Below, piece after piece: positions 1 through 64,000 of a stretch of DNA of 64,000 bases. Below the pieces are notes generated by a model, which had not been told where the DNA came from, ran no database searches, and saw only the letters and a program-made list of their open reading frames with translations. The stretch covers positions 62,001-126,000 of the forward strand of contig JABWCL010000002.1 in the NCBI GenBank assembly GCA_013360295.1, in the 5' to 3' direction. Every line of letters starts with the position of its first letter. Position 1 is the stretch's first letter. This stretch comes from Ignavibacteriaceae bacterium (GTDB lineage Bacteria > Bacteroidota > Ignavibacteria > Ignavibacteriales > Ignavibacteriaceae). The translations under genes were made by a program, and so were the position numbers.

Positions 1-2209
1 TGGGGATCGCCGGCGCATACGCCGCTTCTTCCGTTTCCTCGTCTTCACACCCTTCACCCTGGCAATCAGATTTCTTTTCCTGTATCCTGTCCCCTGATAA
101 ACTTGTTGAAGCAGAAAACGAAAATGATTTCATCCTGACAAAACCTTTATTCTCATCAAGCAGAATTTTGTTGAGAGGCCTGCCGTTCTCATCGGAATCA
201 TAAATGGTATAACTTGAACCGCCGTAAAGGTTAAGCCACTGACCGACCTGAGTGCGGTAACCAAGCCTGATATCGGATAGTTTCAGGCTGTCAGCGTTAA
301 AATCATAACCTGCATCAGCAGATAAATTGAGCAGCTGGATTTTTTCTTCTTTGGAAGTTGTATCACGCGGGTCAGCAAGCGTCTTCATTTCGAAAATATT
401 ATCTACTCTCATATTCATCACCCTGCTTTCCCGCGATGATGCCCCCCCGTAGATTTCCCTTTCAAACTTATTGTATGTTACTTCAGTACCATCTGACAAC
501 CGGTACTTATCATAGTAACCCCAAAAATCTTTTGAGAAATCGGGTGTATAACTGAACGATACAGAGGGTTGAATGATATGCCTTAAAGCAGCGACTCCCA
601 TCGAGTTTACCTGTGCGATGCCATATAATTTTGTGCCCACACCAACTCCGGTGCTGAATGTTCTTACAAAATTATACTCATTTATATCATTTGTTACCAC
701 AGAATCCGAACCTGTTGAAGATGTAACCACTTTCCTTTCGATCCGCTTATTATACCATAACTCACGGTAACTGACCGAGGGGGTAATCGTAATATATCCC
801 CACTTAGGAGATGCACTAAAACCTACGCTATGCTGTATACCACCCCGTGATTGAAAGTTACCTGATTCTTTTATACGCCGGTTCTGCAACTGTCCGTTGT
901 AACTTATACCGATATATTCGTACCACTTCTGATCACCGATCGAGGACTTTCCGCGGAAAGGGTAGAACTGGGACTTGCTGAAACTTAATGAAGGCAGGTA
1001 TTCCGTAATATTTCCGTTTGAAAGATTCTGATTACGTTTGTAGTTAAGGCTCAGGCTCGCACCTGACTCTTCCCAGGTTGTATAGTAATTAGCGTTTGAA
1101 ACAATTTCGTTTGTGAGCAACTGATTATAGTCAATTGAGTTCTCCCTGAAGTAATTTGAGGACATGAAGAAAAGGTTCATATCAAACCTTGAAGTCGGAG
1201 TGATCGCTTGGTTGTGCACCCAGCTTAAGCTCCAGTTCTTTTGCTCCTCCCTGTCCGGATCTGTCTCTTCGCCTCTTACAAGGTCAGAATAATTACCGTC
1301 AAGATTTCCCGTAAAATCATATCGTTTGGCGTACCGGAATCGCGAATTCGCCGCGTATCCGCCTTTGGTGTAATAATCTCCTGTCAGAGCGAGATCCATA
1401 TAATCACTTATCGCCCAGAAATATCCGAACCTCGAAAAATATTTTCCGTAACCGGCTCTTTCACCGTAAGCGGGAGCAAGTATACCCGAGCGGCGCCCTG
1501 ACTGTAAAGGTATGATAGCAAAAGGGAGCGGTATTGGGAAAGGGACGTTTCCAAATGCCAGCCAGATCCATTTACCCATCATCTGTTCTTTCTGTATCAC
1601 TTTCATCTGGCTGCTGAAAAAATAATAATGTGGTTCGTCTGCTTCGCAAGTGGTATATACTCCGTTCTCAACAAACAAAGTAGTCTTGTCAACCTTTTTA
1701 ATTTTCGCTCCGGAGTATGAAGCATCTTCAGCATCAGTCTTGGCATAGGTTATAAAGCCACGGGTGGTTTTATAGTTGTATCTCATCTGAGTTCCGGTGT
1801 ACTCCTCCCCTTTATCATTCAATACCGGGAGGTCAGATGTCTTACCAGTTGCTGAATCAGGAGGTTTCCCGTACGCCTCAATCATATCCGTCTCAAAATC
1901 AATGTATATTCTGCCGCTCTTCAGTTTAGTTTCTTTGTAACGGATATCCCCCTTACCGTGAACTTCCATTTTCTTTGACCGTATCCTGAAAATAATGGAA
2001 TCAGTTCCTGTAGTATAAATTACCGAGTCAACGTCATACCTTTTCTTCACGGCAGTATCAGAAAAAGATGTTGTATCATTACCCTGAATGATTCCGTTCC
2101 CTGTAGAATCCGCGAAGATAAAAAGACGTTCCGAGGAATACCCCGCCGTGACGAGTGTAAGCGACAGGGCTGCCAGCAGAAAAATATTAATTCTTAATCC
2201 GGAAAACAT
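1..2209 (-). CDS. lptD: LPS-assembly protein LptD (OstA-like), 3' end cut by window edge
   Basis: LptD is the outer-membrane barrel that, with LptE, inserts lipopolysaccharide into the outer leaflet. The frame is open from ATG 2209 to base 1 (about 736 residues, no stop), so the C-terminus lies outside the window. Seen: a signal peptide (MFSGLRINIFLLAALSLTLV), an OstA-like N-terminal region (VHGKGDIRYKETKLKSG, then FETDMIEAYGKP), the family segment FSSQMKVIQKEQMMGKWIW followed by FAIIPLQSGRRSGILAPAYG, and a long run of alternating aromatic/polar beta strands. I checked the frame near 70, 600, 1300 and 1600 and found no shift. The upstream ROK kinase gene ends 3 bases before this start, so the two are probably cotranscribed. 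Family assignment is confident; substrate chemistry cannot be read here. Confidence 0.9.
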   Translation of the reverse strand, partial: MFSGLRINIFLLAALSLTLVTAGYSSERLFIFADSTGNGIIQGNDTTSFSDTAVKKRYDVDSVIYTTGTDSIIFRIRSKKMEVHGKGDIRYKETKLKSGRIYIDFETDMIEAYGKPPDSATGKTSDLPVLNDKGEEYTGTQMRYNYKTTRGFITYAKTDAEDASYSGAKIKKVDKTTLFVENGVYTTCEADEPHYYFFSSQMKVIQKEQMMGKWIWLAFGNVPFPIPLPFAIIPLQSGRRSGILAPAYGERAGYGKYFSRFGYFWAISDYMDLALTGDYYTKGGYAANSRFRYAKRYDFTGNLDGNYSDLVRGEETDPDREEQKNWSLSWVHNQAITPTSRFDMNLFFMSSNYFRENSIDYNQLLTNEIVSNANYYTTWEESGASLSLNYKRNQNLSNGNITEYLPSLSFSKSQFYPFRGKSSIGDQKWYEYIGISYNGQLQNRRIKESGNFQSRGGIQHSVGFSASPKWGYITITPSVSYRELWYNKRIERKVVTSSTGSDSVVTNDINEYNFVRTFSTGVGVGTKLYGIAQVNSMGVAALRHIIQPSVSFSYTPDFSKDFWGYYDKYRLSDGTEVTYNKFEREIYGGASSRESRVMNMRVDNIFEMKTLADPRDTTSKEEKIQLLNLSADAGYDFNADSLKLSDIRLGYRTQVGQWLNLYGGSSYTIYDSDENGRPLNKILLDENKGFVRMKSFSFSASTSLSGDRIQEKKSDCQGEGCEDEETEEAAYAPAIP

Positions 2210-2212
2210 TTT

Positions 2213-3172
2213 TTACTTATAAAAGACGAGAGATGAAGCTCCTTTAATTCCCGCTTCATTTTTCAGCTTTGCTCTGAGCACTTTCACGCGTGGCTGAAGC
2301 GATTTCAGAACCCGTTGGGTCATACCTTCTTTAACGCTATCAGTCAGAGTCTTCCCGAATCCCGCGACTCCGCCGCCAATGATTATTGTACTTACATCGA
2401 GCAGGTTACTGACCGATGCCATTGCGTAACCGAGAAGCCGGCCGCTTTCCCGTATAAAATCAACAGCGAAAGGATCGCCTGCTGCTGCCGCTTCAGATAT
2501 GACCTCCGGCGATAGCTGCCTGGAACCGCTTTTAATTATCCTGTTGATCATTGATTCGGGTGCGTCTTCAAGCCGTTCCTTCACTCTTTCAATCAGATAA
2601 CTGTTCCCAAGATATGCTTCGATGCAACCATAAGAGCCGCAGTTACACTTATGACCTGCGTGGTCAATAGTAATATGTCCCAGTTCTCCCGCCGCGCCAA
2701 ACTCCCCTTTGAAAAGTTTTTTGTTCAGTATTATCCCCCCGCCGACGCCAGTACCGAGTGTTACCATTACGAATGAGTCATAATTCTTTCCGCTGCCGAA
2801 TATCATCTCACCTATTGCCGCGGCGTTCGCGTCATTCTCAACGACACACCTCAAACCCGTTTTATCCGATATGATCTTTCCAAGGTGTACTTTTCCCCAG
2901 CCCGGTAAATTAGGAGCGTTCTCAACAGTGCCTTTCTTTGAGGATACAACTCCCGGCGCCCCTATACCAATTCCTTCAATCCTGAATTTCTCTCCTTCAA
3001 GTAATGCCGTAATTCCTTTCAGCATTTGTTTGATTATCACCTGGGGGCCTTCAGCGGCTCTGGTATCTTTTGAAACCTTCTTAATTATCTTACCTTTTCT
3101 TGAAACGATTCCGAGTTTTATGGATGTTCCACCTAGGTCAACTCCGATGGCGTACTGTTCATTCCTGGGCAT
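2213..3172 (-). CDS. ROK family sugar kinase (glucokinase-like)
   Basis: Probable cytoplasmic ATP-dependent hexokinase, most likely phosphorylating glucose to glucose-6-phosphate. The 319-residue length is normal for ROK enzymes. Seen: N-terminal phosphate-binding loop VDLGGTSIKLGIV (residues 11-23), catalytic Asp in VENDANAAA (D114), second phosphate loop GTGVGGGI (140-147), and the ROK zinc site made of GELGH (H166) and CNCGSYGCIE (C176, C178, C183). There is no N-terminal helix-turn-helix, so it is a kinase and not a ROK repressor. It directly precedes lptD with 3 bases between. Sugar specificity (glucose, mannose or N-acetyl sugar) is not determined by sequence reading alone. Confidence 0.88.
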   Translation of the reverse strand: MPRNEQYAIGVDLGGTSIKLGIVSRKGKIIKKVSKDTRAAEGPQVIIKQMLKGITALLEGEKFRIEGIGIGAPGVVSSKKGTVENAPNLPGWGKVHLGKIISDKTGLRCVVENDANAAAIGEMIFGSGKNYDSFVMVTLGTGVGGGIILNKKLFKGEFGAAGELGHITIDHAGHKCNCGSYGCIEAYLGNSYLIERVKERLEDAPESMINRIIKSGSRQLSPEVISEAAAAGDPFAVDFIRESGRLLGYAMASVSNLLDVSTIIIGGGVAGFGKTLTDSVKEGMTQRVLKSLQPRVKVLRAKLKNEAGIKGASSLVFYK

Positions 3173-3267
3173 ATAATTACCAATTAAAAAAATATTTGAA
3201 ATACATAGCGAAATTTACACACTAATTACTTTTTATCGAAAGATTCTGAAGGGAAACGGAAGAGAAA

Positions 3268-3299
3268 AAGGCGGAATCTCTATTTTGACATTCCGCCTT
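3268..3299 (-). terminator. Intrinsic terminator after the LEA-like lipoprotein gene
   Basis: A perfect 10-bp stem (AAGGCGGAAT / ATTCCGCCTT) with a 12-base loop is followed on the minus strand by a T-rich run. It lies 9 bases beyond the stop of the minus-strand gene ending at 3308 and separates that gene from the ROK kinase gene. Confidence 0.8.
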
Positions 3300-3307
3300 C
3301 CGCAAAC

Positions 3308-3922
3308 TTATTGAGCTGAAAAATCCTTTTCGATCACTTTGATCTCAGAAGGCGGAGTCAGATCTCCGATTATTGTATTAATCGTTGGTTTAATAAATAA
3401 CTGCACGTTAGTTGTGCCTCCGCCGAGTCCGGCGATGTTGAGCGCCAGATTCAGAATACCTTCATAACCTTTGTCCCTGAAAGTCTTTATCAGATCGAAG
3501 TTAATGGCAAGCGGTATTACCACCTGTTCACCCGTACCCGGCACTACGACCGGAGATGAGAGGTTCCCGGACAGTATTTCTTTATTGTCAATAACGAGCC
3601 TGTATGGAAATGCTTTGATTGTCGCGTCAGTACGGGCATATCCGCCTGTACCGTCATTCGGATTGACTGCTGCAATATTCAGGGTAAAAGAGATTGGCAG
3701 GCTCCCTTTTGTGAAAGCGGCCGTCAGGCTCATTGCGTCCCGCATCGAAAAATCAGCTATACGGTTTTTCCCGGAAATAGAGATACCGGAAACAGTAATG
3801 CCGGAGACATTATTCAACCGGTACTTCAGCCTGCTGACGTTCATCATTGTTTTATAAATGCTGCAGCCGCTAACTAAAATGATAAGGAAGGAGACTAAAA
3901 AATATTTATAAGATCTTTGCAT
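3308..3922 (-). CDS. LEA2/WHy-like lipoprotein
   Basis: Predicted 204-residue lipoprotein. I start it at ATG 3922 and not at the in-frame start 30 bases upstream, because AGGTG sits 6 bases before this ATG and the protein then opens with a clean lipoprotein signal (FLVSFLIILVSGC, lipidated Cys20). The mature part has the look of a late-embryogenesis-abundant type 2 (WHy) domain: hydrophobic strands, a NPND motif, a VIDNKEILSG strand and VPGTGEQVVIPL. Such domains occur on bacterial envelope lipoproteins of mostly unknown role. It is the last gene of a three-gene minus-strand run (gap of 13 bases to the gene before) and is followed by a terminator. Function beyond envelope lipoprotein is not known. 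Confidence 0.7.
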   Translation of the reverse strand: MQRSYKYFLVSFLIILVSGCSIYKTMMNVSRLKYRLNNVSGITVSGISISGKNRIADFSMRDAMSLTAAFTKGSLPISFTLNIAAVNPNDGTGGYARTDATIKAFPYRLVIDNKEILSGNLSSPVVVPGTGEQVVIPLAINFDLIKTFRDKGYEGILNLALNIAGLGGGTTNVQLFIKPTINTIIGDLTPPSEIKVIEKDFSAQ

Positions 3923-3935
3923 TAGACACCTGTAA

Positions 3936-4169
3936 TTAAAAAAATTCAACACATTTTATAGACTGATACGGAATAAATATCCTGATATTTGTTCCGTCCC
4001 TCTGCGAATCAATAAGCAGGCCTTCATCGTAGGCACCCGTAAGTACACCAGATTTAAAGACTATTTCGTAAATGGGAGTGCCGGACTTGTCATCCATCAC
4101 GATCCCGTAATTTTCGTGCATAGTTACATTTATATTTTTCCCCTTAAACTGATTCCAGTCCAGTTTCAT
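3936..4169 (-). CDS. Small conserved-looking cytoplasmic protein
   Basis: A 77-residue protein with no signal peptide or membrane segment, mixed beta-type composition (INVTMHENYGIVMDD, IYEIVFKSGVLTGAY, TNIRIFIPYQSIKCVEFF) and a hydrophobic C-terminus. I do not recognise the family; the alternating pattern suggests a small beta barrel or sheet, perhaps SH3/Hfq-like, but that is a guess. It sits between an exported protein gene (13 bases upstream) and the LEA-like lipoprotein gene (13 bases downstream), so it is probably cotranscribed with both. The start follows AGGAGCTGATGTTAT, giving a good ribosome-binding site. Confidence 0.6.
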   Translation of the reverse strand: MKLDWNQFKGKNINVTMHENYGIVMDDKSGTPIYEIVFKSGVLTGAYDEGLLIDSQRDGTNIRIFIPYQSIKCVEFF

Positions 4170-4182
4170 ATAACATCAGCTC

Positions 4183-4917
4183 CTAATAGATTTCAGTTAA
4201 TTTGTCAAGAATATCTTTAATTTCACGGCAGTCACTGAACTCCTCAATAAACCTGTATGCAAGAACCTGCTCTTTCGCGAAAAGATAATTGATAAAAACC
4301 GTAATAATAATACCGCGGTAATTATCAGAGAGCCTGCAGTCATCTTTTACTGCTTTCTTAAAGTCATTGAGCAGTATCATTAGGTCATCATTCTCAGCCA
4401 TATAAACATCGTACATCTCTTCGTCTACTGAGAAGACTTCAGTGCCGTCAAAAAGCCAGTACACTTTCGGTGTAACCAGTAACTTATTCCGGGATAGCGT
4501 GATCAGCGAATCAACATAAGCATCGCCCGTCACCAAAACGAGTGAATTCAGGTCTTCGTTAAATTCATGGTATGGCCTTGTAACCCCTGACCCGATTGAA
4601 TCAATAAGGTACACCGAATCCAAGGTTCGAATAAAATAGCAGGAATAGAATGTTTCACTATTCTTTATTTCAGATTCTTCAATATAAAGTTCATCTGTTC
4701 CGTCAGCGTCGAAATCGAGAAAGAAGCTGTTGCTAACACTCTTAAAATCCCTTGAGAAGATTACAGCCCCCAGGGAATCCAGCACTATAAGACTGTTTTC
4801 CGTAACTCGGAATGTAATTTTATTTACCATTGTATCAGAAATACCCGCGACACACGGGTCACTCAATCCAAGGAGGAAAAATATCACCAATACCGGCTTT
4901 ATTAAAGCCTTTTTCAT
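4183..4917 (-). CDS. Exported protein of unknown function
   Basis: 244 residues beginning with a signal peptide (MKKALIKPVLVIFFLLGLSD, probable cleavage after CVA). The mature N-terminal half reads as beta-rich with a short acidic FG-GAP-like motif (DFDADGTDELYIEE), the kind of Asp-rich loop seen in VCBS/integrin-type propeller blades. The C-terminal third is helical and contains paired cysteines (DDCRLSD, SDCREI). No family recognised. It is the first gene of the three-gene run ending at the LEA-like lipoprotein. Likely periplasmic or outer-membrane associated; nothing in the sequence fixes a ligand. Confidence 0.6.
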   Translation of the reverse strand: MKKALIKPVLVIFFLLGLSDPCVAGISDTMVNKITFRVTENSLIVLDSLGAVIFSRDFKSVSNSFFLDFDADGTDELYIEESEIKNSETFYSCYFIRTLDSVYLIDSIGSGVTRPYHEFNEDLNSLVLVTGDAYVDSLITLSRNKLLVTPKVYWLFDGTEVFSVDEEMYDVYMAENDDLMILLNDFKKAVKDDCRLSDNYRGIIITVFINYLFAKEQVLAYRFIEEFSDCREIKDILDKLTEIY

Positions 4918-5014
4918 ATAATCATAAAATTTAATATAAAATTATCATTAACTTACTAAAAATTTTTAAGACTCTTAACGGCAAAGCCTGTCAAAATCAA
5001 AGAAAACCATCAAA

Positions 5015-5836
5015 CTACTTACCTGTACCTATCTCACCCGTTGAATAGTCCAGTTCTGAACCAAACATACTGTGCGGAATCAGGAACACTATTAAAAGCA
5101 CTGCCGCGGCAATGTAAACCCACTTCCTGTTATTTTCCGATTTCCTGACCTTAATTAATGCAAATACCCAGAATAAAAATGTGACAAGTGTTTTATTATC
5201 CGTCAGGTCGTGTCCGAAGGGCCAGCCTGTCCAGAATGCGTCAAATGCAAATTTCTGCACGACCGGACCTAAAATCAGCCCTCCCACCCCAAGAAGAAAT
5301 ACAGTAATCCAAGTCAATGAAAGGACAGACTTCCCCCGTCTCATCGCTTCGATTCCCGTCCTCGTTGAAAAAAGCATAGCAGAAAACATAAAGATCACGT
5401 GCGGAATGAGTACATACATTGGCACAGCACCCTTAAACCTTATAACAACCGGAACCGGCAGCAGGCTCATTCTTTTACCATCGTATTCCAGGTAAGTCCT
5501 GTATTCCAGTTTTCCTGCCGGCGGCTGAGGCGGAAGATAACCTATAAGTTTCCCTTCTTTATTTACCATCAGCTCTTTAATCCAGGGCTCGTTGGTTCTG
5601 AATCGCCTGTATTCAATATAACCGTTCACTCCGTCCACCTCCCCTTTGACAGTTATCTCTGCAGGCAGATGGCTGTCATTTGAGCGAAGCAATTTATAGG
5701 TAAGTGATTTATCGGCAATTATAATATCTCCCGTTTTGGGATAAGTAGGCCCGGTGACTCGCTGGTAATAAGCGAACAGAAGTGTGAATATTATGGCGAA
5801 GATATACCAAAAATAAGATTTCTGAAAAATTGTCAT
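5015..5836 (-). CDS. Polytopic membrane protein with periplasmic domain
   Basis: 273 residues from ATG 5836; an in-frame TTG 30 bases upstream is possible but less likely. One N-terminal membrane segment (SYFWYIFAIIFTLLFAYY) is followed by an extracytoplasmic beta-rich domain of about 110 residues (VKGEVDGVNGYIEYRRF, LEYRTYLEYDGKRMSLLP) and then four more membrane segments (MYVLIPHVIFMFSAMLF; TWITVFLLGVGGLILGPVV; LVTFLFWVFALIKV; WVYIAAAVLLIVFLIPHSM). The pattern PPAGKLEYR...V.IRFKG resembles uncharacterised membrane proteins common in Bacteroidota/Ignavibacteria. Divergent from the NfnA gene at 6073, with a shared 236-base AT-rich intergenic region likely holding both promoters. Function unknown. 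Confidence 0.65.
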   Translation of the reverse strand: MTIFQKSYFWYIFAIIFTLLFAYYQRVTGPTYPKTGDIIIADKSLTYKLLRSNDSHLPAEITVKGEVDGVNGYIEYRRFRTNEPWIKELMVNKEGKLIGYLPPQPPAGKLEYRTYLEYDGKRMSLLPVPVVIRFKGAVPMYVLIPHVIFMFSAMLFSTRTGIEAMRRGKSVLSLTWITVFLLGVGGLILGPVVQKFAFDAFWTGWPFGHDLTDNKTLVTFLFWVFALIKVRKSENNRKWVYIAAAVLLIVFLIPHSMFGSELDYSTGEIGTGK

Positions 5837-6072
5837 TTGTAATAATCCGCGTAATGAGTTCTGCAATATATTTCATTGAAATTAAAAAAAATAGCCCGCT
5901 GATGATATTAAACAATCATAAGTTATTAATTTGTAGTTTAATCCTGATGCTTTCCCGGGGTTTAGTGCCAAAATACTTCCCATGAAATGAATTTTATTTT
6001 TTTACTCGAAATTTCACTTATTTTGGTGTAAATTTAAGATTAAGTTTTTTTTCGCACGAAAATAATAGGTTA

Positions 6073-6936
6073 ATGTATAAAATTATTTCTGCAGATTTCT
6101 TAGCTCCTGATATAAAACGCTTTATTATCAGCGCCCCAAAAATTGCACGTAAACGCAAAGCCGGACAATTTGTTATCGTTAGAACAACTGAACACGGCGA
6201 GCGGATCCCACTCACTATTGCTGACTCCAACTCTACTGAAGGCACAATTACGATTATTGTGCAGGGAATCGGAAAGTCAACAAAGGAAATCAATTCTTTT
6301 AATTCCGGAGATTACTTTACTGATGTTGTCGGCCCTCTGGGACATCCATCTCATATAGAAAATTTTGGTACAGCGGTCAGCATCGGCGGAGGTGTTGGTG
6401 CGGCGATCTCCTTCCCTACCGCGGTGGCCCTTAAAGAGGCTGGCAATCATACGATATCAATAATAGGCGCTAAGACGAAAGAATTAGTAATTCTTGAAAA
6501 AGAAATGAGAGATGTCTGTGATGAGGTCTATGTGACTACCGATGATGGTTCATACGGCGAACACGGATTCGTTACCACAAAGCTTAAAAATCTGATTGAT
6601 AGCGGAACAAAAATTGATTTTATCCTCGCAATCGGACCTCTGCCAATGATGCGGGCTGTTGCTGAACTCACCAGGCCGTATGGGATCAAAACCGTTGTGA
6701 GCCTGAATCCTGTTATGGTGGACGGTACCGGAATGTGCGGAGGCTGCAGGGCTACAGTGGACAATAAAACTGTCTTCGTCTGCGTGGACGGACCGGAGTT
6801 CGACGCGCACCTCGTCGATTTTGATACTTTAATGAAAAGAAACAATACTTATAGAGATTTTGAAAAAACCGCGCTGGAACATTTCTCATGCCACACGCAT
6901 CAGATGTTTGACGCCGCAGTTAAAGAACAAAACTAA
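6073..6936 (+). CDS. nfnA: NfnA-type subunit of ferredoxin:NADP+ oxidoreductase
   Basis: Small subunit of NADH-dependent reduced ferredoxin:NADP+ oxidoreductase (also called SudB), which carries FAD and a [2Fe-2S] cluster and takes electrons from NADH. 287 residues. Seen: an FAD-binding RIPLTIAD motif near residue 44, the NAD-binding glycine run SIGGGVGAAISFPTAVALK, and the C-terminal cluster motif DGTGMCGGCRATV followed by VFVCVDGPEFDAH, matching the Asp/Cys ligands of NfnA and dihydroorotate dehydrogenase PyrK-like proteins. The next gene, 29 bases downstream, is the matching NfnB/GltD-like subunit, which supports NfnA over a lone PyrK. Predicted cytoplasmic. Confidence 0.85.
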   Translation: MYKIISADFLAPDIKRFIISAPKIARKRKAGQFVIVRTTEHGERIPLTIADSNSTEGTITIIVQGIGKSTKEINSFNSGDYFTDVVGPLGHPSHIENFGTAVSIGGGVGAAISFPTAVALKEAGNHTISIIGAKTKELVILEKEMRDVCDEVYVTTDDGSYGEHGFVTTKLKNLIDSGTKIDFILAIGPLPMMRAVAELTRPYGIKTVVSLNPVMVDGTGMCGGCRATVDNKTVFVCVDGPEFDAHLVDFDTLMKRNNTYRDFEKTALEHFSCHTHQMFDAAVKEQN

Positions 6937-6950
6937 ATTTCAGAAACTAA

Positions 6951-8393
<1,443 letters not shown>

Positions 8394-8468
8394 TTTTAAT
8401 TACATTATAATTATCACTAATTATTTATATTTTATAGGTTTAGCGTTTTAATTTAGAATAAATTTTAG

Positions 8469-10595
8469 ATGGCAATACCGGTAAAATATAAGAAATACCT
8501 GGATAAATCGAATTTCTTTAACAGGGATTTGAGTTGGGTCGAGTTTAACCGCAGGGTTCTTGACGAAGCTCTTAACCCTAACCTTCCGCTTTTGGATAAG
8601 GTGAAGTTCATCTCCATTTTCTGTTCGAACCTCGATGAGTTCTATATGATCAGGGTCGCGGGTTTGAAAGAACAGGTTGCTGAGAAGATCCAGACGACCT
8701 CGATGGATGGCCTCACCCCGTTTGAACAGTTAAAAAGAATCGAACAAAAGGTAAAGCCTTTAATAAATACCATCACCTCATACTGGCAGGAGCACATCCT
8801 GCCTGAACTGAATAATAATTCTGTATTTATTACCAAACTCGAAAAACTTCCTGAAAATCAAAAAACTGTTCTGAGTAATTATTTCAAAAAGGAAATCTTC
8901 CCGATACTGACTCCCTTAGCGTTCGATCCCGGAAGGCCATTCCCTTACATATCGAACTTAAGCCTCAGCCTTGCAGTCCTGATCGAAACCCCTAAGGGTG
9001 AGAGGCATTTCGCCAGGGTGAAGGTTCCTACAATATTACCGCGGCTATTACCCATAAATAAGATATTGGAGAAAGGCGGTATTCCGGCTGAGCAGCTTAA
9101 CGGTACGCATAACTATTTGTGGATTGAGGACTTTATCGAATCTCACCTCGACCAGCTCTTCCCTAGAATGAAAGTGATTGAGTCACATAATTTCCGTCTC
9201 ACACGGGATACTGATATTGAAATACAGGAAGACGAAGCCGACGACTTGCTCCAGATCATCCAGGAAAATATTAAACAGCGTAAGTTCGGAAATGTTGTAA
9301 GGCTCGAAGTTGAAAAAAGCATTCCCTCATATATGCTTGAAACCCTCATCGAAAACCTTGAAATATCCAAACAGGATGTTCACGTAATTGACGGCCCCCT
9401 TGCCCTGAGTGGTATAATGTCTCTGTATGATCTTCCTTTCCCAAATTTAAAAGAGAAGCCTTTTTACCCGGTATTACCCAAAATATTTGAACAGAATCCG
9501 GATATCTTTTCAGTGATCAGAGAGCGGGATATTCTTCTTCATCACCCTTACGATTCCTTTAATCCGGTGATTGATTTCATTAAACAGGCGTCTGTAGACC
9601 CTGATGTACTGGCTATTAAACAGACACTATACAGGGTCGGAAAAAACAGCCCGGTTGTCCGAAGCCTTATAGAAGCCGCTGAACGGGGGAAACAGGTTGC
9701 GGTACTTGTTGAACTGAAGGCACGCTTTGACGAAGAGAATAACATCTACTGGGCTCAGGAACTTGAAAAAGTCGGAGCACACGTTGTGTATGGACTAGTG
9801 GGACTTAAGACTCACGGAAAAATGACGCTCGTTGTCCGGAGGGAACCAGAAGGTGTAAAACGCTATGTACACCTTGCCACCGGGAACTACAATGCATCAA
9901 CCGCCAAACTTTATTCGGATATGGGTTTGTTCACCTGCAATGAAGATATCTGCGAGGATGTATCAGAAATATTTAACTTCCTGACCGGATATTCCAAACT
10001 TTCCGAGTTCAAGAAACTTTATGTTGCTCCGATAAACCTAAGGGAAAGCATTGCGAGCCATATTCAGAAGGAAATTGAAAACGCCAAAAAAGGACTTGAA
10101 GCAAGGATCATCATCAAGGTAAATTCTTTGGTTGATCCCACACTGATTGGCTGTCTCTACGCCGCTTCAAACGCCGGGGTTAAAATCCAGTTAGTCGTCA
10201 GGGGTATCTGCTGCCTTAAACCCGGAGTACCCGGATTAAGCGAAAACATAACCGTGATCAGTATCGTCGGCCGGTTCCTCGAACATCACCGCATTTTTTA
10301 TTTTTATAATAACGGCGGCGAAGACCTCTTCTTAAGTAGTGCGGATATTATGCAGAGAAACCTTGAAGGCAGGGTTGAACTTGCTTTTCCGGTCTTAGAT
10401 CCTGAGATAAAAAATCACATCAGGTATAAAGTGCTCAATGTTATGCTGCAGGATAATATCAAGGCACGCATTCTGAATCAGGATATGACCTATTCCCTGC
10501 TTCAGCCAATGAACGGCGATAAGCCGGTTTGCTCGCAGGAAAGTTTTATCGACTTTGCTCTTCAGGCCGCGGGGAAAAAGACACTTTTTAATTAA
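8469..10595 (+). CDS. ppk1: Polyphosphate kinase 1
   Basis: Reversible polymerisation of the ATP gamma-phosphate into polyphosphate. 708 residues, normal for PPK1. Seen: N-terminal FNRDLSWVEFNRRVLDEA and NLDEFYMIRVAGLKEQV, the middle AIKQTLYRV and VAVLVELKARFDEENN segments, the autophosphorylated His in LKTHGKMTLVV (H449), the LATGNYNASTAKLYSDMG motif, and the second catalytic His in RFLEHHRIF (H606). All hallmark residues are present. The gene stands alone between nfnAB and the mrp gene, with 75 and 62 bases on either side, so it may have its own promoter. Very confident identification. Confidence 0.96.
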   Translation: MAIPVKYKKYLDKSNFFNRDLSWVEFNRRVLDEALNPNLPLLDKVKFISIFCSNLDEFYMIRVAGLKEQVAEKIQTTSMDGLTPFEQLKRIEQKVKPLINTITSYWQEHILPELNNNSVFITKLEKLPENQKTVLSNYFKKEIFPILTPLAFDPGRPFPYISNLSLSLAVLIETPKGERHFARVKVPTILPRLLPINKILEKGGIPAEQLNGTHNYLWIEDFIESHLDQLFPRMKVIESHNFRLTRDTDIEIQEDEADDLLQIIQENIKQRKFGNVVRLEVEKSIPSYMLETLIENLEISKQDVHVIDGPLALSGIMSLYDLPFPNLKEKPFYPVLPKIFEQNPDIFSVIRERDILLHHPYDSFNPVIDFIKQASVDPDVLAIKQTLYRVGKNSPVVRSLIEAAERGKQVAVLVELKARFDEENNIYWAQELEKVGAHVVYGLVGLKTHGKMTLVVRREPEGVKRYVHLATGNYNASTAKLYSDMGLFTCNEDICEDVSEIFNFLTGYSKLSEFKKLYVAPINLRESIASHIQKEIENAKKGLEARIIIKVNSLVDPTLIGCLYAASNAGVKIQLVVRGICCLKPGVPGLSENITVISIVGRFLEHHRIFYFYNNGGEDLFLSSADIMQRNLEGRVELAFPVLDPEIKNHIRYKVLNVMLQDNIKARILNQDMTYSLLQPMNGDKPVCSQESFIDFALQAAGKKTLFN

Positions 10596-10657
10596 TACAT
10601 TGTTGTAAGGATCTGATTTATCTTTATGGTCTTAAAATTTTTAATAAAGGAAAAGAA

Positions 10658-11761
10658 ATGAATAAAATTACAAGGGAAAAAGTACTAAACTCATTACGAC
10701 GCGTTAATGATCCCGATCTAAACAGGGATCTCGTAACGCTTAATATGATTAAAGAAATCAGAATAGACGGAAACGATATTACGGTTGAAGTTACTCTCAC
10801 TACTCCAGCATGTCCGCTTAAGGATAAAATACAAAGTGACTGTATTGAAGAGATCAAAGCTGATTTTCCCGAAGCCGGAAATATCAACGTTATAATGGGG
10901 GCAAATGTGACAGCTCATAATGACCAGATCAAAAGCGCTATTCTCCCTGGTGTGAAAAATACCATCGCTGTCGCCAGCGGTAAAGGGGGAGTTGGAAAGA
11001 GTACCATCGCGGTGAATCTCGCAGTCGCTCTTGCTAAGCAGGGCGCTTCGGTCGGGTTGATTGACGCGGATATCTACGGGCCAAGTATTCCTCTTATGCT
11101 CGGTATAAAAGATAAACCCCGTGTTTATCAGGATAAACAAACAATGAAAATGATACCGCTCGAAAACTTTGGTATTAAACTGATGTCCATTGGATTCCTT
11201 GTTGAGGATAACGCACCCATTATTTGGCGAGGACCAATGGCAAGCGGCGCGGTAAAACAGTTTATGTCTGATGTCCAGTGGGAGGAACTAGATTATCTCA
11301 TCTTCGATATGCCTCCAGGTACCGGGGACATACAACTTACTCTCTGTCAGACTATTCCTCTGACCGGTGCAATTATCGTAACAACACCGCAGAATGTTTC
11401 ACTTTTGGACGCAAGAAAGGCTCTTCATATGTTCACCCGTGTGAATGTACCCATACTAGGTGTAATTGAAAATATGAGCTACTTTATCGCTCCGGATACC
11501 GGAACAAAGTATGATATTTTTGGAAACGGCGGCGGTGAAAAACTTGCAGCAGAAACTTCCGTCCCTTTTCTTGGCGCTATGCCGATTGATCCGAGAATTC
11601 GTGTAGGCGGTGATAACGGAGTGCCGATTGTTTATGATCTCCCCGATTCGGAACACGCGGCAAGTATTATTGAGATTTCCCAGAATATGGCAGCGCAAAT
11701 TAGTATTATTAATATCAATAAAGCCTCATCCCCTAAACTTGAAATCGAAATAGGTGACTAA
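10658..11761 (+). CDS. mrp: Mrp/ApbC-family P-loop Fe-S carrier ATPase, CxxC motif absent
   Basis: Mrp/Nbp35 family ATPases bind and transfer Fe-S clusters to apoproteins. 367 residues: an N-terminal MIP18/DUF59 domain (1-85, with ACPLKDKI) and a deviant Walker A P-loop (GKGGVGKST, residues 108-116), then DADIYGPSIPLMLG, MASGAVKQFM and DMPPGTGD. Odd: the usual CxxC pair after the ENMSYF motif is missing here (it reads ENMSYFIAPDTGTKYDIFG). I recall that Bacteroidota relatives also often lack it. The stop codon overlaps the start of a NifU-type gene by one base, so translation is coupled and the two proteins probably act together. Confidence 0.9.
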   Translation: MNKITREKVLNSLRRVNDPDLNRDLVTLNMIKEIRIDGNDITVEVTLTTPACPLKDKIQSDCIEEIKADFPEAGNINVIMGANVTAHNDQIKSAILPGVKNTIAVASGKGGVGKSTIAVNLAVALAKQGASVGLIDADIYGPSIPLMLGIKDKPRVYQDKQTMKMIPLENFGIKLMSIGFLVEDNAPIIWRGPMASGAVKQFMSDVQWEELDYLIFDMPPGTGDIQLTLCQTIPLTGAIIVTTPQNVSLLDARKALHMFTRVNVPILGVIENMSYFIAPDTGTKYDIFGNGGGEKLAAETSVPFLGAMPIDPRIRVGGDNGVPIVYDLPDSEHAASIIEISQNMAAQISIININKASSPKLEIEIGD

Positions 11762-11994
11762 TGAAAGAACTTGAAGAAAGAGTTGCGAAAGCTCTTGATG
11801 GCGTAAGGCCTTATCTTAAAGCCGATGGCGGCGACGTTGAACTGATCTCCGTCTCGGAAGACGGAATTGTTAAGGTAAAACTCGTGGGTGCCTGCAGTTC
11901 CTGCCCAATGTCGCAGATGACTCTCCGTGCAGGTGTTGAGCGTGCCCTCATCCGCGAAGTCCCCGGCATCAGACGGGTGGAAGCAGTACTTTAA
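11761..11994 (+). CDS. NifU C-terminal domain (Nfu-type) Fe-S scaffold
   Basis: 77-residue stand-alone Nfu domain, which binds a [4Fe-4S] cluster at a dimer interface through a CxxC pair and hands it to target proteins. Seen: VRPYLKADGGDVELISV, then VKVKLVGACSSCPMSQMTL with the CxxC, then GVERALIREVPGIRRVEAV. Length and order match the domain exactly. ATG 11761 shares a base with the mrp stop codon, so it is translationally coupled. The scaffold supplies the cysteine pair that the adjacent Mrp protein lacks, which suggests the two form one carrier unit (inference). Confidence 0.92.
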   Translation: MKELEERVAKALDGVRPYLKADGGDVELISVSEDGIVKVKLVGACSSCPMSQMTLRAGVERALIREVPGIRRVEAVL

Positions 11995-12009
11995 GCGGAA
12001 GTTACCGGG

Positions 12010-13053
12010 ATGGCGAGGATAACCCCATTTAATTTGACAGTTTCTGTATTCATCGTAATACTGCTGGCGGTTATCCTCTATCTTTTTTCAGATATCTTCA
12101 TCCTCCTCTCCGTTTCCATACTTCTGGCAATAATATTAAACCCGCTCGTCACGTTCCTGGAGCGGCGTTATTTCAACAGATCCAATTCATCCCTGATCGT
12201 ATTCGCTTCCCTTACAATAGTTTTTTACCTCTCGCTCTCGGTACTTATTCCAAGCGTTCTCTCTCAGGTTAACTCTCTTACCGAAATACTCGGGCAGATA
12301 TCCATTAAATCGTACATAGCGAAAGTTGATAAAGAATTTTCTACGGCGATCCCTTTTCTCCCCGCCGGGATGATCAGCAAAAAGTTTGAAGCGTTTATCA
12401 GTTCAGCGGTCAATTCAACTTTCGATCAGCTTGCGTCGATGGCAACAAATATTTTCGCTCTGCTTGGAATATTAGTTATCATTCCGTTTACAACATTTTT
12501 CATCGTAAAAGATAAAAGCACAATCTTAAAAGCGCTCCTTAATATTACTCCCAATAAGTATTTCGAAATGTCATACTGGGTAATTAAGAAGATCACAAGC
12601 CAGTTAGGACGTTACGTCAGAGGCTGGTTGTTTGACGCTTTCTACGTTGGCGCGGCGTGTGGGATTGGCTTCTGGTTTATCGGCCTCGATAATGCACTTG
12701 CTCTCGGAATACTCGCCGGAGTAGGCCACCTGATCCCCTACTTTGGCCCCCTGGTCGGTGGTATCCCTGCGATCGCTATTGCTACCATACAGTACGGAAA
12801 TTTTTCAATGCTGCCCCTGATTATACTTATTCTTCTGATTGTATACATCACCGATAACGGATTTGTTCAGCCATTTGTGTTTTCAAAGAGTGTCAATATG
12901 CACCCGCTGATGATCATACTTCTTATTGTTGCCGGAAGCCAGGTCGGCGGAATAATAGGAATGCTTCTGGCGGTCCCGCTCGCCACAGTTATTAAAACAG
13001 CGGCAAAAGAAATCTATCTCGGGGTTAAAGACTACAGAATCGCGAGAATGTAG
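12010..13053 (+). CDS. AI-2E family transporter (PerM/TqsA-like permease)
   Basis: 347 residues with about eight membrane segments, including paired N-terminal helices (LTVSVFIVILLAVILYLF; ILLSVSILLAIILNPLV), an amphipathic periplasmic helical stretch, and the conserved C-terminal core LGILAGVGHLIPYFGPLVGGIPA and MHPLMIILLIVAGSQVGGIIGM. This is the AI-2E/UPF0118 permease family, which includes TqsA, PerM and Na+/H+ antiporters; substrate cannot be deduced. It starts 15 bases after the Nfu gene, so is likely in the same transcript, although no functional link is obvious. Confidence 0.88.
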   Translation: MARITPFNLTVSVFIVILLAVILYLFSDIFILLSVSILLAIILNPLVTFLERRYFNRSNSSLIVFASLTIVFYLSLSVLIPSVLSQVNSLTEILGQISIKSYIAKVDKEFSTAIPFLPAGMISKKFEAFISSAVNSTFDQLASMATNIFALLGILVIIPFTTFFIVKDKSTILKALLNITPNKYFEMSYWVIKKITSQLGRYVRGWLFDAFYVGAACGIGFWFIGLDNALALGILAGVGHLIPYFGPLVGGIPAIAIATIQYGNFSMLPLIILILLIVYITDNGFVQPFVFSKSVNMHPLMIILLIVAGSQVGGIIGMLLAVPLATVIKTAAKEIYLGVKDYRIARM

Positions 13054-13108
13054 TTTATCCCTTCTTTAATAATTTGTTTTATACTTCAAACCAAAAAAGG
13101 AAATCATT

Positions 13109-14467
13109 TTGTCTACTCTAATGTTTAGTATCTCCGGTGTAAGAGGAATTATCGGAGGAGGATTGGAACCCGAAACTATTGTAAAATACACTTCAGCATA
13201 CGCGGACTTAATCGGATCGGGAAAAGTTGTCATCGGCAGGGACTCCCGTATCTCAGGCGAGATGGTAAAATCCGTGATTGTAGGTACACTCCTTGCAAAG
13301 GGGATTGATGTGGTTGATATCGGAATATGCCCCACTCCAACCGTGCAGTTTAATGTTAAAATTCTTGATGCCCGCGGAGGGATCGCTATTTCAGCAAGCC
13401 ACAATCCCAACGAATGGAATGCGCTTAAATTATTAAATTCCACCGGGCAGTTCCTGTCACCTGACGAATTTGCTGTACTAAAAAACATCCTGGAGTCAGG
13501 TCTTAAACCCTATGCACCGTGGGATAAATTAGGTAAATATACCGCATACGAAGAAGGATTAAGAAATCATAAAGATAAAGTACTGGCGCTTCCGTTCCTG
13601 AACATTGAAAAAATTAAATCAAAAAAATTCAAAGTCGTTGCGGATTGTGTCAACGGCGCGGGTTTTAAGATCATACCCGAACTGCTCCGCGATTTTGGCT
13701 GTGATGTAATTGAATTAAACTGTGAATCAACCGGAATATTCCCAAGGCTGCCCGAACCGCTGCCGGAAAATCTAACGGAAACTATGGAATCAGTCCGAAA
13801 ACACAAAGCTGATTTCGCCGTTGTTGTTGATCCGGATGTCGACAGGCTCGTCCTGATTACTGATAAAGGGGAACCGTTTTCTGAAGAAAACACCATCACT
13901 CAGGCAGTCAGATTTCTGCTATCAAAAGAAAAAGGAAATGCCGTCGTTAACCTGAGTACAACGCGGGGTGTTGATGACGTTACGAAATCTGCCGGCGGAA
14001 AACTATTCCGCTCCCAGGTAGGCGAAGCGAATGTTGTAAAAAAGATGAAGGAAGTGAATGCTGTGATCGGCGGTGAAGGCAGCGGCGGAGTTATTCTTCC
14101 CGCGCTTCACTATGGAAGGGATGCTTTGGTCGGTATTGCGATATTGCTGCAGCACCTTACTGAATTTAACGGATCACTTTCTCGACTGAAAGATGCACTC
14201 CCTGCTTATTATATCGCTAAAAGGAAAATTGAATTAAAAAATTCTTCTCCCGACCCGATACTTGAAAAGCTAAAAACCTTTTATACCGAAGGTGAGATCA
14301 ATACTGAGGATGGTCTGAGGATTGATTTTGCTGATCATTGGGTCCATTTCAGAAAATCAAACACAGAACCAATCATAAGGATCATAACCGAATCGTCGGA
14401 GCAGCAACTTTCCGAAACACTGATCGACGGCTATATGTCTAAGATCAATGAATTCGCGAAAAATTAA
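13109..14467 (+). CDS. glmM: Phosphoglucosamine mutase (alpha-D-phosphohexomutase superfamily)
   Basis: Converts glucosamine-6-phosphate to glucosamine-1-phosphate for peptidoglycan and LPS precursors. 452 residues. I accept the TTG start at 13109: AAAGGA lies 8 bases upstream and the N-terminus then matches relatives (STLMFSISGVRGIIGG). Seen: phosphoserine loop ISASHNPNEWNALK, metal loop VVDPDVDRLVL (DxDxDR), sugar-binding loop GGEGSGGVILP and phosphate-binding loop RKSNTEPIIRI. The sugar-loop residues fit GlmM, but a broader phosphomannomutase/phosphoglucomutase role cannot be ruled out from sequence. Convergent with the DUF58 gene. Confidence 0.88.
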   Translation: MSTLMFSISGVRGIIGGGLEPETIVKYTSAYADLIGSGKVVIGRDSRISGEMVKSVIVGTLLAKGIDVVDIGICPTPTVQFNVKILDARGGIAISASHNPNEWNALKLLNSTGQFLSPDEFAVLKNILESGLKPYAPWDKLGKYTAYEEGLRNHKDKVLALPFLNIEKIKSKKFKVVADCVNGAGFKIIPELLRDFGCDVIELNCESTGIFPRLPEPLPENLTETMESVRKHKADFAVVVDPDVDRLVLITDKGEPFSEENTITQAVRFLLSKEKGNAVVNLSTTRGVDDVTKSAGGKLFRSQVGEANVVKKMKEVNAVIGGEGSGGVILPALHYGRDALVGIAILLQHLTEFNGSLSRLKDALPAYYIAKRKIELKNSSPDPILEKLKTFYTEGEINTEDGLRIDFADHWVHFRKSNTEPIIRIITESSEQQLSETLIDGYMSKINEFAKN

Positions 14468-14487
14468 GTTTTGTTGTAATTGCATTT

Positions 14488-14532
14488 AGGGCAGACAGGA
14501 TTTAGAAGTAAACCCTTCATCCTCTCTGCCCT
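14488..14532. terminator. Long stem-loop between convergent genes
   Basis: A 13-bp stem with a single mismatch (AGGGCAGACAGGA against TCCTCTCTGCCCT) and a 19-base loop lies 20 bases after the glmM stop. No U-run follows on the plus strand, so it could be a terminator, an mRNA 3'-end stabiliser or a small repeat. The two converging genes give it a natural place as a bidirectional 3' end. Confidence 0.4.
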
Positions 14533-14640
14533 GAACACTTCTGCCAAAACTTTACTCCCTCCCAACCTCCCACTTCGTTCCCTCAAAGAACTCAGTGTAT
14601 CGCCTTCGACGAAAAGTGAGGAGAATATCTGTTCTATTAT

Positions 14641-14682
14641 TTAATTCTTAATTCTTAATTCTTAATTTTTAATTCTTAATTG
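14641..14682. repeat. Six-copy tandem heptamer (TTAATTC)
   Basis: Bases 14641-14682 are six head-to-tail copies of a 7-mer, TTAATTC with single-base variants in copies 4 and 6. It lies just beyond the stop of the DUF58 gene in the 219-base convergent gap. It is a simple-sequence tract; the gap otherwise holds only the stem-loop at 14488-14532 and no gene. Confidence 0.85.
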
Positions 14683-14686
14683 ATAA

Positions 14687-15607
14687 TCAATGAAGCCGGC
14701 TTCTCTTTTGCAGATAAGCGATCAGCGCCTTATCAAAAGGAGTGGATGTGTCAATTAGATTATAATCAATGCCCGCATCCAGGCATCCCTTTTTAATTTT
14801 GTGTATATAGTTTTCCACCGCCTCAGAATATACACGTCTGACCTGGTAAGGCTGACTCGCCATCTCCTCCCCAGTTTCGAGATCGACAAAGATCGAATCC
14901 CTGCCAAAGCCAAAATTCTTCTCAGCGGGATCAAGGATATGAAAGACTATCACTTCATTTTTAGCATTTCTGATTTTCTTAAGCGAGACAAGAGACTGCT
15001 CAACATCATCAAGCAAATCAGAAAAGACAATAACCAATCCTCTCCTTTTTATCTGTTCAGAAAAGTAACCGAGGCTCGAGGATGTAGAGGTTTTCCCGGA
15101 GGGTTTCATCTGGTAAAGCGCAGTAAGCACCTCCCTGAAATACATATTGGACGACTTCGGTGAAAGGTACTTTTCGATTTTATCCGAGTAGATCCCGAGT
15201 CCCACTGCATCCTTCTGATTAATCATAAGGTACCCCAGCCCTGCCGCAAGCATTATCGCGTATTCGGATTTTGTCACTCTGCCGGAATAACGGAAAGACA
15301 TTGAATTACTGTTATCAATAAGCAGGTAGCTTTTCAGATTTGTCTCCTCTTCATACTGCTTAACGTAATACCTGTCAGTCTTCCCGTATACTTTCCAGTC
15401 GACATCTTTCAGCGGATCACCCTGCATGTACGGGCGGTGCTGACTGAATTCAATGCTGAATCCGTGATAAGGGCTTTTATGAAGTCCTAATAAAAATCCT
15501 TCCACAATAAACCGCGCACGGAGTTCAAAGGATGATACTTTAGATATTACTAAAGGATCAAGATATTTCCCAAAATCATTCTCTGAGTGACTTTCACTTT
15601 TTCCCAA
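14687..15607 (-). CDS. DUF58 domain protein (vWA-like)
   Basis: 306 residues with the DUF58 core motif SQHRPYMQGDPLKDVDWKVY followed by YYVKQYEEETN and a von Willebrand A-like strand with a MIDAS-type motif (LLIDNSNSMSF, DxSxS). DUF58 proteins are usually encoded with a MoxR ATPase in envelope-stress or chaperone-like modules; no MoxR gene is adjacent here. The likely start is TTG 15607, since no upstream or nearby in-frame ATG fits the family N-terminus; it overlaps the 3' end of the TPR lipoprotein gene by 14 bases, pointing to coupled translation. Cytoplasmic; exact function unknown. Confidence 0.82.
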   Translation of the reverse strand: MGKSESHSENDFGKYLDPLVISKVSSFELRARFIVEGFLLGLHKSPYHGFSIEFSQHRPYMQGDPLKDVDWKVYGKTDRYYVKQYEEETNLKSYLLIDNSNSMSFRYSGRVTKSEYAIMLAAGLGYLMINQKDAVGLGIYSDKIEKYLSPKSSNMYFREVLTALYQMKPSGKTSTSSSLGYFSEQIKRRGLVIVFSDLLDDVEQSLVSLKKIRNAKNEVIVFHILDPAEKNFGFGRDSIFVDLETGEEMASQPYQVRRVYSEAVENYIHKIKKGCLDAGIDYNLIDTSTPFDKALIAYLQKRSRLH

Positions 15608-16109
15608 ATACGTCTTTCTGGCTTAGTATCTGTTCGGGTGTCATGCCTAAAGTCGAGAGTTCGCTCTGAACCGAAGGCGTCAGTTCGTGCGCGGGGAACA
15701 GTTTTAAGAACTGCTCGTATTTCGCTCTGGCTTCATCAAATTCCTGCATCTCGTTCGCAAGAATAAAAGCCGTCATAAAGAGGGCGACAGGCGCTTCAGT
15801 GCTCTTCGGGTACTTTTCGTTCACCTCCCTGAAGTAGCGGAGCGCGAACTCAAGCGATTCCTTACGCGGAAGTTCTTTGAGCATTCCTGCCTGATAAATT
15901 TTACCCATTTCAAGCAGTGATTTTGAAGCAAGTTTGCTGTCCGGGAATTTAGCTTTCAGTTGCTGGAATGCGTCCAGGGCTTCTTCCACTTTTTGTTCCT
16001 TAACAAGTTTCTCCGCTTCAGCCAGGTACTCACTGTCCTTTTTGCTCTCACACCCGGATAGTATCAATATTAATGGCAGAACCAGTAAAAAAATAGATTT
16101 CCTCATCAT
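15594..16109 (-). CDS. TPR lipoprotein (BamD/YbgF-like repeat protein)
   Basis: 171 residues with a lipoprotein signal (LLVLPLILILSGC, Cys about residue 19) followed by three to four tetratricopeptide-like repeats (ALDAFQQLKAKFPDSKLA; ALRYFREVNEKYPKSTEA; AKYEQFLKLFPAHELTP). The repeat spacing and the FPDS/YPKS turns are those of BamD- and CpoB-type outer-membrane lipoproteins, but the protein is shorter than BamD (about 240 residues) and lacks its C-terminal part. Two ATGs occur in tandem (16109 and 16106). Divergent from the glucosidase gene at 16208; cotranscribed with the DUF58 gene. Confidence 0.75.
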   Translation of the reverse strand: MMRKSIFLLVLPLILILSGCESKKDSEYLAEAEKLVKEQKVEEALDAFQQLKAKFPDSKLASKSLLEMGKIYQAGMLKELPRKESLEFALRYFREVNEKYPKSTEAPVALFMTAFILANEMQEFDEARAKYEQFLKLFPAHELTPSVQSELSTLGMTPEQILSQKDVFGKK

Positions 16110-16207
16110 AACCTTTATTTTTATTCAAAAATTGATTACAAAAATATTTAATTTAGGGTTATAAATAACAATCTTCCCCTATTCCGAAATAGTCAAAAAA
16201 AAGTATT

Positions 16208-19171
16208 ATGAGATTTTCAAAAACTGCGCTTGTCTTTATGTTTATGCTGGTTATTGGAGGCTGTAATTTCTCCGACGCAAAGTTCATTGTCGATGATATC
16301 GCGATTAACGTCAGTGCACCGGGCAGAATTTTCAGTTTCACGAACAAATCCGCAGGACAGTATTCCGGCCAGACTCACTCCAGGTTCAAAAACGGCTGGG
16401 AAGGATGGATTTCCTGGGAACAAAAAATCTTTAATGATTATGCGATTTCCCTGGATAACAGCGAATCTGACAGAGCTTCAGCGAAGGCCACTGTCTATCC
16501 CTATAAATTGTACCGCGAGTATCCCGGCGGCGCGGCTGAAACTCTCCTCCTGCCTGATAACAAAGACGATTTATACCTTGAAATTCAAAACGGTAACCTA
16601 ACTTCTATTGAACTGCTGGGAATTAAAGTCAGTTCAGTACTCAGCAAAAGTGACAACCGCGTTACATTCAGCCTGGCTTCTCCGGGGAAAGACTCACTCA
16701 TTACAATTTCTTCGGAAAAGAAGATTAATTCCTTCAACATTCAGCCCGATAAACTGAAAATTACTTTTAGCGGTGAAACAGATAATACACTTATTATGCT
16801 GTCACTGTCACGTGGTGAAGGTTCTTCAGCTATTCGCGACAGTTACGAAATAGCGATGAATGCAAAAAGGGGCAGAATTAATTCTCTCCTAACTGAACTG
16901 GGACTTGAGACGGATAATCCCGAATTGACTAAAGCAGTGTTATGGGCGGTCGCGTCACTTGACGCACTGATAACAAGGCAGCAGGTTACAGGAATTTTTG
17001 CCGGGCTTCCCTGGTTCAATAATTACTGGGGAAGAGATACCTTCATTTCTATCCCCGGAGCCACCTTTGTATCCGGTAACTTTAAAGACGCACGGGAGAT
17101 TCTCCTGAACTTCGCGTCATACCAGAATACTGATCCTGACAGCAGGTATTACGGACGCATTCCTAACCGCATTACTCTGAATGAAACCATATATAACACC
17201 GTGGATGGGACTCCCTGGTTTGTTATCCAGGCATACAATTATTATAAGTATTCCGGCGACCTTGATTTCCTCAGGCGCATCTATCCCCAGGTGAAGCTTG
17301 CTTTCACAAGCTTCGCTTCTCTGCACACTGACGGGAATGGTTTTCTCACTCACGAAGACGCTGAAACCTGGATGGATGCAGTCGGACCAAAAGGCCCCTG
17401 GTCTCTGCGCGGAAACAGGGCAGTTGATATCCAGGCCCTCTGGTACCGTCAGTTGCTTAGTACGGTCAATATTGCGGATTTAATGAATGACCCGCTTATC
17501 TCTGCTCAGGCTGCTTCCCTCGCGGTTAAGCTAAAAGAGAATTTCGCGAAGTTTTTCATTAATCCGGCGGGAACAATGATATATGACAGGCTGAAAAAGG
17601 ATGGCTCGCCTGATCCGTCAATTCGTCCAAACTTATTCTTCGCATTAAATGAAAGTTCTCTGATCGACGATTTCCGCAGCAGGCTGAATATTATCGAAAC
17701 CGCGATGCAGAATCTCGTATTACCTTACGGAGTTTTATCGCTCAGCCATAAAGATGAAAACTTCCACCCGTTCCACGAATATCCGCCCTACTACCCAAAA
17801 GACGCGGCATATCATAACGGTATAATATGGCAATGGAATACAGGCCCTGTCGTTCAGGCTCTATGCAGTTTTGGTTTGCAGGATACTGCGTGGGTGCTTA
17901 CCTCAGAAATTACAAAACAGTTGTTAACACGCGGCGCCGCGGGAACCATTGCTGAACTTTCAGAAGCGTTTCCCAGGGCAGGTGAGACGGAGATCAGGCT
18001 CAGCGGGACCTTCTCTCAAGCCTGGAGCCTCGCGGAATATATAAGAAACTTCTATCAGGATTATCTCGGAGTGTCCCCAGACGCTCCTAATAACGTACTC
18101 TACCTTATTCCATATCTCCCCTCTTCGCTGAAAGAAATTTCATTCAACCAAAAAGTTGGAGCAAATAAGGTCCGGGTCCGTTACAAGTCAGATGATAAAA
18201 AGTTCTCTGTTGAAGTGGACCCGCTCTCGATAAAAAATTCAATAGATATTGCGATATCACTGATTAATAAAGCAGGCGCGAACTACCTAATGAGGACTGC
18301 AATTACAGAACAGGAAAAACTCAGCTTTGAGGTACCTGCCTACGCAACCGATTCGGCTGCTTTCAGAGCAATGAAGAATGATAAACCGGTTGAAGTAGCC
18401 AGCCAGTTTTATCTCGATCCGGTATCTAACAAAAACTTGTATGACAAAATTCAGATATCCCGTTTGGATCTCCCTCAGGGTATAAAGTCCATTCGCCCGC
18501 CTGACTATCCGGTATTGAATTTAAATGACATTAAGAAAACTGAAAAAGGGACACGAGTCATAATCAGTGCCGCGGATAAACCGGAAGATGAGAAATATGA
18601 GTATCCAGCGAACCAGAACTTCGCGGACGGAATTCTGGATATTGAAAGGTTTGAGATATCCGAAGGGAAAGAAGATTATTACTTCAGAATAAAAATGCGG
18701 AATCTGAATGATCCCGGCTGGCATCCTGAATACGGCTTCCAGTTGACATTGCTCGCAGTATGCATCGCAACCGACGCAACCTCCGGCAGGACAGACATCA
18801 TAGGTGAAAACAGCGGTTATCAGTTAAGCGGTAAGAGAAAATTCGATCGTAAGATTATGATAGGCGGAGGATTTGAAATAAAGGATGCATCCGGAAAGAT
18901 CATCGCCTCCTATATTCCTCAGCCGGGTGATATCAGAAATCCTCTGGGCAGCACAAAAGAAAAAACAATTTCATTTGCGGTCCCTAAGAAACTGATTGGG
19001 AAGTTATCAACCGGATCAGTGGTTACAATTTTATCAGGGGCGCAGGATGATCACGGAGGAGCAGGCATTGGTGAATTCAGGCTTGTAAACAAAAATAGGA
19101 GCGAATGGAACGGAGGTGGCAAAAAGACACAGGATGCTGATAATATCTACGATATTTTGGAGATTAACTGA
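16208..19171 (+). CDS. Exported GDE-type glucosidase with glucodextranase-like C-terminal domain
   Basis: 987-residue secreted or lipid-anchored glycoside hydrolase (signal MRFSKTALVFMFMLVIGGC, lipobox IGGC). The middle (about 230-650) is an amylo-alpha-1,6-glucosidase/glycogen-debranching catalytic (alpha/alpha)6 barrel: WFNNYWGRDTFISIPG, YYGRIPNRITLNETIYNT, DGTPWFVIQAYNYYKYSGD, HEDAETWMDAVGPKGPW and the AYHNGIIWQWNTGPV motif, with acidic residues placed as in GH15/GH63-like enzymes. The last 240 residues resemble the glucodextranase C-terminal DOMON-like sugar-binding domain (LDIERFEISEGKEDYYFRI; NDPGWHPEYGFQL). Likely acts on extracellular or periplasmic alpha-glucans. Followed by a UUCG-capped hairpin. 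Confidence 0.85.
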   Translation: MRFSKTALVFMFMLVIGGCNFSDAKFIVDDIAINVSAPGRIFSFTNKSAGQYSGQTHSRFKNGWEGWISWEQKIFNDYAISLDNSESDRASAKATVYPYKLYREYPGGAAETLLLPDNKDDLYLEIQNGNLTSIELLGIKVSSVLSKSDNRVTFSLASPGKDSLITISSEKKINSFNIQPDKLKITFSGETDNTLIMLSLSRGEGSSAIRDSYEIAMNAKRGRINSLLTELGLETDNPELTKAVLWAVASLDALITRQQVTGIFAGLPWFNNYWGRDTFISIPGATFVSGNFKDAREILLNFASYQNTDPDSRYYGRIPNRITLNETIYNTVDGTPWFVIQAYNYYKYSGDLDFLRRIYPQVKLAFTSFASLHTDGNGFLTHEDAETWMDAVGPKGPWSLRGNRAVDIQALWYRQLLSTVNIADLMNDPLISAQAASLAVKLKENFAKFFINPAGTMIYDRLKKDGSPDPSIRPNLFFALNESSLIDDFRSRLNIIETAMQNLVLPYGVLSLSHKDENFHPFHEYPPYYPKDAAYHNGIIWQWNTGPVVQALCSFGLQDTAWVLTSEITKQLLTRGAAGTIAELSEAFPRAGETEIRLSGTFSQAWSLAEYIRNFYQDYLGVSPDAPNNVLYLIPYLPSSLKEISFNQKVGANKVRVRYKSDDKKFSVEVDPLSIKNSIDIAISLINKAGANYLMRTAITEQEKLSFEVPAYATDSAAFRAMKNDKPVEVASQFYLDPVSNKNLYDKIQISRLDLPQGIKSIRPPDYPVLNLNDIKKTEKGTRVIISAADKPEDEKYEYPANQNFADGILDIERFEISEGKEDYYFRIKMRNLNDPGWHPEYGFQLTLLAVCIATDATSGRTDIIGENSGYQLSGKRKFDRKIMIGGGFEIKDASGKIIASYIPQPGDIRNPLGSTKEKTISFAVPKKLIGKLSTGSVVTILSGAQDDHGGAGIGEFRLVNKNRSEWNGGGKKTQDADNIYDILEIN

Positions 19172-19182
19172 AGGAATAAAAA

Positions 19183-19200
19183 GTGTGAGTTCGCTCACAC
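19183..19200 (+). terminator. UUCG tetraloop hairpin after the glucosidase gene
   Basis: A 7-bp perfect stem GTGTGAG / CTCACAC closed by a TTCG loop starts 12 bases after the glucosidase stop. There is no U-run, so it is a weak terminator or a 3'-end stabilising hairpin. The remaining intergenic sequence to 19393 is AT-rich and shows nothing else I can support. Confidence 0.5.
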
Positions 19201-19393
19201 CAGCAAAAAGTTATCGGTAATTCGTGTGGAAATCACAAATAATCAGTCTAATAATTATTAGATTTGAAAAGAGGAATTAAACGATGTGTCGGTTAAGAAA
19301 TTAACGGTTTTTAGTTTAGTCATTTATTTCGTAATATTATACGATTAAGATTTTGATAATTAATTTATATTCATTTATTATTAGGAGGCGTGC

Positions 19394-20455
19394 ATGAAAA
19401 CCGCTAAAACGTTTTTCATCCTTGCATTTGTGTTGCTGTTAGGAGCCCGTGAAGTGAACGCGCAATTAGCGTTTTTTGATTTCACAGTTAATGAGCCCCT
19501 GCCCGCGCTCGATTTTGCAGGTTTTATTGTCACAAATGATTTAACAAATACCCCTGAGGTATTCAGGGTGATCATTCAACCCGAAGGAGTCAACGTATTC
19601 CTGAAAGGCAGTATGAGGTGGAGAGATGTCGGGCAAACTTCGTTTGTTGACCTGGTTTCTTTTGAAACCATACCGTTTACATCCCGTACATTCACTAACC
19701 GGCAGCTTGGAACCGGTGACCTTCGTGTTAAGGGCTCACCTAATGTTAATAGTGTTGCAATCGAAAATAATCTTGCAAAAGGCAAACCTGTAGGTGAGTA
19801 CGAACTGACCCTGGAGTTATATTATGCCAACGGGACACTTTTTAACACAGTACAGAGAAGGCTGACCTTCTTCAACCCTTCTCAGACTTTGAACCTTATC
19901 CAGCCGCTGCAAGGTGCCAGTTTTGATCCCGGTACTGTTATTGCTACCTGGACCAGTCTGACCGGCGTTAACAGCTATAAGATCAGAGCAAACGTACGCA
20001 CAAATCCCAACCAGTCTCTTGAAGATGCACTTGCTCAGGGAAACCCCCTTATCAATGATAAAACCGTAGGAAGTGTTACTACTGTTAACCTGCGTACACT
20101 TCTCGACAGAGAATGGCAGGGCGGTAACGAAGTTGTCGTTCAGGTCTTCGCTAATATTCCGGGTCCCGGAGGCGGAACTAATGTTTTCAGCCCGATTGTG
20201 AATTTCTATGTTAACGCTTCAAGCAATGCTTCATTGCAGGCTCAGAATACAGCGCTTCAGCAGCTCATTTCTCAGTTGCCGCCCGCGATTCTGAACCAGT
20301 TAGGGCCTTACCTGACCAATACTAACCTGCAGCTCACAGGTATTGTCCGTGAAGACGGCTCTATGCTCTCCACTACTGAATTGACACAGATTCTGAATTA
20401 TCTTCAGATGAATCCGGAGAGTATTGTTAACATCACTATTACACCTAATAATTGA
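19394..20455 (+). CDS. Secreted protein of unknown function, first gene of the FecR/CHASE2 cluster
   Basis: 353 residues with a clear signal peptide (MKTAKTFFILAFVLLLGARE, cleavage after VNAQ) and a strong AGGAGG ribosome-binding site 5 bases before the ATG. The mature protein is beta-rich: an N-terminal domain (about 25-170) and an Ig/FN3-like segment (FDPGTVIATWTSLTGVNSYKIRANVR). The C-terminus has a helical linker (LQAQNTALQQLISQLPPAILN) and ends with ESIVNITITPNN. Not recognised as a named family. The gene after it starts 15 bases on, and the cluster (this protein, FecR-domain protein, outer-membrane barrel, CHASE2 cyclase) suggests an envelope-sensing role. Confidence 0.65.
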   Translation: MKTAKTFFILAFVLLLGAREVNAQLAFFDFTVNEPLPALDFAGFIVTNDLTNTPEVFRVIIQPEGVNVFLKGSMRWRDVGQTSFVDLVSFETIPFTSRTFTNRQLGTGDLRVKGSPNVNSVAIENNLAKGKPVGEYELTLELYYANGTLFNTVQRRLTFFNPSQTLNLIQPLQGASFDPGTVIATWTSLTGVNSYKIRANVRTNPNQSLEDALAQGNPLINDKTVGSVTTVNLRTLLDREWQGGNEVVVQVFANIPGPGGGTNVFSPIVNFYVNASSNASLQAQNTALQQLISQLPPAILNQLGPYLTNTNLQLTGIVREDGSMLSTTELTQILNYLQMNPESIVNITITPNN

Positions 20456-20470
20456 TAGCGCGAGGATAAG

Positions 20471-21154
20471 ATGAAAAAATTATTATTAGTATTTACAATC
20501 ATAGTTTCGGCTAATCTCGTTTTCGCGGGCAGCGTTCCGGTTAAAGATTCCCCCGTTGCCATCTTAATGAAAACTGTTAAGGATGTCAGCTTCAAACGCG
20601 GCGATGCCAACTGGACGCCCGCTAAAGTCGGCTCTACGCTCAATACAAGCGATGAGGTAAAGACAGGCGATCAGTCAATAGCTCTCATAAAATTCACCGA
20701 TAATTCGGTTATCAGGGTCAGAGAGAATTCTTCTCTGAAAATATACGCTGATAAGCAGAAGCAGTCTATTTCCAAAAATACATACGTGGAAAAAGGAACT
20801 GTTGGTTTCAACGTATCAAAACAGGAAAACGAAGAATTCAAATTTACCACCCCGACTATGGTGGCGTCTATCCGCGGAACAGAGGGCTTCATCGGCGTTC
20901 TTTCCGATACTTCCAGTATTCTGGTTGTTACACAGGGACTGGTTAATGTTCTCGCCTCTCTCGGCCTTCAGCAGACAGGCTCAGTGGGAGCGGGGCAATT
21001 TGCCGTTGCTACTTCCAATGGCTCCATTACCATTAGTAACCTGACTCCGCAGCTCCAAAACCAGGCTAACAGCATCAAGAAAACTGTTACCAAGAGCATT
21101 ACGATCAGGACTAACCTATTCAATATGAAGATCGAGTACCTGGTAGAAGAGTAA
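20471..21154 (+). CDS. Exported FecR-domain protein
   Basis: 227 residues with a signal peptide (MKKLLLVFTIIVSANLVFAG) and a FecR domain: VKFKRGDANW-type opening (VSFKRGDANWTPAKVGSTLN), DEVKTGDQSIALIKFTDNS, RVRENSSLKI and the closing TPTMVASIRGTEGFIG. FecR domains transmit periplasmic signals in iron-dicitrate systems, but stand-alone exported ones with no sigma factor neighbour, as here, are common beside CHASE2 adenylate cyclases and are thought to bind cell-wall or envelope ligands. The last 50 residues are a basic tail (KKTVTKSITIRTNLFNMKIE). A strong terminator follows at 21187. Confidence 0.88.
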   Translation: MKKLLLVFTIIVSANLVFAGSVPVKDSPVAILMKTVKDVSFKRGDANWTPAKVGSTLNTSDEVKTGDQSIALIKFTDNSVIRVRENSSLKIYADKQKQSISKNTYVEKGTVGFNVSKQENEEFKFTTPTMVASIRGTEGFIGVLSDTSSILVVTQGLVNVLASLGLQQTGSVGAGQFAVATSNGSITISNLTPQLQNQANSIKKTVTKSITIRTNLFNMKIEYLVEE

Positions 21155-21186
21155 ACTTAGTACCGGACACTGTATTGATTGTTTTT

Positions 21187-21226
21187 AACCCTCCCGAAAA
21201 TTATTTTTGGGAGGGTTATTTTTTTT
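21187..21226 (+). terminator. Intrinsic terminator after the FecR gene
   Basis: A perfect 9-bp stem AACCCTCCC / GGGAGGGTT followed by ATTTTTTTT, beginning 32 bases after the FecR stop. It would end transcription of the 19394-21154 pair, so the barrel and cyclase genes downstream probably have their own promoter or rely on readthrough. Confidence 0.9.
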
Positions 21227-21297
21227 GTGACTTTTATTATATTTTACTTATTAGTTAAAACAAATATTAATTTGCCTATTCTTAAGAGGACGTACTA

Positions 21298-23730
21298 ATG
21301 AATTATAGTCTACGCACTTTCTTGAACCTAAGTTTTTTCCTTTGCCTGTTCCTGGTCGCAGGTTCTCAGGACATTCAAGCTCAGGTCAGCAATACTATTT
21401 CGAAGATCAATTTCGGACCCGCTAAGGAGGGTGAAGATGTCTCCGTCGAAGTTGAACTCCTGCAAAATCAACAAATCAACCGCATCAATTTTTATTACCG
21501 CAATTCTGCGAAAAGCGAATTTACGGAAATTGAAATGGAACTGATGGGTATGGCCGCGAGATGTATCATTCCCGGTGAAGATGTTACACTCCCCTACGTA
21601 GAATACTACGTGGTTGTGCAGACCGCGCAGGGAGAAGATGTTTATCCCGGGCTTTCAGTCGAACCGCTTAAACTGATCGTACAGGCCGGATCGCCAAAAG
21701 ACAAAGAAGTGATCGTAATGGCGCCAGAGAAAAACAGCTCTGTTTCACTCGATGAGTTTTTTGTCTCAATCTCACTTCTCCGTGCATCCGATGCCGTTGA
21801 TAAATCCAAAACTAAAATTTTCATCGACGGGGCTGACGTTACTGAAATGGCAGTTTTCGCCGATGATATTATTATCTACGTACCTGAAAACTTTGGTAAG
21901 AAGATCAGCCTTGCGGGACATAACCTCAGGATCGAACTTTATGATACCCAGGGAAATCTTTATCATACGGTTGAATCGGCATTTTCTGTCGTCCAGCGCG
22001 AAGTTCTTGAACTGGCCGCAGGCGCATTCAAATACCGTGGTGAGGTAAATGCTGAATCCCGTCGTGAAGACGTAAGATCCGTTGATACCTGGTACAACAA
22101 TATGCGAATTACTTCTGATGGATCGTTCAAGAACTGGAATTTCAGCGGTAATGTTTACGTTACTTCCGAAGAGAAGAAGCACCTTCAGCCGAATAACAGG
22201 TACTCCCTGAATATCCGTTCAAGCTGGCTTGATCTTAACTTCGGTGATCATAACCCTCGCTTCCCTTCTCTTATAATGAGCGGTAAAAGAGTCCGCGGTG
22301 TTACAGGTGGATTGTATCTCGGATACTTCAATCTTGACTTCACAACCGGTCAGGTTTCGAGACCTATCGAAGGAACGGTTCAAAACTATATCACTATCCG
22401 CGATACTATCGGCGGAAGTATTGTTGAAATTGATTCCGCCAAATACGGTTTCCCAAGGGCATCTTTGTCCTCCTTCGGAACTTACGAAAGAGACGTATTC
22501 GCGATCAGGCCTTCTTTCGGAAAAGGTCAGAACTTTCAGTGGGGACTCACCTACCTGCACTCAAGCGATGATCCTAAGTCCATTGCATTCAGCGCAAAGC
22601 CGAAAGAAAACATTGTTCTTGGCACTGACCTTATGATCGGCTTCGATGATCAGAAAGTTCTGTTCACGGCGCAGGGAGCATTTAACCTGATCAATAATGA
22701 TATTTCGGGCGGGAATTTTACAGATGCTCAGCTCGAAAGTTTTATCAAGGGTATTGACTCCACAATGCTTAAAGACCTCGATACTTATAAAAGTGCCAGA
22801 GATCTTGCATCAAAATTTATCACGGTCAACCAATTCATTGGCCCACTGAACCCTCAGGAATTGCCAACCGTTGCGGGAGATGCTGCCCTTCAACTCAGCT
22901 ATTTTAACAACTTCCTTAAAGTTTCCTATCAGTACAGAGGAAACGAATATACTTCTTTCGGAAGTTCATTCTTAAGGAATGACGTTGCCGGTTTTACTAT
23001 CTATGACCGGTTAAGGTTATTTGAAAATACACTTTTCCTATCAGGTACTTTTGAGTCCCTCTCAGACAACCTTCAGGAAACTAAGTTTGCAACAACAAAC
23101 TTTACCACTTGGAACACATCAATCTCTTATTATCCCAGGACCAATCTTCCTAATGTGATCGCGTCAATCGGCCAGTCTATTACTGAAAACGGGCTTGATA
23201 CGCTTACTTCCGCTCTGATCATAAATGATCCGACGAAGAAATCACTTGTTATTAATGACGTTACTGATAAATACTATCTCCAGCTTGGATATGATTTCTT
23301 CTTCAAGTACAAACATCAGACTTCAGTATCGTTTAACTACACTGACAGGCAGGATGATAGTCCGGGAGATTATGACGTAACTTCTCTGAACCTTAATTTA
23401 TCTGCTTCTACAGCCTGGGCAGAGAAATTTTCGTCGAACTTCAGTTTCATTCTCAGCCAGACCGACCTGAAAGGTACGCCGTTTAACTACGTGACTCTCT
23501 CGCTTGGAGGCCGCTACTATATGATGAATGATAAACTCGTTCTGAACTCATCCATCAACCCTTCGTTTGGTGATTTCAAACGCGTATATGCAGACTTTTA
23601 TGCTCAGTACTTCTGGCTCCGTAACTTAAGCCTGATGTTCCAGACAAGATTTATCGCGAATTCTGCCTCAGGCGGGATCCCAGCATCAAACGATTTAATA
23701 GTAGGGCTTTCCACAAGATATACTTTCTAA
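21298..23730 (+). CDS. Outer-membrane beta-barrel protein
   Basis: 810 residues. A signal peptide (LNLSFFLCLFLVAGSQ, cleavage near IQAQ) is followed by an N-terminal Ig-like periplasmic region (about 30-240; INFGPAKEGEDVSVEVELLQ, then MAPEKNSSVSLDEFFVSISL) and about 560 residues of alternating amphipathic strands ending in an aromatic residue (LIVGLSTRYTF), which is the classical C-terminal beta signal. No TonB box or plug domain is evident, so it is not a TonB-dependent receptor. It lies 15 bases before the CHASE2 cyclase gene. Ligand unknown; the pairing suggests an outer-membrane partner of the cyclase (inference). Confidence 0.7.
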   Translation: MNYSLRTFLNLSFFLCLFLVAGSQDIQAQVSNTISKINFGPAKEGEDVSVEVELLQNQQINRINFYYRNSAKSEFTEIEMELMGMAARCIIPGEDVTLPYVEYYVVVQTAQGEDVYPGLSVEPLKLIVQAGSPKDKEVIVMAPEKNSSVSLDEFFVSISLLRASDAVDKSKTKIFIDGADVTEMAVFADDIIIYVPENFGKKISLAGHNLRIELYDTQGNLYHTVESAFSVVQREVLELAAGAFKYRGEVNAESRREDVRSVDTWYNNMRITSDGSFKNWNFSGNVYVTSEEKKHLQPNNRYSLNIRSSWLDLNFGDHNPRFPSLIMSGKRVRGVTGGLYLGYFNLDFTTGQVSRPIEGTVQNYITIRDTIGGSIVEIDSAKYGFPRASLSSFGTYERDVFAIRPSFGKGQNFQWGLTYLHSSDDPKSIAFSAKPKENIVLGTDLMIGFDDQKVLFTAQGAFNLINNDISGGNFTDAQLESFIKGIDSTMLKDLDTYKSARDLASKFITVNQFIGPLNPQELPTVAGDAALQLSYFNNFLKVSYQYRGNEYTSFGSSFLRNDVAGFTIYDRLRLFENTLFLSGTFESLSDNLQETKFATTNFTTWNTSISYYPRTNLPNVIASIGQSITENGLDTLTSALIINDPTKKSLVINDVTDKYYLQLGYDFFFKYKHQTSVSFNYTDRQDDSPGDYDVTSLNLNLSASTAWAEKFSSNFSFILSQTDLKGTPFNYVTLSLGGRYYMMNDKLVLNSSINPSFGDFKRVYADFYAQYFWLRNLSLMFQTRFIANSASGGIPASNDLIVGLSTRYTF

Positions 23731-23745
23731 ATAAAATATTAATTA

Positions 23746-25989
23746 ATGCAAAGCACTAAGAAACAAAGTTCTTGGAGGATAAAGCTAGCGCTCTCGCTAG
23801 CTTTATCTTTTATTGTACTTCTCCTCACGCAGGAGTGGTTCTTCACAATCGGTCCGCTCAAGTCTCTCGAACTGAAACATATAGATGAGAGGTTCCTGGA
23901 ACGCGGTGTGATAGAACTGCAGGACACTGCAGATGTTATCGTCCTGGAGATTACTCAGAGTACAATTGACGGGATACCCGATCCTTACCCATTCCCACGC
24001 GATGTCTACGCGAAAGTAATTGAAAATCTCAATGAAGCCGGCGCTAAAGCGATCGGAATAGATATTGTTATGTCCACTCCTGACAGGGAGTCACCTGCCA
24101 ATGATACAGCAGTGATAAACGCGACCCGTAAATACAGAAATATCATTTTTGGCGGAAAGATCATTCACCGCGAAGGAGTGATCTCCGGCGGCGAAGGCGG
24201 ACAGTCATTTCAGATCACCTCCGAAAAAGAAAATTACGAAAGCGTTTTCTTCGAAGCTGATAGTTCAGTCGGTATTGTTAACGTAATCAGCGATAATGAC
24301 GGGGTTGTACGCAGATACCTTCCGTTCCAGTACGCGTCATCCACCGATAAACTCATTCCGACATTCAGTTTCGCGGTTTTGAACAAGTACTTCGGATTAC
24401 CAAGTCAGAATATCTCCGAACGTGAACCAAACTATTTTGTTCTCGCAGGCAGGGAAATTCCGAAATATGACAACACCGCTATGCTTATCAACTTCTACGG
24501 CCCGAGCCGTACTTTCAAGTATGTTGATCTTCTGAACGTAGTTGATGACCACGAGTTCAAGACATCCGACGAAATTGATTTTGAGATGGATGTCAATCTG
24601 TGGAGCGACAGCACAATGAATGATCTGACAGGGAAACCGAACGGCTTCAGGTACAGCGGGATTTTCAAGGATAAGATTGTACTTATTGGCTCTACAATGC
24701 CAGAGGATAAGGACATTATCCCGATCGCTTTCGCGAGAGGCGAAAGAACCGGCGATAATATGATCTACGGAGTGGAAGTTCACGCGAATGCAATTCAGAA
24801 CATTATCAGTAACCAGTTCCTTGTGAAAGAACCCTGGTGGGCAGATATTCTTAAAGTTATAATTCTCACCACACTCTGTTTCTTCCTCTCATCAATGCTG
24901 AAGGGAATCAAAACAAAGTACGGACTTCTGATCGAAATGCTGAATCTGGTGATCATACTGATCTTTGTTCTCATTATCAGGGCTGTTTCATTTTTCCTTT
25001 TTGATAATTTCAATCTTGTGGTGGCTTACCTCAGCCCGATCTTCGCGGTCGTTTTTGGATATATCGGAAGCACTGCCTATCACTTCATCAGTGAGAGGAG
25101 GCAGAAAGGCGTTATCAAAGGAATGTTCAGCCAGTATGTTAGCGGCGCTGTTGTTGATGATCTTATCAATAATCCCGATAAACTTTCCCTCGGCGGCGAG
25201 AAAAAAGTCCTTACTGTATTCTTCAGCGATATCGCCGGATTCTCTACCTTCTCCGAGAAGAAGGAACCGGAAGATCTTGTAAAATTCCTTAATGAATATC
25301 TCAGCGCTATGACTGACATCGTTTTCCAGAATGCCGGCACGCTTGATAAATATATCGGCGATGCTGTGATGGCTTTCTGGGGCGCCCCGACTCCTAATGA
25401 AAAGCACGCGTTCTTCGCTTGTAAAGCCGCTCTTCAGATGCAGGAGAAGCTTAAAGTCCTTAAAGAGAGCTGGGAAAAAGAAGGCGAACCGGAAATCCAC
25501 GCCAGGATGGGAATCAATACCGGAGATATGGTTGTGGGCAACGTGGGCGGCACTCAGCGCTTTGATTATACCGTGATGGGTGATAACGTAAACCTTGCTT
25601 CGCGTCTTGAAGGAGCAAATAAAGAATACGGTACACTTATTATGATCAGTGATACCACACACGAACTCGTGAAAGATGATTTTATAACACGGGAACTTGA
25701 CTATCTTGTCGTAAAGGGAAAAACGAAACCGATGAAGGTTTACGAGCTGCTTGGCTTTGCCACTGACGTTCTCCCTGAACAAGTCTTGAAGGGTTTAGAA
25801 CTCTACGAGCAGGGCTTAACGCTTTACCGCCACCAGAAGTTTGAAGAAGCTATCGCGGTATTTCAAAAAGTAAGCGAAGTGAATCCGGAAGATACCGTCG
25901 CACCCGGTTACGTAAAACGCTGTCACTACTTTATGGATAACCCGCCGGGAGCCGACTGGGATGGCGTATTTATTATGAAGACTAAATAG
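23746..25989 (+). CDS. CHASE2-sensor class III adenylate cyclase
   Basis: 747 residues making cAMP from ATP in the cytoplasm under control of an extracytoplasmic CHASE2 sensor. Order: one N-terminal membrane helix (about 15-30), CHASE2 domain (35-350; ARGERTGDNMIYGVEVHANA is its typical end), three membrane helices (about 365-445), then a class III cyclase domain. Metal-binding Asp495 (VFFSDIAGFS) and Asp539 (DKYIGDAVMAFW) are present, with Lys535 as the adenine-selecting residue and NVNLASRLEGANK after it. The C-terminal 80 residues form a TPR-like tail (GLTLYRHQKFEEAIAVF). Its codons 11-21 carry a perfect 13-bp hairpin followed by a T-run. A strong bidirectional terminator follows. Confidence 0.92.
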   Translation: MQSTKKQSSWRIKLALSLALSFIVLLLTQEWFFTIGPLKSLELKHIDERFLERGVIELQDTADVIVLEITQSTIDGIPDPYPFPRDVYAKVIENLNEAGAKAIGIDIVMSTPDRESPANDTAVINATRKYRNIIFGGKIIHREGVISGGEGGQSFQITSEKENYESVFFEADSSVGIVNVISDNDGVVRRYLPFQYASSTDKLIPTFSFAVLNKYFGLPSQNISEREPNYFVLAGREIPKYDNTAMLINFYGPSRTFKYVDLLNVVDDHEFKTSDEIDFEMDVNLWSDSTMNDLTGKPNGFRYSGIFKDKIVLIGSTMPEDKDIIPIAFARGERTGDNMIYGVEVHANAIQNIISNQFLVKEPWWADILKVIILTTLCFFLSSMLKGIKTKYGLLIEMLNLVIILIFVLIIRAVSFFLFDNFNLVVAYLSPIFAVVFGYIGSTAYHFISERRQKGVIKGMFSQYVSGAVVDDLINNPDKLSLGGEKKVLTVFFSDIAGFSTFSEKKEPEDLVKFLNEYLSAMTDIVFQNAGTLDKYIGDAVMAFWGAPTPNEKHAFFACKAALQMQEKLKVLKESWEKEGEPEIHARMGINTGDMVVGNVGGTQRFDYTVMGDNVNLASRLEGANKEYGTLIMISDTTHELVKDDFITRELDYLVVKGKTKPMKVYELLGFATDVLPEQVLKGLELYEQGLTLYRHQKFEEAIAVFQKVSEVNPEDTVAPGYVKRCHYFMDNPPGADWDGVFIMKTK
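23778..23807 (+). promoter_or_regulatory. Perfect 13-bp hairpin with U-run inside the start of the CHASE2 cyclase gene
   Basis: GATAAAGCTAGCG, a 4-base loop CTCT, then CGCTAGCTTTATC, followed by TTTTA. The stem can be lengthened by G-U and A-U pairs on both sides. It lies 32 bases into the coding sequence and encodes the K-L-A-L-S-L-A-L repeat of the first membrane helix. It has the form of an intrinsic terminator or attenuator; a role is inferred, the structure is seen. Confidence 0.6.
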
Positions 25990-25997
25990 TACCATAC

Positions 25998-26025
25998 AAA
26001 AAACCCCGGCTTCCCGGGGTTTTTT
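25998..26025. terminator. Bidirectional intrinsic terminator
   Basis: AAAAAACCCCGG, loop CTTC, CCGGGGTTTTTT: a perfect palindromic stem with A- and T-runs on its two sides, placed between the convergent cyclase gene (stop 25989) and DUF6600 gene (stop 26067). It should work in both directions. Confidence 0.93.
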
Positions 26026-26066
26026 GTTTTGGATAGGTTGCGCGTTCTTTGCTTATACAAACTCGG

Positions 26067-27365
26067 TTAACGCCTTTCCCTTTCTTTTGTGCCTGTGTTA
26101 TTCCTGTCAGTGTCTCGAGTTACTGCCTTCCTGTCCTTATTATTAGAGTCACCTCCCTGCCTCACAACAGGTGAAGGCGTTGTGTTTCCGCTTCTCGTTC
26201 TGAGCTCTGTGGTGCCCCTTGTATCTCTGTTCTCCCTCTGAGGCGTTGCGACCCGTTCACTTCTTTCCCTGTTTTCTCTTACCGGAGTCTGAGTTTCCGT
26301 TCTCCTGGATTCTGTATTAATACTCCGGTTTTCCTCCCTTATCTGTGTGCGTGTCTCTGTGTCTTTCCTTGTTTCTAAGCGGATTTCCTTTTGTATTGGC
26401 ACAGCTCTTTCATCTTTAGTGGCTGGAGGCGTGCGTACTTCAGTTCTTGTTCTTTCACCGCTCTGGATTTTCTGTACCTCCGCATCCTTCCTTACTTCGG
26501 GTTTTCGTTCTCTTTCACCAGTCATTGCCGTTTCCCTTGCGCCGATCTCCACCTTTTCAGTCCGTAAAGTACTTCTGACCTTTCCCCTCTCAAGATTGAG
26601 TTCAGCGGCGTTTATGGTTCGTTCGCGTGTAAAGTCGACCTTTTCAACTCTGATCCTTTCATTACCGCCTGGCCTCCGTTCATCGTTATTATTAAATGCC
26701 AAATCCCTCTGGGAGAATGATCTGCCGCTTCTCCGTTCAACAAAATTCCTGTCAACACCCCTGTTCCTTATTCCGTTATCATAGTAGATACTTCCATCCT
26801 GCCTGCGGGTATCATTATAGATACGATACTTATAGTTGGAATGGACATAGTAGTTGTACATATTCGGCGCACAGAAATTCTTATAGCTTACAAAATGAAA
26901 GTGAATATGGCTTATCGTGAAATTTATCGAGTAATAGATCCCATATCCGTGCCTGTACGTAGCATAAGGAGGCAGCGGAGCCCAGCCGATATAATTATTG
27001 TCATATCTCCACTCTACCCACGCAGGAGCCCACTCATAATCAGGGACCCATATCCATCCGTAATAATCATCAAAGTGCCATCTGCCGTAATGGTAGACTA
27101 TATAGCCGTATGGTTCGTATGAACTCCAGTACCAGCCATAATCGCTCCAGATCCACGTGCCTCGCTGATAGGGTGCCCAGTCACCCGTAACCCTGTAAGG
27201 TTTCCAGACGACTAGGTCGTCATTCAGGACTAACCACCTGCCGTGTCCTCTGAGATTCTCATAAAAATAGCCAAAATAGACGTTGCCGGGCCGGGCATTT
27301 ACCTGCTCGAAGAACCCTGCAAGCATAACAAACAAAATCGCGGTCAATAATACTTTCGTTTTCAT
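26067..27365 (-). CDS. Exported DUF6600 protein with long charged low-complexity tail
   Basis: 432 residues from ATG 27365, chosen over an in-frame TTG four codons upstream because GAGGT precedes it and the signal peptide (MKTKVLLTAILFVMLAGFFE, cleavage near NA) then starts cleanly. The N-terminal 150 residues are the Trp/Tyr-rich DUF6600 domain with its repeating WIWSDYGWYWSSYEPYGY and GRWHFDDYYGWIWVPDYEW motifs. From about residue 200 the protein is an Arg/Glu/Thr-rich low-complexity tail with many short ERTRTEVR-type repeats, likely disordered. Function of DUF6600 is not known; an envelope or surface location is inferred from the signal peptide. Confidence 0.8.
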   Translation of the reverse strand: MKTKVLLTAILFVMLAGFFEQVNARPGNVYFGYFYENLRGHGRWLVLNDDLVVWKPYRVTGDWAPYQRGTWIWSDYGWYWSSYEPYGYIVYHYGRWHFDDYYGWIWVPDYEWAPAWVEWRYDNNYIGWAPLPPYATYRHGYGIYYSINFTISHIHFHFVSYKNFCAPNMYNYYVHSNYKYRIYNDTRRQDGSIYYDNGIRNRGVDRNFVERRSGRSFSQRDLAFNNNDERRPGGNERIRVEKVDFTRERTINAAELNLERGKVRSTLRTEKVEIGARETAMTGERERKPEVRKDAEVQKIQSGERTRTEVRTPPATKDERAVPIQKEIRLETRKDTETRTQIREENRSINTESRRTETQTPVRENRERSERVATPQRENRDTRGTTELRTRSGNTTPSPVVRQGGDSNNKDRKAVTRDTDRNNTGTKERERR

Positions 27366-27581
27366 CACATACCTCAAAAATTTAATTCACTTCTTATAGT
27401 ACAAATTGCGTGCCATTGATTGATATCGCGGAGAAAGGCATTTGTCCCCCGAAATTTCGCAGATTTTTCATCTGAGGCTACCAGGATTGTTACCACTTAA
27501 CGGAAAATGTATACTTTATTATACACCTGGAATCCTACTCCCGTGATCTGCATCAAATATAGAAACAAAAATTGGAGTGAT

Positions 27582-28181
27582 GTGAAAAGAGAATTTCTGG
27601 ATAAAGTTTTGGTTGAAGGATTATCATTCAATGAGTATTTCAACCGTGCGGAAAGCAAACTTAAAAACCTGGAAGAAAATGGGGTTGTTGCAACCGAAGA
27701 GAATAAATATATATATCTTAAGATAAATAATCAGCGGATGTCAAACCGTCTGAAGTCTTTCTCCCCTGAGCCCGAAACAATTGATATTTTTCGGTCATTA
27801 GATAATGATATGATATGGATGGTACTTGTTGAAGACTGGTGCGGAGATTGCGCGCAAATACTTCCGGTTCTCTCAAAACTCGCGGAATTGAATCCAAGAA
27901 TAAAGCTAAAATTTATGCCTCGGGACTTTTACCCTGAGATTATGGACTTATATCTGACAAACGGCGCGAGAAGTATCCCCAAACTTGTCGTGATGGATGG
28001 TGAGGGGAAAGAACTGTTTCAATGGGGTGCTCGTCCTGCTGAAGCACAAAAGGTAGTTGACTCAGCCAAAGCAGAAGGTGCCGGCAAAGAGGCGTTAAAA
28101 GAGAGGCTTCATCTCTGGTATGGCAGAGACAGAGGCAAATCTGTCGAAACCGAAATAGTGCAATTACTTAAAACTTTATAA
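27582..28181 (+). CDS. Thioredoxin-family protein
   Basis: 199 residues starting at GTG 27582. The frame is open 75 bases further upstream, but GGAG sits 4 bases before this GTG, and relatives in Bacteroidota begin with the same helix (KREFLDKVLVEGLSFNEYFN) and the segment KINNQRMSNRLKSF. The thioredoxin fold follows, with active-site CxxC in LVEDWCGDCAQILPVLSKL, then the cis-Pro loop ARSIPKLVVMDGEG. No signal peptide, so cytoplasmic, probably a disulfide reductase or redox-linked protein of unknown partner. Convergent with the MFS gene and separated from it by a terminator stem. Confidence 0.8.
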   Translation: MKREFLDKVLVEGLSFNEYFNRAESKLKNLEENGVVATEENKYIYLKINNQRMSNRLKSFSPEPETIDIFRSLDNDMIWMVLVEDWCGDCAQILPVLSKLAELNPRIKLKFMPRDFYPEIMDLYLTNGARSIPKLVVMDGEGKELFQWGARPAEAQKVVDSAKAEGAGKEALKERLHLWYGRDRGKSVETEIVQLLKTL

Positions 28182-28194
28182 AAGCACTTATAAA

Positions 28195-28221
28195 CGGGGC
28201 CGGTTCAGTTTTCCGGCTCCG
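28195..28221. terminator. Stem-loop terminator between convergent genes
   Basis: CGGGGCCGG, loop TTCAGTTTT, CCGGCTCCG: a 9-bp GC-rich stem with one wobble pair, 13 bases after the thioredoxin-like gene and followed by GTTTATCTT. It overlaps the last codons of the convergent MFS gene. Confidence 0.65.
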
Positions 28222-29425
28222 GTTTATCTTCCTTCACTTTTAATAATAGAATTAATCCAACAATAAAAAAGAAACTCAGAGATAAAATAGCTATCCTCTG
28301 ATCCCCGGTCGCGTAACTCAGGTACCCAAAAACAAGCGGCCCGACTATCGCTGAACTTTTTCCAAAGAATGAATAGAAACCAAAAAATTCCGTCTTTTTA
28401 TCCGGAGGGGTTAGTTTTGACATAAGCGAACGGCTCGAAGACTGGCTTGACCCCATAGCGGCACCCGCAAGCAGACCAACCAGATAAAACCCGTTTTTAT
28501 CAGAAGTATATGCGGCAAGCGCGACAGTGAACAGCCACATCACCAGTGAGATAATTATAGTCCGTGCGTGCCCTATCCTGTCGCTTATTATTCCCAGAAA
28601 AACAGAACCGACAATTGCGGTTGTCTGAACCGCAAGGAAGAAAAATAAAAGTTCCGTTTCGGTGAATCCAAGAGTCGTGCTCGCGTAATTACCGCTGAAG
28701 AAAATCACTGTGTTAACCCCTTCTATGTAAAAGAAATACGCCAGGAGAAACCACGCAAGATTTTTGTAGGTCTTAAGATGATGCAGAGTAAAAGATACTC
28801 TGCTTACACCAATACTCAGGAAGTTGATTTTTTCTGTGCTTTTGTTCCTGGTCTCTTTGAGATAAATGAAGAGTGGCATTGAAAAGATCAGAAAAAAGAT
28901 ACCTGAGAATACAAACGCCTCCTTCAGCATATTATTTGTAAGAAGCGGATAAATTCCGATAAGAGTGGCAATAGAACCAAAATATCCTGCGGCGAACCCG
29001 TATCCGCTGACCCTTCCGTAGTTTTTAGGCCTGGTAATTTCCGGAAGAAAAGCATCATAAAAGACCAGTCCGGCTTCAAACCCGATACTGGCTATAATAA
29101 ATATCAGCATCCCGCTGAAAATATCCCCTTCCCCTACCATATATAAAGAACAAGTAGCTACGATGCACATCAGTGTGAAAAAGAGCAGGAATCTTTTCTT
29201 CCCCGCCGAATAATCTGCGATGGCGCCAAGTATAGGAGAAATCAGCGCTGTGACAAGCATCGCCGCGCTGGTGCTGATGCTCCAATAAAAATCTCCGATC
29301 GGTTCGCCCTGGCTGACCACCTTCTTAAAATAAACGGCGTACACGAATGTCACGATCGTTAATGAGAAGGAGGTGTTGGCAAAATCAAACAGCGTCCAGA
29401 TAAATATTTTTTTTCGTTCACTCAT
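28205..29425 (-). CDS. MFS permease of the UMF1 (Atg22-like) family
   Basis: 406 residues with about twelve membrane helices. The opening ERKKIFIWTLFDFANTSFSL and the motif PILGAIADYSAGKKRFL mark the UMF1/Atg22-like branch of the major facilitator superfamily, and IGFEAGLVFYDAFLPEITRP plus GRVSGYGFAAGYFGS are family signatures. The second half has GIISDRIGHARTI (motif A repeat) and GAAMGSSQSSSRSLMSKLTPP. Substrate of bacterial members is not established; amino-acid export has been suggested for the yeast relative. Its ATG overlaps the trmB stop by 4 bases, so the two are translationally coupled, although they have no evident functional connection. Confidence 0.88.
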   Translation of the reverse strand: MSERKKIFIWTLFDFANTSFSLTIVTFVYAVYFKKVVSQGEPIGDFYWSISTSAAMLVTALISPILGAIADYSAGKKRFLLFFTLMCIVATCSLYMVGEGDIFSGMLIFIIASIGFEAGLVFYDAFLPEITRPKNYGRVSGYGFAAGYFGSIATLIGIYPLLTNNMLKEAFVFSGIFFLIFSMPLFIYLKETRNKSTEKINFLSIGVSRVSFTLHHLKTYKNLAWFLLAYFFYIEGVNTVIFFSGNYASTTLGFTETELLFFFLAVQTTAIVGSVFLGIISDRIGHARTIIISLVMWLFTVALAAYTSDKNGFYLVGLLAGAAMGSSQSSSRSLMSKLTPPDKKTEFFGFYSFFGKSSAIVGPLVFGYLSYATGDQRIAILSLSFFFIVGLILLLKVKEDKPEPEN

Positions 29426-30099
29426 TCATATTTTGGAATTTTTGTACTGTCGAAGTTATCTAATAAAAAGCTAATATAATAGATTTTTCTTCCGTCGCGG
29501 AGATGATCGGATTCAAACCGCGTCATTATTTTTTCTTCAGGCGTGAGTTCCGGGTAATTGCGGAGATCAGGGACTGTTTTCAGTATCGCCAAACCCATCA
29601 GTCCGCAAATCTTTTTCGCGTAATTGTAAAGATGTTCACTGTCAGTCTTGAGATGCATCACTCCCCCCGGCTTCATTAACCGCTTATAGATTGTAAGATA
29701 CCTGGGATGTATCACACGCTTCTTTCTGTGCCCGTGCATCGGATATGGCTCCGGGAAAGGTATCCAGATATTCGTCACCTTAGGTTCCTGAAATATTAAT
29801 TCGACCTTCTCAATATATGATATAAGAAATGCCGCATTCGTGAGGTTGTTTTCTGCTACTGTCTTAGCTCCGCGCCAAATCCGGTTTGATTTCCTGTCAA
29901 CCCCGATAAAAAATTTTTCGGGATACATCTCGGCCAGACCGGTTGTATACTCTCCGTTACCGCAAGCCAACTCGAGCGTCACATCATTCGCGTCTGAAAT
30001 CCTTATTTTTAGTTCTTCTAAAGACCCTTGAATTCGCCTGCTATAGACATTCGGAAGACTGTTCACTTCCGCGACTTTTTTGTGTTTCGTTCTTGCCAT
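29422..30099 (-). CDS. trmB: tRNA (guanine-N7)-methyltransferase
   Basis: 225-residue SAM-dependent enzyme that methylates G46 of the tRNA variable loop. Seen: the SAM-binding ELACGNGEYTTGLAEMYP, FIGVDRKSNRIWRGAKTV, the family motif NIWIPFPEPYPMHGHRKKRVIHPRYL and the C-terminal PELTPEEKIMTRFESDHLRDGRKIYYISF, all matching TrmB. Length slightly above E. coli-type chains without their N-terminal extension. Head of a two-gene minus-strand unit with the UMF1 permease; divergent from the porin-like gene. Confidence 0.93.
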   Translation of the reverse strand: MARTKHKKVAEVNSLPNVYSRRIQGSLEELKIRISDANDVTLELACGNGEYTTGLAEMYPEKFFIGVDRKSNRIWRGAKTVAENNLTNAAFLISYIEKVELIFQEPKVTNIWIPFPEPYPMHGHRKKRVIHPRYLTIYKRLMKPGGVMHLKTDSEHLYNYAKKICGLMGLAILKTVPDLRNYPELTPEEKIMTRFESDHLRDGRKIYYISFLLDNFDSTKIPKYE

Positions 30100-30328
30100 T
30101 CACTGAATTTGAAAAAATATTTGGTCTGTTAATATAAGAATTATAGGATGTATTTTCCGGACCTTATGGTAATTTCGGACTTCACGGATCCATTTGGTTA
30201 TGACTATAAGGAGAGGCCGGGGTGTACGCCTAATTTATAAGCTCCGGATTAAGAGAAAATTTATTTTGTTTACAAATTCAATTTTATATAGTTTTGCTTT
30301 GTCAATCATACACATTTATAGGAATAAT

Positions 30329-31534
30329 ATGAAAAAGCTCTTTTTATTGTTCGTCCTCACAGTAGTCCTCTTTAACCTGTCATCTTACGCGCAGGAAAGA
30401 AATCTGAAAGCCGGCGGTTATGCCAGAGTATGGAGCCTTGGTAACAACCCATATGTAGCAGACCCCGAACTCATCAAGTACAATCCAGCTTATGCAGCCC
30501 AATACTCCAATATGATCTGGGGTGATCTGGGATCAGCAGGCAACACGGATCAATTTGCGGCTTTTAATTTCTACATTAACGACCAGATCACTGTCGGTGC
30601 AATGCTCACACGTGATAATCTTGCAGGGCTTCATACTGGTATTTCAACCTTAGATCCGGGTGGAGTAATTTCCGCGGTCAACTCATACGTTGGTGCCGGT
30701 AAGGTTGTTGGACTAAATAATAACCTGGAACTGTTTGGCTCATACAAAATGGGCGATATGGTAATCGGTCTTGGTGTTGCGTATGCCAGTACCGGTAAAG
30801 AAGATGATCCTGGTACAGGTGTATCAACTGGTTCCGCATCCCAGTTGGGACTTAACGCAGGTGTATTAATGAGTCTTCCGTCTAATCTCAAACTTGATGC
30901 AGGTCTTACTTTTATGACTGTTAGCGGTCTATATGAGCCAAACGGAGGAAAGAAAACAGAGATCTCGAACTCGATTCTCTCTATTTACGCAAAAGTACCG
31001 TATCCAATGACATCAAAAATGTCTCTGGTTCCTCTTGTGAGATTTTCCAATGTGGGAGGCTCCTGGGATATTAATGGAAAATCTGGCGATGTCCCCGGAA
31101 TGACTGAACTCTATTTCGGATTAGGAATGAAGTATAAAGGAGACGATTTCTGCCTTATCGGCGGGCCCGCCTTTATATATGAATCCAAAAGCGAAACAAA
31201 AGATTATAACGGCGTCGCAGATATTGATGAATCAGCTATGAAATTCCCGGTATGGAATTTAGGTGCTGAGTGGTATGCAACCGACTGGCTGATCGCCCGC
31301 TGCGGTTATTCTGCTGAAACTCATTCAATGAGCAAAACAACAAAACTGACCCCGGAACAGAAACAATCTGAGACGATGTTTGTTCCCGGTTCCGCCACAG
31401 TCGGACTTGGATTACGTTTTGGTACCTTTGCACTTGATGGTGTTGTATCAGCAAATACTATCCGCGCAGGACTTGGGAACCTTTCCAACAACGCTGATAC
31501 TTTCTCATTCGTATCCGCAAGCTACGCTTTTTAA
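30329..31534 (+). CDS. Porin-like outer-membrane beta-barrel protein
   Basis: 401 residues starting at ATG 30329, which has AGGA 6 bases upstream and begins a signal peptide (MKKLFLLFVLTVVLFNLSSY, cleavage after AQ); the frame is open further upstream but that part is basic and unlike an export signal. The mature protein is a succession of amphipathic strands (FNFYINDQITVGAML; LELFGSYKMGDMVIGLGVAY; LGAEWYATDWLIARCGY) and ends with the aromatic beta signal FSFVSASYAF. Likely a 14- to 16-strand channel or a fatty-acid-porin-type barrel; substrate unknown. Single gene closed by a terminator. Confidence 0.75.
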   Translation: MKKLFLLFVLTVVLFNLSSYAQERNLKAGGYARVWSLGNNPYVADPELIKYNPAYAAQYSNMIWGDLGSAGNTDQFAAFNFYINDQITVGAMLTRDNLAGLHTGISTLDPGGVISAVNSYVGAGKVVGLNNNLELFGSYKMGDMVIGLGVAYASTGKEDDPGTGVSTGSASQLGLNAGVLMSLPSNLKLDAGLTFMTVSGLYEPNGGKKTEISNSILSIYAKVPYPMTSKMSLVPLVRFSNVGGSWDINGKSGDVPGMTELYFGLGMKYKGDDFCLIGGPAFIYESKSETKDYNGVADIDESAMKFPVWNLGAEWYATDWLIARCGYSAETHSMSKTTKLTPEQKQSETMFVPGSATVGLGLRFGTFALDGVVSANTIRAGLGNLSNNADTFSFVSASYAF

Positions 31535-31552
31535 TTAGCTCCCCTTCTTATT

Positions 31553-31588
31553 AAGGCTGTCATAATTCATTTTATGGCAGCCTTTTTA
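31553..31588 (+). terminator. Intrinsic terminator after the porin-like gene
   Basis: AAGGCTGTCAT, 10-base loop, ATGGCAGCCTT (one G-U pair in 11) followed by TTTATTT, 18 bases after the stop. Confidence 0.85.
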
Positions 31589-31862
31589 TTTCTGTTCCCG
31601 TCCTGCCTTTCGTCTTATTTATTTCTCGCCGCATTCACCCTAAATTAAAGTGACACTTAGGACTGTAAATATCTGAAACACCTTATGTTCATTACATAAA
31701 GCCGGGCAACAGGATAATCTTTAACAGGGGAGGAAATATTATCTGCTTCAGACAGCAGGATATTGTCAGGAACATTAGATTGGAAATCCCGGAATTTCAC
31801 CCGGACCATTTGTTATTACTCTTGTTGTTTTCTCTGCGGTTTTATCATAATCAGTGATTTTG

Positions 31863-32200
31863 GAGTACTCCGGTCAAATACATTACTGCCAGGGGTTTAT
31901 CGACTTTGAAGGAAGTTTTTCATACTGAGAAATCGTGTTTGTATTCTACGACGGACATCTTGCACCCGGTCAATTTGAGCTTTCGCAAAATTATCCTAAT
32001 CCGTTCAATCTGTTAACCAATATTTCATTCATCCCCCCGGTTGACTCAAACATTTCATTCAGTGGCCAAGATCTCCGAGAAAAAAACTTGCGGTTATCAA
32101 AGAGGACCGGTTCAGGAGAATGATACTTATTTCAGAGTTTTCTCCGCAAAATTTTTCTTCTGGTATTTAACTATAAGTACTTCATGTATTCCCCTCCGGA
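31863..32200 (+). pseudogene. Decayed C-terminus of a type IX secretion substrate
   Basis: One frame reads QGFIDFEGSFSY, an in-frame TGA at 31926, then EIVFVF...GQFELSQNYPNPFN and ISFIPP. This is the usual order just before and in the T9SS sorting domain of Ignavibacteria surface proteins (YRLKQIDFDGSFSYSNEIE..., then FELSQNYPNPFNPTT). Further on, SPQNFSSGI followed by a stop corresponds to the DASNLSSGVYFY part of the same domain. No intact N-terminal coding region can be seen upstream to 31590. The whole stretch is therefore a relic of a larger gene, with at least one premature stop and a frame loss after about 32060. Confidence 0.65.
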
Positions 32201-32276
32201 AGTAATTCTGTTGAAAAATCGTTCATAAGGAAACTCACACTTGAAAAAGCTGAATTAAAATTTGTCTTTCAAAGGA

Positions 32277-32458
32277 CTGTCTCAACCGGGAGGGTTCTCT
32301 TATTTTATTCAACAAAACGAGGAAAGATATTACATTCACTCATCGACGAATAGCCATATCAATCGACAAAATCTCGATGGGCTCCCGTTCGTCGATAAAT
32401 AAGCCGTTTCGTCGATTAACCATATTCGATAGAAGAGTTTAACCTTAAGTTGAGACAG
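32277..32458. repeat. 182-bp MITE-like element with 10-bp terminal inverted repeats
   Basis: CTGTCTCAAC at 32277-32286 and its exact complement GTTGAGACAG at 32449-32458 bound a non-coding 182-bp segment. Inside, TTCGTCGAT occurs at 32388-32396 and 32408-32416 and in inverted form (ATCGACGAA) at 32342-32350. The ends resemble those I recall for some insertion sequences (GGACTGTCTCAA). I see no target-site duplication and no transposase remnant. It could instead be a structured RNA or a chance inverted repeat. The rest of 31590-32489, apart from the T9SS relic, shows nothing I can support. Confidence 0.4.
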
Positions 32459-32489
32459 CAAATCAAAATAAATACAATTAGGTGTATTG

Positions 32490-32693
32490 ATGGAAAGATT
32501 CTCAAATTCATTTCGGGACTCTCAGTCAAGAACTAATATCACACAGACTGGAGTTAATCGTCCTTATCCCCCGGACAGGAAAACTAAAGGCGAAATATTA
32601 CCAAAAATTATTCCGGGATTAACTCTTGCGATCGGCTTTACTTTCTTATTTTTTATTATTTACTATATTAGTAGATATCTTCCGATGCGGTAA
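32490..32693 (+). CDS. Small single-pass membrane protein
   Basis: 67 residues from ATG 32490, with AGGTG 5 bases upstream. The first 40 residues are polar and Ser/Arg/Pro-rich (RFSNSFRDSQSRTNITQTG); the rest is one membrane helix (IPGLTLAIGFTFLFFIIYYI) with a short basic C-terminus. No family recognised. It stands alone in a gene-poor region. The good ribosome-binding site and the clean helix favour a real gene; the small size keeps confidence moderate. The 268 bases that follow contain no gene I can support, only the candidate promoter at 32903. Confidence 0.5.
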   Translation: MERFSNSFRDSQSRTNITQTGVNRPYPPDRKTKGEILPKIIPGLTLAIGFTFLFFIIYYISRYLPMR

Positions 32694-32902
32694 CGGATTA
32701 CCAGACTTATGCCTGCTTTGATTCAAATGCTCCGGTTCACTAGCTTCGGCAACGAAATAGTCTGACTCCTTATCCCTGTTGATCTGTCTGCAAATCCGTT
32801 CAGCACTGACACTTCCGGCAATAGACAGCCATAAGTTCCGATCTTCTCAGACATAAATTTAATGAGAATTAACCAACATTAACGTTTACTGATTTTGTCA
32901 TA

Positions 32903-32931
32903 TTGACTTTAAATCTTTAAAGGGCTAAATT
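32903..32931 (+). promoter_or_regulatory. Candidate promoter of the caspase-fold/CHASE2 operon
   Basis: TTGACT, a 17-base spacer, then TAAATT, 30 bases before the first start codon of the operon. It fits a sigma-70-type layout (5/6 and 4/6 matches). Housekeeping promoters in this phylum often follow a different consensus, so this is a tentative call. Confidence 0.35.
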
Positions 32932-32961
32932 TAAATATTAAAAAATAATACTGGAACCAAG

Positions 32962-33573
32962 ATGTTGAATCGCGCACTTTCTTTCATTTTGATCTTCTCC
33001 TTCGCTCTGACTTTTATCACAATTAATGCTCAGACAAAAGTCCAGGCAAAACTTGGCATATTATTAAGTTCCGACAATAATAAAATTACCAGGCTAAAGT
33101 CCAAAGACCGGCTGAAACCCGGAGATAAATTCCGGATCTTCGTTCAGCCTCTTTCATCCTCACACGTCTATGTAGTATTCACTGACGATAAAGAGGCTAC
33201 TCTCCTCTCATCAGAAGTTAAAGGTAAAAAATTGCAGAAAGACAAATTGATTATACTCCCTTCTGAAAATGAATTCTATGAATTTGACAATTTATCTACC
33301 AATTGCAAGATTTCGATAATCTGCGAGGCTGATAAAAATGCCCAGATTGAGAAATTGTTTCAGTCCGCTGAAAGCATTCCCAAGGCTAACTGGGTGTCTT
33401 ACGAGGCTGAGATTGCAAAATCCGCTGCTAAGGATCTGAACGACAAATCCGATAAGCCATTCCAGATCGCGGGGAACGTCAGAGCGGCAAATGATGATTT
33501 TCTGAATAAGCTTCAGCTTTATACAGGAAAGGATAAACTGTACAAATCATATGAAGTTGAAATTAAAAAGTAA
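32962..33573 (+). CDS. Exported DUF4384 protein
   Basis: 203 residues. Signal peptide (SFILIFSFALTFITINAQ), then a DUF4384 domain: LKPGDKFRIFVQPLSSSHVYVVFTD, EATLLSS, and LIILPSENEFYEFDN. DUF4384 is a beta-sandwich domain most often found fused to caspase-like (peptidase C14) domains or in their operons, which fits the neighbours here. First gene of a six-gene unit: its end overlaps the start of the CHASE2 cyclase gene by 23 bases, so translation is probably coupled. Predicted periplasmic; the C-terminal 60 residues are helical and charged. Molecular function unknown. Confidence 0.8.
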   Translation: MLNRALSFILIFSFALTFITINAQTKVQAKLGILLSSDNNKITRLKSKDRLKPGDKFRIFVQPLSSSHVYVVFTDDKEATLLSSEVKGKKLQKDKLIILPSENEFYEFDNLSTNCKISIICEADKNAQIEKLFQSAESIPKANWVSYEAEIAKSAAKDLNDKSDKPFQIAGNVRAANDDFLNKLQLYTGKDKLYKSYEVEIKK

Positions 33574-35689
33574 AGGATTACTTCCGAGGCTCTTACTTTA
33601 TAATTCACTCTTAGTTTTATTAGTCTGTTCCCTGCTCTATTTTTTCGGAACGGCGTGGAACAGACTTGACTATCAGGCTCTCGATTTTCTATACCGTTAC
33701 AATATAGATGATCCGGAATTTATCAGGAAGAGTGACGATGTTATTCTTCTTAATGTAACAAGTGAATCCTATAAATACTTCGGCTCGAATATACTAAAAC
33801 GAGAGTCCCTCGCTGAAGTAAATAATGTACTTGCCGAACTCGCCCCCGCCGCGGTGATGTATGATGTTATTTTCCTGGCTGAAGGAGAAGATGAGGGAGA
33901 CCGTTTATTCGAAGAATCTCTGAAGAATCTCGAAAAAATATACCTCCCTGTGGGTATTGAACCCTCGTCTGCACCGGTTAATTTCAGAAAAGGAAACGGT
34001 GACTTTTACCAGAAACTTAATACTGATTACAATTTCAGACCGAAGGAAGTCAATGAAGGCAGTCCTTTCCGGGGAGCCCGCGCGCTCGTTCAGCTTGACC
34101 GATTTAGTACCCTCTCTAGCGGTTCCGGGCATCTTACAGTGGTAGCAGACGCAGACGGCGTGTTCAGGCATATTCCTCTCTTGATTAGGATTGATTCTAC
34201 GCTCTTCCCTTCAATCTCTCTTACAATGTTTCTCGATTACCTCGATGTACCACTGGATTCAGTAATAGTGAACTGGGGAGAGTCAATTACAATTAAGTCC
34301 GGATTATCAAGGTATGTTGACAAAGATATTGTCATCCCGATTGACGTACAGGGCCAGACATACATCCCCTACCCTTCTTACTGGTCAGACTTCCCAAGGA
34401 TGATGGATGCGCACAATCTGATCAAATATTATCAAGATCCGGACATGCAGGGCGACCTTCTGAGTTATTACGAAGGAAAATTTGTGCTGATTGGTGATGT
34501 CTCGGAGGGAATCTCTGATCTTGGACAGACCCAACTTGAGGACAATGTACCTCTTGTACTTATTCACGCTAGCGTTTTGAACGCTTTCCTGAATGATGGT
34601 TTTTTCTCAAAGACACCTGAAATGCTTGTCTTTTTTATCCTGCTTGTTGCAGGATTTTTATTTACCGCATCTTCACTGCTGAAAAGCAATATTCCTTTTT
34701 ATAGTCTGGGCATCCTCTCTGTCATTGTTCTTTTTGCCGTAACAAACCATTTTTTCACTGCCCATCATCTCATCCCGGTTGCCACCCTTTTTATCGGCAT
34801 AACCACGACTTTCCTTGGGACGCTTATCATTCTTCAGATACTCAGCAACCAGGAACAGGTTTTCATTAAAAACGCTTTTTCTAAATATGTACCGGAAAAA
34901 GTCGTGGATAAACTTATTGACAATCCTTCACAACTCCAGTTGGGAGGAGAAGAGAGGCTTGTAACAATTTTATTTTCTGATATAAAGGACTTCACAAAAA
35001 TTTCAGAGGATATCTCCCCTGCAATGCTGGGAAGACTCATTAATGGTTACCTTACTGAGATGACCAGGATAGTGCTGGAACAGGGAGGAATAATAGATAA
35101 ATATATCGGAGACGGAATTCTTGCTGAGTTCGGTGTGCCGCTTTTCACTGATGACCACGCCGAAAAAGCTTTAAGAGCCGCTCTCAAAATGCAGCAGCAG
35201 CTCCCGCACTTAAACGAACGCTGGCAGGCGGAAGGGCTTTCCACGGTATCAGTGAGAATTGGTATAAATACCGGACATGTGATTGCCGGAAATATGGGAT
35301 CGGAACAGGTCTTTGACTATACTGTGCTCGGCGACCCGGTCAATTTAGCCTCGCGTCTCGAAGGCGCCAATAAACTATACGGTTCCAAAATCCTTATCTC
35401 GGAATTTACTCTGGCGTACATTAACAAAAATGATTATATCATCAGGCCCCTTGATAAACTAACGGTAAAAGGTAAATCACAGGCTGTGCTCGTTTATGAA
35501 GTAATCGGGTACGCCTCTGAAAAAATCCCAGCGAAAGATCAGGAATATTATAATCTCTACACGGAAGCTTTTAACCTGTTTATTCAGGGTGATCACACCG
35601 GAAGCGAAAAATTACTCAGACAGATATTAAGCGGCAGGGATGATGATCCTGCTGCTTTGAATTTATTAAAAAAACTCAATCTAACTTAA
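33551..35689 (+). CDS. CHASE2-sensor class III adenylate cyclase (second copy)
   Basis: 712 residues, same architecture as the protein at 23746: N-terminal membrane helix, CHASE2 domain (about 40-345; DFLYRYN at its start), three membrane helices (about 358-435), then a class III cyclase with metal Asp477 (LFSDIKDFTK) and Asp521 (DKYIGDGILAEF), adenine-selecting Lys517, and VNLASRLEGANKLYG. The C-terminal tail is TPR-like (YTEAFNLFIQGDHTGSEKLL). It should turn an extracytoplasmic signal into cytoplasmic cAMP. Translation is probably coupled to the DUF4384 gene by a 23-base overlap; the next gene starts 30 bases on with its own AAGGAGG site. The only operon member without a cleaved export signal. 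Confidence 0.92.
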   Translation: MKLKLKSKGLLPRLLLYNSLLVLLVCSLLYFFGTAWNRLDYQALDFLYRYNIDDPEFIRKSDDVILLNVTSESYKYFGSNILKRESLAEVNNVLAELAPAAVMYDVIFLAEGEDEGDRLFEESLKNLEKIYLPVGIEPSSAPVNFRKGNGDFYQKLNTDYNFRPKEVNEGSPFRGARALVQLDRFSTLSSGSGHLTVVADADGVFRHIPLLIRIDSTLFPSISLTMFLDYLDVPLDSVIVNWGESITIKSGLSRYVDKDIVIPIDVQGQTYIPYPSYWSDFPRMMDAHNLIKYYQDPDMQGDLLSYYEGKFVLIGDVSEGISDLGQTQLEDNVPLVLIHASVLNAFLNDGFFSKTPEMLVFFILLVAGFLFTASSLLKSNIPFYSLGILSVIVLFAVTNHFFTAHHLIPVATLFIGITTTFLGTLIILQILSNQEQVFIKNAFSKYVPEKVVDKLIDNPSQLQLGGEERLVTILFSDIKDFTKISEDISPAMLGRLINGYLTEMTRIVLEQGGIIDKYIGDGILAEFGVPLFTDDHAEKALRAALKMQQQLPHLNERWQAEGLSTVSVRIGINTGHVIAGNMGSEQVFDYTVLGDPVNLASRLEGANKLYGSKILISEFTLAYINKNDYIIRPLDKLTVKGKSQAVLVYEVIGYASEKIPAKDQEYYNLYTEAFNLFIQGDHTGSEKLLRQILSGRDDDPAALNLLKKLNLT

Positions 35690-35719
35690 CTGATCATACA
35701 GTACTTTTAAGGAGGTATT

Positions 35720-37507
35720 ATGTTCGGAACCCGTATGGGGACATTTATATTGTTCCTGGTTCTTACAGTGTTTACTCAGATGCATCTGGCCCAAGAGAGA
35801 ACGCTCAGCATATCCGCTGCGGCTGATTCCCTTCAGGAGTTACTATCCTATGATAATCAACGACCGGATACAAAGAGATTCCTGATTGAAGAGTATATCA
35901 GAAACTCAGAAATTGAAATGGCGCTGCTCGAACTTCTTGATTTTTCTGAAGAGAAGGGATACAACGATGATGTTCACAGGTACAGAGGCGAAATTCTGCT
36001 TGGTGTCGGTAACTTTAAGGGAGCCCTGAAAGAAATAAAAATGAGTTACCTGATGAAGCCTGACAATTCAAAACTGATGAATCTTGCCTTCTCATATTTC
36101 GGTTTGGGCAACGAAGAACTGGCAAAAAAGATATATGATCAGTTGCTTAATCTTTATCCGGGCACCGACTCGGATGCTCTTGTTCTTCATTCGCAGCTCT
36201 ATAAGGGAGGACGTGCAACAGTCACGAATCTGATCCCTTCATTTTATAAGTCCTTTTATCCTGATAAGTACATAAAATATTTCCCGTCTCCGCAGATGAC
36301 TGTCCTCTCTCCGGAGAACAACAGTTCGGTCTTTGGGGAGACTTCTGTATTGTTCTCAGTTAACCACTCGCGTCCTGTAATACTCGTGGAAGTTAATGAT
36401 GAGATACTTTTTTCCTCCTCCGGAGAAGAGAATGAAAGTGAGGCTTTCTCACGCGAGTTCAATCATAAGTTAAACATCCCTGCTGGACCGGTAAAAATCA
36501 CAATTAAAGCGACAGACCTGTATGGCTTTACGGCCAGGACTGATTTGTATCTCCTGGGACTGAACTTTAACCGTGATGCATCGTGGCGAAGCAGTTATTC
36601 CGATTCACTGTACGCGGGCATCTCATTTCTAAACAGCTTCATCCCAAGAGATTTTACAAAGTCGGTAAAGTACGGTAACACAAATATTATTGTATTCAGC
36701 CCGGCAGTGAAAGACTACACTGATTTTCAGAAGGCTGTTTTCTGGTATGATCTGCTGTCGTCAGAGCAGATCGGCGTTACGGACAAAAAGAATATCAAGC
36801 CGATTCTGCTTGAAGATGCGGGTTCCGAGAATTTCAGAAGAGTATATGATGACTGGTTGCTGAAATCTACTAATTTTCAGTCACGCACCCTCGTCTATCT
36901 CAGCAGCCCGATTAGTGTAACAGATAACTCCGTTAGCATCAGGTCTGCCGACGGAAATATGTTTGATATACTTCAGAACATTTCCTCTTCTTTTAGAATA
37001 ATGTCGGATGGTTTATTGATAATATTTGAAGGGGAAACAGATCATCCCGAAAAAGCTGAGGTTATATTCAGTAAGCTGCTTGCGGAAACTCCATTTCCTG
37101 CAGCGATAATCCTTGGTAACCGTGCAGACCTTACTCAGTCTGTCATTAACTCACTGCTCAAACCGGAGGCCGCAGGATTTTCCGAACCAGGGCCTGCAAT
37201 TTTTGATTTCGCTTCTCTATCCACTTCTGATCCTTCAATCAGAATCTTCACTAGTCCGAAGGGAATGCCCGCTATCATTGAGAATCCTTCAGGGAAGGCA
37301 TTGCGCGTGCACCGTGATATGCTGATACTGCTGGAGTCTAAGCTGAAAAACGACAAAGTACTAGCCCCCCAGGCTGATAAAATAAGAACATACTGCTCAG
37401 ACTGGAAAATGTATAACGATATTTCACGTTTTGTAAGGAATGATCTGTCACTCGCAGATTTGTTAATAAAGATTGATGAATATAATTTAAGAACGGGAGG
37501 AAATTAA
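35720..37507 (+). CDS. Exported TPR-Ig protein with degenerate caspase-like domain
   Basis: 595 residues, preceded by AAGGAGG. Signal peptide (1-25), TPR-like helices (30-160), an Ig-like domain (193-281; MTVLSPENNSSVFG to DLYGFTARTDLYLLG), then a C-terminal region (about 320-500) that follows the peptidase C14 strand/helix order: NIIVFSPAVKDYTDFQKAV, NIKPILLEDAGSENFRRVYDDWL (compare LL..EATRENI..AL.WL in caspase-like proteins), TLVYLSSP where the SGHG histidine motif is expected, and LLIIFEGETD where DACYSG is expected. Both catalytic residues are thus missing. If correct it is a pseudoprotease; an unrelated Rossmann-like fold is possible. One base separates it from the next gene. Confidence 0.6.
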   Translation: MFGTRMGTFILFLVLTVFTQMHLAQERTLSISAAADSLQELLSYDNQRPDTKRFLIEEYIRNSEIEMALLELLDFSEEKGYNDDVHRYRGEILLGVGNFKGALKEIKMSYLMKPDNSKLMNLAFSYFGLGNEELAKKIYDQLLNLYPGTDSDALVLHSQLYKGGRATVTNLIPSFYKSFYPDKYIKYFPSPQMTVLSPENNSSVFGETSVLFSVNHSRPVILVEVNDEILFSSSGEENESEAFSREFNHKLNIPAGPVKITIKATDLYGFTARTDLYLLGLNFNRDASWRSSYSDSLYAGISFLNSFIPRDFTKSVKYGNTNIIVFSPAVKDYTDFQKAVFWYDLLSSEQIGVTDKKNIKPILLEDAGSENFRRVYDDWLLKSTNFQSRTLVYLSSPISVTDNSVSIRSADGNMFDILQNISSSFRIMSDGLLIIFEGETDHPEKAEVIFSKLLAETPFPAAIILGNRADLTQSVINSLLKPEAAGFSEPGPAIFDFASLSTSDPSIRIFTSPKGMPAIIENPSGKALRVHRDMLILLESKLKNDKVLAPQADKIRTYCSDWKMYNDISRFVRNDLSLADLLIKIDEYNLRTGGN

Positions 37508-37508
37508 A

Positions 37509-38240
37509 ATGAAAAAATTAGTGATTATCATCTTATTCTTTGCGGCATACTCATTTGCTCAAAACGTGAAGTCGTTCACTGCTTTTAGTTGTGCTTCTAT
37601 CGTCACCAATCAAACCGAATTGTCTCTTAACGAAAAGCTGGTTAATCAGGTCAATGATGCTTTCCTGGAAGCTATGAATAAATCCGGATCATACAGCTTA
37701 AACATCGGAGGGGATAAGTCAAAGAATCCCAAAAACCTTTTCGAGATTTTGCAACTCATTGATTCCAGGGCGGATTCAAATGATCTGGGCATCTATACAA
37801 TCATAGGTGCCTGGCGGCCTATGGGAAATGCTGAGTACAGTTTAACAAATTCAGAAAACCTTTCCGTCACCTTTTCTTACATAATGAATTTTATGAGGAT
37901 AAATCCCGCGAAGAATCAACTTCTGATTCTCTTGATGCCAAAGGGATACACGATACCACCCGGCGCAATAGCACAGAAACCCTCCCCAACTTCGCCGGGA
38001 GTAAACGTTATGTTCATCTCACAGAGCAGCCAGAGCTCGTTCGAAGATCTGGTTTCGGATTATATCTCCGCGATTGAGAGTATAGATAATGGACCTGACT
38101 CAGACCTCAACCGAGACAGAATGATTAACGTGACAGAAATGCTGAAACAAATAGAAAAATCATTAACAGAAGAGAAAATCCGGTTCGAAACTGTACACCT
38201 GGTTTCCGGCCCGGAATTGAATCTCAGGGAGGTTAAGTAA
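37509..38240 (+). CDS. Exported protein with caspase-like C-terminal motifs
   Basis: 243 residues with a signal peptide (MKKLVIIILFFAAYSFAQ). No family is certain. The segment 136-210 (NQLLILLMPKGYTIPPG; NVMFISQSSQSSFED; then DSDLNRDRMINVTEMLKQIE) resembles the end of many bacterial C13/C14 caspase-like proteins, where an S-x-S-x-S strand is followed by a helix and a D-x-N-x-DG-x-(V/I)-T-x-x-E turn. The catalytic His and Cys are not visible. It is packed one base after the previous gene and one base before the vWA gene, so it surely belongs to the same transcript. Likely periplasmic, perhaps a partner of the preceding pseudoprotease. Confidence 0.5.
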   Translation: MKKLVIIILFFAAYSFAQNVKSFTAFSCASIVTNQTELSLNEKLVNQVNDAFLEAMNKSGSYSLNIGGDKSKNPKNLFEILQLIDSRADSNDLGIYTIIGAWRPMGNAEYSLTNSENLSVTFSYIMNFMRINPAKNQLLILLMPKGYTIPPGAIAQKPSPTSPGVNVMFISQSSQSSFEDLVSDYISAIESIDNGPDSDLNRDRMINVTEMLKQIEKSLTEEKIRFETVHLVSGPELNLREVK

Positions 38241-38241
38241 T

Positions 38242-41052
38242 ATGAAAAACTTATTTATAATTTTAATATTTGCGTCTTTAACTGCCGTAATTTTTTCGCA
38301 AAATCAAAGAGCGGTTGTGAAATTAAATGCTCTCGACTTTTCAAGATTTCCGCAAAGTGATTTGTATGTAACCCTGACTGATATGCGCGGAGAAATTCTA
38401 ACACTTGATACAACGGATGTTAACGTCATATCGCTGCAGCAGGACAGGTATAAAATACGTCCGGAGGCGATACAATCGGTCTATGAACTTAAGAAACGGG
38501 GAGAGAGCGAACTATATATAGGTCTTGTCTTCGATAACTCTGAATCTATGTCCCCCAGGATCGGACTCCTTGAAAAAGCCGCGGAACGGTTTGTCGCGGG
38601 GCTCGATAAGGGGGACTTCGCGGCGGTTTTCGACTTCGGAAATGAAACACAAAGAGTCAAGATAAGTGAATTCCAGGAACCGATTTATGCCAGGCAGAGG
38701 CAGGGCTTTAGTTCTTCAAAAGCATTCCTGAACAAAGCGGTAAAAAATAAAAACTTTACCCAGCGAACCTATATGTATGATGCCCTTTTGTACGGGCTAT
38801 CTATGACCAATAAGGTGGAGTCACTTGGTAAAAAAGTTATTGTATTCTTTTCGGACGGAATAAATGTAGGATCAGTCGCTAACCCGGAAACCGTACTGCA
38901 GTACTCGACTGAATATGATATCCCCATTTATGCTATTGACCTTAACACTCGGGAAAACGCGGTACTTAAAAAAATCGCTTCTAATTCCGGAGGAGAATAC
39001 TTCTTTGTAACCAAACCTGAAGATCTGATCTCATTATATGAGTCATTGATAAAGCTACTTAAATCACAATACAGGATAACGTACAATTTCCCGGCTGAAA
39101 TTGTTGATCAGTCCTCATACACCATAAACTTTACCCTCGGCAGTAACTACGTCGGCAGTTCGTCAAAGAACTTCGCTGTTGACGGTGAGAAGATCGGGTA
39201 TTATAATCTTTTATACTATCAGAGCATCGGTAAAGAAGATCTGGCCAATTTCATTAACTTCATTTCTTCTTATCCCCGTTCAAAGTGGAGGGATGACGCC
39301 GAATTACTTCTTGGTAATTACTGGTTCCGCAGAAATGATTTTTCGAGGGCGCTGGCGGTTTATAACAGGATACTCCGCGACACTCTTAATTCAGCGTACT
39401 CCCCTGCCCTTGTCCAGAAGGCAAAGCTTCTCTCTGAGGCTAAACAGATGGAACTCGCGAAAAAGCAGTACAAGGAGATACTCAGGAGGGGTGATAACAG
39501 TGCCGCCCGTCCGAGAGCAATGATTGACCTGGCAAAATCATATTCTTCCGAGGGTAACTACTCGCTTGCTCTTGATACTTACTCTAACCTTATCTCTGAG
39601 TATCAGGGCACTGAGTTCGCGTCCGAGGCGCTCTTACAATCCGCTTCGCTGAGTCTTTCGATGGGTGATTTGGGTAAAGCCAAAACCAATCTGAATGAAC
39701 TCCTGAATAATTATCCGGAGAGTAAAAATTCAGTCTTCGCGAAAATGGAACTCGCGAAACTTGAAGAAAAGAATCAGAATTATCCTCAGGCAATAAGTCT
39801 GTATTCTCAGGTCATTTCATCAAGCCCCTCTGCTGAAATAATGGAGGAAGCAAAATTAAAAATGGCTGATCTTTATTATGAAACCGCCGACTACCCGAAC
39901 GCGGTCAATTCTTATAAAGATCTCGCCTTGACCGCCTCCTCTCCTTCAGTTCGCGAACTGGCACAGATTAAAATGATTCCGGCTATGCTCCTAACCGGCG
40001 CTATCATTCCTGCCCGCGAGGTTTATTCAATGATGCGGCAGGAACTAAAAAACGAATTATTAAAAAATGAGAATAACTATAAAACCAGAGTGGGAGGTAC
40101 GGAAGGAGTTTCCCTTATAAACAGTTCATATGGAACGGGAGCATTAACCGCGGCTGACAAAGTAATTCGAACTTATAATGATGAAGAATTGCGCGCGAAA
40201 TTCCCTGTTATCGGGCCAATGTACCAGATAATTCTTCCTTCCGCGGAAGGGACGATTCCGGAATTATCATTAACGATTGAGAAGGAGTGGGTAAACAGCG
40301 GGCTGCTCACAAATCCGGGCAGCGGTATATACCGGTTGGAGAACACACAGTTCATTCCGGTAGAGACAAAAAAGAATCTCGGCGCGTTAGGATTCGAAGT
40401 TTTAAATGCCTCACCGGGTATCTATGCGGTTTTAACAAAGAAGCCGGAAGTATTTACTCTCTACAACATTAATTTCGATCTCGGTAAAGCTACGATTCGC
40501 AAGGACGCGGAAAAGAATCTCTATCAGGTTATTGACTATATTCGTTATCAGCCTAATTTATTGCTCGAGATTGCAGGACACACCGATTCAACCGGCAGTG
40601 ATGACATTAATTTCACTCTTTCCCTTAACAGGGCGGAAGCTATAAAGAACTTTATGGTTGTCAATGGTGTTGATCCTGCAAGGCTGACTACACGCGGATA
40701 CGGCAGCCAGTTCCCGTTAGCCAATAACGATTCCGAAGAGAACAGGCAAAAGAACAGAAGAACCGAATTTATTGTTCTTGCCGGAAAGTCACTCTCTGAA
40801 ACTGACGATAATGCTGTCTCCAGATACGTCGTATCACTCGGAACGTTCGGCAGTTCAAAAGAAGTTTATGAGAAAAAGGAACTGTATAAAAACTACTTCC
40901 CTTCAGCCTCTGTCCTTATTATCAATAAGGATAATAAGATGAATTACGTCCTCACTCTCGGAATTCACAATTCCGAAAATGAAGCAAAAGAACAGTTAAA
41001 AAAGTTTAACGAAATATTTAACACCGTTAGTGCTGAAATAATTAAATTGTAG
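38242..41052 (+). CDS. vWA-TPR-OmpA-SPOR envelope protein
   Basis: 936 residues, exported (signal MKNLFIILIFASLTAVIFSQ). Order: vWA domain (about 90-270) with an intact MIDAS motif (FDNSESMS: Asp98, Ser100, Ser102) and KVIVFFSDGIN; tetratricopeptide repeats (about 335-600; YPRSKWRDDAELLLGNYWF, NYPESKNSVFAKMELAKLE); an OmpA C-terminal peptidoglycan-binding domain (about 735-850; EIAGHTDSTGSDDIN, LSLNRAEAIKNF, NRRTEF); and a C-terminal SPOR-like domain (about 855-936; YVVSLGTFGSSKEVYEKK). It combines metal-dependent protein binding with two peptidoglycan-binding modules, so it probably anchors the operon's products to the cell wall. Starts one base after the previous gene. Confidence 0.85.
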   Translation: MKNLFIILIFASLTAVIFSQNQRAVVKLNALDFSRFPQSDLYVTLTDMRGEILTLDTTDVNVISLQQDRYKIRPEAIQSVYELKKRGESELYIGLVFDNSESMSPRIGLLEKAAERFVAGLDKGDFAAVFDFGNETQRVKISEFQEPIYARQRQGFSSSKAFLNKAVKNKNFTQRTYMYDALLYGLSMTNKVESLGKKVIVFFSDGINVGSVANPETVLQYSTEYDIPIYAIDLNTRENAVLKKIASNSGGEYFFVTKPEDLISLYESLIKLLKSQYRITYNFPAEIVDQSSYTINFTLGSNYVGSSSKNFAVDGEKIGYYNLLYYQSIGKEDLANFINFISSYPRSKWRDDAELLLGNYWFRRNDFSRALAVYNRILRDTLNSAYSPALVQKAKLLSEAKQMELAKKQYKEILRRGDNSAARPRAMIDLAKSYSSEGNYSLALDTYSNLISEYQGTEFASEALLQSASLSLSMGDLGKAKTNLNELLNNYPESKNSVFAKMELAKLEEKNQNYPQAISLYSQVISSSPSAEIMEEAKLKMADLYYETADYPNAVNSYKDLALTASSPSVRELAQIKMIPAMLLTGAIIPAREVYSMMRQELKNELLKNENNYKTRVGGTEGVSLINSSYGTGALTAADKVIRTYNDEELRAKFPVIGPMYQIILPSAEGTIPELSLTIEKEWVNSGLLTNPGSGIYRLENTQFIPVETKKNLGALGFEVLNASPGIYAVLTKKPEVFTLYNINFDLGKATIRKDAEKNLYQVIDYIRYQPNLLLEIAGHTDSTGSDDINFTLSLNRAEAIKNFMVVNGVDPARLTTRGYGSQFPLANNDSEENRQKNRRTEFIVLAGKSLSETDDNAVSRYVVSLGTFGSSKEVYEKKELYKNYFPSASVLIINKDNKMNYVLTLGIHNSENEAKEQLKKFNEIFNTVSAEIIKL

Positions 41053-41065
41053 AGTCGTGCAAATA

Positions 41066-44000
41066 ATGAAAAAGCTGATCGTCTTTCTTTATATTTTTAC
41101 CGGTATTGCCGCAGCGCAGGACCTGACTCAGCAATGGCAATCCATTGACAGTCTCATAAAAGCCGGCGACTTCACCCGCGCGTCGACGATGTTCCCGTCT
41201 TTTCTTGACGAACTCAAAAAATCCGGGTTGAATGATAAGCTCGTGGCAGGTTATTATCACTATGGTAATACGCTGATACAAACGGGTGAGTATTTAAGAG
41301 CCGATTATGCTTATAATAAGGCAAAAGAAAAAGCAAAAGAAGCCGGACTAGATCAGAACTATGCAGAGCTGACAAGGATTCAGATTACCAGTCTCTACAA
41401 TGCCGTCCGGTCAAATCCGGCAATGCCTGCTTCTACCGTTAACACTCTGCTTAGTAATTGTTTTAATTACGCTAACGAGACAGGCGACCTGCAGCTGATT
41501 AAAAGTGTGCAGCTGCTCCGTATTGAAACCGAAAGAAAAAATGAGAGATACAACTCAGCTTTGTCTCTGGTTCAGCAGCTCATTGGTAAATTGAAGGAAG
41601 GCAAACCCGATGACCCCGACATCAGTAAACTAAATGTTCTTAGCGCTGAACTCAGCCTTAAAGCGGGTAAAACTTCTGCCACGTCTGTAGAAGAACTCTC
41701 CCCGGAACAGTCGGTACAATTGCTGATCTTCGCGGCTGTTGACGCGGAGAAAACCGGCAACCTCCTCAAGGCTTATAATACGCTATCTTCCATTAAGCCC
41801 GATCAGTACCGTGCGCTCAAATGGGATGTCATTTCGGAGATCTCCAAGAAGCGGATGGAACTGGCGGATAAGTTGGACAAAACCGAAGAGATAATTATAA
41901 GCCTCTCAGAAATCCGCAATGACCAGATAAACGATTCCACCGAACTCAATATAGGTATGCTCGAACTTCTGAAACTTATAATTATCGGAAATCTTCAGTT
42001 GGGGTATGTCCAGAAATCATATGACGAAATTACTTTCATTGAAAAAGCGCTCGCTGACAAACGTGTTACTCCTGATTTTTATCCACACTTCTTCAGGATG
42101 AGAGGAGACATTTCGTATCTCCAGGGTGATTTTGATGATGCGATAACTTATTATGAACGAGCTGAAGAAAGCCCCGGAAGCCTGTCTCAGAGGGAATTTT
42201 ACTCCCTGCTTAATAATCTCGGACTCTCTTACTATAAAAATAACAGAAGAAGCGAAAGCATAAAAGCATTTGATAAACTGATTGCATCGGCTGCGGAACA
42301 GCAGTTTATCAGGTTTGCAGTGCAGGCTGATCTGAATGCCGGCATTGTTTTTATGAGAGACGAACTGATGGCGGATGCACTCGCAAGATTTAAGAGAGCA
42401 CAGGAGACCGCGCAGAAAAATAATCTCCTTGAGCTTAATCTCCTCGCGGGGATCAGGATGGCAGAAGTCTACTATAACCAGGGTTTTAATGATTTTGCTT
42501 CCGAAAAATTCCGGGAAGTAAAAACTTTTGTAACACAGGTAAAAGACCCGCAGGAAAAGATCAATATTCTTGCCTCAATCGGGAATTATGAGAGGAGCAG
42601 AGATAATTCAGAACAGGCAATAATTTATTTAAGTCAGGCATACAAACTTGCCACACAGTTTAACCTGACGAATCTAAAACTGTATCTGGCGGGTGAGTTA
42701 GGAGATACCTATCTATTAGCCGGTAACGCAAAGGAAGCAAAAAATCTGTACAATTCATTCCTCCCGCTTGTAAGGAACTCAGGAGATACCTCTGAACTGA
42801 TCAAACTGAATATTAAACTTAGTAAATGTCATTATGTGCTCAGGGAGTATGATCTTGCAAGCCAGATTCTTAAAAACAATCTGAGTATCCTTCGGGAAAC
42901 TGAAGAAGATTACCTGACCGTTAAAGGAAACAACCTGAAAGATATCTATCTTTATACTCTCTCCCTGACCGAACTAGCGTCAAACAACTATTCGTCAGGA
43001 TTATTAAAGAATGATACCCGGCTGATCTTCCTCGCTTACAGGGAAGCCGCCAAAGCAGCCGAATTGAGTAATGACTATTTTGTTACCCAGCTGATCGGCT
43101 CCAAAGATGATGATAATTCGCTTCGTTACCTCGAGACTTACCGGCTGCTTGTTGATATCGCCGTCACTCTTTATCTTCAGACCGGAGACAGTAAGTACCT
43201 CGATAAATCTTTTGAAACCAGCGAACAATCAAGATCCAGGAATTTTATCACTGAAGTGGGGAGCAGCCTGATAGAAAAACTGAATGATAAAGAATTGCAG
43301 CAGGTAACAACATTCTCACGACAACTGAGCTCTGGAGCACAAACTTCTTCCAGGGATCTACTGACTGTGAACGGGTCTTCCGCTGCAGGAGCCGGCCAGG
43401 TTCGCGGAATCAAAGTCATTAAAGACACCACGAAAAGTATTCTTAAACTTCAGAATAAGTATGACGATATACTGAAAGAACTTAAAAAGAATAAGCATAA
43501 GGCCTCCGAACTTGTCTCAATATCAACCCTGACACTGCCTGCAGTACAGCAAATTATTTCGCCTGATCAGGTGATCCTGAATTATTTTGTTTCCAAGGAA
43601 TCGATTTATTTATACTGCATAGAAAAGGATACGATCATACTTGCAATGATCGAGATTGCCGAAGACACACTTCGTGATAATATCCAGGAAGTAAGGAAGC
43701 ATCTCCAAAACCCCTTGGATAAAGAGCATCTCCGGATTTCAGAACTTCTTTATTCCAAACTTATCTCCCCCGTAGACAAAAGAATTAAAGATAAAAAACT
43801 GATAATAATCCCTTCAGGACAGTTAAATAATCTTCCATTCGGCGCTCTCAATAATAATGGACGGTTTCTTGTTGAGGATCATATATTAACCGTACTGCCG
43901 AATCTGAGTTCATTACAATTATTACGGCAGAAACCCCCGGTAACTGTCAGTTCCCCGATGATAGCAATCGGTAACCCTATTAATGATTATACATCACCAT

Positions 44001-44545
44001 TGCCCGGAGCAGAGTCTGAGGTAAAAGCAATACAGGCGATCTTCAAAAATAATAACAGCTTTTTACGTGAGAACGCACAGGAAACATCTGTTAAAAAAGA
44101 AATATCAAAAGGAGAAATTGTACATATTGCCTGCCACGGTTTATTCAATTATGATTATCCCCTGCTTTCCTGCCTTGCTCTCGCGGGAAATAACCAGGAT
44201 GACGGAAGGCTTGAACTTCATGAGATCTATAATCTGAATATGAACAGAACTTCGTTAGTTGTATTATCGGCGTGCGAGACTGCCCTCTCTCAAATAAAAG
44301 ATAATGATGATATGATCGGGCTGGTCAGGGGCTTCCTCTATACGGGGGCATCCTCAGTGATTGCATCACTATGGAAAGTTGATGACGCCGGAACCTATGA
44401 ACTTATGGTTAAATTTTACACCTATTTATCGCAGGGAAATTCCAAAGGCGTGGCGCTGCAGAAAGCGCAGACGGATATGATCCGGTCACCGAATTTCTCA
44501 CATCCGTTTTACTGGTCAGCGTTTGTCCTTAACGGAATGGAATGA
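41066..44545 (+). CDS. Exported TPR-CHAT protease
   Basis: 1159 residues from ATG 41066 (a GTG 9 bases earlier is in frame), with a signal peptide (MKKLIVFLYIFTGIAAAQ). Residues 20-800 are tetratricopeptide-type repeats (DFDDAITYYERAEESPGSL; IKAFDKLIASAAEQQ; ASEKFREVKTFVTQ). The C-terminus (about 840-1159) is a CHAT domain, a caspase-fold cysteine protease: His1024 in HIACHG and Cys1070 in VVLSACETAL are both present, with LPNLSSLQLLRQ, IGNPIND, and VRGFLYTGASSVIASLWKVDD around them. It is the last gene of the operon and the only member with an intact catalytic dyad. Unlike the cytoplasmic TPR-CHAT of Craspase it is exported. Substrate unknown; a neighbouring pseudoprotease is a candidate partner. 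Confidence 0.9.
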   Translation: MKKLIVFLYIFTGIAAAQDLTQQWQSIDSLIKAGDFTRASTMFPSFLDELKKSGLNDKLVAGYYHYGNTLIQTGEYLRADYAYNKAKEKAKEAGLDQNYAELTRIQITSLYNAVRSNPAMPASTVNTLLSNCFNYANETGDLQLIKSVQLLRIETERKNERYNSALSLVQQLIGKLKEGKPDDPDISKLNVLSAELSLKAGKTSATSVEELSPEQSVQLLIFAAVDAEKTGNLLKAYNTLSSIKPDQYRALKWDVISEISKKRMELADKLDKTEEIIISLSEIRNDQINDSTELNIGMLELLKLIIIGNLQLGYVQKSYDEITFIEKALADKRVTPDFYPHFFRMRGDISYLQGDFDDAITYYERAEESPGSLSQREFYSLLNNLGLSYYKNNRRSESIKAFDKLIASAAEQQFIRFAVQADLNAGIVFMRDELMADALARFKRAQETAQKNNLLELNLLAGIRMAEVYYNQGFNDFASEKFREVKTFVTQVKDPQEKINILASIGNYERSRDNSEQAIIYLSQAYKLATQFNLTNLKLYLAGELGDTYLLAGNAKEAKNLYNSFLPLVRNSGDTSELIKLNIKLSKCHYVLREYDLASQILKNNLSILRETEEDYLTVKGNNLKDIYLYTLSLTELASNNYSSGLLKNDTRLIFLAYREAAKAAELSNDYFVTQLIGSKDDDNSLRYLETYRLLVDIAVTLYLQTGDSKYLDKSFETSEQSRSRNFITEVGSSLIEKLNDKELQQVTTFSRQLSSGAQTSSRDLLTVNGSSAAGAGQVRGIKVIKDTTKSILKLQNKYDDILKELKKNKHKASELVSISTLTLPAVQQIISPDQVILNYFVSKESIYLYCIEKDTIILAMIEIAEDTLRDNIQEVRKHLQNPLDKEHLRISELLYSKLISPVDKRIKDKKLIIIPSGQLNNLPFGALNNNGRFLVEDHILTVLPNLSSLQLLRQKPPVTVSSPMIAIGNPINDYTSPLPGAESEVKAIQAIFKNNNSFLRENAQETSVKKEISKGEIVHIACHGLFNYDYPLLSCLALAGNNQDDGRLELHEIYNLNMNRTSLVVLSACETALSQIKDNDDMIGLVRGFLYTGASSVIASLWKVDDAGTYELMVKFYTYLSQGNSKGVALQKAQTDMIRSPNFSHPFYWSAFVLNGME

Positions 44546-44610
44546 TCTTCCGACTGTAAATTAATTATCCGAAAGTTATTTTATCAGAATCCCGTTAGAA
44601 AAGGAAGCTG

Positions 44611-45663
44611 TTAGTCCCTGATCAACCGGGATTTATTTTTATTCCATATATATGTTCCCGCATACACGAGGATAATTATCAGCGGGAACCATATTAATAG
44701 CGACTCTGCCGACTGTGTACGATAAATAAAAGTACCGGTGTTGCCAATTATTATCCACTGAAGAACGTACGCCGGAGTAACGTTTTTACCAATCCACCTG
44801 ATCAGGTAAAACAATGAGTTATTCCCCGCAACCCTATTCAGATACTTAACTGCAACGATATATCCTGTGAGGAAGATTAGATTCCAGGCAATGATCTGTG
44901 AGCCGTGATGATAATAATCAGAAAGAGATGCTAAACCACTGAAGACTCCGGGTATAGTAAGTAAGGTAAATAAAATAAAAATCACTAATATACCCTTCTC
45001 CTGCGAAACGCTGAGCTTGATCTTATTCTCGAAATTTGCAAATAAATACCCGGCAAGGGGATAAACCAGCCACGGGATAACGGGGAAAAATGACCACTCC
45101 TCCTTGGTGAAAAATACAGCCCCCAGATATCTCATAAGGTAATCTGTACCGAAATAGTTTTTAGGAAGATAATCTGATAATAGTACAACCGCCGCAAACA
45201 TAATTATGAGGACGATCAGGCTAAATTTAGTGGTTAATCTGACCCCGTAGATCAGAACGAGGCTTATGCCGGCAAAGATCAGTATGTCAACCGCGAAAAT
45301 GTAATGAAAGGGATTCAGATCACTTTCTCCGATGAAAAAATGATATAGAAGTGAGCCATTAAGTAGGATATTCAGGAGTATTCCGCCGAAAATGAGCATC
45401 AGTCCCCGCGTTAGCCCATCCCTGTTATCTTTTTTGCTTTTGGCGATATAATATCCCATCACCATCATAAATACCGTTGGTCCTGTAGAACCGCTGATAT
45501 AAAAGAAATTACTCTCTAGGATAAGAGTAAAAGTCCCTGTTACAAGAAATATTTCAAGGATGTGAACCAGCACCATCTTGATCACGGCGATTCCGCGAAG
45601 CAGATCAGGAACGGCATCACGCCCTTTTAATTCATCAGTTAAAAAACTATTTAATCTTTTCAA
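44611..45663 (-). CDS. Membrane acyltransferase / heparan-alpha-glucosaminide N-acetyltransferase-like protein
   Basis: 350 residues with about ten membrane helices. The start reads RDAVPDLLRGIAVIKMVLVHI, typical of membrane acyltransferases that begin R-x-x-x-x-D-x-LRG, and GPTVFMMVMGYYIAKSK follows. The layout (WSFFPVIPWLVYPLAGYLF; NVTPAYVLQWIII) is that of the DUF1624/HGSNAT group more than acyltransferase 3. These enzymes move acyl groups across the membrane onto sugars. Start is a TTG at 45663, with no better codon that keeps the LRG motif. Stand-alone between the CHAT operon (convergent) and the GH5 gene (same strand, 71 bases upstream). Substrate unknown. Confidence 0.7.
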   Translation of the reverse strand: MKRLNSFLTDELKGRDAVPDLLRGIAVIKMVLVHILEIFLVTGTFTLILESNFFYISGSTGPTVFMMVMGYYIAKSKKDNRDGLTRGLMLIFGGILLNILLNGSLLYHFFIGESDLNPFHYIFAVDILIFAGISLVLIYGVRLTTKFSLIVLIIMFAAVVLLSDYLPKNYFGTDYLMRYLGAVFFTKEEWSFFPVIPWLVYPLAGYLFANFENKIKLSVSQEKGILVIFILFTLLTIPGVFSGLASLSDYYHHGSQIIAWNLIFLTGYIVAVKYLNRVAGNNSLFYLIRWIGKNVTPAYVLQWIIIGNTGTFIYRTQSAESLLIWFPLIIILVYAGTYIWNKNKSRLIRD

Positions 45664-45734
45664 TGTTTTCTCAATTACTCTCTATTAGATGTTTTCCGGC
45701 GTTGAGAGGTTTAACCAAAACTCACTTTTTTTTA

Positions 45735-46769
45735 TCACGCCGGAGGTAATAGTGCTCCCAATAGCCTTTCATCATATTCGCCGGTGACAGGATCATAAAT
45801 ACCGAATCCGGCACAGAATTCCCAGTAATGCCAGCTCATTCCGTACTTTTCAGCAAAACTCCGGACAGAAGCCGTCCAGTTCACACGTGATTGAATATCG
45901 GCCTTACGATAAGAGCCGAATTCTCCCAGATTGAGCGCAACCCCTTGTGATTTTGCCCAGAAGCTTGCCATCCGGAAATGCTCTTCCATAACAGAGAGTT
46001 CAGCCGCTGAAGAGCTCCATTTTATTCCGAGCCAGTTATTGCTTCCGTTAATCCACTCCGCGCCCTGGTGAGTGAAGTTAAAAGGCTGATAATAATGAAC
46101 AGTAACGATAATGTTCTTCTCCCCGGCCGGCAGGATTAATTCGTCGATTGATGATAGTCCTCCCCATTCCGGTGTACCGATCAGTATAGTCCTTGAGGGA
46201 TTAGTTACCCTGACAGTATTAATTGCATCCGCGAGAAAAGTATTCCATTTTACCGGGGTCAGGTTTCCGTTCGGTTCATTAAGTATTTCGAAAAACAACC
46301 TGTTATCATAAGCGCTGAAATACTCCGCTATCTGCTGCCAGAGATTGAGAAACTTTACCCTCTCCTCTTCCGGCGATGAATACAATTCATCAAAGTGGTG
46401 CATATTGATGATCACAGCCAGCCGGTTCATCAGAGCCTGGTCAATCACCTCTCTTATCCGCTCTAAGAAAGATGTCTCGATTTTATACGGGAAATTCGGG
46501 GAACAGTGTGCCGACCACCTAACGGGGATCCTTACCGATGTGAAACCCGCTGAAGCAATTTTTTCAAAATAATCCGGTTGAATAGTTACCCCCCATTCTC
46601 CTTCATTGGGAGCCTCGAGAGCATTACCTATGTTCACTCCCCTGCCTAATAACTTATTCTGCATCTGATCAATCTCCGGAATTGGTTCAGGATATGTGGG
46701 CGGGTTTGTGTCACAACCTGCCCAGAATATGATTATAAAGTATATAAAAGTAAATAATAAAAATCTCAT
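45735..46769 (-). CDS. GH5-family glycoside hydrolase lipoprotein
   Basis: 344 residues. Lipoprotein signal (FIIIFWAGC, Cys19), then a GH5 (beta/alpha)8 catalytic domain: GRGVNIGNALEAPNEGEWG, SVRIPVRWSAHCS, VIINMHHFDELY, acid/base Glu165 in EILNEPNG, VHYYQP, and nucleophile Glu283 in LNLGEFG, ending with HYWEFCAGFGIYD. The set of motifs is that of endo-beta-1,4-glucanase/cellulase-like GH5 enzymes. All catalytic residues are present. Probably exposed on the outer membrane for beta-glucan breakdown. No polysaccharide-utilisation SusCD pair is adjacent. Confidence 0.9.
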   Translation of the reverse strand: MRFLLFTFIYFIIIFWAGCDTNPPTYPEPIPEIDQMQNKLLGRGVNIGNALEAPNEGEWGVTIQPDYFEKIASAGFTSVRIPVRWSAHCSPNFPYKIETSFLERIREVIDQALMNRLAVIINMHHFDELYSSPEEERVKFLNLWQQIAEYFSAYDNRLFFEILNEPNGNLTPVKWNTFLADAINTVRVTNPSRTILIGTPEWGGLSSIDELILPAGEKNIIVTVHYYQPFNFTHQGAEWINGSNNWLGIKWSSSAAELSVMEEHFRMASFWAKSQGVALNLGEFGSYRKADIQSRVNWTASVRSFAEKYGMSWHYWEFCAGFGIYDPVTGEYDERLLGALLPPA

Positions 46770-46837
46770 AGCGCATGAATTTGTTTGCAGTTTGCCCCGG
46801 GACTAAACCACAATAAAATCAAACGGTATAATACACA

Positions 46838-46888
46838 AAAAGCAGCGCAGGCCAAAAGAGGAAACCCGTCTGGCTAGTCGCTGCTTTT
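46838..46888 (-). terminator. Terminator hairpin downstream of the tandem lipoprotein genes
   Basis: AAAAGCAGCG / CGCTGCTTTT form a 10-bp stem around a 31-base loop with a second internal pairing (GGCCA / TGGCT, one wobble). On the minus strand it is followed by TTTTTGTG. It lies 24 bases beyond the stop at 46913. Confidence 0.7.
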
Positions 46889-46912
46889 GAAATTTTATTT
46901 GTTTGGTCGCTG

Positions 46913-47602
46913 CTAATTCACTCTTTGATAATACCACTTGAGATTGGTAGGAGCGGCAAGCGTCATATTAAATGTAACAGTATTAGTGGTTTTAGCTGTA
47001 ACTGTGCCAATAACATTATTCCATCCCGCGGCTACTGTAACATTATTTACAACTCTTGTAATATAAGTAGGTGTCGTAGCTCTCGGATCCCAGTCCTCTT
47101 CCTCGGTTTCAGAGCCATTAAGAGTTGTTCTGGCAGTAAAATAAGTTGGCTGATAAATCTGATCATTTACTGTGGGAACCCAAAAAGTATCTGCACGAAA
47201 GTCCCTGTTCATACAGAGTACAAACGCAAAGAAATTACTTCCGTCAAATATCATAAATCCTCCCGCACCATAAACCCTTGCATTTCTGTCAGAGGAAGTA
47301 ATCCCGGCAGGAGCGCCGGAATCTGGACTCTGAATGTAATTCAGATACGATTCGGGAGGGGTTAAAAGTGCAATTGCGAAACTGCCATCAGCAGCAATTG
47401 CGCCTGAACCTACGATCTGATATTCAGTCTGAGTTATATAATTGCCTATCTTGATAGTTTTACCCGCACCGTGCGTCCAGTTCTCCAGTTTTCCTGTGAT
47501 GGTCGTTATTGCCGTATTATCACCGGTACCCGTAGTACTCTCCTCTTCACAGCCAAGGAAAAATAAAAATGAAAATAGAAATAAATATGTTAAGTGTTTC
47601 AT
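46913..47602 (-). CDS. Exported lipoprotein, tandem paralogue B
   Basis: 229 residues with a lipoprotein signal (YLFLFSFLFFLGC) and the header EEESTTGTGDNTAITTITGK. It is the paralogue of the equally long protein encoded 69 bases upstream: both share GKLENWTHGAGKTIKIG / GKLENYTLGSGKIVKLG, DGSFAIALLTPPESYLN / DGSFSLQLNVPQSFMLD, NGSETEEEDWD / NGSETCPEDWD, and the final VVNNVTVAAGWNNV / AVNNVKVTAGWNKI and LKWYYQRVN / LKWYYISFN. Beta-rich, no recognised family. The sandwich-like strand pattern suggests a small surface or ligand-binding protein. Followed by the terminator at 46838. Confidence 0.7.
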   Translation of the reverse strand: MKHLTYLFLFSFLFFLGCEEESTTGTGDNTAITTITGKLENWTHGAGKTIKIGNYITQTEYQIVGSGAIAADGSFAIALLTPPESYLNYIQSPDSGAPAGITSSDRNARVYGAGGFMIFDGSNFFAFVLCMNRDFRADTFWVPTVNDQIYQPTYFTARTTLNGSETEEEDWDPRATTPTYITRVVNNVTVAAGWNNVIGTVTAKTTNTVTFNMTLAAPTNLKWYYQRVN

Positions 47603-47671
47603 AACTGTTCTCTGAGAATTAGTTTATAAAATTTTCTTCTGTGTTTGATAAATATTGTGCTTTAATGATCA

Positions 47672-48361
47672 TTAATTAAAAGATATATAGTACCATTTCA
47701 ATCCGCTTGGTTCAGTTGTTGTAGTGCTATACGTAGCGGTAGTTGACGTTCTGGCAGTGATAGTGGAATAAATTTTATTCCATCCTGCGGTTACTTTAAC
47801 GTTATTTACTGCTCTCGTAACCATCATTTCTTCGCTGCCGTTCCTGTCCCAGTCCTCAGGACACGTTTCAGAACCGTTAATTGTGGTTGCTTTATCGAAA
47901 TAAACCAGTTGGAGCAGTGCATCATTAAGCGCAGGGAGATATAGTGAGTCACCCGAAATATTCCTGTTGATAAGGAGCGCGACACCACGGATTTGAGACC
48001 CCTCATAGATGAAAAGGTTCTGAAACCCGGCAACCATCACGCCCGGGGTCGTTGATGTCATATTGCCAGTGCAGCCGCCTCGCTGAGAGATGAGCGAGTC
48101 AAGCATAAAGGACTGAGGTACATTTAACTGCAGGCTGAAACTACCGTCTGAACCTATTGTCGCCCGGGAAACTTCATCAAAACTGGAAGGGCCATTATAC
48201 CATCCGAGTTTCACTATTTTACCTGAACCAAGGGTATAGTTTTCAAGTTTACCGGAAATTGCAGTGACACCTGCCGGATCACCCGAACCTGTTGTACTTT
48301 CTTCATCACAGCTGACAAAAAGAAGCAACGAAAAAATTAGCAAATACTGAAAAATTTTCAT
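47672..48361 (-). CDS. Exported lipoprotein, tandem paralogue A
   Basis: 229 residues with a lipoprotein signal (FQYLLIFSLLLFVSC) and the header DEESTTGSGDPAGVTAISGK. Same domain as the downstream paralogue at 46913, with conserved positions along the whole length, so the pair arose by tandem duplication. This copy has an extra cysteine pair (QRGGCTG, SETCPED) that the other lacks, which may form a disulfide. Both end in an LKWYY motif. No family name is known to me. The 157 bases upstream separate it from nosY, so it is probably not in the nos transcript. Confidence 0.7.
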   Translation of the reverse strand: MKIFQYLLIFSLLLFVSCDEESTTGSGDPAGVTAISGKLENYTLGSGKIVKLGWYNGPSSFDEVSRATIGSDGSFSLQLNVPQSFMLDSLISQRGGCTGNMTSTTPGVMVAGFQNLFIYEGSQIRGVALLINRNISGDSLYLPALNDALLQLVYFDKATTINGSETCPEDWDRNGSEEMMVTRAVNNVKVTAGWNKIYSTITARTSTTATYSTTTTEPSGLKWYYISFN

Positions 48362-48518
48362 GATAATACCTGTGGTTTGTGATATAAGATGAGGGCTGAA
48401 TGTATGATTGGGAATCGCATAAAGAATATTTTAATACGCCCAAATATATTACAATTTACAATAACCCGATGTGATGCAAGAGACAGAGCCAAGAAAGAGG
48501 TAAGACTCTAATAAGATA

Positions 48519-49316
48519 TCAGAGTATGAAATCTCTTTTCCTGAAGATTAATTTTGATATGAAGTAAGGCAGGTACGCCCATAGAAGAAGTATAAACTTT
48601 AAGACCAGTGAAGAAAGAAAACTGCCAAGCGACATCTGGTAAATTGCCGCCGTGTAACCCATCAGCGCCGCAATATCAAATTGGAGCAAAAGAAGTATCC
48701 TTCCAACATCAACCGGATTGATTATTGTGATGAACAGTATCAGATTATCAACCGGGTAATCCTTCAGGACATAGGAAATTATCAGGATAGCGATATCATA
48801 AATTATGAAGGTGAATAACCAAAATCCAATGACGAAAAGAAGCCCCTTTGACCGGTCAGAAAAAACAAATGCCGCAAGGAACGCTACCCCGATGAACACC
48901 TGATTCAGTAAGACTGAAGTCCCGAAAAATATCAATAACAGCTCTATCGCGACCTTGTAGGAATGATAATGCAGCACAACAGGCAGCCCAACTCCTATCA
49001 GCATCGTGGCAGTTAATGAAAGAGACAGGCTGAAATATAATCCGTTAAAGATATCTCTTCTCCTGACAGGCTGGGATAATAACAACTCTATAAACGGTTT
49101 TTCATTATTGATAAAAGTAATGCCAAAAAACAAAGAAATGACAGGTATGAATAGCAAAATGAAATTAAAGAGGCTTAAAATTACTTTTTCGCCCTTATCT
49201 TCAAGAAGGAAAAGGCTTTCACAAATCACAAAATAAAAAACCGTGAACAGTATAGTCCATTTCGACCTTGTAAGGTTTTTCAGTTCATACCCGGTTATCT
49301 TGAGCAGTTTACTCAT
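48519..49316 (-). CDS. nosY: NosY-type ABC permease
   Basis: 265 residues with six membrane helices and the ABC-2 permease layout (LKITGYELKNLTRSKWTILF at the start, then ISLFFGITFINNEKPFIELLLSQPVRRRDIF, and RSKGLLFVIGFWLF). NosY is the membrane part of the NosDFY complex needed to mature the copper centres of nitrous oxide reductase. It overlaps the 3' end of nosF by 8 bases, so translation is coupled. Last gene of the nos operon. Identity rests on context as much as on sequence, because ABC-2 permeases diverge strongly. Confidence 0.88.
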   Translation of the reverse strand: MSKLLKITGYELKNLTRSKWTILFTVFYFVICESLFLLEDKGEKVILSLFNFILLFIPVISLFFGITFINNEKPFIELLLSQPVRRRDIFNGLYFSLSLSLTATMLIGVGLPVVLHYHSYKVAIELLLIFFGTSVLLNQVFIGVAFLAAFVFSDRSKGLLFVIGFWLFTFIIYDIAILIISYVLKDYPVDNLILFITIINPVDVGRILLLLQFDIAALMGYTAAIYQMSLGSFLSSLVLKFILLLWAYLPYFISKLIFRKRDFIL

Positions 49317-50019
49317 TCTGCGCCTTCCTGAAAAGATCGGCTATCATCCCTGAGATATCCCGTGTTTCATTTTCCTTCAGCTCTTCGCTGCTTATCCTGA
49401 ACTTCAGCTCTCCTTCGTAAAGCATAATAAGGTCATTTGTCAATTCCTCAATCTCATCAATGATATGCGAGGTAAGGAGTATCGTCTTCCCCTTGTCTCT
49501 TTCGAGTTTGATCTTTTCTTTGAGTATCTTGCTCGTAAGAGGATCAAGACCTGCCGTAGGTTCATCCAGTATGATCAGTTCGGGAGAGAATAAAAAAGAA
49601 ATGATCGCGTTCAGTTTTTGTTTATTTCCCCCTGAGAGTGAATGAAAGGGTTTCTCGAGTTCAGAATAATACTCAAACTCAGATATTAGCCCTTCATCAT
49701 ACTCTGTGCTGCCGTTGCGCATTGATTTGATAAGATCAATGATCTCAATCGGAAAAAGATTTTCAGGGAAAGACGGCTTTTGTGCCATATATCCGATCTT
49801 TTGCCTATAAACTGAATCGCCTTTTATGCTCCGCCCGTTAAAATAGATATCCCCTTCTGTCGTCCTGAGGAATCCAAGTATACACTTCATAAGAGTAGTT
49901 TTGCCTGACCCGTTGGGGCCAACGATCGTAGTAACCTGACCTTTCCGGAAATCGTAAGAAAAATCCCTCAGAGCATTTATCTTGCCAAATTTTTTAGTTA
50001 AGCCTGTAACACTTATCAA
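49309..50019 (-). CDS. nosF: NosF-type ABC transporter ATPase
   Basis: 236 residues, cytoplasmic ATPase of NosDFY. Seen: Walker A GPNGSGKTTLMKCIL, Q-loop IGYMAQKPSFPENLF, signature SLSGGNKQKLNAIISFLF, Walker B LIILDEPTAGLD and the switch His in TILLTSHIIDEIEEL. Overlaps nosD by 4 bases and nosY by 8. Length is short of classic NosF (about 300) and lacks its C-terminal extension, as expected for the clade II clusters of this group. Confidence 0.92.
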   Translation of the reverse strand: MISVTGLTKKFGKINALRDFSYDFRKGQVTTIVGPNGSGKTTLMKCILGFLRTTEGDIYFNGRSIKGDSVYRQKIGYMAQKPSFPENLFPIEIIDLIKSMRNGSTEYDEGLISEFEYYSELEKPFHSLSGGNKQKLNAIISFLFSPELIILDEPTAGLDPLTSKILKEKIKLERDKGKTILLTSHIIDEIEELTNDLIMLYEGELKFRISSEELKENETRDISGMIADLFRKAQNE

Positions 50020-51245
50020 TTTATTCTCACCATACTTGGGGAATTATCTGCAAGTTTTTCAGGCGTCAGTATCGGAAAAATTTTCTCGGAGAAATTCAGG
50101 ATTTCAATAAGAAAGCTTCTCAGCAGGAGCAGGGCTGTAGAGTTCTTCTCGATAAGAATGGAGTAGAGAGTTACGGGATGATGAGGGATATCACCTCTTC
50201 CGTCCTTATTAAGATCATAACCCTTATACTGGCTCCAGTAATTGTTTTCAAAAGTATTGAAGTTCTGTGAACTGTTGGTAGATACTTCGAAAGTGTTAAG
50301 CAGAAAATCATTATTCCTGAAAACATTGTCCATCGAATTCGCCATAATTCTAACAGCCCACCCGTTCCGGGTAAAAGTATTATTTCTTATGGTAATTTTA
50401 TTCGACCCTTCACTGTATAACCCGACGGAATTGTTACGGAAGAGGTTTTTTTCGATTTCACTTTCGTAAATTTCCTTCAGCAGTAAACCATATGAGCCTG
50501 TGCCCCAGTTATCAAGAAATTTATTCTCAGTCATTGTTACATAGCGGGTATACATTACAGCTACACCGGCGGAATTATGCGTGAAGGTGTTGTTCTTATA
50601 AGTGCAATTATTGGAAAACATAAAGTGCATTCCGTATCTGCGGTTATTAGTCGAATAATTTCCGGAGACATAGCAATCCCGTGCGAACTCCAGGTATATG
50701 CCGTCCCTGTGCCCTTCGATCCTGTTGTTGTTTATTGAGATATTGTTGCATTTCCAAAGGTGTACCCCGTTACCGGACCCTGCTTCACTTTTACCAAAGG
50801 AAATAAATTTATTGTTGTTTACCTGACAGTGATTAGATCCCAGAAGGTAAACGCCGAAAAAGTTATTGTAAAAATCATTATTAACTATAACGCAGGAATC
50901 TGAGTCCTCAATACGGACTGCCGAGTACTCTACTGTGTAACTTACCGGAGTGTTTCGCAATTTAAAACCACTGATAACGACCTTCGGGCTTCTGATAACA
51001 AAAATACTTTTTTTATTTTCGGCATCAACTACCGGATAATTAATGCCGGTCAGAACAATGCGTTTGGTTATTATTATATCCGATTCTGCATACCTTCCCT
51101 CATTGACAACGATAGTATCACCGTCAGTGGCGTGCTTTACGGCCTCGCTGATACTTTTTACTCTTCCTTGTATGCTGACTTCAATTACAGCAGCACTCGT
51201 CAAAAAGGATGAATACAATAGGAATAAAAAAGCGGCTCTAAGCAT
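50016..51245 (-). CDS. nosD: NosD periplasmic copper-insertion protein
   Basis: 409 residues. Signal peptide (AAFLFLLYSSFLTSAA) then a right-handed parallel beta helix of repeated Asn-rich rungs (SAVRIEDSDSCVIVNNDFYN; NNNRIEGHRDGIYLEFARDC; NRRYGMHFMFSNNCTYKNN; NSVGLYSEGSNKITIRNN), the CASH/NosD repeat. It ends with a hydrophobic C-terminal segment (STALLLLRSFLIEIL). It partners NosFY in CuZ maturation of NosZ. 4-base overlap with nosF, 3-base gap to nosL. Confidence 0.93.
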   Translation of the reverse strand: MLRAAFLFLLYSSFLTSAAVIEVSIQGRVKSISEAVKHATDGDTIVVNEGRYAESDIIITKRIVLTGINYPVVDAENKKSIFVIRSPKVVISGFKLRNTPVSYTVEYSAVRIEDSDSCVIVNNDFYNNFFGVYLLGSNHCQVNNNKFISFGKSEAGSGNGVHLWKCNNISINNNRIEGHRDGIYLEFARDCYVSGNYSTNNRRYGMHFMFSNNCTYKNNTFTHNSAGVAVMYTRYVTMTENKFLDNWGTGSYGLLLKEIYESEIEKNLFRNNSVGLYSEGSNKITIRNNTFTRNGWAVRIMANSMDNVFRNNDFLLNTFEVSTNSSQNFNTFENNYWSQYKGYDLNKDGRGDIPHHPVTLYSILIEKNSTALLLLRSFLIEILNFSEKIFPILTPEKLADNSPSMVRIN

Positions 51246-51248
51246 TTC

Positions 51249-51674
51249 CTATTCAGATTTTTTGACCAGTTCAGCCCATTTAATAACTTCACCCTTTACC
51301 CGCGAAGCCATTTCCAAAGCTTCCCGCTCACTCTTAAATGCAGCGGCATTTCCTCGCATCGGGCTCCTTACCTCTTCACCATATGCGAAAAAGGCTTCAT
51401 TTACATCAAGCCACTCCCCCTTAGCGTCAAATCCGGCTACATATAAGCGGGCATCAGTAGCGGTTTCTGTTTCTTTCTGAAATTCAACCATACAGGAGTG
51501 ATCATCGAACTTAAAGACTTTCCCCTTCGAGGTGATTAGCTGCGACGCAAACCTGGAGTCGCTTATCTTCATCTCACAGTATGCACAGGTGTCCAGATCC
51601 ACGTTTATCTTCTCCGGTCCGCTGCTGCATCCGGCGATTACAATAGCAAACAGAGCTATTACCAGTTTACGCAT
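51249..51674 (-). CDS. nosL: NosL copper-binding lipoprotein
   Basis: 141 residues. Lipoprotein signal (VIALFAIVIAGC, Cys16) and the diagnostic copper-binding C-x-Y-C-x-M motif (TCAYCEMKI: Cys30, Cys33, Met35), followed by GKVFKFDDHSCMVEF and AFFAYGEEVRSPMRGN. NosL is a Cu(I) chaperone delivering copper to apo-NosZ through NosD. Overlaps the upstream membrane-protein gene by 8 bases. Confidence 0.94.
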   Translation of the reverse strand: MRKLVIALFAIVIAGCSSGPEKINVDLDTCAYCEMKISDSRFASQLITSKGKVFKFDDHSCMVEFQKETETATDARLYVAGFDAKGEWLDVNEAFFAYGEEVRSPMRGNAAAFKSEREALEMASRVKGEVIKWAELVKKSE

Positions 51675-52245
51675 TTGCCCGCTTCCTGCTTTTGATCAAG
51701 AGATAGAATGTTGTTAACAAAGTAATTCCGGGAAGGATCCCACCGATATGAGGAAGAGAGATCGCCTTCATATTAAGTATTTGTTTGTACCCTATCAGCG
51801 GAGGCTGAAAGGACATACCGGGTATTTTAATCGCTGCCCTCGGATCAAGATTGTGCCCATAGTTATATTCCCATAAGTAAAAATCAACCAGTCCTGCCAG
51901 CATAACAATTACGAGCAATACCAGCCACGACCAGTAAACTGATTTTTTATTTATCAGGAACGCTGCGACACCCAGTACAATTAAAACCGCTACAATGTAA
52001 GGCATATATTTCAATTCTGCTATCGAGTCCGGTTCGATTGCCTGCATCCCGATGTAATGATTTAATCCGTTGATACTATTGAGGTCATTTTCATTGAAGC
52101 CTGTCATCTTATCAAGCCAGATATAGAAGCCCAGGCCTTCGGGGAACTGAGGCGCTCCGAGTTCAATGCTCCAGATCGGAAAAAAATACATGCCGCTCAT
52201 AATAAGCACAGATACTAAAAAAAATCTTCGATACTGCTTTTCCAT
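51667..52245 (-). CDS. nos-cluster membrane protein (NosB-like position)
   Basis: 192 residues with about five membrane helices (FFLVSVLIMSGMYFFPIWSI; YIVAVLIVLGVAAFLI; WSWLVLLVIVMLAGLVDFYLW; GILPGITLLTTFYLLI). Conserved-looking motifs are FYIWLDKMTGFNENDLNSI, LNHYIGMQAI, and AAIKIPGMSFQPPLIGYKQI. Clade II clusters usually carry a membrane protein of unknown role (nosB) at this place between nosZ and the maturation genes; I cannot confirm homology to it from sequence alone. A strong hairpin in the 68-base gap from nosZ may set its dosage. Confidence 0.7.
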   Translation of the reverse strand: MEKQYRRFFLVSVLIMSGMYFFPIWSIELGAPQFPEGLGFYIWLDKMTGFNENDLNSINGLNHYIGMQAIEPDSIAELKYMPYIVAVLIVLGVAAFLINKKSVYWSWLVLLVIVMLAGLVDFYLWEYNYGHNLDPRAAIKIPGMSFQPPLIGYKQILNMKAISLPHIGGILPGITLLTTFYLLIKSRKRANA

Positions 52246-52256
52246 TTTGTAGAGAC

Positions 52257-52285
52257 GGCGGAGGTTTTTCGCTCCTCCCTCCGCC
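52257..52285 (-). promoter_or_regulatory. GC-rich hairpin between nosZ and the next gene
   Basis: GGCGGAGG / CCTCCGCC, a perfect 8-bp GC-rich stem with a 13-base loop, 28 bases after the nosZ stop. No U-run follows on the minus strand. It would protect the nosZ mRNA end or attenuate transcription into the maturation genes. Confidence 0.6.
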
Positions 52286-52313
52286 TGTTAGAATTCCTTT
52301 CAGATCCTATTAG

Positions 52314-54269
52314 TTACTTCTGAATATTGTATAAAATCGGAGTTGATGAGTTCGCTGCGGAAACGCGCACGTAACCCTGCATCTCCTGGTGCAATGCAGA
52401 ACAAAAATCAGTACAGTAGAACGGGTAGACACCTTCAAATTTCGGAGTCCATAATATTGTCTTTGTCTGTCCTGGCATTATCAGCAATTCTGAATTATTC
52501 AGTCCTTTGATCGCGAAACCGTGAGGAATATCCCAATCCTGCTCAAGGTTAGTGATGTGGAAATATACTTTATCTCCGACTTTTATTCCTTCAATATTGT
52601 CCGGCGCGAAGTGTGTTCTTATTGTGGTCATATAAACGTGTACATCAGAACCTTTTCTCTCAACCCTGGCCTGCTTCTCACTCTTAACTGCCTGCGGGTG
52701 CTTATTATCATCCAGCCTGAAGATCTTTTGTGAGTTCTTCATTAAAATTTCGGCAGGAATAGCCTGTGCATAGTGAGGTTCGCCAACCGTCGGGAAATCA
52801 AGGAGTAACTGCATCTTATCGCCAGATATATCAAAAAGCTGCGCGCTCTGTGTTAACTCAGGTCCGGTCGGCAGGTATCTGTCTTTTGTAATTTTATTAA
52901 GTGCGATCACATATTTGCCCCACGGCTTTTTGCTGTCTCCGCCGGGTATAGTGAGGTGTCCGATGGAATAGTAAGTCGGGACTCTGTCCACTACTTCCCA
53001 CGTACCGATTTTCCATTTTACGATCTCTGAAGAAACGAAAGCTGATGTGTATGCATAACCTTCACCGTCAAACTCTGTATGCAATGGCCCTAAGCCCGCG
53101 TTCTGGACTTCTCCCGCAATCACTGCGTCGTATTTTAGTACCGGAATGCCGTACGCATCTCCGTCAAATGCTTTTGACTCAATAGCCTTCATCATCTTTG
53201 AGAATGAATGAACCGGTATAACTGCCGCCAGTTTACCGCCTCCAACGATGTATTCACCTGAAGGATCAACATCCACGCCGTGCGGAGACTTTGGAGTCGG
53301 CAGGTAATATATCAAGCCCGGGCATTCAAGAGGATCAAGAACCTTTACTCCGTTCAACTGTTTTGATACGGTATTGTGTGTATGCTCATCGAAAACATTG
53401 TGTACATAATTTCCGTTAAGCGTTTTTCCCTTTCCTTCAGCCAGGTATTTTTCAGCAAGTTTCCAGTTAACAGCCGCGATAAAATCTTTATCCTTCTGGG
53501 AAGCGTTAACTTCTTTCATCGAGTTTGCCTGCTCAGTATTATAACAGGTAAAGAATGCCCAGCCGTGTGAAGGGCCTTTACCTGCGTGGGCGAGGTCATA
53601 ATCAAAACCGGGAACAAGGATCTGGAATGCCACGCTCATCTCACCTGATTTCGGTTCGACTTTAATAAAGCTGATCGTACCTTTAAAGTTCTCCTTGTAG
53701 GTGCTGATCGGAACATCTCTTTGTGGAATCGGAAGGCTGAATCTCGTAGAAGATACCACATATTCCGTATTTTCGGTAAGGAAAGGTGAGGCGTGATTGC
53801 CTCCGGCGTTTGGAATTTCAATTATCTCCGCGGTCTCAAATGTTTTCAGGTCAATCCTGGCGATACGGGGTGTATTATTTCCGTTTATGAAAAGCCATCG
53901 CCCGTCCGGAACACCGTCAGTCTGAGAGAGTTTAGGATGATGAGCGTCATCCCACGGAACAAAACCGAATGATGTCTCAAGCATTCCTTTGGTTTCCTCG
54001 CTATAGCCGTATCCTGTCTCAGGATGCTGTGCAAAAACGCCGATAGTCTTAAAGTGCCGTCCCGACGGAAGCCCGTAGACTCCCACTTGCCCGCTGAAGC
54101 CTCCGGAAGTGAAAAAATAAAATTCATCGTACTTTCCGGGTTCTACAAAGACTTTTTCGGCAGCGTCTCCTTTTGTGAGATCTTCGCTTGGGCATCCAAG
54201 CCAAATGATACCGAACAATACTATAAATCCGAGTCCGGCAAAAATTTTCTTCAGGTCAGTTTTTTTCAT
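52314..54269 (-). CDS. nosZ: Nitrous oxide reductase, clade II (Sec/lipoprotein type)
   Basis: Reduces N2O to N2 in the periplasm. 651 residues with no Tat twin-arginine motif: the N-terminus is a Sec-type signal ending in a possible lipobox (IIWLGC), as in other clade II enzymes. The N-terminal seven-bladed propeller holds His ligands of CuZ (WDDAHHPKLS; EHTHN; SPHGVDVDPSG; GPLHTEFDG). The C-terminal cupredoxin domain carries the CuA ligands in CTDFCSALHQEM: Cys619, Cys623, His627, Met630, all present. Transcribed after a cytochrome c gene and before nosL/D/F/Y. Clade I nosR is not present. Confidence 0.97.
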   Translation of the reverse strand: MKKTDLKKIFAGLGFIVLFGIIWLGCPSEDLTKGDAAEKVFVEPGKYDEFYFFTSGGFSGQVGVYGLPSGRHFKTIGVFAQHPETGYGYSEETKGMLETSFGFVPWDDAHHPKLSQTDGVPDGRWLFINGNNTPRIARIDLKTFETAEIIEIPNAGGNHASPFLTENTEYVVSSTRFSLPIPQRDVPISTYKENFKGTISFIKVEPKSGEMSVAFQILVPGFDYDLAHAGKGPSHGWAFFTCYNTEQANSMKEVNASQKDKDFIAAVNWKLAEKYLAEGKGKTLNGNYVHNVFDEHTHNTVSKQLNGVKVLDPLECPGLIYYLPTPKSPHGVDVDPSGEYIVGGGKLAAVIPVHSFSKMMKAIESKAFDGDAYGIPVLKYDAVIAGEVQNAGLGPLHTEFDGEGYAYTSAFVSSEIVKWKIGTWEVVDRVPTYYSIGHLTIPGGDSKKPWGKYVIALNKITKDRYLPTGPELTQSAQLFDISGDKMQLLLDFPTVGEPHYAQAIPAEILMKNSQKIFRLDDNKHPQAVKSEKQARVERKGSDVHVYMTTIRTHFAPDNIEGIKVGDKVYFHITNLEQDWDIPHGFAIKGLNNSELLIMPGQTKTILWTPKFEGVYPFYCTDFCSALHQEMQGYVRVSAANSSTPILYNIQK

Positions 54270-54286
54270 TAGGGAACCTTTCTGAG

Positions 54287-54751
54287 TTATTTAGTTGGTG
54301 TTGGTGTTTCTTTTTCGAGACGGAGATATTCAAGAATCTGGAATGCCTCCTCCAGTTTTACATCCTGGTAGGTCATTTTCTGCATATACTGAGCGAGCAT
54401 TTTCTGGACTTCCGGATGCTTTTCAATCATTATTTCCGGATTCATAATCATGTTCACTACAAACTCAGGCGATCTTCTTGAGAGTACTTCGTGAAGCGGA
54501 GGCCCTACAAGTTTTTGATCCATCCTGTGGCAGGAGAAACATTTTTGTTCAAAGATCTTCGCGCCTGCTTCTGCTTTAGCTTTATCAATCGGCCCGAGTT
54601 CAAGAGGTTTCATAACCGGTCCGATGCCGTTTGCAAGCTGGAATTCAGTCAGCTTATTAGGATCCACGGGGGCTTTCTTTTCTCCGCCGCCGCAGCCTAT
54701 CAGAAATGCTGATAAAATACCTGCGAAAAGTAGTCTTAGTGTCATTTTCAT
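54287..54751 (-). CDS. Monohaem cytochrome c lipoprotein of the nos cluster
   Basis: 154 residues. Lipoprotein signal (LLFAGILSAFLIGC, Cys20) and one CxxCH haem site (CFSCHRMDQKLVGPPLHEVL; Cys71, Cys74, His75). The axial Met is probably Met118 or Met122 (VQKMLAQYMQKM). The LVGPPLHEVLSRRSPEFVVN segment is typical of class I cytochromes c. It sits 17 bases before nosZ, so it is the likely electron donor to its CuA centre. Clade II clusters often carry nosC1/nosC2-type cytochromes in this role. First gene of the operon. Confidence 0.9.
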   Translation of the reverse strand: MKMTLRLLFAGILSAFLIGCGGGEKKAPVDPNKLTEFQLANGIGPVMKPLELGPIDKAKAEAGAKIFEQKCFSCHRMDQKLVGPPLHEVLSRRSPEFVVNMIMNPEIMIEKHPEVQKMLAQYMQKMTYQDVKLEEAFQILEYLRLEKETPTPTK

Positions 54752-54783
54752 ATTCTTCCTTTCGGATTTAGTTAAATTATTAT

Positions 54784-54801
54784 TCGGATAAAATAATCCG
54801 A
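54784..54801 (-). promoter_or_regulatory. Inverted repeat upstream of the nos operon
   Basis: TCGGAT, 6 bases, ATCCGA: a perfect 6-6-6 inverted repeat 33 bases before the cytochrome c start and 18 bases after the rrf2 stop. It may be an operator for the Rrf2 protein or another regulator; it could also act as a weak terminator for rrf2. Confidence 0.4.
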
Positions 54802-54818
54802 TTATATTTAAAATTTTT

Positions 54819-55241
54819 TTAGAGTTTATGGATCTCGTTATTTTTCAAGATATCGTTTAATGTTGTCTCCCCGATAATCCTTTCTATATATCGCCTGGGC
54901 TCCTGCCACATATAGTGGAGCGCGCAGGGATTCTTTTCATCACACTGCGGAAACCCGAGTATACATTCCTCGGTTGAGTATTCGCTGTCAACTGCGTGCA
55001 CGATCTCCTTCAAAAGAATATCTTCAGGCTCCCGGTTCAGTCTCACTCCCCCGTGGGTTCCTTTAGCTGAAATAAGTATCCCGGCTTCAGTTAGCTTTTG
55101 AAGTATCTTGGTCAGAAAATGGAAGGGGATCTCAAGAGTGCCGGAGATATCACGGATGGAGCAATTCTCTTTCGCTTCGCACCGCTCGGCGATAAAAATG
55201 ATTGCTCTGATTGCGTATTTGGTTGATTTTGTAAATATCAT
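54819..55241 (-). CDS. Rrf2-family transcriptional regulator with three Fe-S cysteines
   Basis: 140 residues. Winged helix-turn-helix typical of Rrf2 (TKSTKYAIRAIIFIAER; SIRDISGTLEIPFHFLTKIL; KGTHGGVRLNREPEDILL) and the C-terminal cluster-binding motif C-x6-C-x5-C (Cys93, Cys100, Cys106) found in NsrR, IscR and RsrR. Directly upstream of the nos operon on the same strand, so it is a good candidate NsrR-like nitric-oxide or redox sensor controlling N2O respiration. A true NsrR/IscR distinction needs spectroscopy. Two inverted repeats flank the gene. Confidence 0.88.
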   Translation of the reverse strand: MIFTKSTKYAIRAIIFIAERCEAKENCSIRDISGTLEIPFHFLTKILQKLTEAGILISAKGTHGGVRLNREPEDILLKEIVHAVDSEYSTEECILGFPQCDEKNPCALHYMWQEPRRYIERIIGETTLNDILKNNEIHKL

Positions 55242-55266
55242 AGGATTAACGGATAAAAGACTCTTT

Positions 55267-55299
55267 TATCTGATTGAAACATACGAAAAATTTCAGATA
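55267..55299 (-). promoter_or_regulatory. Inverted repeat in the rrf2 upstream region
   Basis: TATCTGA at 55267-55273 and TCAGATA at 55293-55299 are a perfect 7-bp inverted repeat with TGAAA / TTTCA nested inside it. It lies 26-58 bases before the rrf2 start, where an autoregulatory Rrf2 site would be expected. Confidence 0.4.
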
Positions 55300-55352
55300 C
55301 GTGTCAAGAGTAAAAAGGAGAATTCTTTTCCCCTCACTCAGAATTATCCCCT

Positions 55353-56810
55353 TTACTGACCAATCCACTTCCCCTCGAGGAATATTAATTCTCTCCCGCT
55401 CATTATAAACGTGTCTTTATGCCCAAAACGCGGGTTCGTCAGCCCCGTAAGATTAGCGTACAATTGAGAAAAATCACTGCTCAGCAACTGATACTGCCCC
55501 CCTGTTCCCGAATTAAGTAATGCATAACGGCTTGTATTAGATAATACAACGGGTTCGGGCCCGTTATACACCATAGTACCTATCACTGCACCCCCGCTCC
55601 GTCTTATCACTTTTATTATATGCTTTCCGGTATCATCCAGATAGTAGGCGGAACCGTCGTTAAGTATTTCAATCAGATCAAATTCATCAGGATCTGGGGT
55701 CACGATTGAGTCAGTCACCATCCTCCCATCAACATTATAGAGATAAATTTTTTCTCCGCTTTCGTGGAACAGGGCGATCTGCCGGTCATTATCAATGAAC
55801 TTTAGTCTATTAATTTTTATGTTCAGATCGTCTTCAATGTTCATTCCCGTAACATTCCAGATCAGGACTTTCGACGAATCAAAGCTTGCAAGTTTGTCAC
55901 CCCGGCTGTTAAACTCAAAATCTAATATTGCGGAATTATGAATCTGTGGAGTAATCTGCAGATCGTAGGTATCCATATTCATCAAACGGAAAGCCCTCGC
56001 TGTGGGGTCAACCTGGATGAAATGAACGAGATCCGGTGAGAATTTTACGTGGTTCGTAAGAATAAACTCTGTTACCTTTCGGCTTACGTTATATACCTTA
56101 TTAGTAAAAAGTACACGTCTTATGTTCTCCATCGCGTCCAGGATGTCGGTTTCGAAGCTATGCTTCTCAAATGCACGGAAATATTTCACTGAGGTTATTC
56201 CTGTGGATTCAAGAAGCTTCCCTTTCTTAAATAAACTTATTTTGTATTCGTTTATATTAGTTGAGTCAGCCGGAGAATATATAAATTTGTTTTCATTTAT
56301 ACCGGTACTGTCAAATATGACAAAACCGGAACTCCCCTGTTTCATCTCAATCATATATCCCTCCTCAACCCGACTATTATCTTTCCACTGTAACTGAACC
56401 CGTCTGTCTTTTGCATCAAAAGCCTCAAGTTCTGTAGGGGGATTTGCCTTATTGATAACAACATCAATCCTACTACTGCCTGTTCCGCCGTCAACAGCGT
56501 GAGCAGTAACAACAATAAAGTTTCTGATAGTATCTTTAAAACGGCTGATATCCCAGATATAATTATATGGCGGCGCCGTCCAGGTTTTCATAATCCCGCC
56601 GCCAATATTCAGAATTACTTCTTTAATATCTTCTACGGACACTACTGAAACTAAGATCTCGGTGGAATCAAATATTTCTGATGTGGGAGTTGGATTAACA
56701 ATAGTAACTTGCGGGAAATAATAAGGGCCATTCTCTTCACCTCCGCAGGAGGTGAGCAGTAAGCAAACAAGCAAAGCGGGAAAGAAAACTTTCAATGGGG
56801 CAACAAACAC
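55353..56810 (-). CDS. Surface lipoprotein with Ig-like, FN3-like and beta-propeller-like parts
   Basis: 485 residues. Lipoprotein signal (FFPALLVCLLLTSC), then an Ig-like domain (TIVNPTPTSEIFDSTEILVSV; MKTWTAPPYNYIWDISRF), an FN3-like domain (TELEAFDAKDRRVQLQWKDN), and a C-terminal 280 residues resembling WD40-type propeller strands (LASFDSSKVLIWNVTGMN; LKFIDNDRQIALFHESGEKIYL). The first two domains are clearly paralogous to those of the divergent gene at 57348 (KTWTVPPYEYLWKLTN), whose C-terminus is different. Function unknown; probably outer-membrane or surface exposed. Confidence 0.75.
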   Translation of the reverse strand: MFVAPLKVFFPALLVCLLLTSCGGEENGPYYFPQVTIVNPTPTSEIFDSTEILVSVVSVEDIKEVILNIGGGIMKTWTAPPYNYIWDISRFKDTIRNFIVVTAHAVDGGTGSSRIDVVINKANPPTELEAFDAKDRRVQLQWKDNSRVEEGYMIEMKQGSSGFVIFDSTGINENKFIYSPADSTNINEYKISLFKKGKLLESTGITSVKYFRAFEKHSFETDILDAMENIRRVLFTNKVYNVSRKVTEFILTNHVKFSPDLVHFIQVDPTARAFRLMNMDTYDLQITPQIHNSAILDFEFNSRGDKLASFDSSKVLIWNVTGMNIEDDLNIKINRLKFIDNDRQIALFHESGEKIYLYNVDGRMVTDSIVTPDPDEFDLIEILNDGSAYYLDDTGKHIIKVIRRSGGAVIGTMVYNGPEPVVLSNTSRYALLNSGTGGQYQLLSSDFSQLYANLTGLTNPRFGHKDTFIMSGRELIFLEGKWIGQ

Positions 56811-57142
56811 AGAGCCTCCTGAAAAATATTATAAAATTAAAACATAAATTCTTTAACGGCGAACATAACGAATTTCTATCAGCATTTAATAATTTCAGGA
56901 TAAACTCCGAAGCGCCACTGAAAATTAATGAGAAGTATTCATTCTTACAAGTTAAACCTGATGTTGCTTTGTTGGTTATTTCCCAGGCACAATTATTCCG
57001 GTGTCAATTTTCTTGGAAATAATTCCATCACTCGGCCTTCTGATTCCCCCGCCCGTGGGACTGCGCTACTAATGTTGTCCGTTATAAATTAAAGCCTCGT
57101 TGTTGTATACTCCATTTTGGGTTGGAGAAAAAAGATTTTCTA

Positions 57143-57319
57143 ATGATTGCAGGTATCTGCAATGTACAATTTAGAAATGGGGGTAATTACGACGGTGGTG
57201 TTTATAAGGCGCAGAAATATTTAGCCTTTAAAGTTAATGCAGCGGGATGAAAGATAAAAGCAAAATATTTTACGGCAGGTGGAACGGGACTGATGGCTAA
57301 TAGATATATTAAAGAATAA
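57143..57319 (+). pseudogene. Possible gene remnant with in-frame stop
   Basis: One frame reads MIAGICNVQFRNGG, GGVYKAQKYLAFKVNAAG, a TGA at 57248, then KIKAKYFTAGGTGLMANRYI and a TAA. The coding-like composition on both sides of the stop suggests a decayed fragment, but no family is recognised. The rest of the 537-base divergent gap 56811-57347 is AT-rich and shows nothing else I can support. Confidence 0.25.
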
Positions 57320-57347
57320 ATTTTGTCATAATTAACGGGAGATAGCA

Positions 57348-58859
57348 ATGGTCCGGAATACATTAGCCCTAATTATTGTCCTTGTCATTTCTTTAACACT
57401 GATGTCCTGCAAAGAGGATACGAGCAACCCAGTAACTCCTACGCCTGAAGAACCTGTCATAAAAGTAATATCGCCAACCAGTACGACTGAGATTATTGAT
57501 TCTGTGATGGTGGAAGTGGAGGCGACAGATAATAAGGGGGTAACGAAAGTGGAATTTTATGTTGATAATGTTATATTAAAAACATGGACAGTACCACCTT
57601 ATGAATATTTGTGGAAACTAACGAACCAAGAGGATAGCAGTAAACATAGTATATACTTTAAGGCATATGATGCGGATGGGAATATAACAACAACCGAGAT
57701 ATTGTTTGCAATTGTCAGGAGGATGAAAACTCCAAACGAGTTAAATGTGATTAAAATTAATGAAACTGAAGTATGGCTAAAATGGAAGGGAAATAGAAAT
57801 ATTGCAGAGAAATACGAGTTTGAAGCAAAAGCAAATGAAGGTATTTATGAAGTAATTGGAGAAACAGGGGCTGAGAATGATAGTGTGAGGATTTTGTGGC
57901 AGCACCTATATGACACGAAATATAGTTTCAGGATGAGAGCAAAAAAGGGGAACTATTATTCGAACTATTCTAACGTAGTAAGCAATATTTATTTATTGCC
58001 TAAGGATTTCACTTTGACTAAGCCAATAAATGGAAGCAGTATTACAGGCAGACCGATTGTTTTTGAATGGAACCAAAGTATGGGAGCAGTTAACTATGCT
58101 TTACAGATTGCGAAGAGTAGCAATTTTGATACAATATATTATCAAAAATCCGGACTAACTGCAACGAGTGACACTGTTGAAACACTAAAAGGTAATACAA
58201 AGTATTATTGGAAAGTACAGGGGTATAACAGAGTAAATGGAGAAACGACTTCGGATATTTGGGAAGTTAATATAGAAGCATACGCATGTAACGGGGTTGT
58301 TGAATATGAGGGGAAGATATATGGAATGGTGAAAATTGGAGAGCAGTGTTGGATAAAAGAAAACCTTAATGTAGGTACCAGAATAAATGGTGCCGCAAAT
58401 CCATCAAACAATGGAACAGTAGAGAAATATTGTTATAATGATAATGAAGCGAACTGTAATACTTACGGCGGATTATATACGTGGAATGAGGCGATGGGAT
58501 ACAGCACCACTGCAGGGGTGAGGGGAATTTGTCCGGAGGGCTGGCACATACCTACGAATGCAGAATTCCAAACGCTTGCCTCTTCAGTAAGTAATAACAG
58601 TAATGCATTAAAGGCAGTAGGACAGGGTACAGGCAGCGGCGCCGGAACTAACACGAGCGGGTTCTCGGCCCTGTTGGCGGGCTACCGCTACTACGGTGGC
58701 TACTTCGTCAGTTTAAGCGACTTCGCTTACTTTTGGAGTTCTACGGAGTACAGTTCACCATACGCAAGGTTCATAGGCCTGGACTACAATGGCGCGAATA
58801 TCACCTTCAACTACTACTATAAGGAGTTTGGTTTTAGTGTGCGGTGCGTGGAGGATTAA
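57348..58859 (+). CDS. FISUMP-domain surface lipoprotein with variable-region-like C-terminus
   Basis: 503 residues. Lipoprotein signal (LIIVLVISLTLMSC), an Ig-like domain (about 38-130), two FN3-like domains (about 130-305), then a C-terminal Fibrobacter-succinogenes-major-paralogous (FISUMP) domain (about 310-503; YGMVKIGEQCWIKENLNVGT, GICPEGWHIPTNAEFQTLAS, GFSALLAGYR, FWSSTEY, FGFSVRCVED). FISUMP domains have a C-type-lectin-like fold. From about residue 445 the base composition and codon use change sharply: Tyr is TAT 22 times and TAC 5 times before it, then TAC 10 times and TAT once. Paralogous at the N-terminus to the gene at 55353. Confidence 0.88.
   Translation: MVRNTLALIIVLVISLTLMSCKEDTSNPVTPTPEEPVIKVISPTSTTEIIDSVMVEVEATDNKGVTKVEFYVDNVILKTWTVPPYEYLWKLTNQEDSSKHSIYFKAYDADGNITTTEILFAIVRRMKTPNELNVIKINETEVWLKWKGNRNIAEKYEFEAKANEGIYEVIGETGAENDSVRILWQHLYDTKYSFRMRAKKGNYYSNYSNVVSNIYLLPKDFTLTKPINGSSITGRPIVFEWNQSMGAVNYALQIAKSSNFDTIYYQKSGLTATSDTVETLKGNTKYYWKVQGYNRVNGETTSDIWEVNIEAYACNGVVEYEGKIYGMVKIGEQCWIKENLNVGTRINGAANPSNNGTVEKYCYNDNEANCNTYGGLYTWNEAMGYSTTAGVRGICPEGWHIPTNAEFQTLASSVSNNSNALKAVGQGTGSGAGTNTSGFSALLAGYRYYGGYFVSLSDFAYFWSSTEYSSPYARFIGLDYNGANITFNYYYKEFGFSVRCVED
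58680..58847 (+). other. Candidate variable region (DGR-like) inside the FISUMP gene
   Basis: Bases 58680-58847 encode a Tyr/Gly/Ser/Phe/Asp-rich segment in which many codons are NNC (TAC, GGC, TTC, GAC, AGC) between invariant blocks such as FWSSTE and GFSVRC. This is the expected outcome if AAC codons of a template repeat had been mutated at their adenines. No reverse transcriptase gene and no template repeat are visible in the window, so the assignment is a hypothesis. Confidence 0.35.
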
Positions 58860-59064
58860 TCTATTTTTCCATTTTTCAATTTAAAAACGGAGAAAAAGCC
58901 GGATTATGACGAGATTTTAAAACTTTTTAAAAAATAAAATGGCGGATAATTTATAAGCTGAAAACAAACCAGCAAATCATAGGAGTAATGACAGAGAAAA
59001 GAATAAGAGGGGGTATGGTCAAGCGAATACTCCTTTAAATGTTAGTGAAAAAACCCCTCCTAAA

Positions 59065-59090
59065 TCCTCCCCTTTATTACGAGGGGAGGA
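59065..59090. repeat. GC-rich hairpin in the gene-poor stretch
   Basis: TCCTCCCCT, 8 bases, AGGGGAGGA: a perfect 9-bp stem. No U-run follows. It looks like one of the short dispersed palindromes common in Bacteroidota-type intergenic DNA. The interval 58860-59243 otherwise shows only a loose AGGAGTA/TACTCCT pair (58981, 59028) and no gene I can support. Confidence 0.45.
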
Positions 59091-59243
59091 CTCGGATGAT
59101 CAGTTAACTGATGATTATGCCTTCGAGTCTGGCGACGGCTTTGTTATTTGCCAGGGCAAGGGTTGTATCGAATTCGATACCGTACTCCGACTAAGTTGAG
59201 GTCAACTTCAAGAAAGATTTTTTTGTTGTTTAATAGGACAGGG

Positions 59244-59381
59244 TCAGATGGTGAAAGCTTCGTGCTTAAGCCTCCGCTTTGTGCTTTTCTTGATTCGCTT
59301 CCCGTTACTCTTAACGTGAAGGATTATATAATAAGGGCTGTCTTTTGGTTTTGAGAGATAGAACCGATCCAGATCACTCAT
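59244..59381 (-). pseudogene. Truncated integrase N-terminus next to tRNA-Thr
   Basis: A 45-codon frame from ATG 59381 to TGA 59244 reads MSDLDRFYLSKPKDSPYYII, then LHVKSNGKRIKKSTKRRLKH and EAFTI. The pattern (SPYY.I....NGKR.K.ST......EA) is that of the N-terminal beta hairpin of tyrosine recombinases. Nothing catalytic follows: the frame stops and the next sequence does not look like the rest of an integrase. It lies 165 bases beyond the 3' end of tRNA-Thr on the same strand, the usual place for an integrase of an element integrated in a tRNA gene. Confidence 0.45.
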
Positions 59382-59508
59382 TGAGAATCTTTCCTTTCTG
59401 GCTCCGTTTATTCCCTGAAAGCTTAATAAAAAAAGTGAGCACTAAAGTGGGAACTAAATCTCATTTTTCTTTACTTTTGGGTGTGAATTGAATCAAACCA
59501 CAAAAATA

Positions 59509-59543
59509 AAAAGCCTTGATTTTGAACCAAAATCAAGGCTTTT
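59509..59543 (-). terminator. Terminator of tRNA-Thr
   Basis: On the minus strand AAAAGCCTTGATTTTG, a GTT loop, then CAAAATCAAGGCTTTT followed by TATTTTT: a perfect 16-bp stem 4 bases beyond the tRNA 3' end. Confidence 0.92.
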
Positions 59544-59546
59544 CTG

Positions 59547-59619
59547 AGCTGGGAAAGAGACTTGAACTCTCGACCTGCTGATTACAAGTCAGCTGCTCTA
59601 CCAACTGAGCTATCCCAGC
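59547..59619 (-). tRNA. tRNA-Thr (anticodon UGU)
   Basis: 73 bases fold as a normal cloverleaf: acceptor GCTGGGA / TCCCAGC, D-arm GCTC...GAGC, anticodon stem GCTGA / TCAGC with loop CTTGTAA (anticodon TGT), variable loop AGGTC, T-arm GAGAG TTCAAGT CTCTT. CCA is not encoded. It has its own strong terminator and an integrase-like remnant downstream. Confidence 0.96.
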
Positions 59620-59739
59620 ATTTTATATTTAGCTTTGTAATTTAATAAGTTTCTCTGATTTTTACAAATTCCTTTAATGCCATAAATCCGGTAAATTTAT
59701 TAATTTACTCCCGTTAATCATTTTTATTTGAGTGACTTT

Positions 59740-61764
59740 ATGCGCCTCTTTCTTGTACTTTTTATTGCCTCTTCCGTCCTGACTCTTCACGCTCAGGATA
59801 AGGAACGGAAAATTATTGATAAGTCCCCCGACGGGATACTTACTAATATTTATGCTCCGTCATCATCTTCCTATGGAACTGTGCTGAAAAATTCTCTCGA
59901 TATCCCCTTCGCCACCGCTCCTGACTGGACCGGCGCGCTGGAGAGACAAATAGGCGGAATGGCCTGGGCTGATTATGACGGAGACGGTGATTTAGATCTC
60001 GCGACAGGCTGCTATTTCAGCAACTCTTACCCGCCAATACCCAATTATGAGGTGCTGATCTACAGGAACGATAATGGTTTGCTCACCGCTAATCCTGCCT
60101 GGATTTCAACAGATATGCGCTCAACAACTGATATTAAATTCGCCGACATTAACCGTGATGGAAGAATTGACCTGCTCGCCTGTAACGGTGATAACAGCTT
60201 TGCCCCTTCAGTAATTTATATGAACAGTGAAACGGGGCTCTCCTCCTCCCCATCCTGGATTGCTTCACCATTTGCGTGGAGCGTTGGAGCCGCGTTTGGA
60301 GATGTTGACGGAGACGGCGATCTTGACCTCGCGTTTGGTAATCAGGGTAATTCCGTTATCCCGACAAAACCGATAAATATGTTTTTTAATAATAACGGCT
60401 CATTCAATACTTCCCCTGACTGGGCTTCCGCTGATCAGATGATTACAAACACCGTCGCTTTCGGTGACCTTGATAATTCCCGTCTGGTAAGCACGTCACA
60501 ATCTTTTACCGGCGACGGTGTAAAAAAAGCATTTCACCTTTCAATGATTCCGTTGTATACCATTGACAGCGTCCTGATCCAGGGAATAGCAGATAATGCC
60601 TGGTGCTTCGAAAAGACGGGCGGTTGGATTTCATTCGCATCCGCGCCTGCCGCGGGAGCGCAAATAACAATTAAGTACCGCTACGTTAGCAAAGGCGATC
60701 TCGCCGGATCCAAATGGGTTAACTACTCGAGTGCTGTTTATTTCAATAACGTATCAGGCGTTCTCGGCACTTCACCCGGTTGGGTCACCGGAATTACAAA
60801 CGGTCAGAAAGGAATCGTTTGGGATGACTTCGATAAAGACGGCTTTTCAGACCTCGCAATTGCCGGAAGCGGTATACCAATTTACATTTATAAAAACCTC
60901 AACGGTATGCTCCAGACAACGCCTGTGTGGGCTTCAAATTCGGTGAATCCTTCCGCACAGGAACTTATCTCCGGCGACCTTGATAATGACGGGTACCCTG
61001 AACTTGCCTGCGTCCACTTCGGGACAAAAAGAATAGAAGTTTATAAGAACAGGAACGGTATTCTTGACACAAACCCTACGTGGTTATATATTGCGGGCAC
61101 ATCCGCCACATCCGTTTCTTTCGGAGATGTAAACGGCGATGGCAGGCTTGATCTAGCAATAGGAACCGCGCGCTCCCCTGTGGTGGTGTTCCTGAATCAA
61201 CTGGCGCCTGTCCCGGTTGAACTGACATCATTTTACGCGGAGCAGTCCGGCATCAATATCTCATTGAAATGGGAAACTGCCACCGAGGTGAACAACCACG
61301 GTTTCTACGTAGAATCAAGCATTGATAAAATCAATTGGAATGATATTGGATTTGTCGCGGGCTCAGGCACATCTCTTTCGTCTAGAAGTTATACCTTTAC
61401 CGCCGTAATTGACAATGCAACTCATTACAGATTGAGGCAAACAGACTACGACGGTAAGTACAGCTACTCCAATACCATTAGTGTTGAAGATTATGTCAAT
61501 GCTGAAAAGCCGGTAATGGCTTTGTATCCCAACCCGTCGAATGGTAAAACAAAAATAATGTTAATCCTCCCTCAGGCCGGGGAGACAACAATCAACATTT
61601 ACAATATGCTTGGCGAAAAAGTCGCTGCAATTGCTGAGACTGAGTTGAAGGCGGGAAGAAACGAACTTAATTTCGATGCCGGCGGTTTAAGTAATGGGAC
61701 GTATTTCATTAGAGCAAATTCTATAAATCACACAATTCAAAACAAACTTATATTAATCAGATAA
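59740..61764 (+). CDS. FG-GAP/VCBS repeat surface protein with T9SS sorting domain
   Basis: 674 residues from ATG 59740. Signal peptide (MRLFLVLFIASSVLTLHAQ), then at least six FG-GAP/VCBS blades with Ca-binding loops (DYDGDGDLDLATG; DINRDGRIDLLA; DVDGDGDLDLAFG; DFDKDGFSDLAIAG; DLDNDGYPELACV; DVNGDGRLDLAIG), forming a beta propeller. The fourth blade is interrupted by about 85 residues (SQSFTGDGVKKAFHLSMIPL to ITIKYRYVSKG). A linker typical of the group follows (VELTSFYAEQSGINISLKWE), then the C-terminal type A T9SS domain (ALYPNPSNGKTKI, IYNMLGEKV, LSNGTYFIR). Secreted and surface anchored; ligand unknown. Confidence 0.9.
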   Translation: MRLFLVLFIASSVLTLHAQDKERKIIDKSPDGILTNIYAPSSSSYGTVLKNSLDIPFATAPDWTGALERQIGGMAWADYDGDGDLDLATGCYFSNSYPPIPNYEVLIYRNDNGLLTANPAWISTDMRSTTDIKFADINRDGRIDLLACNGDNSFAPSVIYMNSETGLSSSPSWIASPFAWSVGAAFGDVDGDGDLDLAFGNQGNSVIPTKPINMFFNNNGSFNTSPDWASADQMITNTVAFGDLDNSRLVSTSQSFTGDGVKKAFHLSMIPLYTIDSVLIQGIADNAWCFEKTGGWISFASAPAAGAQITIKYRYVSKGDLAGSKWVNYSSAVYFNNVSGVLGTSPGWVTGITNGQKGIVWDDFDKDGFSDLAIAGSGIPIYIYKNLNGMLQTTPVWASNSVNPSAQELISGDLDNDGYPELACVHFGTKRIEVYKNRNGILDTNPTWLYIAGTSATSVSFGDVNGDGRLDLAIGTARSPVVVFLNQLAPVPVELTSFYAEQSGINISLKWETATEVNNHGFYVESSIDKINWNDIGFVAGSGTSLSSRSYTFTAVIDNATHYRLRQTDYDGKYSYSNTISVEDYVNAEKPVMALYPNPSNGKTKIMLILPQAGETTINIYNMLGEKVAAIAETELKAGRNELNFDAGGLSNGTYFIRANSINHTIQNKLILIR

Positions 61765-62103
61765 ATGAAACCGGCTAAAATAAAAGTACAATCAGGAAAT
61801 TTAATTCTCTCCTATGCTGACGGAACAGAGAAAAATATAACTCTTCAGTACCTCCGGGATGAGTGCCCTTGCGCGGGATGCAAGGGGGAAACGATTTTGT
61901 TACGGACTTTCAAACCATCCGGACCCAGAGTTATTACCCCCGATTCTTACAAAATCGCTTCAATTACTCCCGTAGGAGAATACGCTGTACAGATCGCGTG
62001 GAAAGACGGGCATAATACGGGGATATATTCCTGGGACTATATCCAGACCCTTCTTGAAGGACAGGATGAAGGCAAAAAACAGGATTATGATAAATTAATA
62101 TGA
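61765..62103 (+). CDS. DUF971 (GBBH-like N-terminal) protein
   Basis: 112 residues directly after the T9SS protein stop. DUF971 core: PAKIKVQSGNLILSYADGTE, LQYLRDECPCAGCKGE (two Cys), YKIASITPVGEYAVQIAWKDG, IYSWDYIQTLLEG. The same fold forms the N-terminal domain of gamma-butyrobetaine hydroxylase, and small stand-alone members occur near Mrp and Fe-S genes, so a metal- or cluster-related role is possible. Overlaps the methyltransferase gene by 4 bases. Confidence 0.88.
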   Translation: MKPAKIKVQSGNLILSYADGTEKNITLQYLRDECPCAGCKGETILLRTFKPSGPRVITPDSYKIASITPVGEYAVQIAWKDGHNTGIYSWDYIQTLLEGQDEGKKQDYDKLI

Positions 62104-62855
62104 TCACCGCCGCAGAGCTGAAGAAGTATTCATCACTCCTCCGGAAAAAACTCCGGGAGGAAGAAAATCAATTTCTTATCGAGGGAGAGAAATTATTGTA
62201 TGAAGCGCTCTCCGCGGGCACAGAGATAATAATCGTGATGAAACAGCTGAGTACTGACATATCCCCCGGACTCTTATCGTTACTTGCGAAAAAGAAAATT
62301 CCCTTTGAAGACCTTCGCTCGGATCAGTTCAGGAAACTGACTGATACAGTCAATTCGCAGGGGATTGTCGCGGTTGTAAACTCCGCGGGAATAAAAAAGA
62401 AAGATCTGAAAAAAATAGATACCCCTCTGGTGTTGTTACTGAATAATATCAGCGATCCCGGCAATATGGGCACTATTCTCCGCACTGCACTTTGGTTTGG
62501 TGTTAAAGACATAATACTCAGCGGCGACTGCGTGGAGATATTCAATCCGAAAGTTGTCCGTTCTGCGATGGGAGCTCTCTTCAAACTTAATTTTTATGAG
62601 CAGCACCCTGAAGAGATTGCAATAATGAAAGAAATGGGTTACAGGATCTGTGTCAGTGATATGAACGGAAAGGATGTTAATGAATTAAAAAAGCACGGGA
62701 AAACCGTTCTTGTTATGAATAATGAATCGCGGGGGCCTGACCCGGTAATTCTCTGTGTGGCGGATGATATTGTATCCATCCCCGGGAAAGGCGATGCCGA
62801 ATCTCTAAATGTTGCTGTATCTGCCGCGGTTTTACTTTTTGTACTGACAAATTAA
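62100..62855 (+). CDS. TrmH/SpoU-family RNA 2'-O-methyltransferase
   Basis: 251 residues with the SPOUT trefoil knot. N-terminal substrate-binding helix domain (SLLRKKLREEENQFLIEGEK), then motif 1 LNNISDPGNMGTILRTALWF, motif 2 KVVRSAMGALFKLNF with LVMNNESRGPD, and motif 3 SIPGKGDAESLNVAVSAAVL. These are the SAM-binding and catalytic motifs of the SpoU class. Target (23S rRNA or tRNA) cannot be told from sequence. Coupled to the DUF971 gene by a 4-base overlap. Confidence 0.9.
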   Translation: MITAAELKKYSSLLRKKLREEENQFLIEGEKLLYEALSAGTEIIIVMKQLSTDISPGLLSLLAKKKIPFEDLRSDQFRKLTDTVNSQGIVAVVNSAGIKKKDLKKIDTPLVLLLNNISDPGNMGTILRTALWFGVKDIILSGDCVEIFNPKVVRSAMGALFKLNFYEQHPEEIAIMKEMGYRICVSDMNGKDVNELKKHGKTVLVMNNESRGPDPVILCVADDIVSIPGKGDAESLNVAVSAAVLLFVLTN

Positions 62856-62881
62856 TAATTTTTCGCATATAGCGCCTTTGT

Positions 62882-62916
62882 TTACTGCTTCTCCGCTGCT
62901 CTGATCAGCGCAGTAA
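62882..62916. terminator. Bipartite stem-loop between convergent genes
   Basis: TTACTGC ... GCTG, loop CTCTGAT, CAGC, GCAGTAA: two stacked stems with a 6-base bulge on one side, spanning the end of the membrane-protein gene. No U-run; likely an mRNA 3' structure for the converging transcripts. Confidence 0.4.
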
Positions 62917-64000
62917 GAAAATACTATTGTTTACGTGAGCGGGATTTTTATAATAAATCTTAGCTATAGAGATAAATTCCCCTCTGCCCTTTTCTGCCGT
63001 ACTGACCATAATAGTCACAATTGAATCCTCATAATTCGCTGTCTCACTCTTTAGAACAGCGCTGGACCGCATACCGGGGAGCATAAATCTGCCTTCCTTC
63101 AACTTTAGTACTTCATAACCGTTCAATGATTGCCTTTCGATCTTTTGTCTGCTGTCAAATAGTTCACATCTCAGCATAACCCGGAGTGGCGGCGTGTCAG
63201 CACCGAGCGCAAATTCAGCTGTTTCATTTATGCCTAATTTCATCACTGCTACCCGTTCAGCCTTATCAGGAACTCCAAAAAGGTATAACGTATCCAAACG
63301 GGAAATATTCTCTGATTCAGATTTTAATAGGTTCACCTGTTCTGAATAAATCACTCCTGCCCTGTGCCAGCTATCAGAATTCAAATAACTGTACACACCT
63401 GATGAAATTATCAGTAGCGCCAGTATGACTGCGGGGAGTTTCTTTTCTGATACAGCTTTATCAATGAAATATGAAAGCGCTGTTATTAATCCGGCGGATG
63501 CAGTGAAAGGATACCATCTCATAAAAACAGGGAGTACCGGAAAGATAAAATTTATAAACCACACCGCCCCAAAGAATAAAACAAATCTCCCGCGTTTATC
63601 ATTGTGCCTTATCACGGAGTACCCCGCGTACCCTACCAGCGCTGCAGTAAGTAATATGAAAAACAAATTCAACGGTGAAAGAAATCCCTCAACCGAGATC
63701 TGCATCAGTTCCGGTGACAGGAATGAACCCGGTATATACAGCAGAAAATTAATTAACAAAGCTTTTACTGAAACACCCTGAATATGCGGAGCGGAAAAGA
63801 GATCGCTCCCGATAAAAGCGTACCGGTAAGCAAGAAGCAAAACCACCAAGATTGAGTGAAACGCGATTCCCATTACTGTCAACCGGACTTTTTTTATTTT
63901 CTCTCCGTCGTATGCAATCAAGGCTAAGAGAGGAATCAACACCCCTGCATATCCAAGTTCTTTTGATAATGCTGCCAGAAGAAATGAAAGCGCACCCCAA
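62905..64000 (-). CDS. Polytopic membrane protein, C-terminal part, 5' end beyond the window
   Basis: The frame is open to the last base of the window (LSFLLAALSKELGYAGVLI at the edge), so the start lies outside. About 365 residues: eight or so membrane helices, with the LSFLLAALSKELG motif and a short extracytoplasmic loop, then a periplasmic C-terminal domain of about 120 residues (YLNSDSWHRAGVIYSEQVNL...AERVAVMKLGINETAEF). The pattern resembles GT-C-fold glycosyltransferases of the PMT/TMTC type, which have SKE at the end of a helix and a soluble C-terminus. The assignment is tentative because the catalytic N-terminal part is missing. Confidence 0.55.
   Translation of the reverse strand, partial: WGALSFLLAALSKELGYAGVLIPLLALIAYDGEKIKKVRLTVMGIAFHSILVVLLLAYRYAFIGSDLFSAPHIQGVSVKALLINFLLYIPGSFLSPELMQISVEGFLSPLNLFFILLTAALVGYAGYSVIRHNDKRGRFVLFFGAVWFINFIFPVLPVFMRWYPFTASAGLITALSYFIDKAVSEKKLPAVILALLIISSGVYSYLNSDSWHRAGVIYSEQVNLLKSESENISRLDTLYLFGVPDKAERVAVMKLGINETAEFALGADTPPLRVMLRCELFDSRQKIERQSLNGYEVLKLKEGRFMLPGMRSSAVLKSETANYEDSIVTIMVSTAEKGRGEFISIAKIYYKNPAHVNNSIFLLR

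Follow-up and report, generated by a model that had tools for sequence, protein, structure and literature searches.

We lean towards reading six tightly packed genes in the genome of an Ignavibacteriaceae bacterium (g1 to g6; Table 1) as an envelope signalling relay that would work through caspase-fold proteins, a judgement that draws on sequence, structural models and conserved gene linkage. The genes lie in the window, by which we mean the whole 64,000-nucleotide stretch analysed. The packing reported by the first-pass annotation was borne out by the plus-strand reading frames: g1 and g2 overlap by 23 bases, and the later gaps from g2 to g6 are 30, 1, 1 and 4 bases. Conservation of this order outside the source genome, a check set beforehand, was found in further genera and also in another family, and because the order recurs in this way the six genes are not chance neighbours. 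By eye, g1, g3, g4, g5 and g6 open with a brief hydrophobic run and then AQ or SQ, resembling a Sec signal peptide, which agrees with the earlier assignment of signal peptides to all but the cyclase; the g4 start fell below threshold in a hydropathy scan for N-terminal hydrophobic stretches. Scans for promoter-like sites (31 found, 28.8 expected) and terminator-like sites (19 found, 11.3 expected, sd 4.2) were left out of the interpretation.

Table 1. Genes and predicted features of the six-gene operon (positions in the window).
Feature	Position	Strand	Description	Basis
g1	32962..33573	+	DUF4384-family protein, signal-like start, 203 aa	ORF
g2	33551..35689	+	CHASE2 transmembrane adenylate cyclase (predicted), 712 aa	Pfam, hydropathy
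CHASE2 domain of g2	33617..34654	+	Predicted extracytoplasmic sensor, aa 23-368	PF05226, 110 bits
Cyclase domain of g2	34961..35485	+	Class III, aa 471-645; D477, K517, D521, N598, R602	PF00211 (Guanylate_cyc), 94.9 bits
g3	35720..37507	+	TPR, Ig-like and predicted pseudocaspase regions, signal-like start, 595 aa	AF2 model, alignments
Pseudocaspase domain of g3	36665..37285	+	Predicted, aa 316-522	VIA-align to metacaspase 4: Z 16.3, rmsd 2.9, 191 aligned
g4	37509..38240	+	Predicted stand-alone pseudocaspase, signal-like start, 243 aa	AF2 model, Foldseek
EF-hand-like loop of g4	38103..38138	+	aa 199-210	Sequence pattern
g5	38242..41052	+	Putative vWA-TPR-OmpA-SPOR-like scaffold, signal-like start, 936 aa	Pfam, alignment
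vWA domain of g5	38521..39036	+	aa 94-265; intact MIDAS-type motif D98-x-S100-x-S102, T176, D205	PF00092
OmpA-type domain of g5	40474..40758	+	Peptidoglycan-binding type, aa 745-839	PF00691, 75.1 bits
SPOR-like domain of g5	40819..41010	+		PF05036, 13.5 bits (cut-off 21)
g6	41057..44545	+	TPR-CHAT protease (probable), signal-like start, 1162 aa	Pfam
CHAT domain of g6	43736..44536	+	aa 894-1160; His1027 and Cys1073 present	PF12770, 252 bits

The g2 protein is probably a membrane sensor that can make cAMP. Its hydropathy profile displays one N-terminal hydrophobic segment and several more at residues 351-432, and the cyclase motifs were retained in all four six-gene copies aligned. The five cyclase residues in Table 1 are presumably catalytic (metal and base contact), and K517 together with T591 is taken here to favour cAMP over cGMP as product. 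Six cNMP-binding places were counted in the source genome. For g1, the DUF4384 label comes from its family: PF14326 matched 13 of 17 members at E<=0.01 (best E 3.9e-16), although the window copy is sub-threshold, with no match at E<=1 in the Pfam scan. All 8 genomes with g3 also carried a g1 family member, compared with 45 of 391 overall (1.7e-8 by chance, ignoring kinship), and we propose g1 as an adaptor for the CHASE2 receptor. Orphan g1 genes were present in three genomes (G073, G075 and G076; L093-L095). Weak g1 matches were found in two genomes of the same order as the window (G089, G113) and, phylum-wide, in 4 of 395 genomes, all four outside the class and in frames of 481-544 aa.

The two middle proteins, g3 and g4, are predicted pseudocaspases, with a caspase fold that lacks the catalytic dyad. 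The fold had been claimed for both and was supported by structure prediction, as each model aligned to solved metacaspases (g3, Table 1; g4 against metacaspase 4, Z 13.4, 180 aligned, rmsd 3.3). The models were built from 7 sequences, that of g4 being of modest confidence (mean pLDDT 63.6, pTM 0.64; g3, mean pLDDT 78.9). Among the Foldseek matches of g4 to the PDB that were listed, 50 of 50 were entries with caspases, MALT1 or metacaspase. Among the structures compared in the g4 structural alignment, 3h11 is presumably cFLIP/caspase-8, where an inactive caspase fold regulates an active one; the likeness is offered as an analogy of working, since that pair is animal and cytoplasmic, whereas the active partner in the operon would be CHAT, not a C14 caspase, and its regulation is a proposal. 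Proof of the fold from sequence only was rejected: when g4 and the caspase region of g3 were searched as profiles, no PDB caspase chain matched at E<=1, and hhalign against the C14 set was weak, with probabilities of 1.8 (g3) and 13.4 (g4). The two profiles scarcely matched each other, Pfam called no domain in g4, and Peptidase_C14 matched neither protein at E<=1. In g3, the TPR match lies below the Pfam cut-off and the Ig-like label is based on a strand-only stretch of the model (192-280). The best sequence link between g4 and C14 caspases is a loop near the C-terminus, whose pattern we take to be that of an EF-hand; it was present in 5 of 7 g4 copies and in all 31 cassette C14 caspases of two other families of the class (f5 and f19, described below), and in none of six C14 proteins encoded within the order to which the window belongs (L072, L081 x2, L082 x2, L091).

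The catalytic His-Gly and Cys were absent from 7/7 copies of g3 and 7/7 of g4, and the alignments held no invariant His or Cys in either caspase region. We therefore rejected g3 and g4 as active proteases; of the several caspase-fold proteins first described, only CHAT is a probable protease. That protein, g6, is probably secreted. Its CHAT domain scored far above the curated cut-off of 24 bits (Table 1), TPR was also called, the dyad motifs ACHG and SACE[TS] were found in all seven copies, and it is the only CHAT match within the source genome. The frame opens with GTG, with a likely ATG start at 41066. In g5, Pfam called VWA, TPR and OmpA, and the residues that we take to match the MIDAS consensus were conserved in 8/8 copies. 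For SPOR, three of the seven copies tested exceeded the cut-off of PF05036 (26.9, 29 and 40.4 bits) and the window copy did not. By its predicted domains, g5 is fit to anchor an assembly on the cell wall.

Mapping of these families across related genomes revealed that the six genes need not occur as one unit, and that the recurring core is the g1-g2 pair. The complete order was found in the window and in three further Ignavibacteriales genomes (L064, L065, L068), and incomplete, split or cut-off versions in five more. One genome (G009) carried g1 and g3-g6 without the cyclase (L033) and a g2 relative on another contig (L071), and in another (G077) the g3-g6 genes stood apart from three copies of g1 and from a CHASE2 cyclase divided between two ORFs (L066, L092). 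In f5 and f19, 31 of 32 g1 loci displayed the order C14 caspase, g1, CHASE2 protein, with a cyclase in 28 of them. The 30 loci measured lay on one strand, with distances of -104 to 272 bases from caspase to g1 and -266 to 167 bases from g1 to CHASE2. The His and Cys motifs (AGHG and DAC[HF]SG) were intact in 31/31 of these caspases, yet secretion is not secured because only 18 of 30 had an N-terminal hydrophobic stretch above the hydropathy threshold. Variant loci comprised g1-g2-CHAT (L063), WD40-C14-g1-g2 (L072), C14 genes with g1-CHASE2-SpoIIE, in which a phosphatase replaces the cyclase (L081, L082), and a C14-g1 pair with no CHASE2 gene after it (L091, G053). A separate FecR-CHASE2 cluster adjoins two CHAT genes in six genomes. 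In a CHASE2 tree containing two long branches, the g1-linked proteins did not form one group and those of f5/f19 branched beside FecR-linked ones; repeated recruitment therefore appears as likely as a single ancestral cassette.

The independent coupling of the g1-g2 pair with other caspases supports the part of the original proposal in which an envelope sensor reports inward, whereas the six genes as its fixed unit did not hold; the cell-wall or damage signal suggested there would be its putative input. In the relay that we favour, g1 and g2 would form a constant adaptor-receptor pair, as their conserved linkage suggests, with interchangeable caspase-fold partners outside (a WD40-C14 caspase, TPR-CHAT or the g3-g6 set) and interchangeable outputs inside (cyclase or SpoIIE phosphatase). 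The six-gene set would be an elaborated branch of this cassette that includes pseudocaspases, CHAT and a vWA-OmpA scaffold. In it, g3 and g4 may be pseudoenzymes that partner CHAT on the g5 scaffold, either sensing a ligand or regulating the protease. Once CHAT is activated, or the complex altered, g1 and CHASE2 would be cleaved or bound, and a cyclase-driven rise in cAMP would reach cNMP-binding regulators.

The direction of signalling could also be reversed, with the CHASE2 cyclase and g1 sensing a small molecule and controlling, via cAMP, the production of caspase-fold envelope proteins for quality control or processing; the proteases would then be co-regulated and would not signal to the cyclase. 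Organization as one tight operon would suit this, as would the naming of CHASE2 as a small-molecule receptor domain (PMC8195603) and the L033 locus, where the cyclase is missing while g1 and g3-g6 remain. The same locus also argues the other way, given that g1, with its signal-like start, overlaps g2 yet stays with g3-g6 when g2 is gone, as expected of a connecting part, and loci with a phosphatase output still keep CHASE2 beside caspases and g1. We consider the reversed direction unlikely.

Less probable still is a defence or programmed-death system resembling Pycsar or Craspase, with CHAT as executioner and the cyclase as alarm. The literature counts CHAT and caspase-like domains among defence effectors (PMC10907252 and the Craspase papers), and PADLOC PycC models matched the g2 cyclase domain (best 84 bits), but the PADLOC matches were all generic (cyclase, OmpA/MotB, TPR) and the protease-fold parts bear signal-like starts. 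Despite the PycC-type match, the Pfam matches listed for the six proteins included no cNMP-binding domain or cNMP-gated effector as in Pycsar, nor an NTPase, nucleic-acid sensor or TIR, and none of 116 pattern matches to g3 in viral contigs was confirmed as a relative. We would place lowest, as very improbable, a machine for outer-membrane assembly or secretion-linked processing with cyclase feedback. Its appeal is that g5 resembles OmpA/TPR parts of envelope machines, although all NCBIfam scores were below cut-off (BamD 65.9, cut-off 81.4; YbgF 89.1, cut-off 90.1) and those for PorE (65.6, cut-off 600) and PorW/SprE (49.9, cut-off 250) far below, and that the gingipain-type sortases of T9SS likewise have a caspase fold. 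None of the six genes is a porin, sortase or T9SS core gene, however, and variants without g5 still join caspases to g1-CHASE2.

Several described systems share parts of the favoured relay. A CHASE2-metacaspase fusion in Trichodesmium erythraeum (PMC3501461, PMC2853523) likewise ties CHASE2 to a caspase homologue, but as a single polypeptide with the caspase domain predicted to be cytoplasmic; PMC3501461 mentions neither cyclase nor DUF4384, and PMC2853523 no adenylate cyclase. Cyanobacterial orthocaspases (PMC7475262) likewise bring together C14 caspase, DUF4384 and WD40, with catalytically mutated homologues among them, but DUF4384 or WD40 is fused within one protein and the available portion describes no linked CHASE2 cyclase. 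WD40 and CHASE2 genes also adjoin in a Nostoc cluster with DUF928 (PMC5587647), though no caspase, DUF4384 or cyclase is named in it. Craspase, in which the type III-E CRISPR protein Csx29 (PMC9729208) combines TPR with a CHAT protease under the control of a partner complex, differs from g6, which has a signal-like start, scored 57.3 bits against the Csx29 model (cut-off 300) and had no gRAMP-like match in a scan of 15 genes from the operon and its surroundings. No described system with the six-gene composition was found in open-licence papers, nor was CHASE2 jointly with a CHAT domain and caspase, or caspase jointly with adenylate cyclase and DUF4384; by title, none of those on Ignavibacteria and caspases was on this subject.

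To our knowledge, little is established about which stimuli bacterial caspase homologues detect or where they pass the signal. The operon may exemplify a general bacterial class of transmembrane signalling, an idea that we hold tentatively, at somewhat short of even confidence. Caspase-fold proteins outside the inner membrane would serve as sensors joined to an unvarying pair of DUF4384 adaptor and CHASE2 receptor, with caspases, pseudocaspases or CHAT interchangeable outside and cAMP or SpoIIE dephosphorylation as outputs inside; the six-gene operon would be the form in which a pseudocaspase pair controls an active CHAT. It would add paired bacterial pseudocaspases next to an active protease of caspase fold, an arrangement familiar from animal cell-death control. 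The simpler cassette, with an intact caspase beside the adaptor and a CHASE2 protein (31/32 loci), offers a small and direct system for asking whether caspase activity outside alters cAMP inside. The composition of the six-gene set suggests that bacteria couple an intracellular signal to caspase-like proteins located beyond the inner membrane.

The six genes, read in the first-pass annotation as an envelope module reporting by cAMP, form a compact operon. They encode a DUF4384-family protein (g1), a CHASE2 adenylate cyclase (g2), a TPR/Ig-like protein with a predicted pseudocaspase region (g3), a stand-alone predicted pseudocaspase (g4), a vWA-TPR-OmpA-SPOR-like protein (g5) and a TPR-CHAT protease (g6). 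Pfam assigned CHASE2 and class III cyclase domains to g2, VWA, TPR and OmpA domains to g5, and TPR and CHAT domains to g6, with a TPR match below the cut-off in g3 and no match in g4. Across the whole genome there are one CHAT, three CHASE2 and six cNMP-binding places, and a single C14 caspase place away from the operon. On contig C29 of this genome, a C14 protein was seen near an ORF with a DUF4384-type match, and a search of that contig for CHASE2 found none. The immediate surroundings of the operon and the other loci discussed here are listed in the table.

Features of the window and of compared loci (L, locus; G, genome)
Feature	Location	Coordinates	Strand	Remarks
Six-gene operon	Window	32962-44545	+	One 23-base overlap; gaps of 30, 1, 1 and 4 bases
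FecR cluster	Window	19394-25989		353 aa (no Pfam match), FecR, 810 aa (no Pfam match), CHASE2 cyclase
Second CHASE2 cyclase	Window	23746-25989		In FecR cluster
Region upstream of g1	Window	31535-32961		1.4 kb without long ORF; in L064 (G054) the gap is about 0.15 kb or less
Short ORF	Window	31935-32123		Resembles tail of decayed T9SS-sorted protein (SQNYPNPFN, by eye)
Two adjoining 229 aa ORFs	Window	46913-48361		Paralogue-like, lipoprotein-like starts (by eye); no Pfam match in either
Nitrous oxide reductase type cluster	Window	48519-54269		Close to operon; nos propeller and NosD (Pfam), ABC ATPase and permease (by eye)
C14 protein near 455 aa ORF	L127 (own genome, C29)	7001-12925		DUF4384-type match in the ORF
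g1-g6, complete and in order	Window, L064 (G054), L065 (G125), L068 (G126)
g1 and g3-g6	L067 (G009)			Cyclase absent
g3-g6	L066 (G077)			g4 recognised by profile
g2-g3-g4-g5	L069 (G053)			g2 truncated by contig end
Different CHAT gene in g6 place, after g5	L069 (G053)	6225-7304	Opposite	Cut by contig end
g5-g6	L070			At contig start
g3	L059 (G450)			At contig end
Three tandem g1 paralogues	L092 (G077)	2471-4373		Upstream of CHASE2 cyclase split over two ORFs
g1-g2-TPR-CHAT	L063 (G125)			In addition to the six-gene form of G125
WD40-C14-g1-g2	L072 (G052)			First part of WD40 region interrupted
C14-g1	L091 (G053)			CHASE2 absent
C14 proteins, g1, CHASE2-SpoIIE protein	L081, L082 (G044, G048)			g1 of L081 in two ORFs
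Additional g1-g2 pair	L079 (G068)			Short contig
g1 without such partners	L093-L095 (G073, G075, G076)
Further g2-like CHASE2 cyclase	L074 (G125)	4889-10928		Preceded by three genes: one CsgG-like, one unassigned, one with a weak transglutaminase-like match

Sequence profiles alone did not reveal the caspase fold of g3 and g4. AlphaFold2 models built on seven-row alignments gave a mean pLDDT of 78.9 for g3 and 63.6 for g4 (pTM 0.64). All of the best 50 Foldseek matches listed for the g4 model were entries with caspases, MALT1 or metacaspase, headed by MALT1 (E 6.8e-8), and matches to the g3 model mixed TPR structures with MALT1. A second structure aligner superposed both proteins on metacaspase 4, g3 over residues 319-527 (Z 16.3, 191 aligned, rmsd 2.9) and g4 over residues 22-232 (Z 13.4, 180 aligned, rmsd 3.3); its MALT1 matches to g3 spanned residues 316-521. 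With the register judged by eye, using the alignment together with the model's strands, both the catalytic His and the catalytic Cys are missing from 7/7 g3 and 7/7 g4 copies, and the alignments hold no invariant His or Cys in the caspase region of either protein. As modelled, g3 and g4 are two pseudocaspases. Elsewhere in the operon, motifs were retained: ACHG and SACE[TS] in all seven g6 copies, the cyclase Asp, Lys, Asn and Arg in 4/4 g2 copies of the six-gene form, and a MIDAS-type motif with the OmpA pattern N-x-x-L-S-x-x-R-A in 8/8 g5 copies.

Gene 3 served as the marker for an operon census. Within Ignavibacteriales, it matched 16/164 genomes at E<=0.001; seven matches were long (the window's own genome, G054, G125, G126, G077, G009 and G053) and the remaining nine genomes gave short matches only, of E 5e-7 or weaker. 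A g3 profile at E<=1e-8 recovered eight of the 391 genomes of the class Ignavibacteria, the eighth being G450. The vWA part of g5 was found at seven loci in named genomes, all titled as MAGs of Ignavibacteriales, Ignavibacteriaceae or Melioribacteraceae, although distant relatives may be missed because the scan requires exact short patterns. Six of these loci probably belong to g3 genomes and L070 is additional. Relatives of g2 lie on other contigs in G009 (L071) and G077 (L092), and the three g1 copies of G077 are likewise on another contig than its g3-g6. A g1 family member is present in 8/8 g3 genomes, against 45/391 genomes of the class (chance 1.7e-8, ignoring kinship).

The 45 genomes matched by the g1 profile were all inspected at their g1 loci. 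Thirteen belong to the window's order, where g1 keeps varied company: the six-gene form accounts for four, and a papain-DUF4384 protein was found at L082. The other 32 belong to two families outside the order (f5 and f19), and in 31 of them a C14 caspase ORF directly precedes g1 and a CHASE2 ORF directly follows it on the same strand. One such three-gene cassette spans 7089-12245 of L096. Distances in 30/31 loci, with start codons uncurated, were -104 to 272 bases from caspase to g1 and -266 to 167 from g1 to CHASE2. The exception, G458 (L105, L131), carries g1 and a CHASE2 cyclase, and a search there for a caspase was negative. A cyclase domain is at least partly present in 28/31 cassettes; at L097, L103 and L112 the contig stops ahead of it. 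At L128 a 459 aa ORF is followed by a separate ORF for the caspase region, and two ORFs share the CHASE2 cyclase. A phylum-wide g1 search at E<=1e-6 matched 20/395 genomes, 16 in the class and four outside it with weak scores.

The motifs AGHG and DAC[HF]SG are intact in 31/31 cassette caspases from f5 and f19. All seven examined with Pfam combine WD40 repeats with a Peptidase_C14 domain at the C-terminus; among the best 25 families at most that were listed for each, Glucodextran_B, an Ig-like middle part, appeared for L109 only. An N-terminal hydrophobic stretch exceeded the hydropathy threshold in 18/30 caspases, and several under the threshold had an N-terminus that was signal-like by eye. 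An EF-hand-like loop lies near the C-terminus in 31/31 of the cassette caspases and was absent from 6/6 C14 proteins tested from the window's own order. Such a loop, of the pattern D-x-[ND]-x-[DN]-x-x-[IVLA]-x-x-x-E, is also present in five of seven g4 copies, where it lies 45-47 residues before the C-terminus.

The FecR cluster recurs in six related genomes (L039, L044, L083, L085, L129, L130), divergent from two adjoining TPR-CHAT genes; in the window there is no CHAT beside it. Taken with the g1-linked form, this shows that CHASE2 cyclases and CHAT proteins occur together in two contexts in this group. In an unrooted tree of 46 CHASE2 proteins, those linked to FecR formed one group and two SpoIIE proteins another, and the f5/f19 receptors branched next to the FecR group, not next to g2. 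One old cassette with later swaps, and a history in which g1 recruited CHASE2 receptors more than once, are about equally likely.

Each domain is already known on its own, and so, in general terms, is a link between CHASE2 and caspases. A CHASE2-metacaspase fusion with a caspase domain predicted to be intracellular is on record from one cyanobacterium (PMC3501461, PMC2853523), DUF4384 and WD40 are known accessory domains of cyanobacterial caspase homologues (PMC7475262), and Craspase is a known instance of TPR-CHAT (PMC9729208). In the part of the literature covered, we found no description that joins a DUF4384 protein and a CHASE2 cyclase to a caspase-fold protein located outside the inner membrane, nor of this arrangement as such.

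Architecture, modelled folds, residues and linkage were observed, and a relay is the most likely reading of them. The constant parts of the loci, g1 (presumably outside) and the membrane-spanning CHASE2, would provide a constant function; the presumably external caspase-fold proteins and the cyclase or SpoIIE inside, being the variable parts, would provide input and output, respectively. In the six-gene form, g3 and g4 may control or guide CHAT on a wall-located g5 scaffold, and CHAT, or the whole complex, would alter g1 and CHASE2 and thereby raise cAMP.
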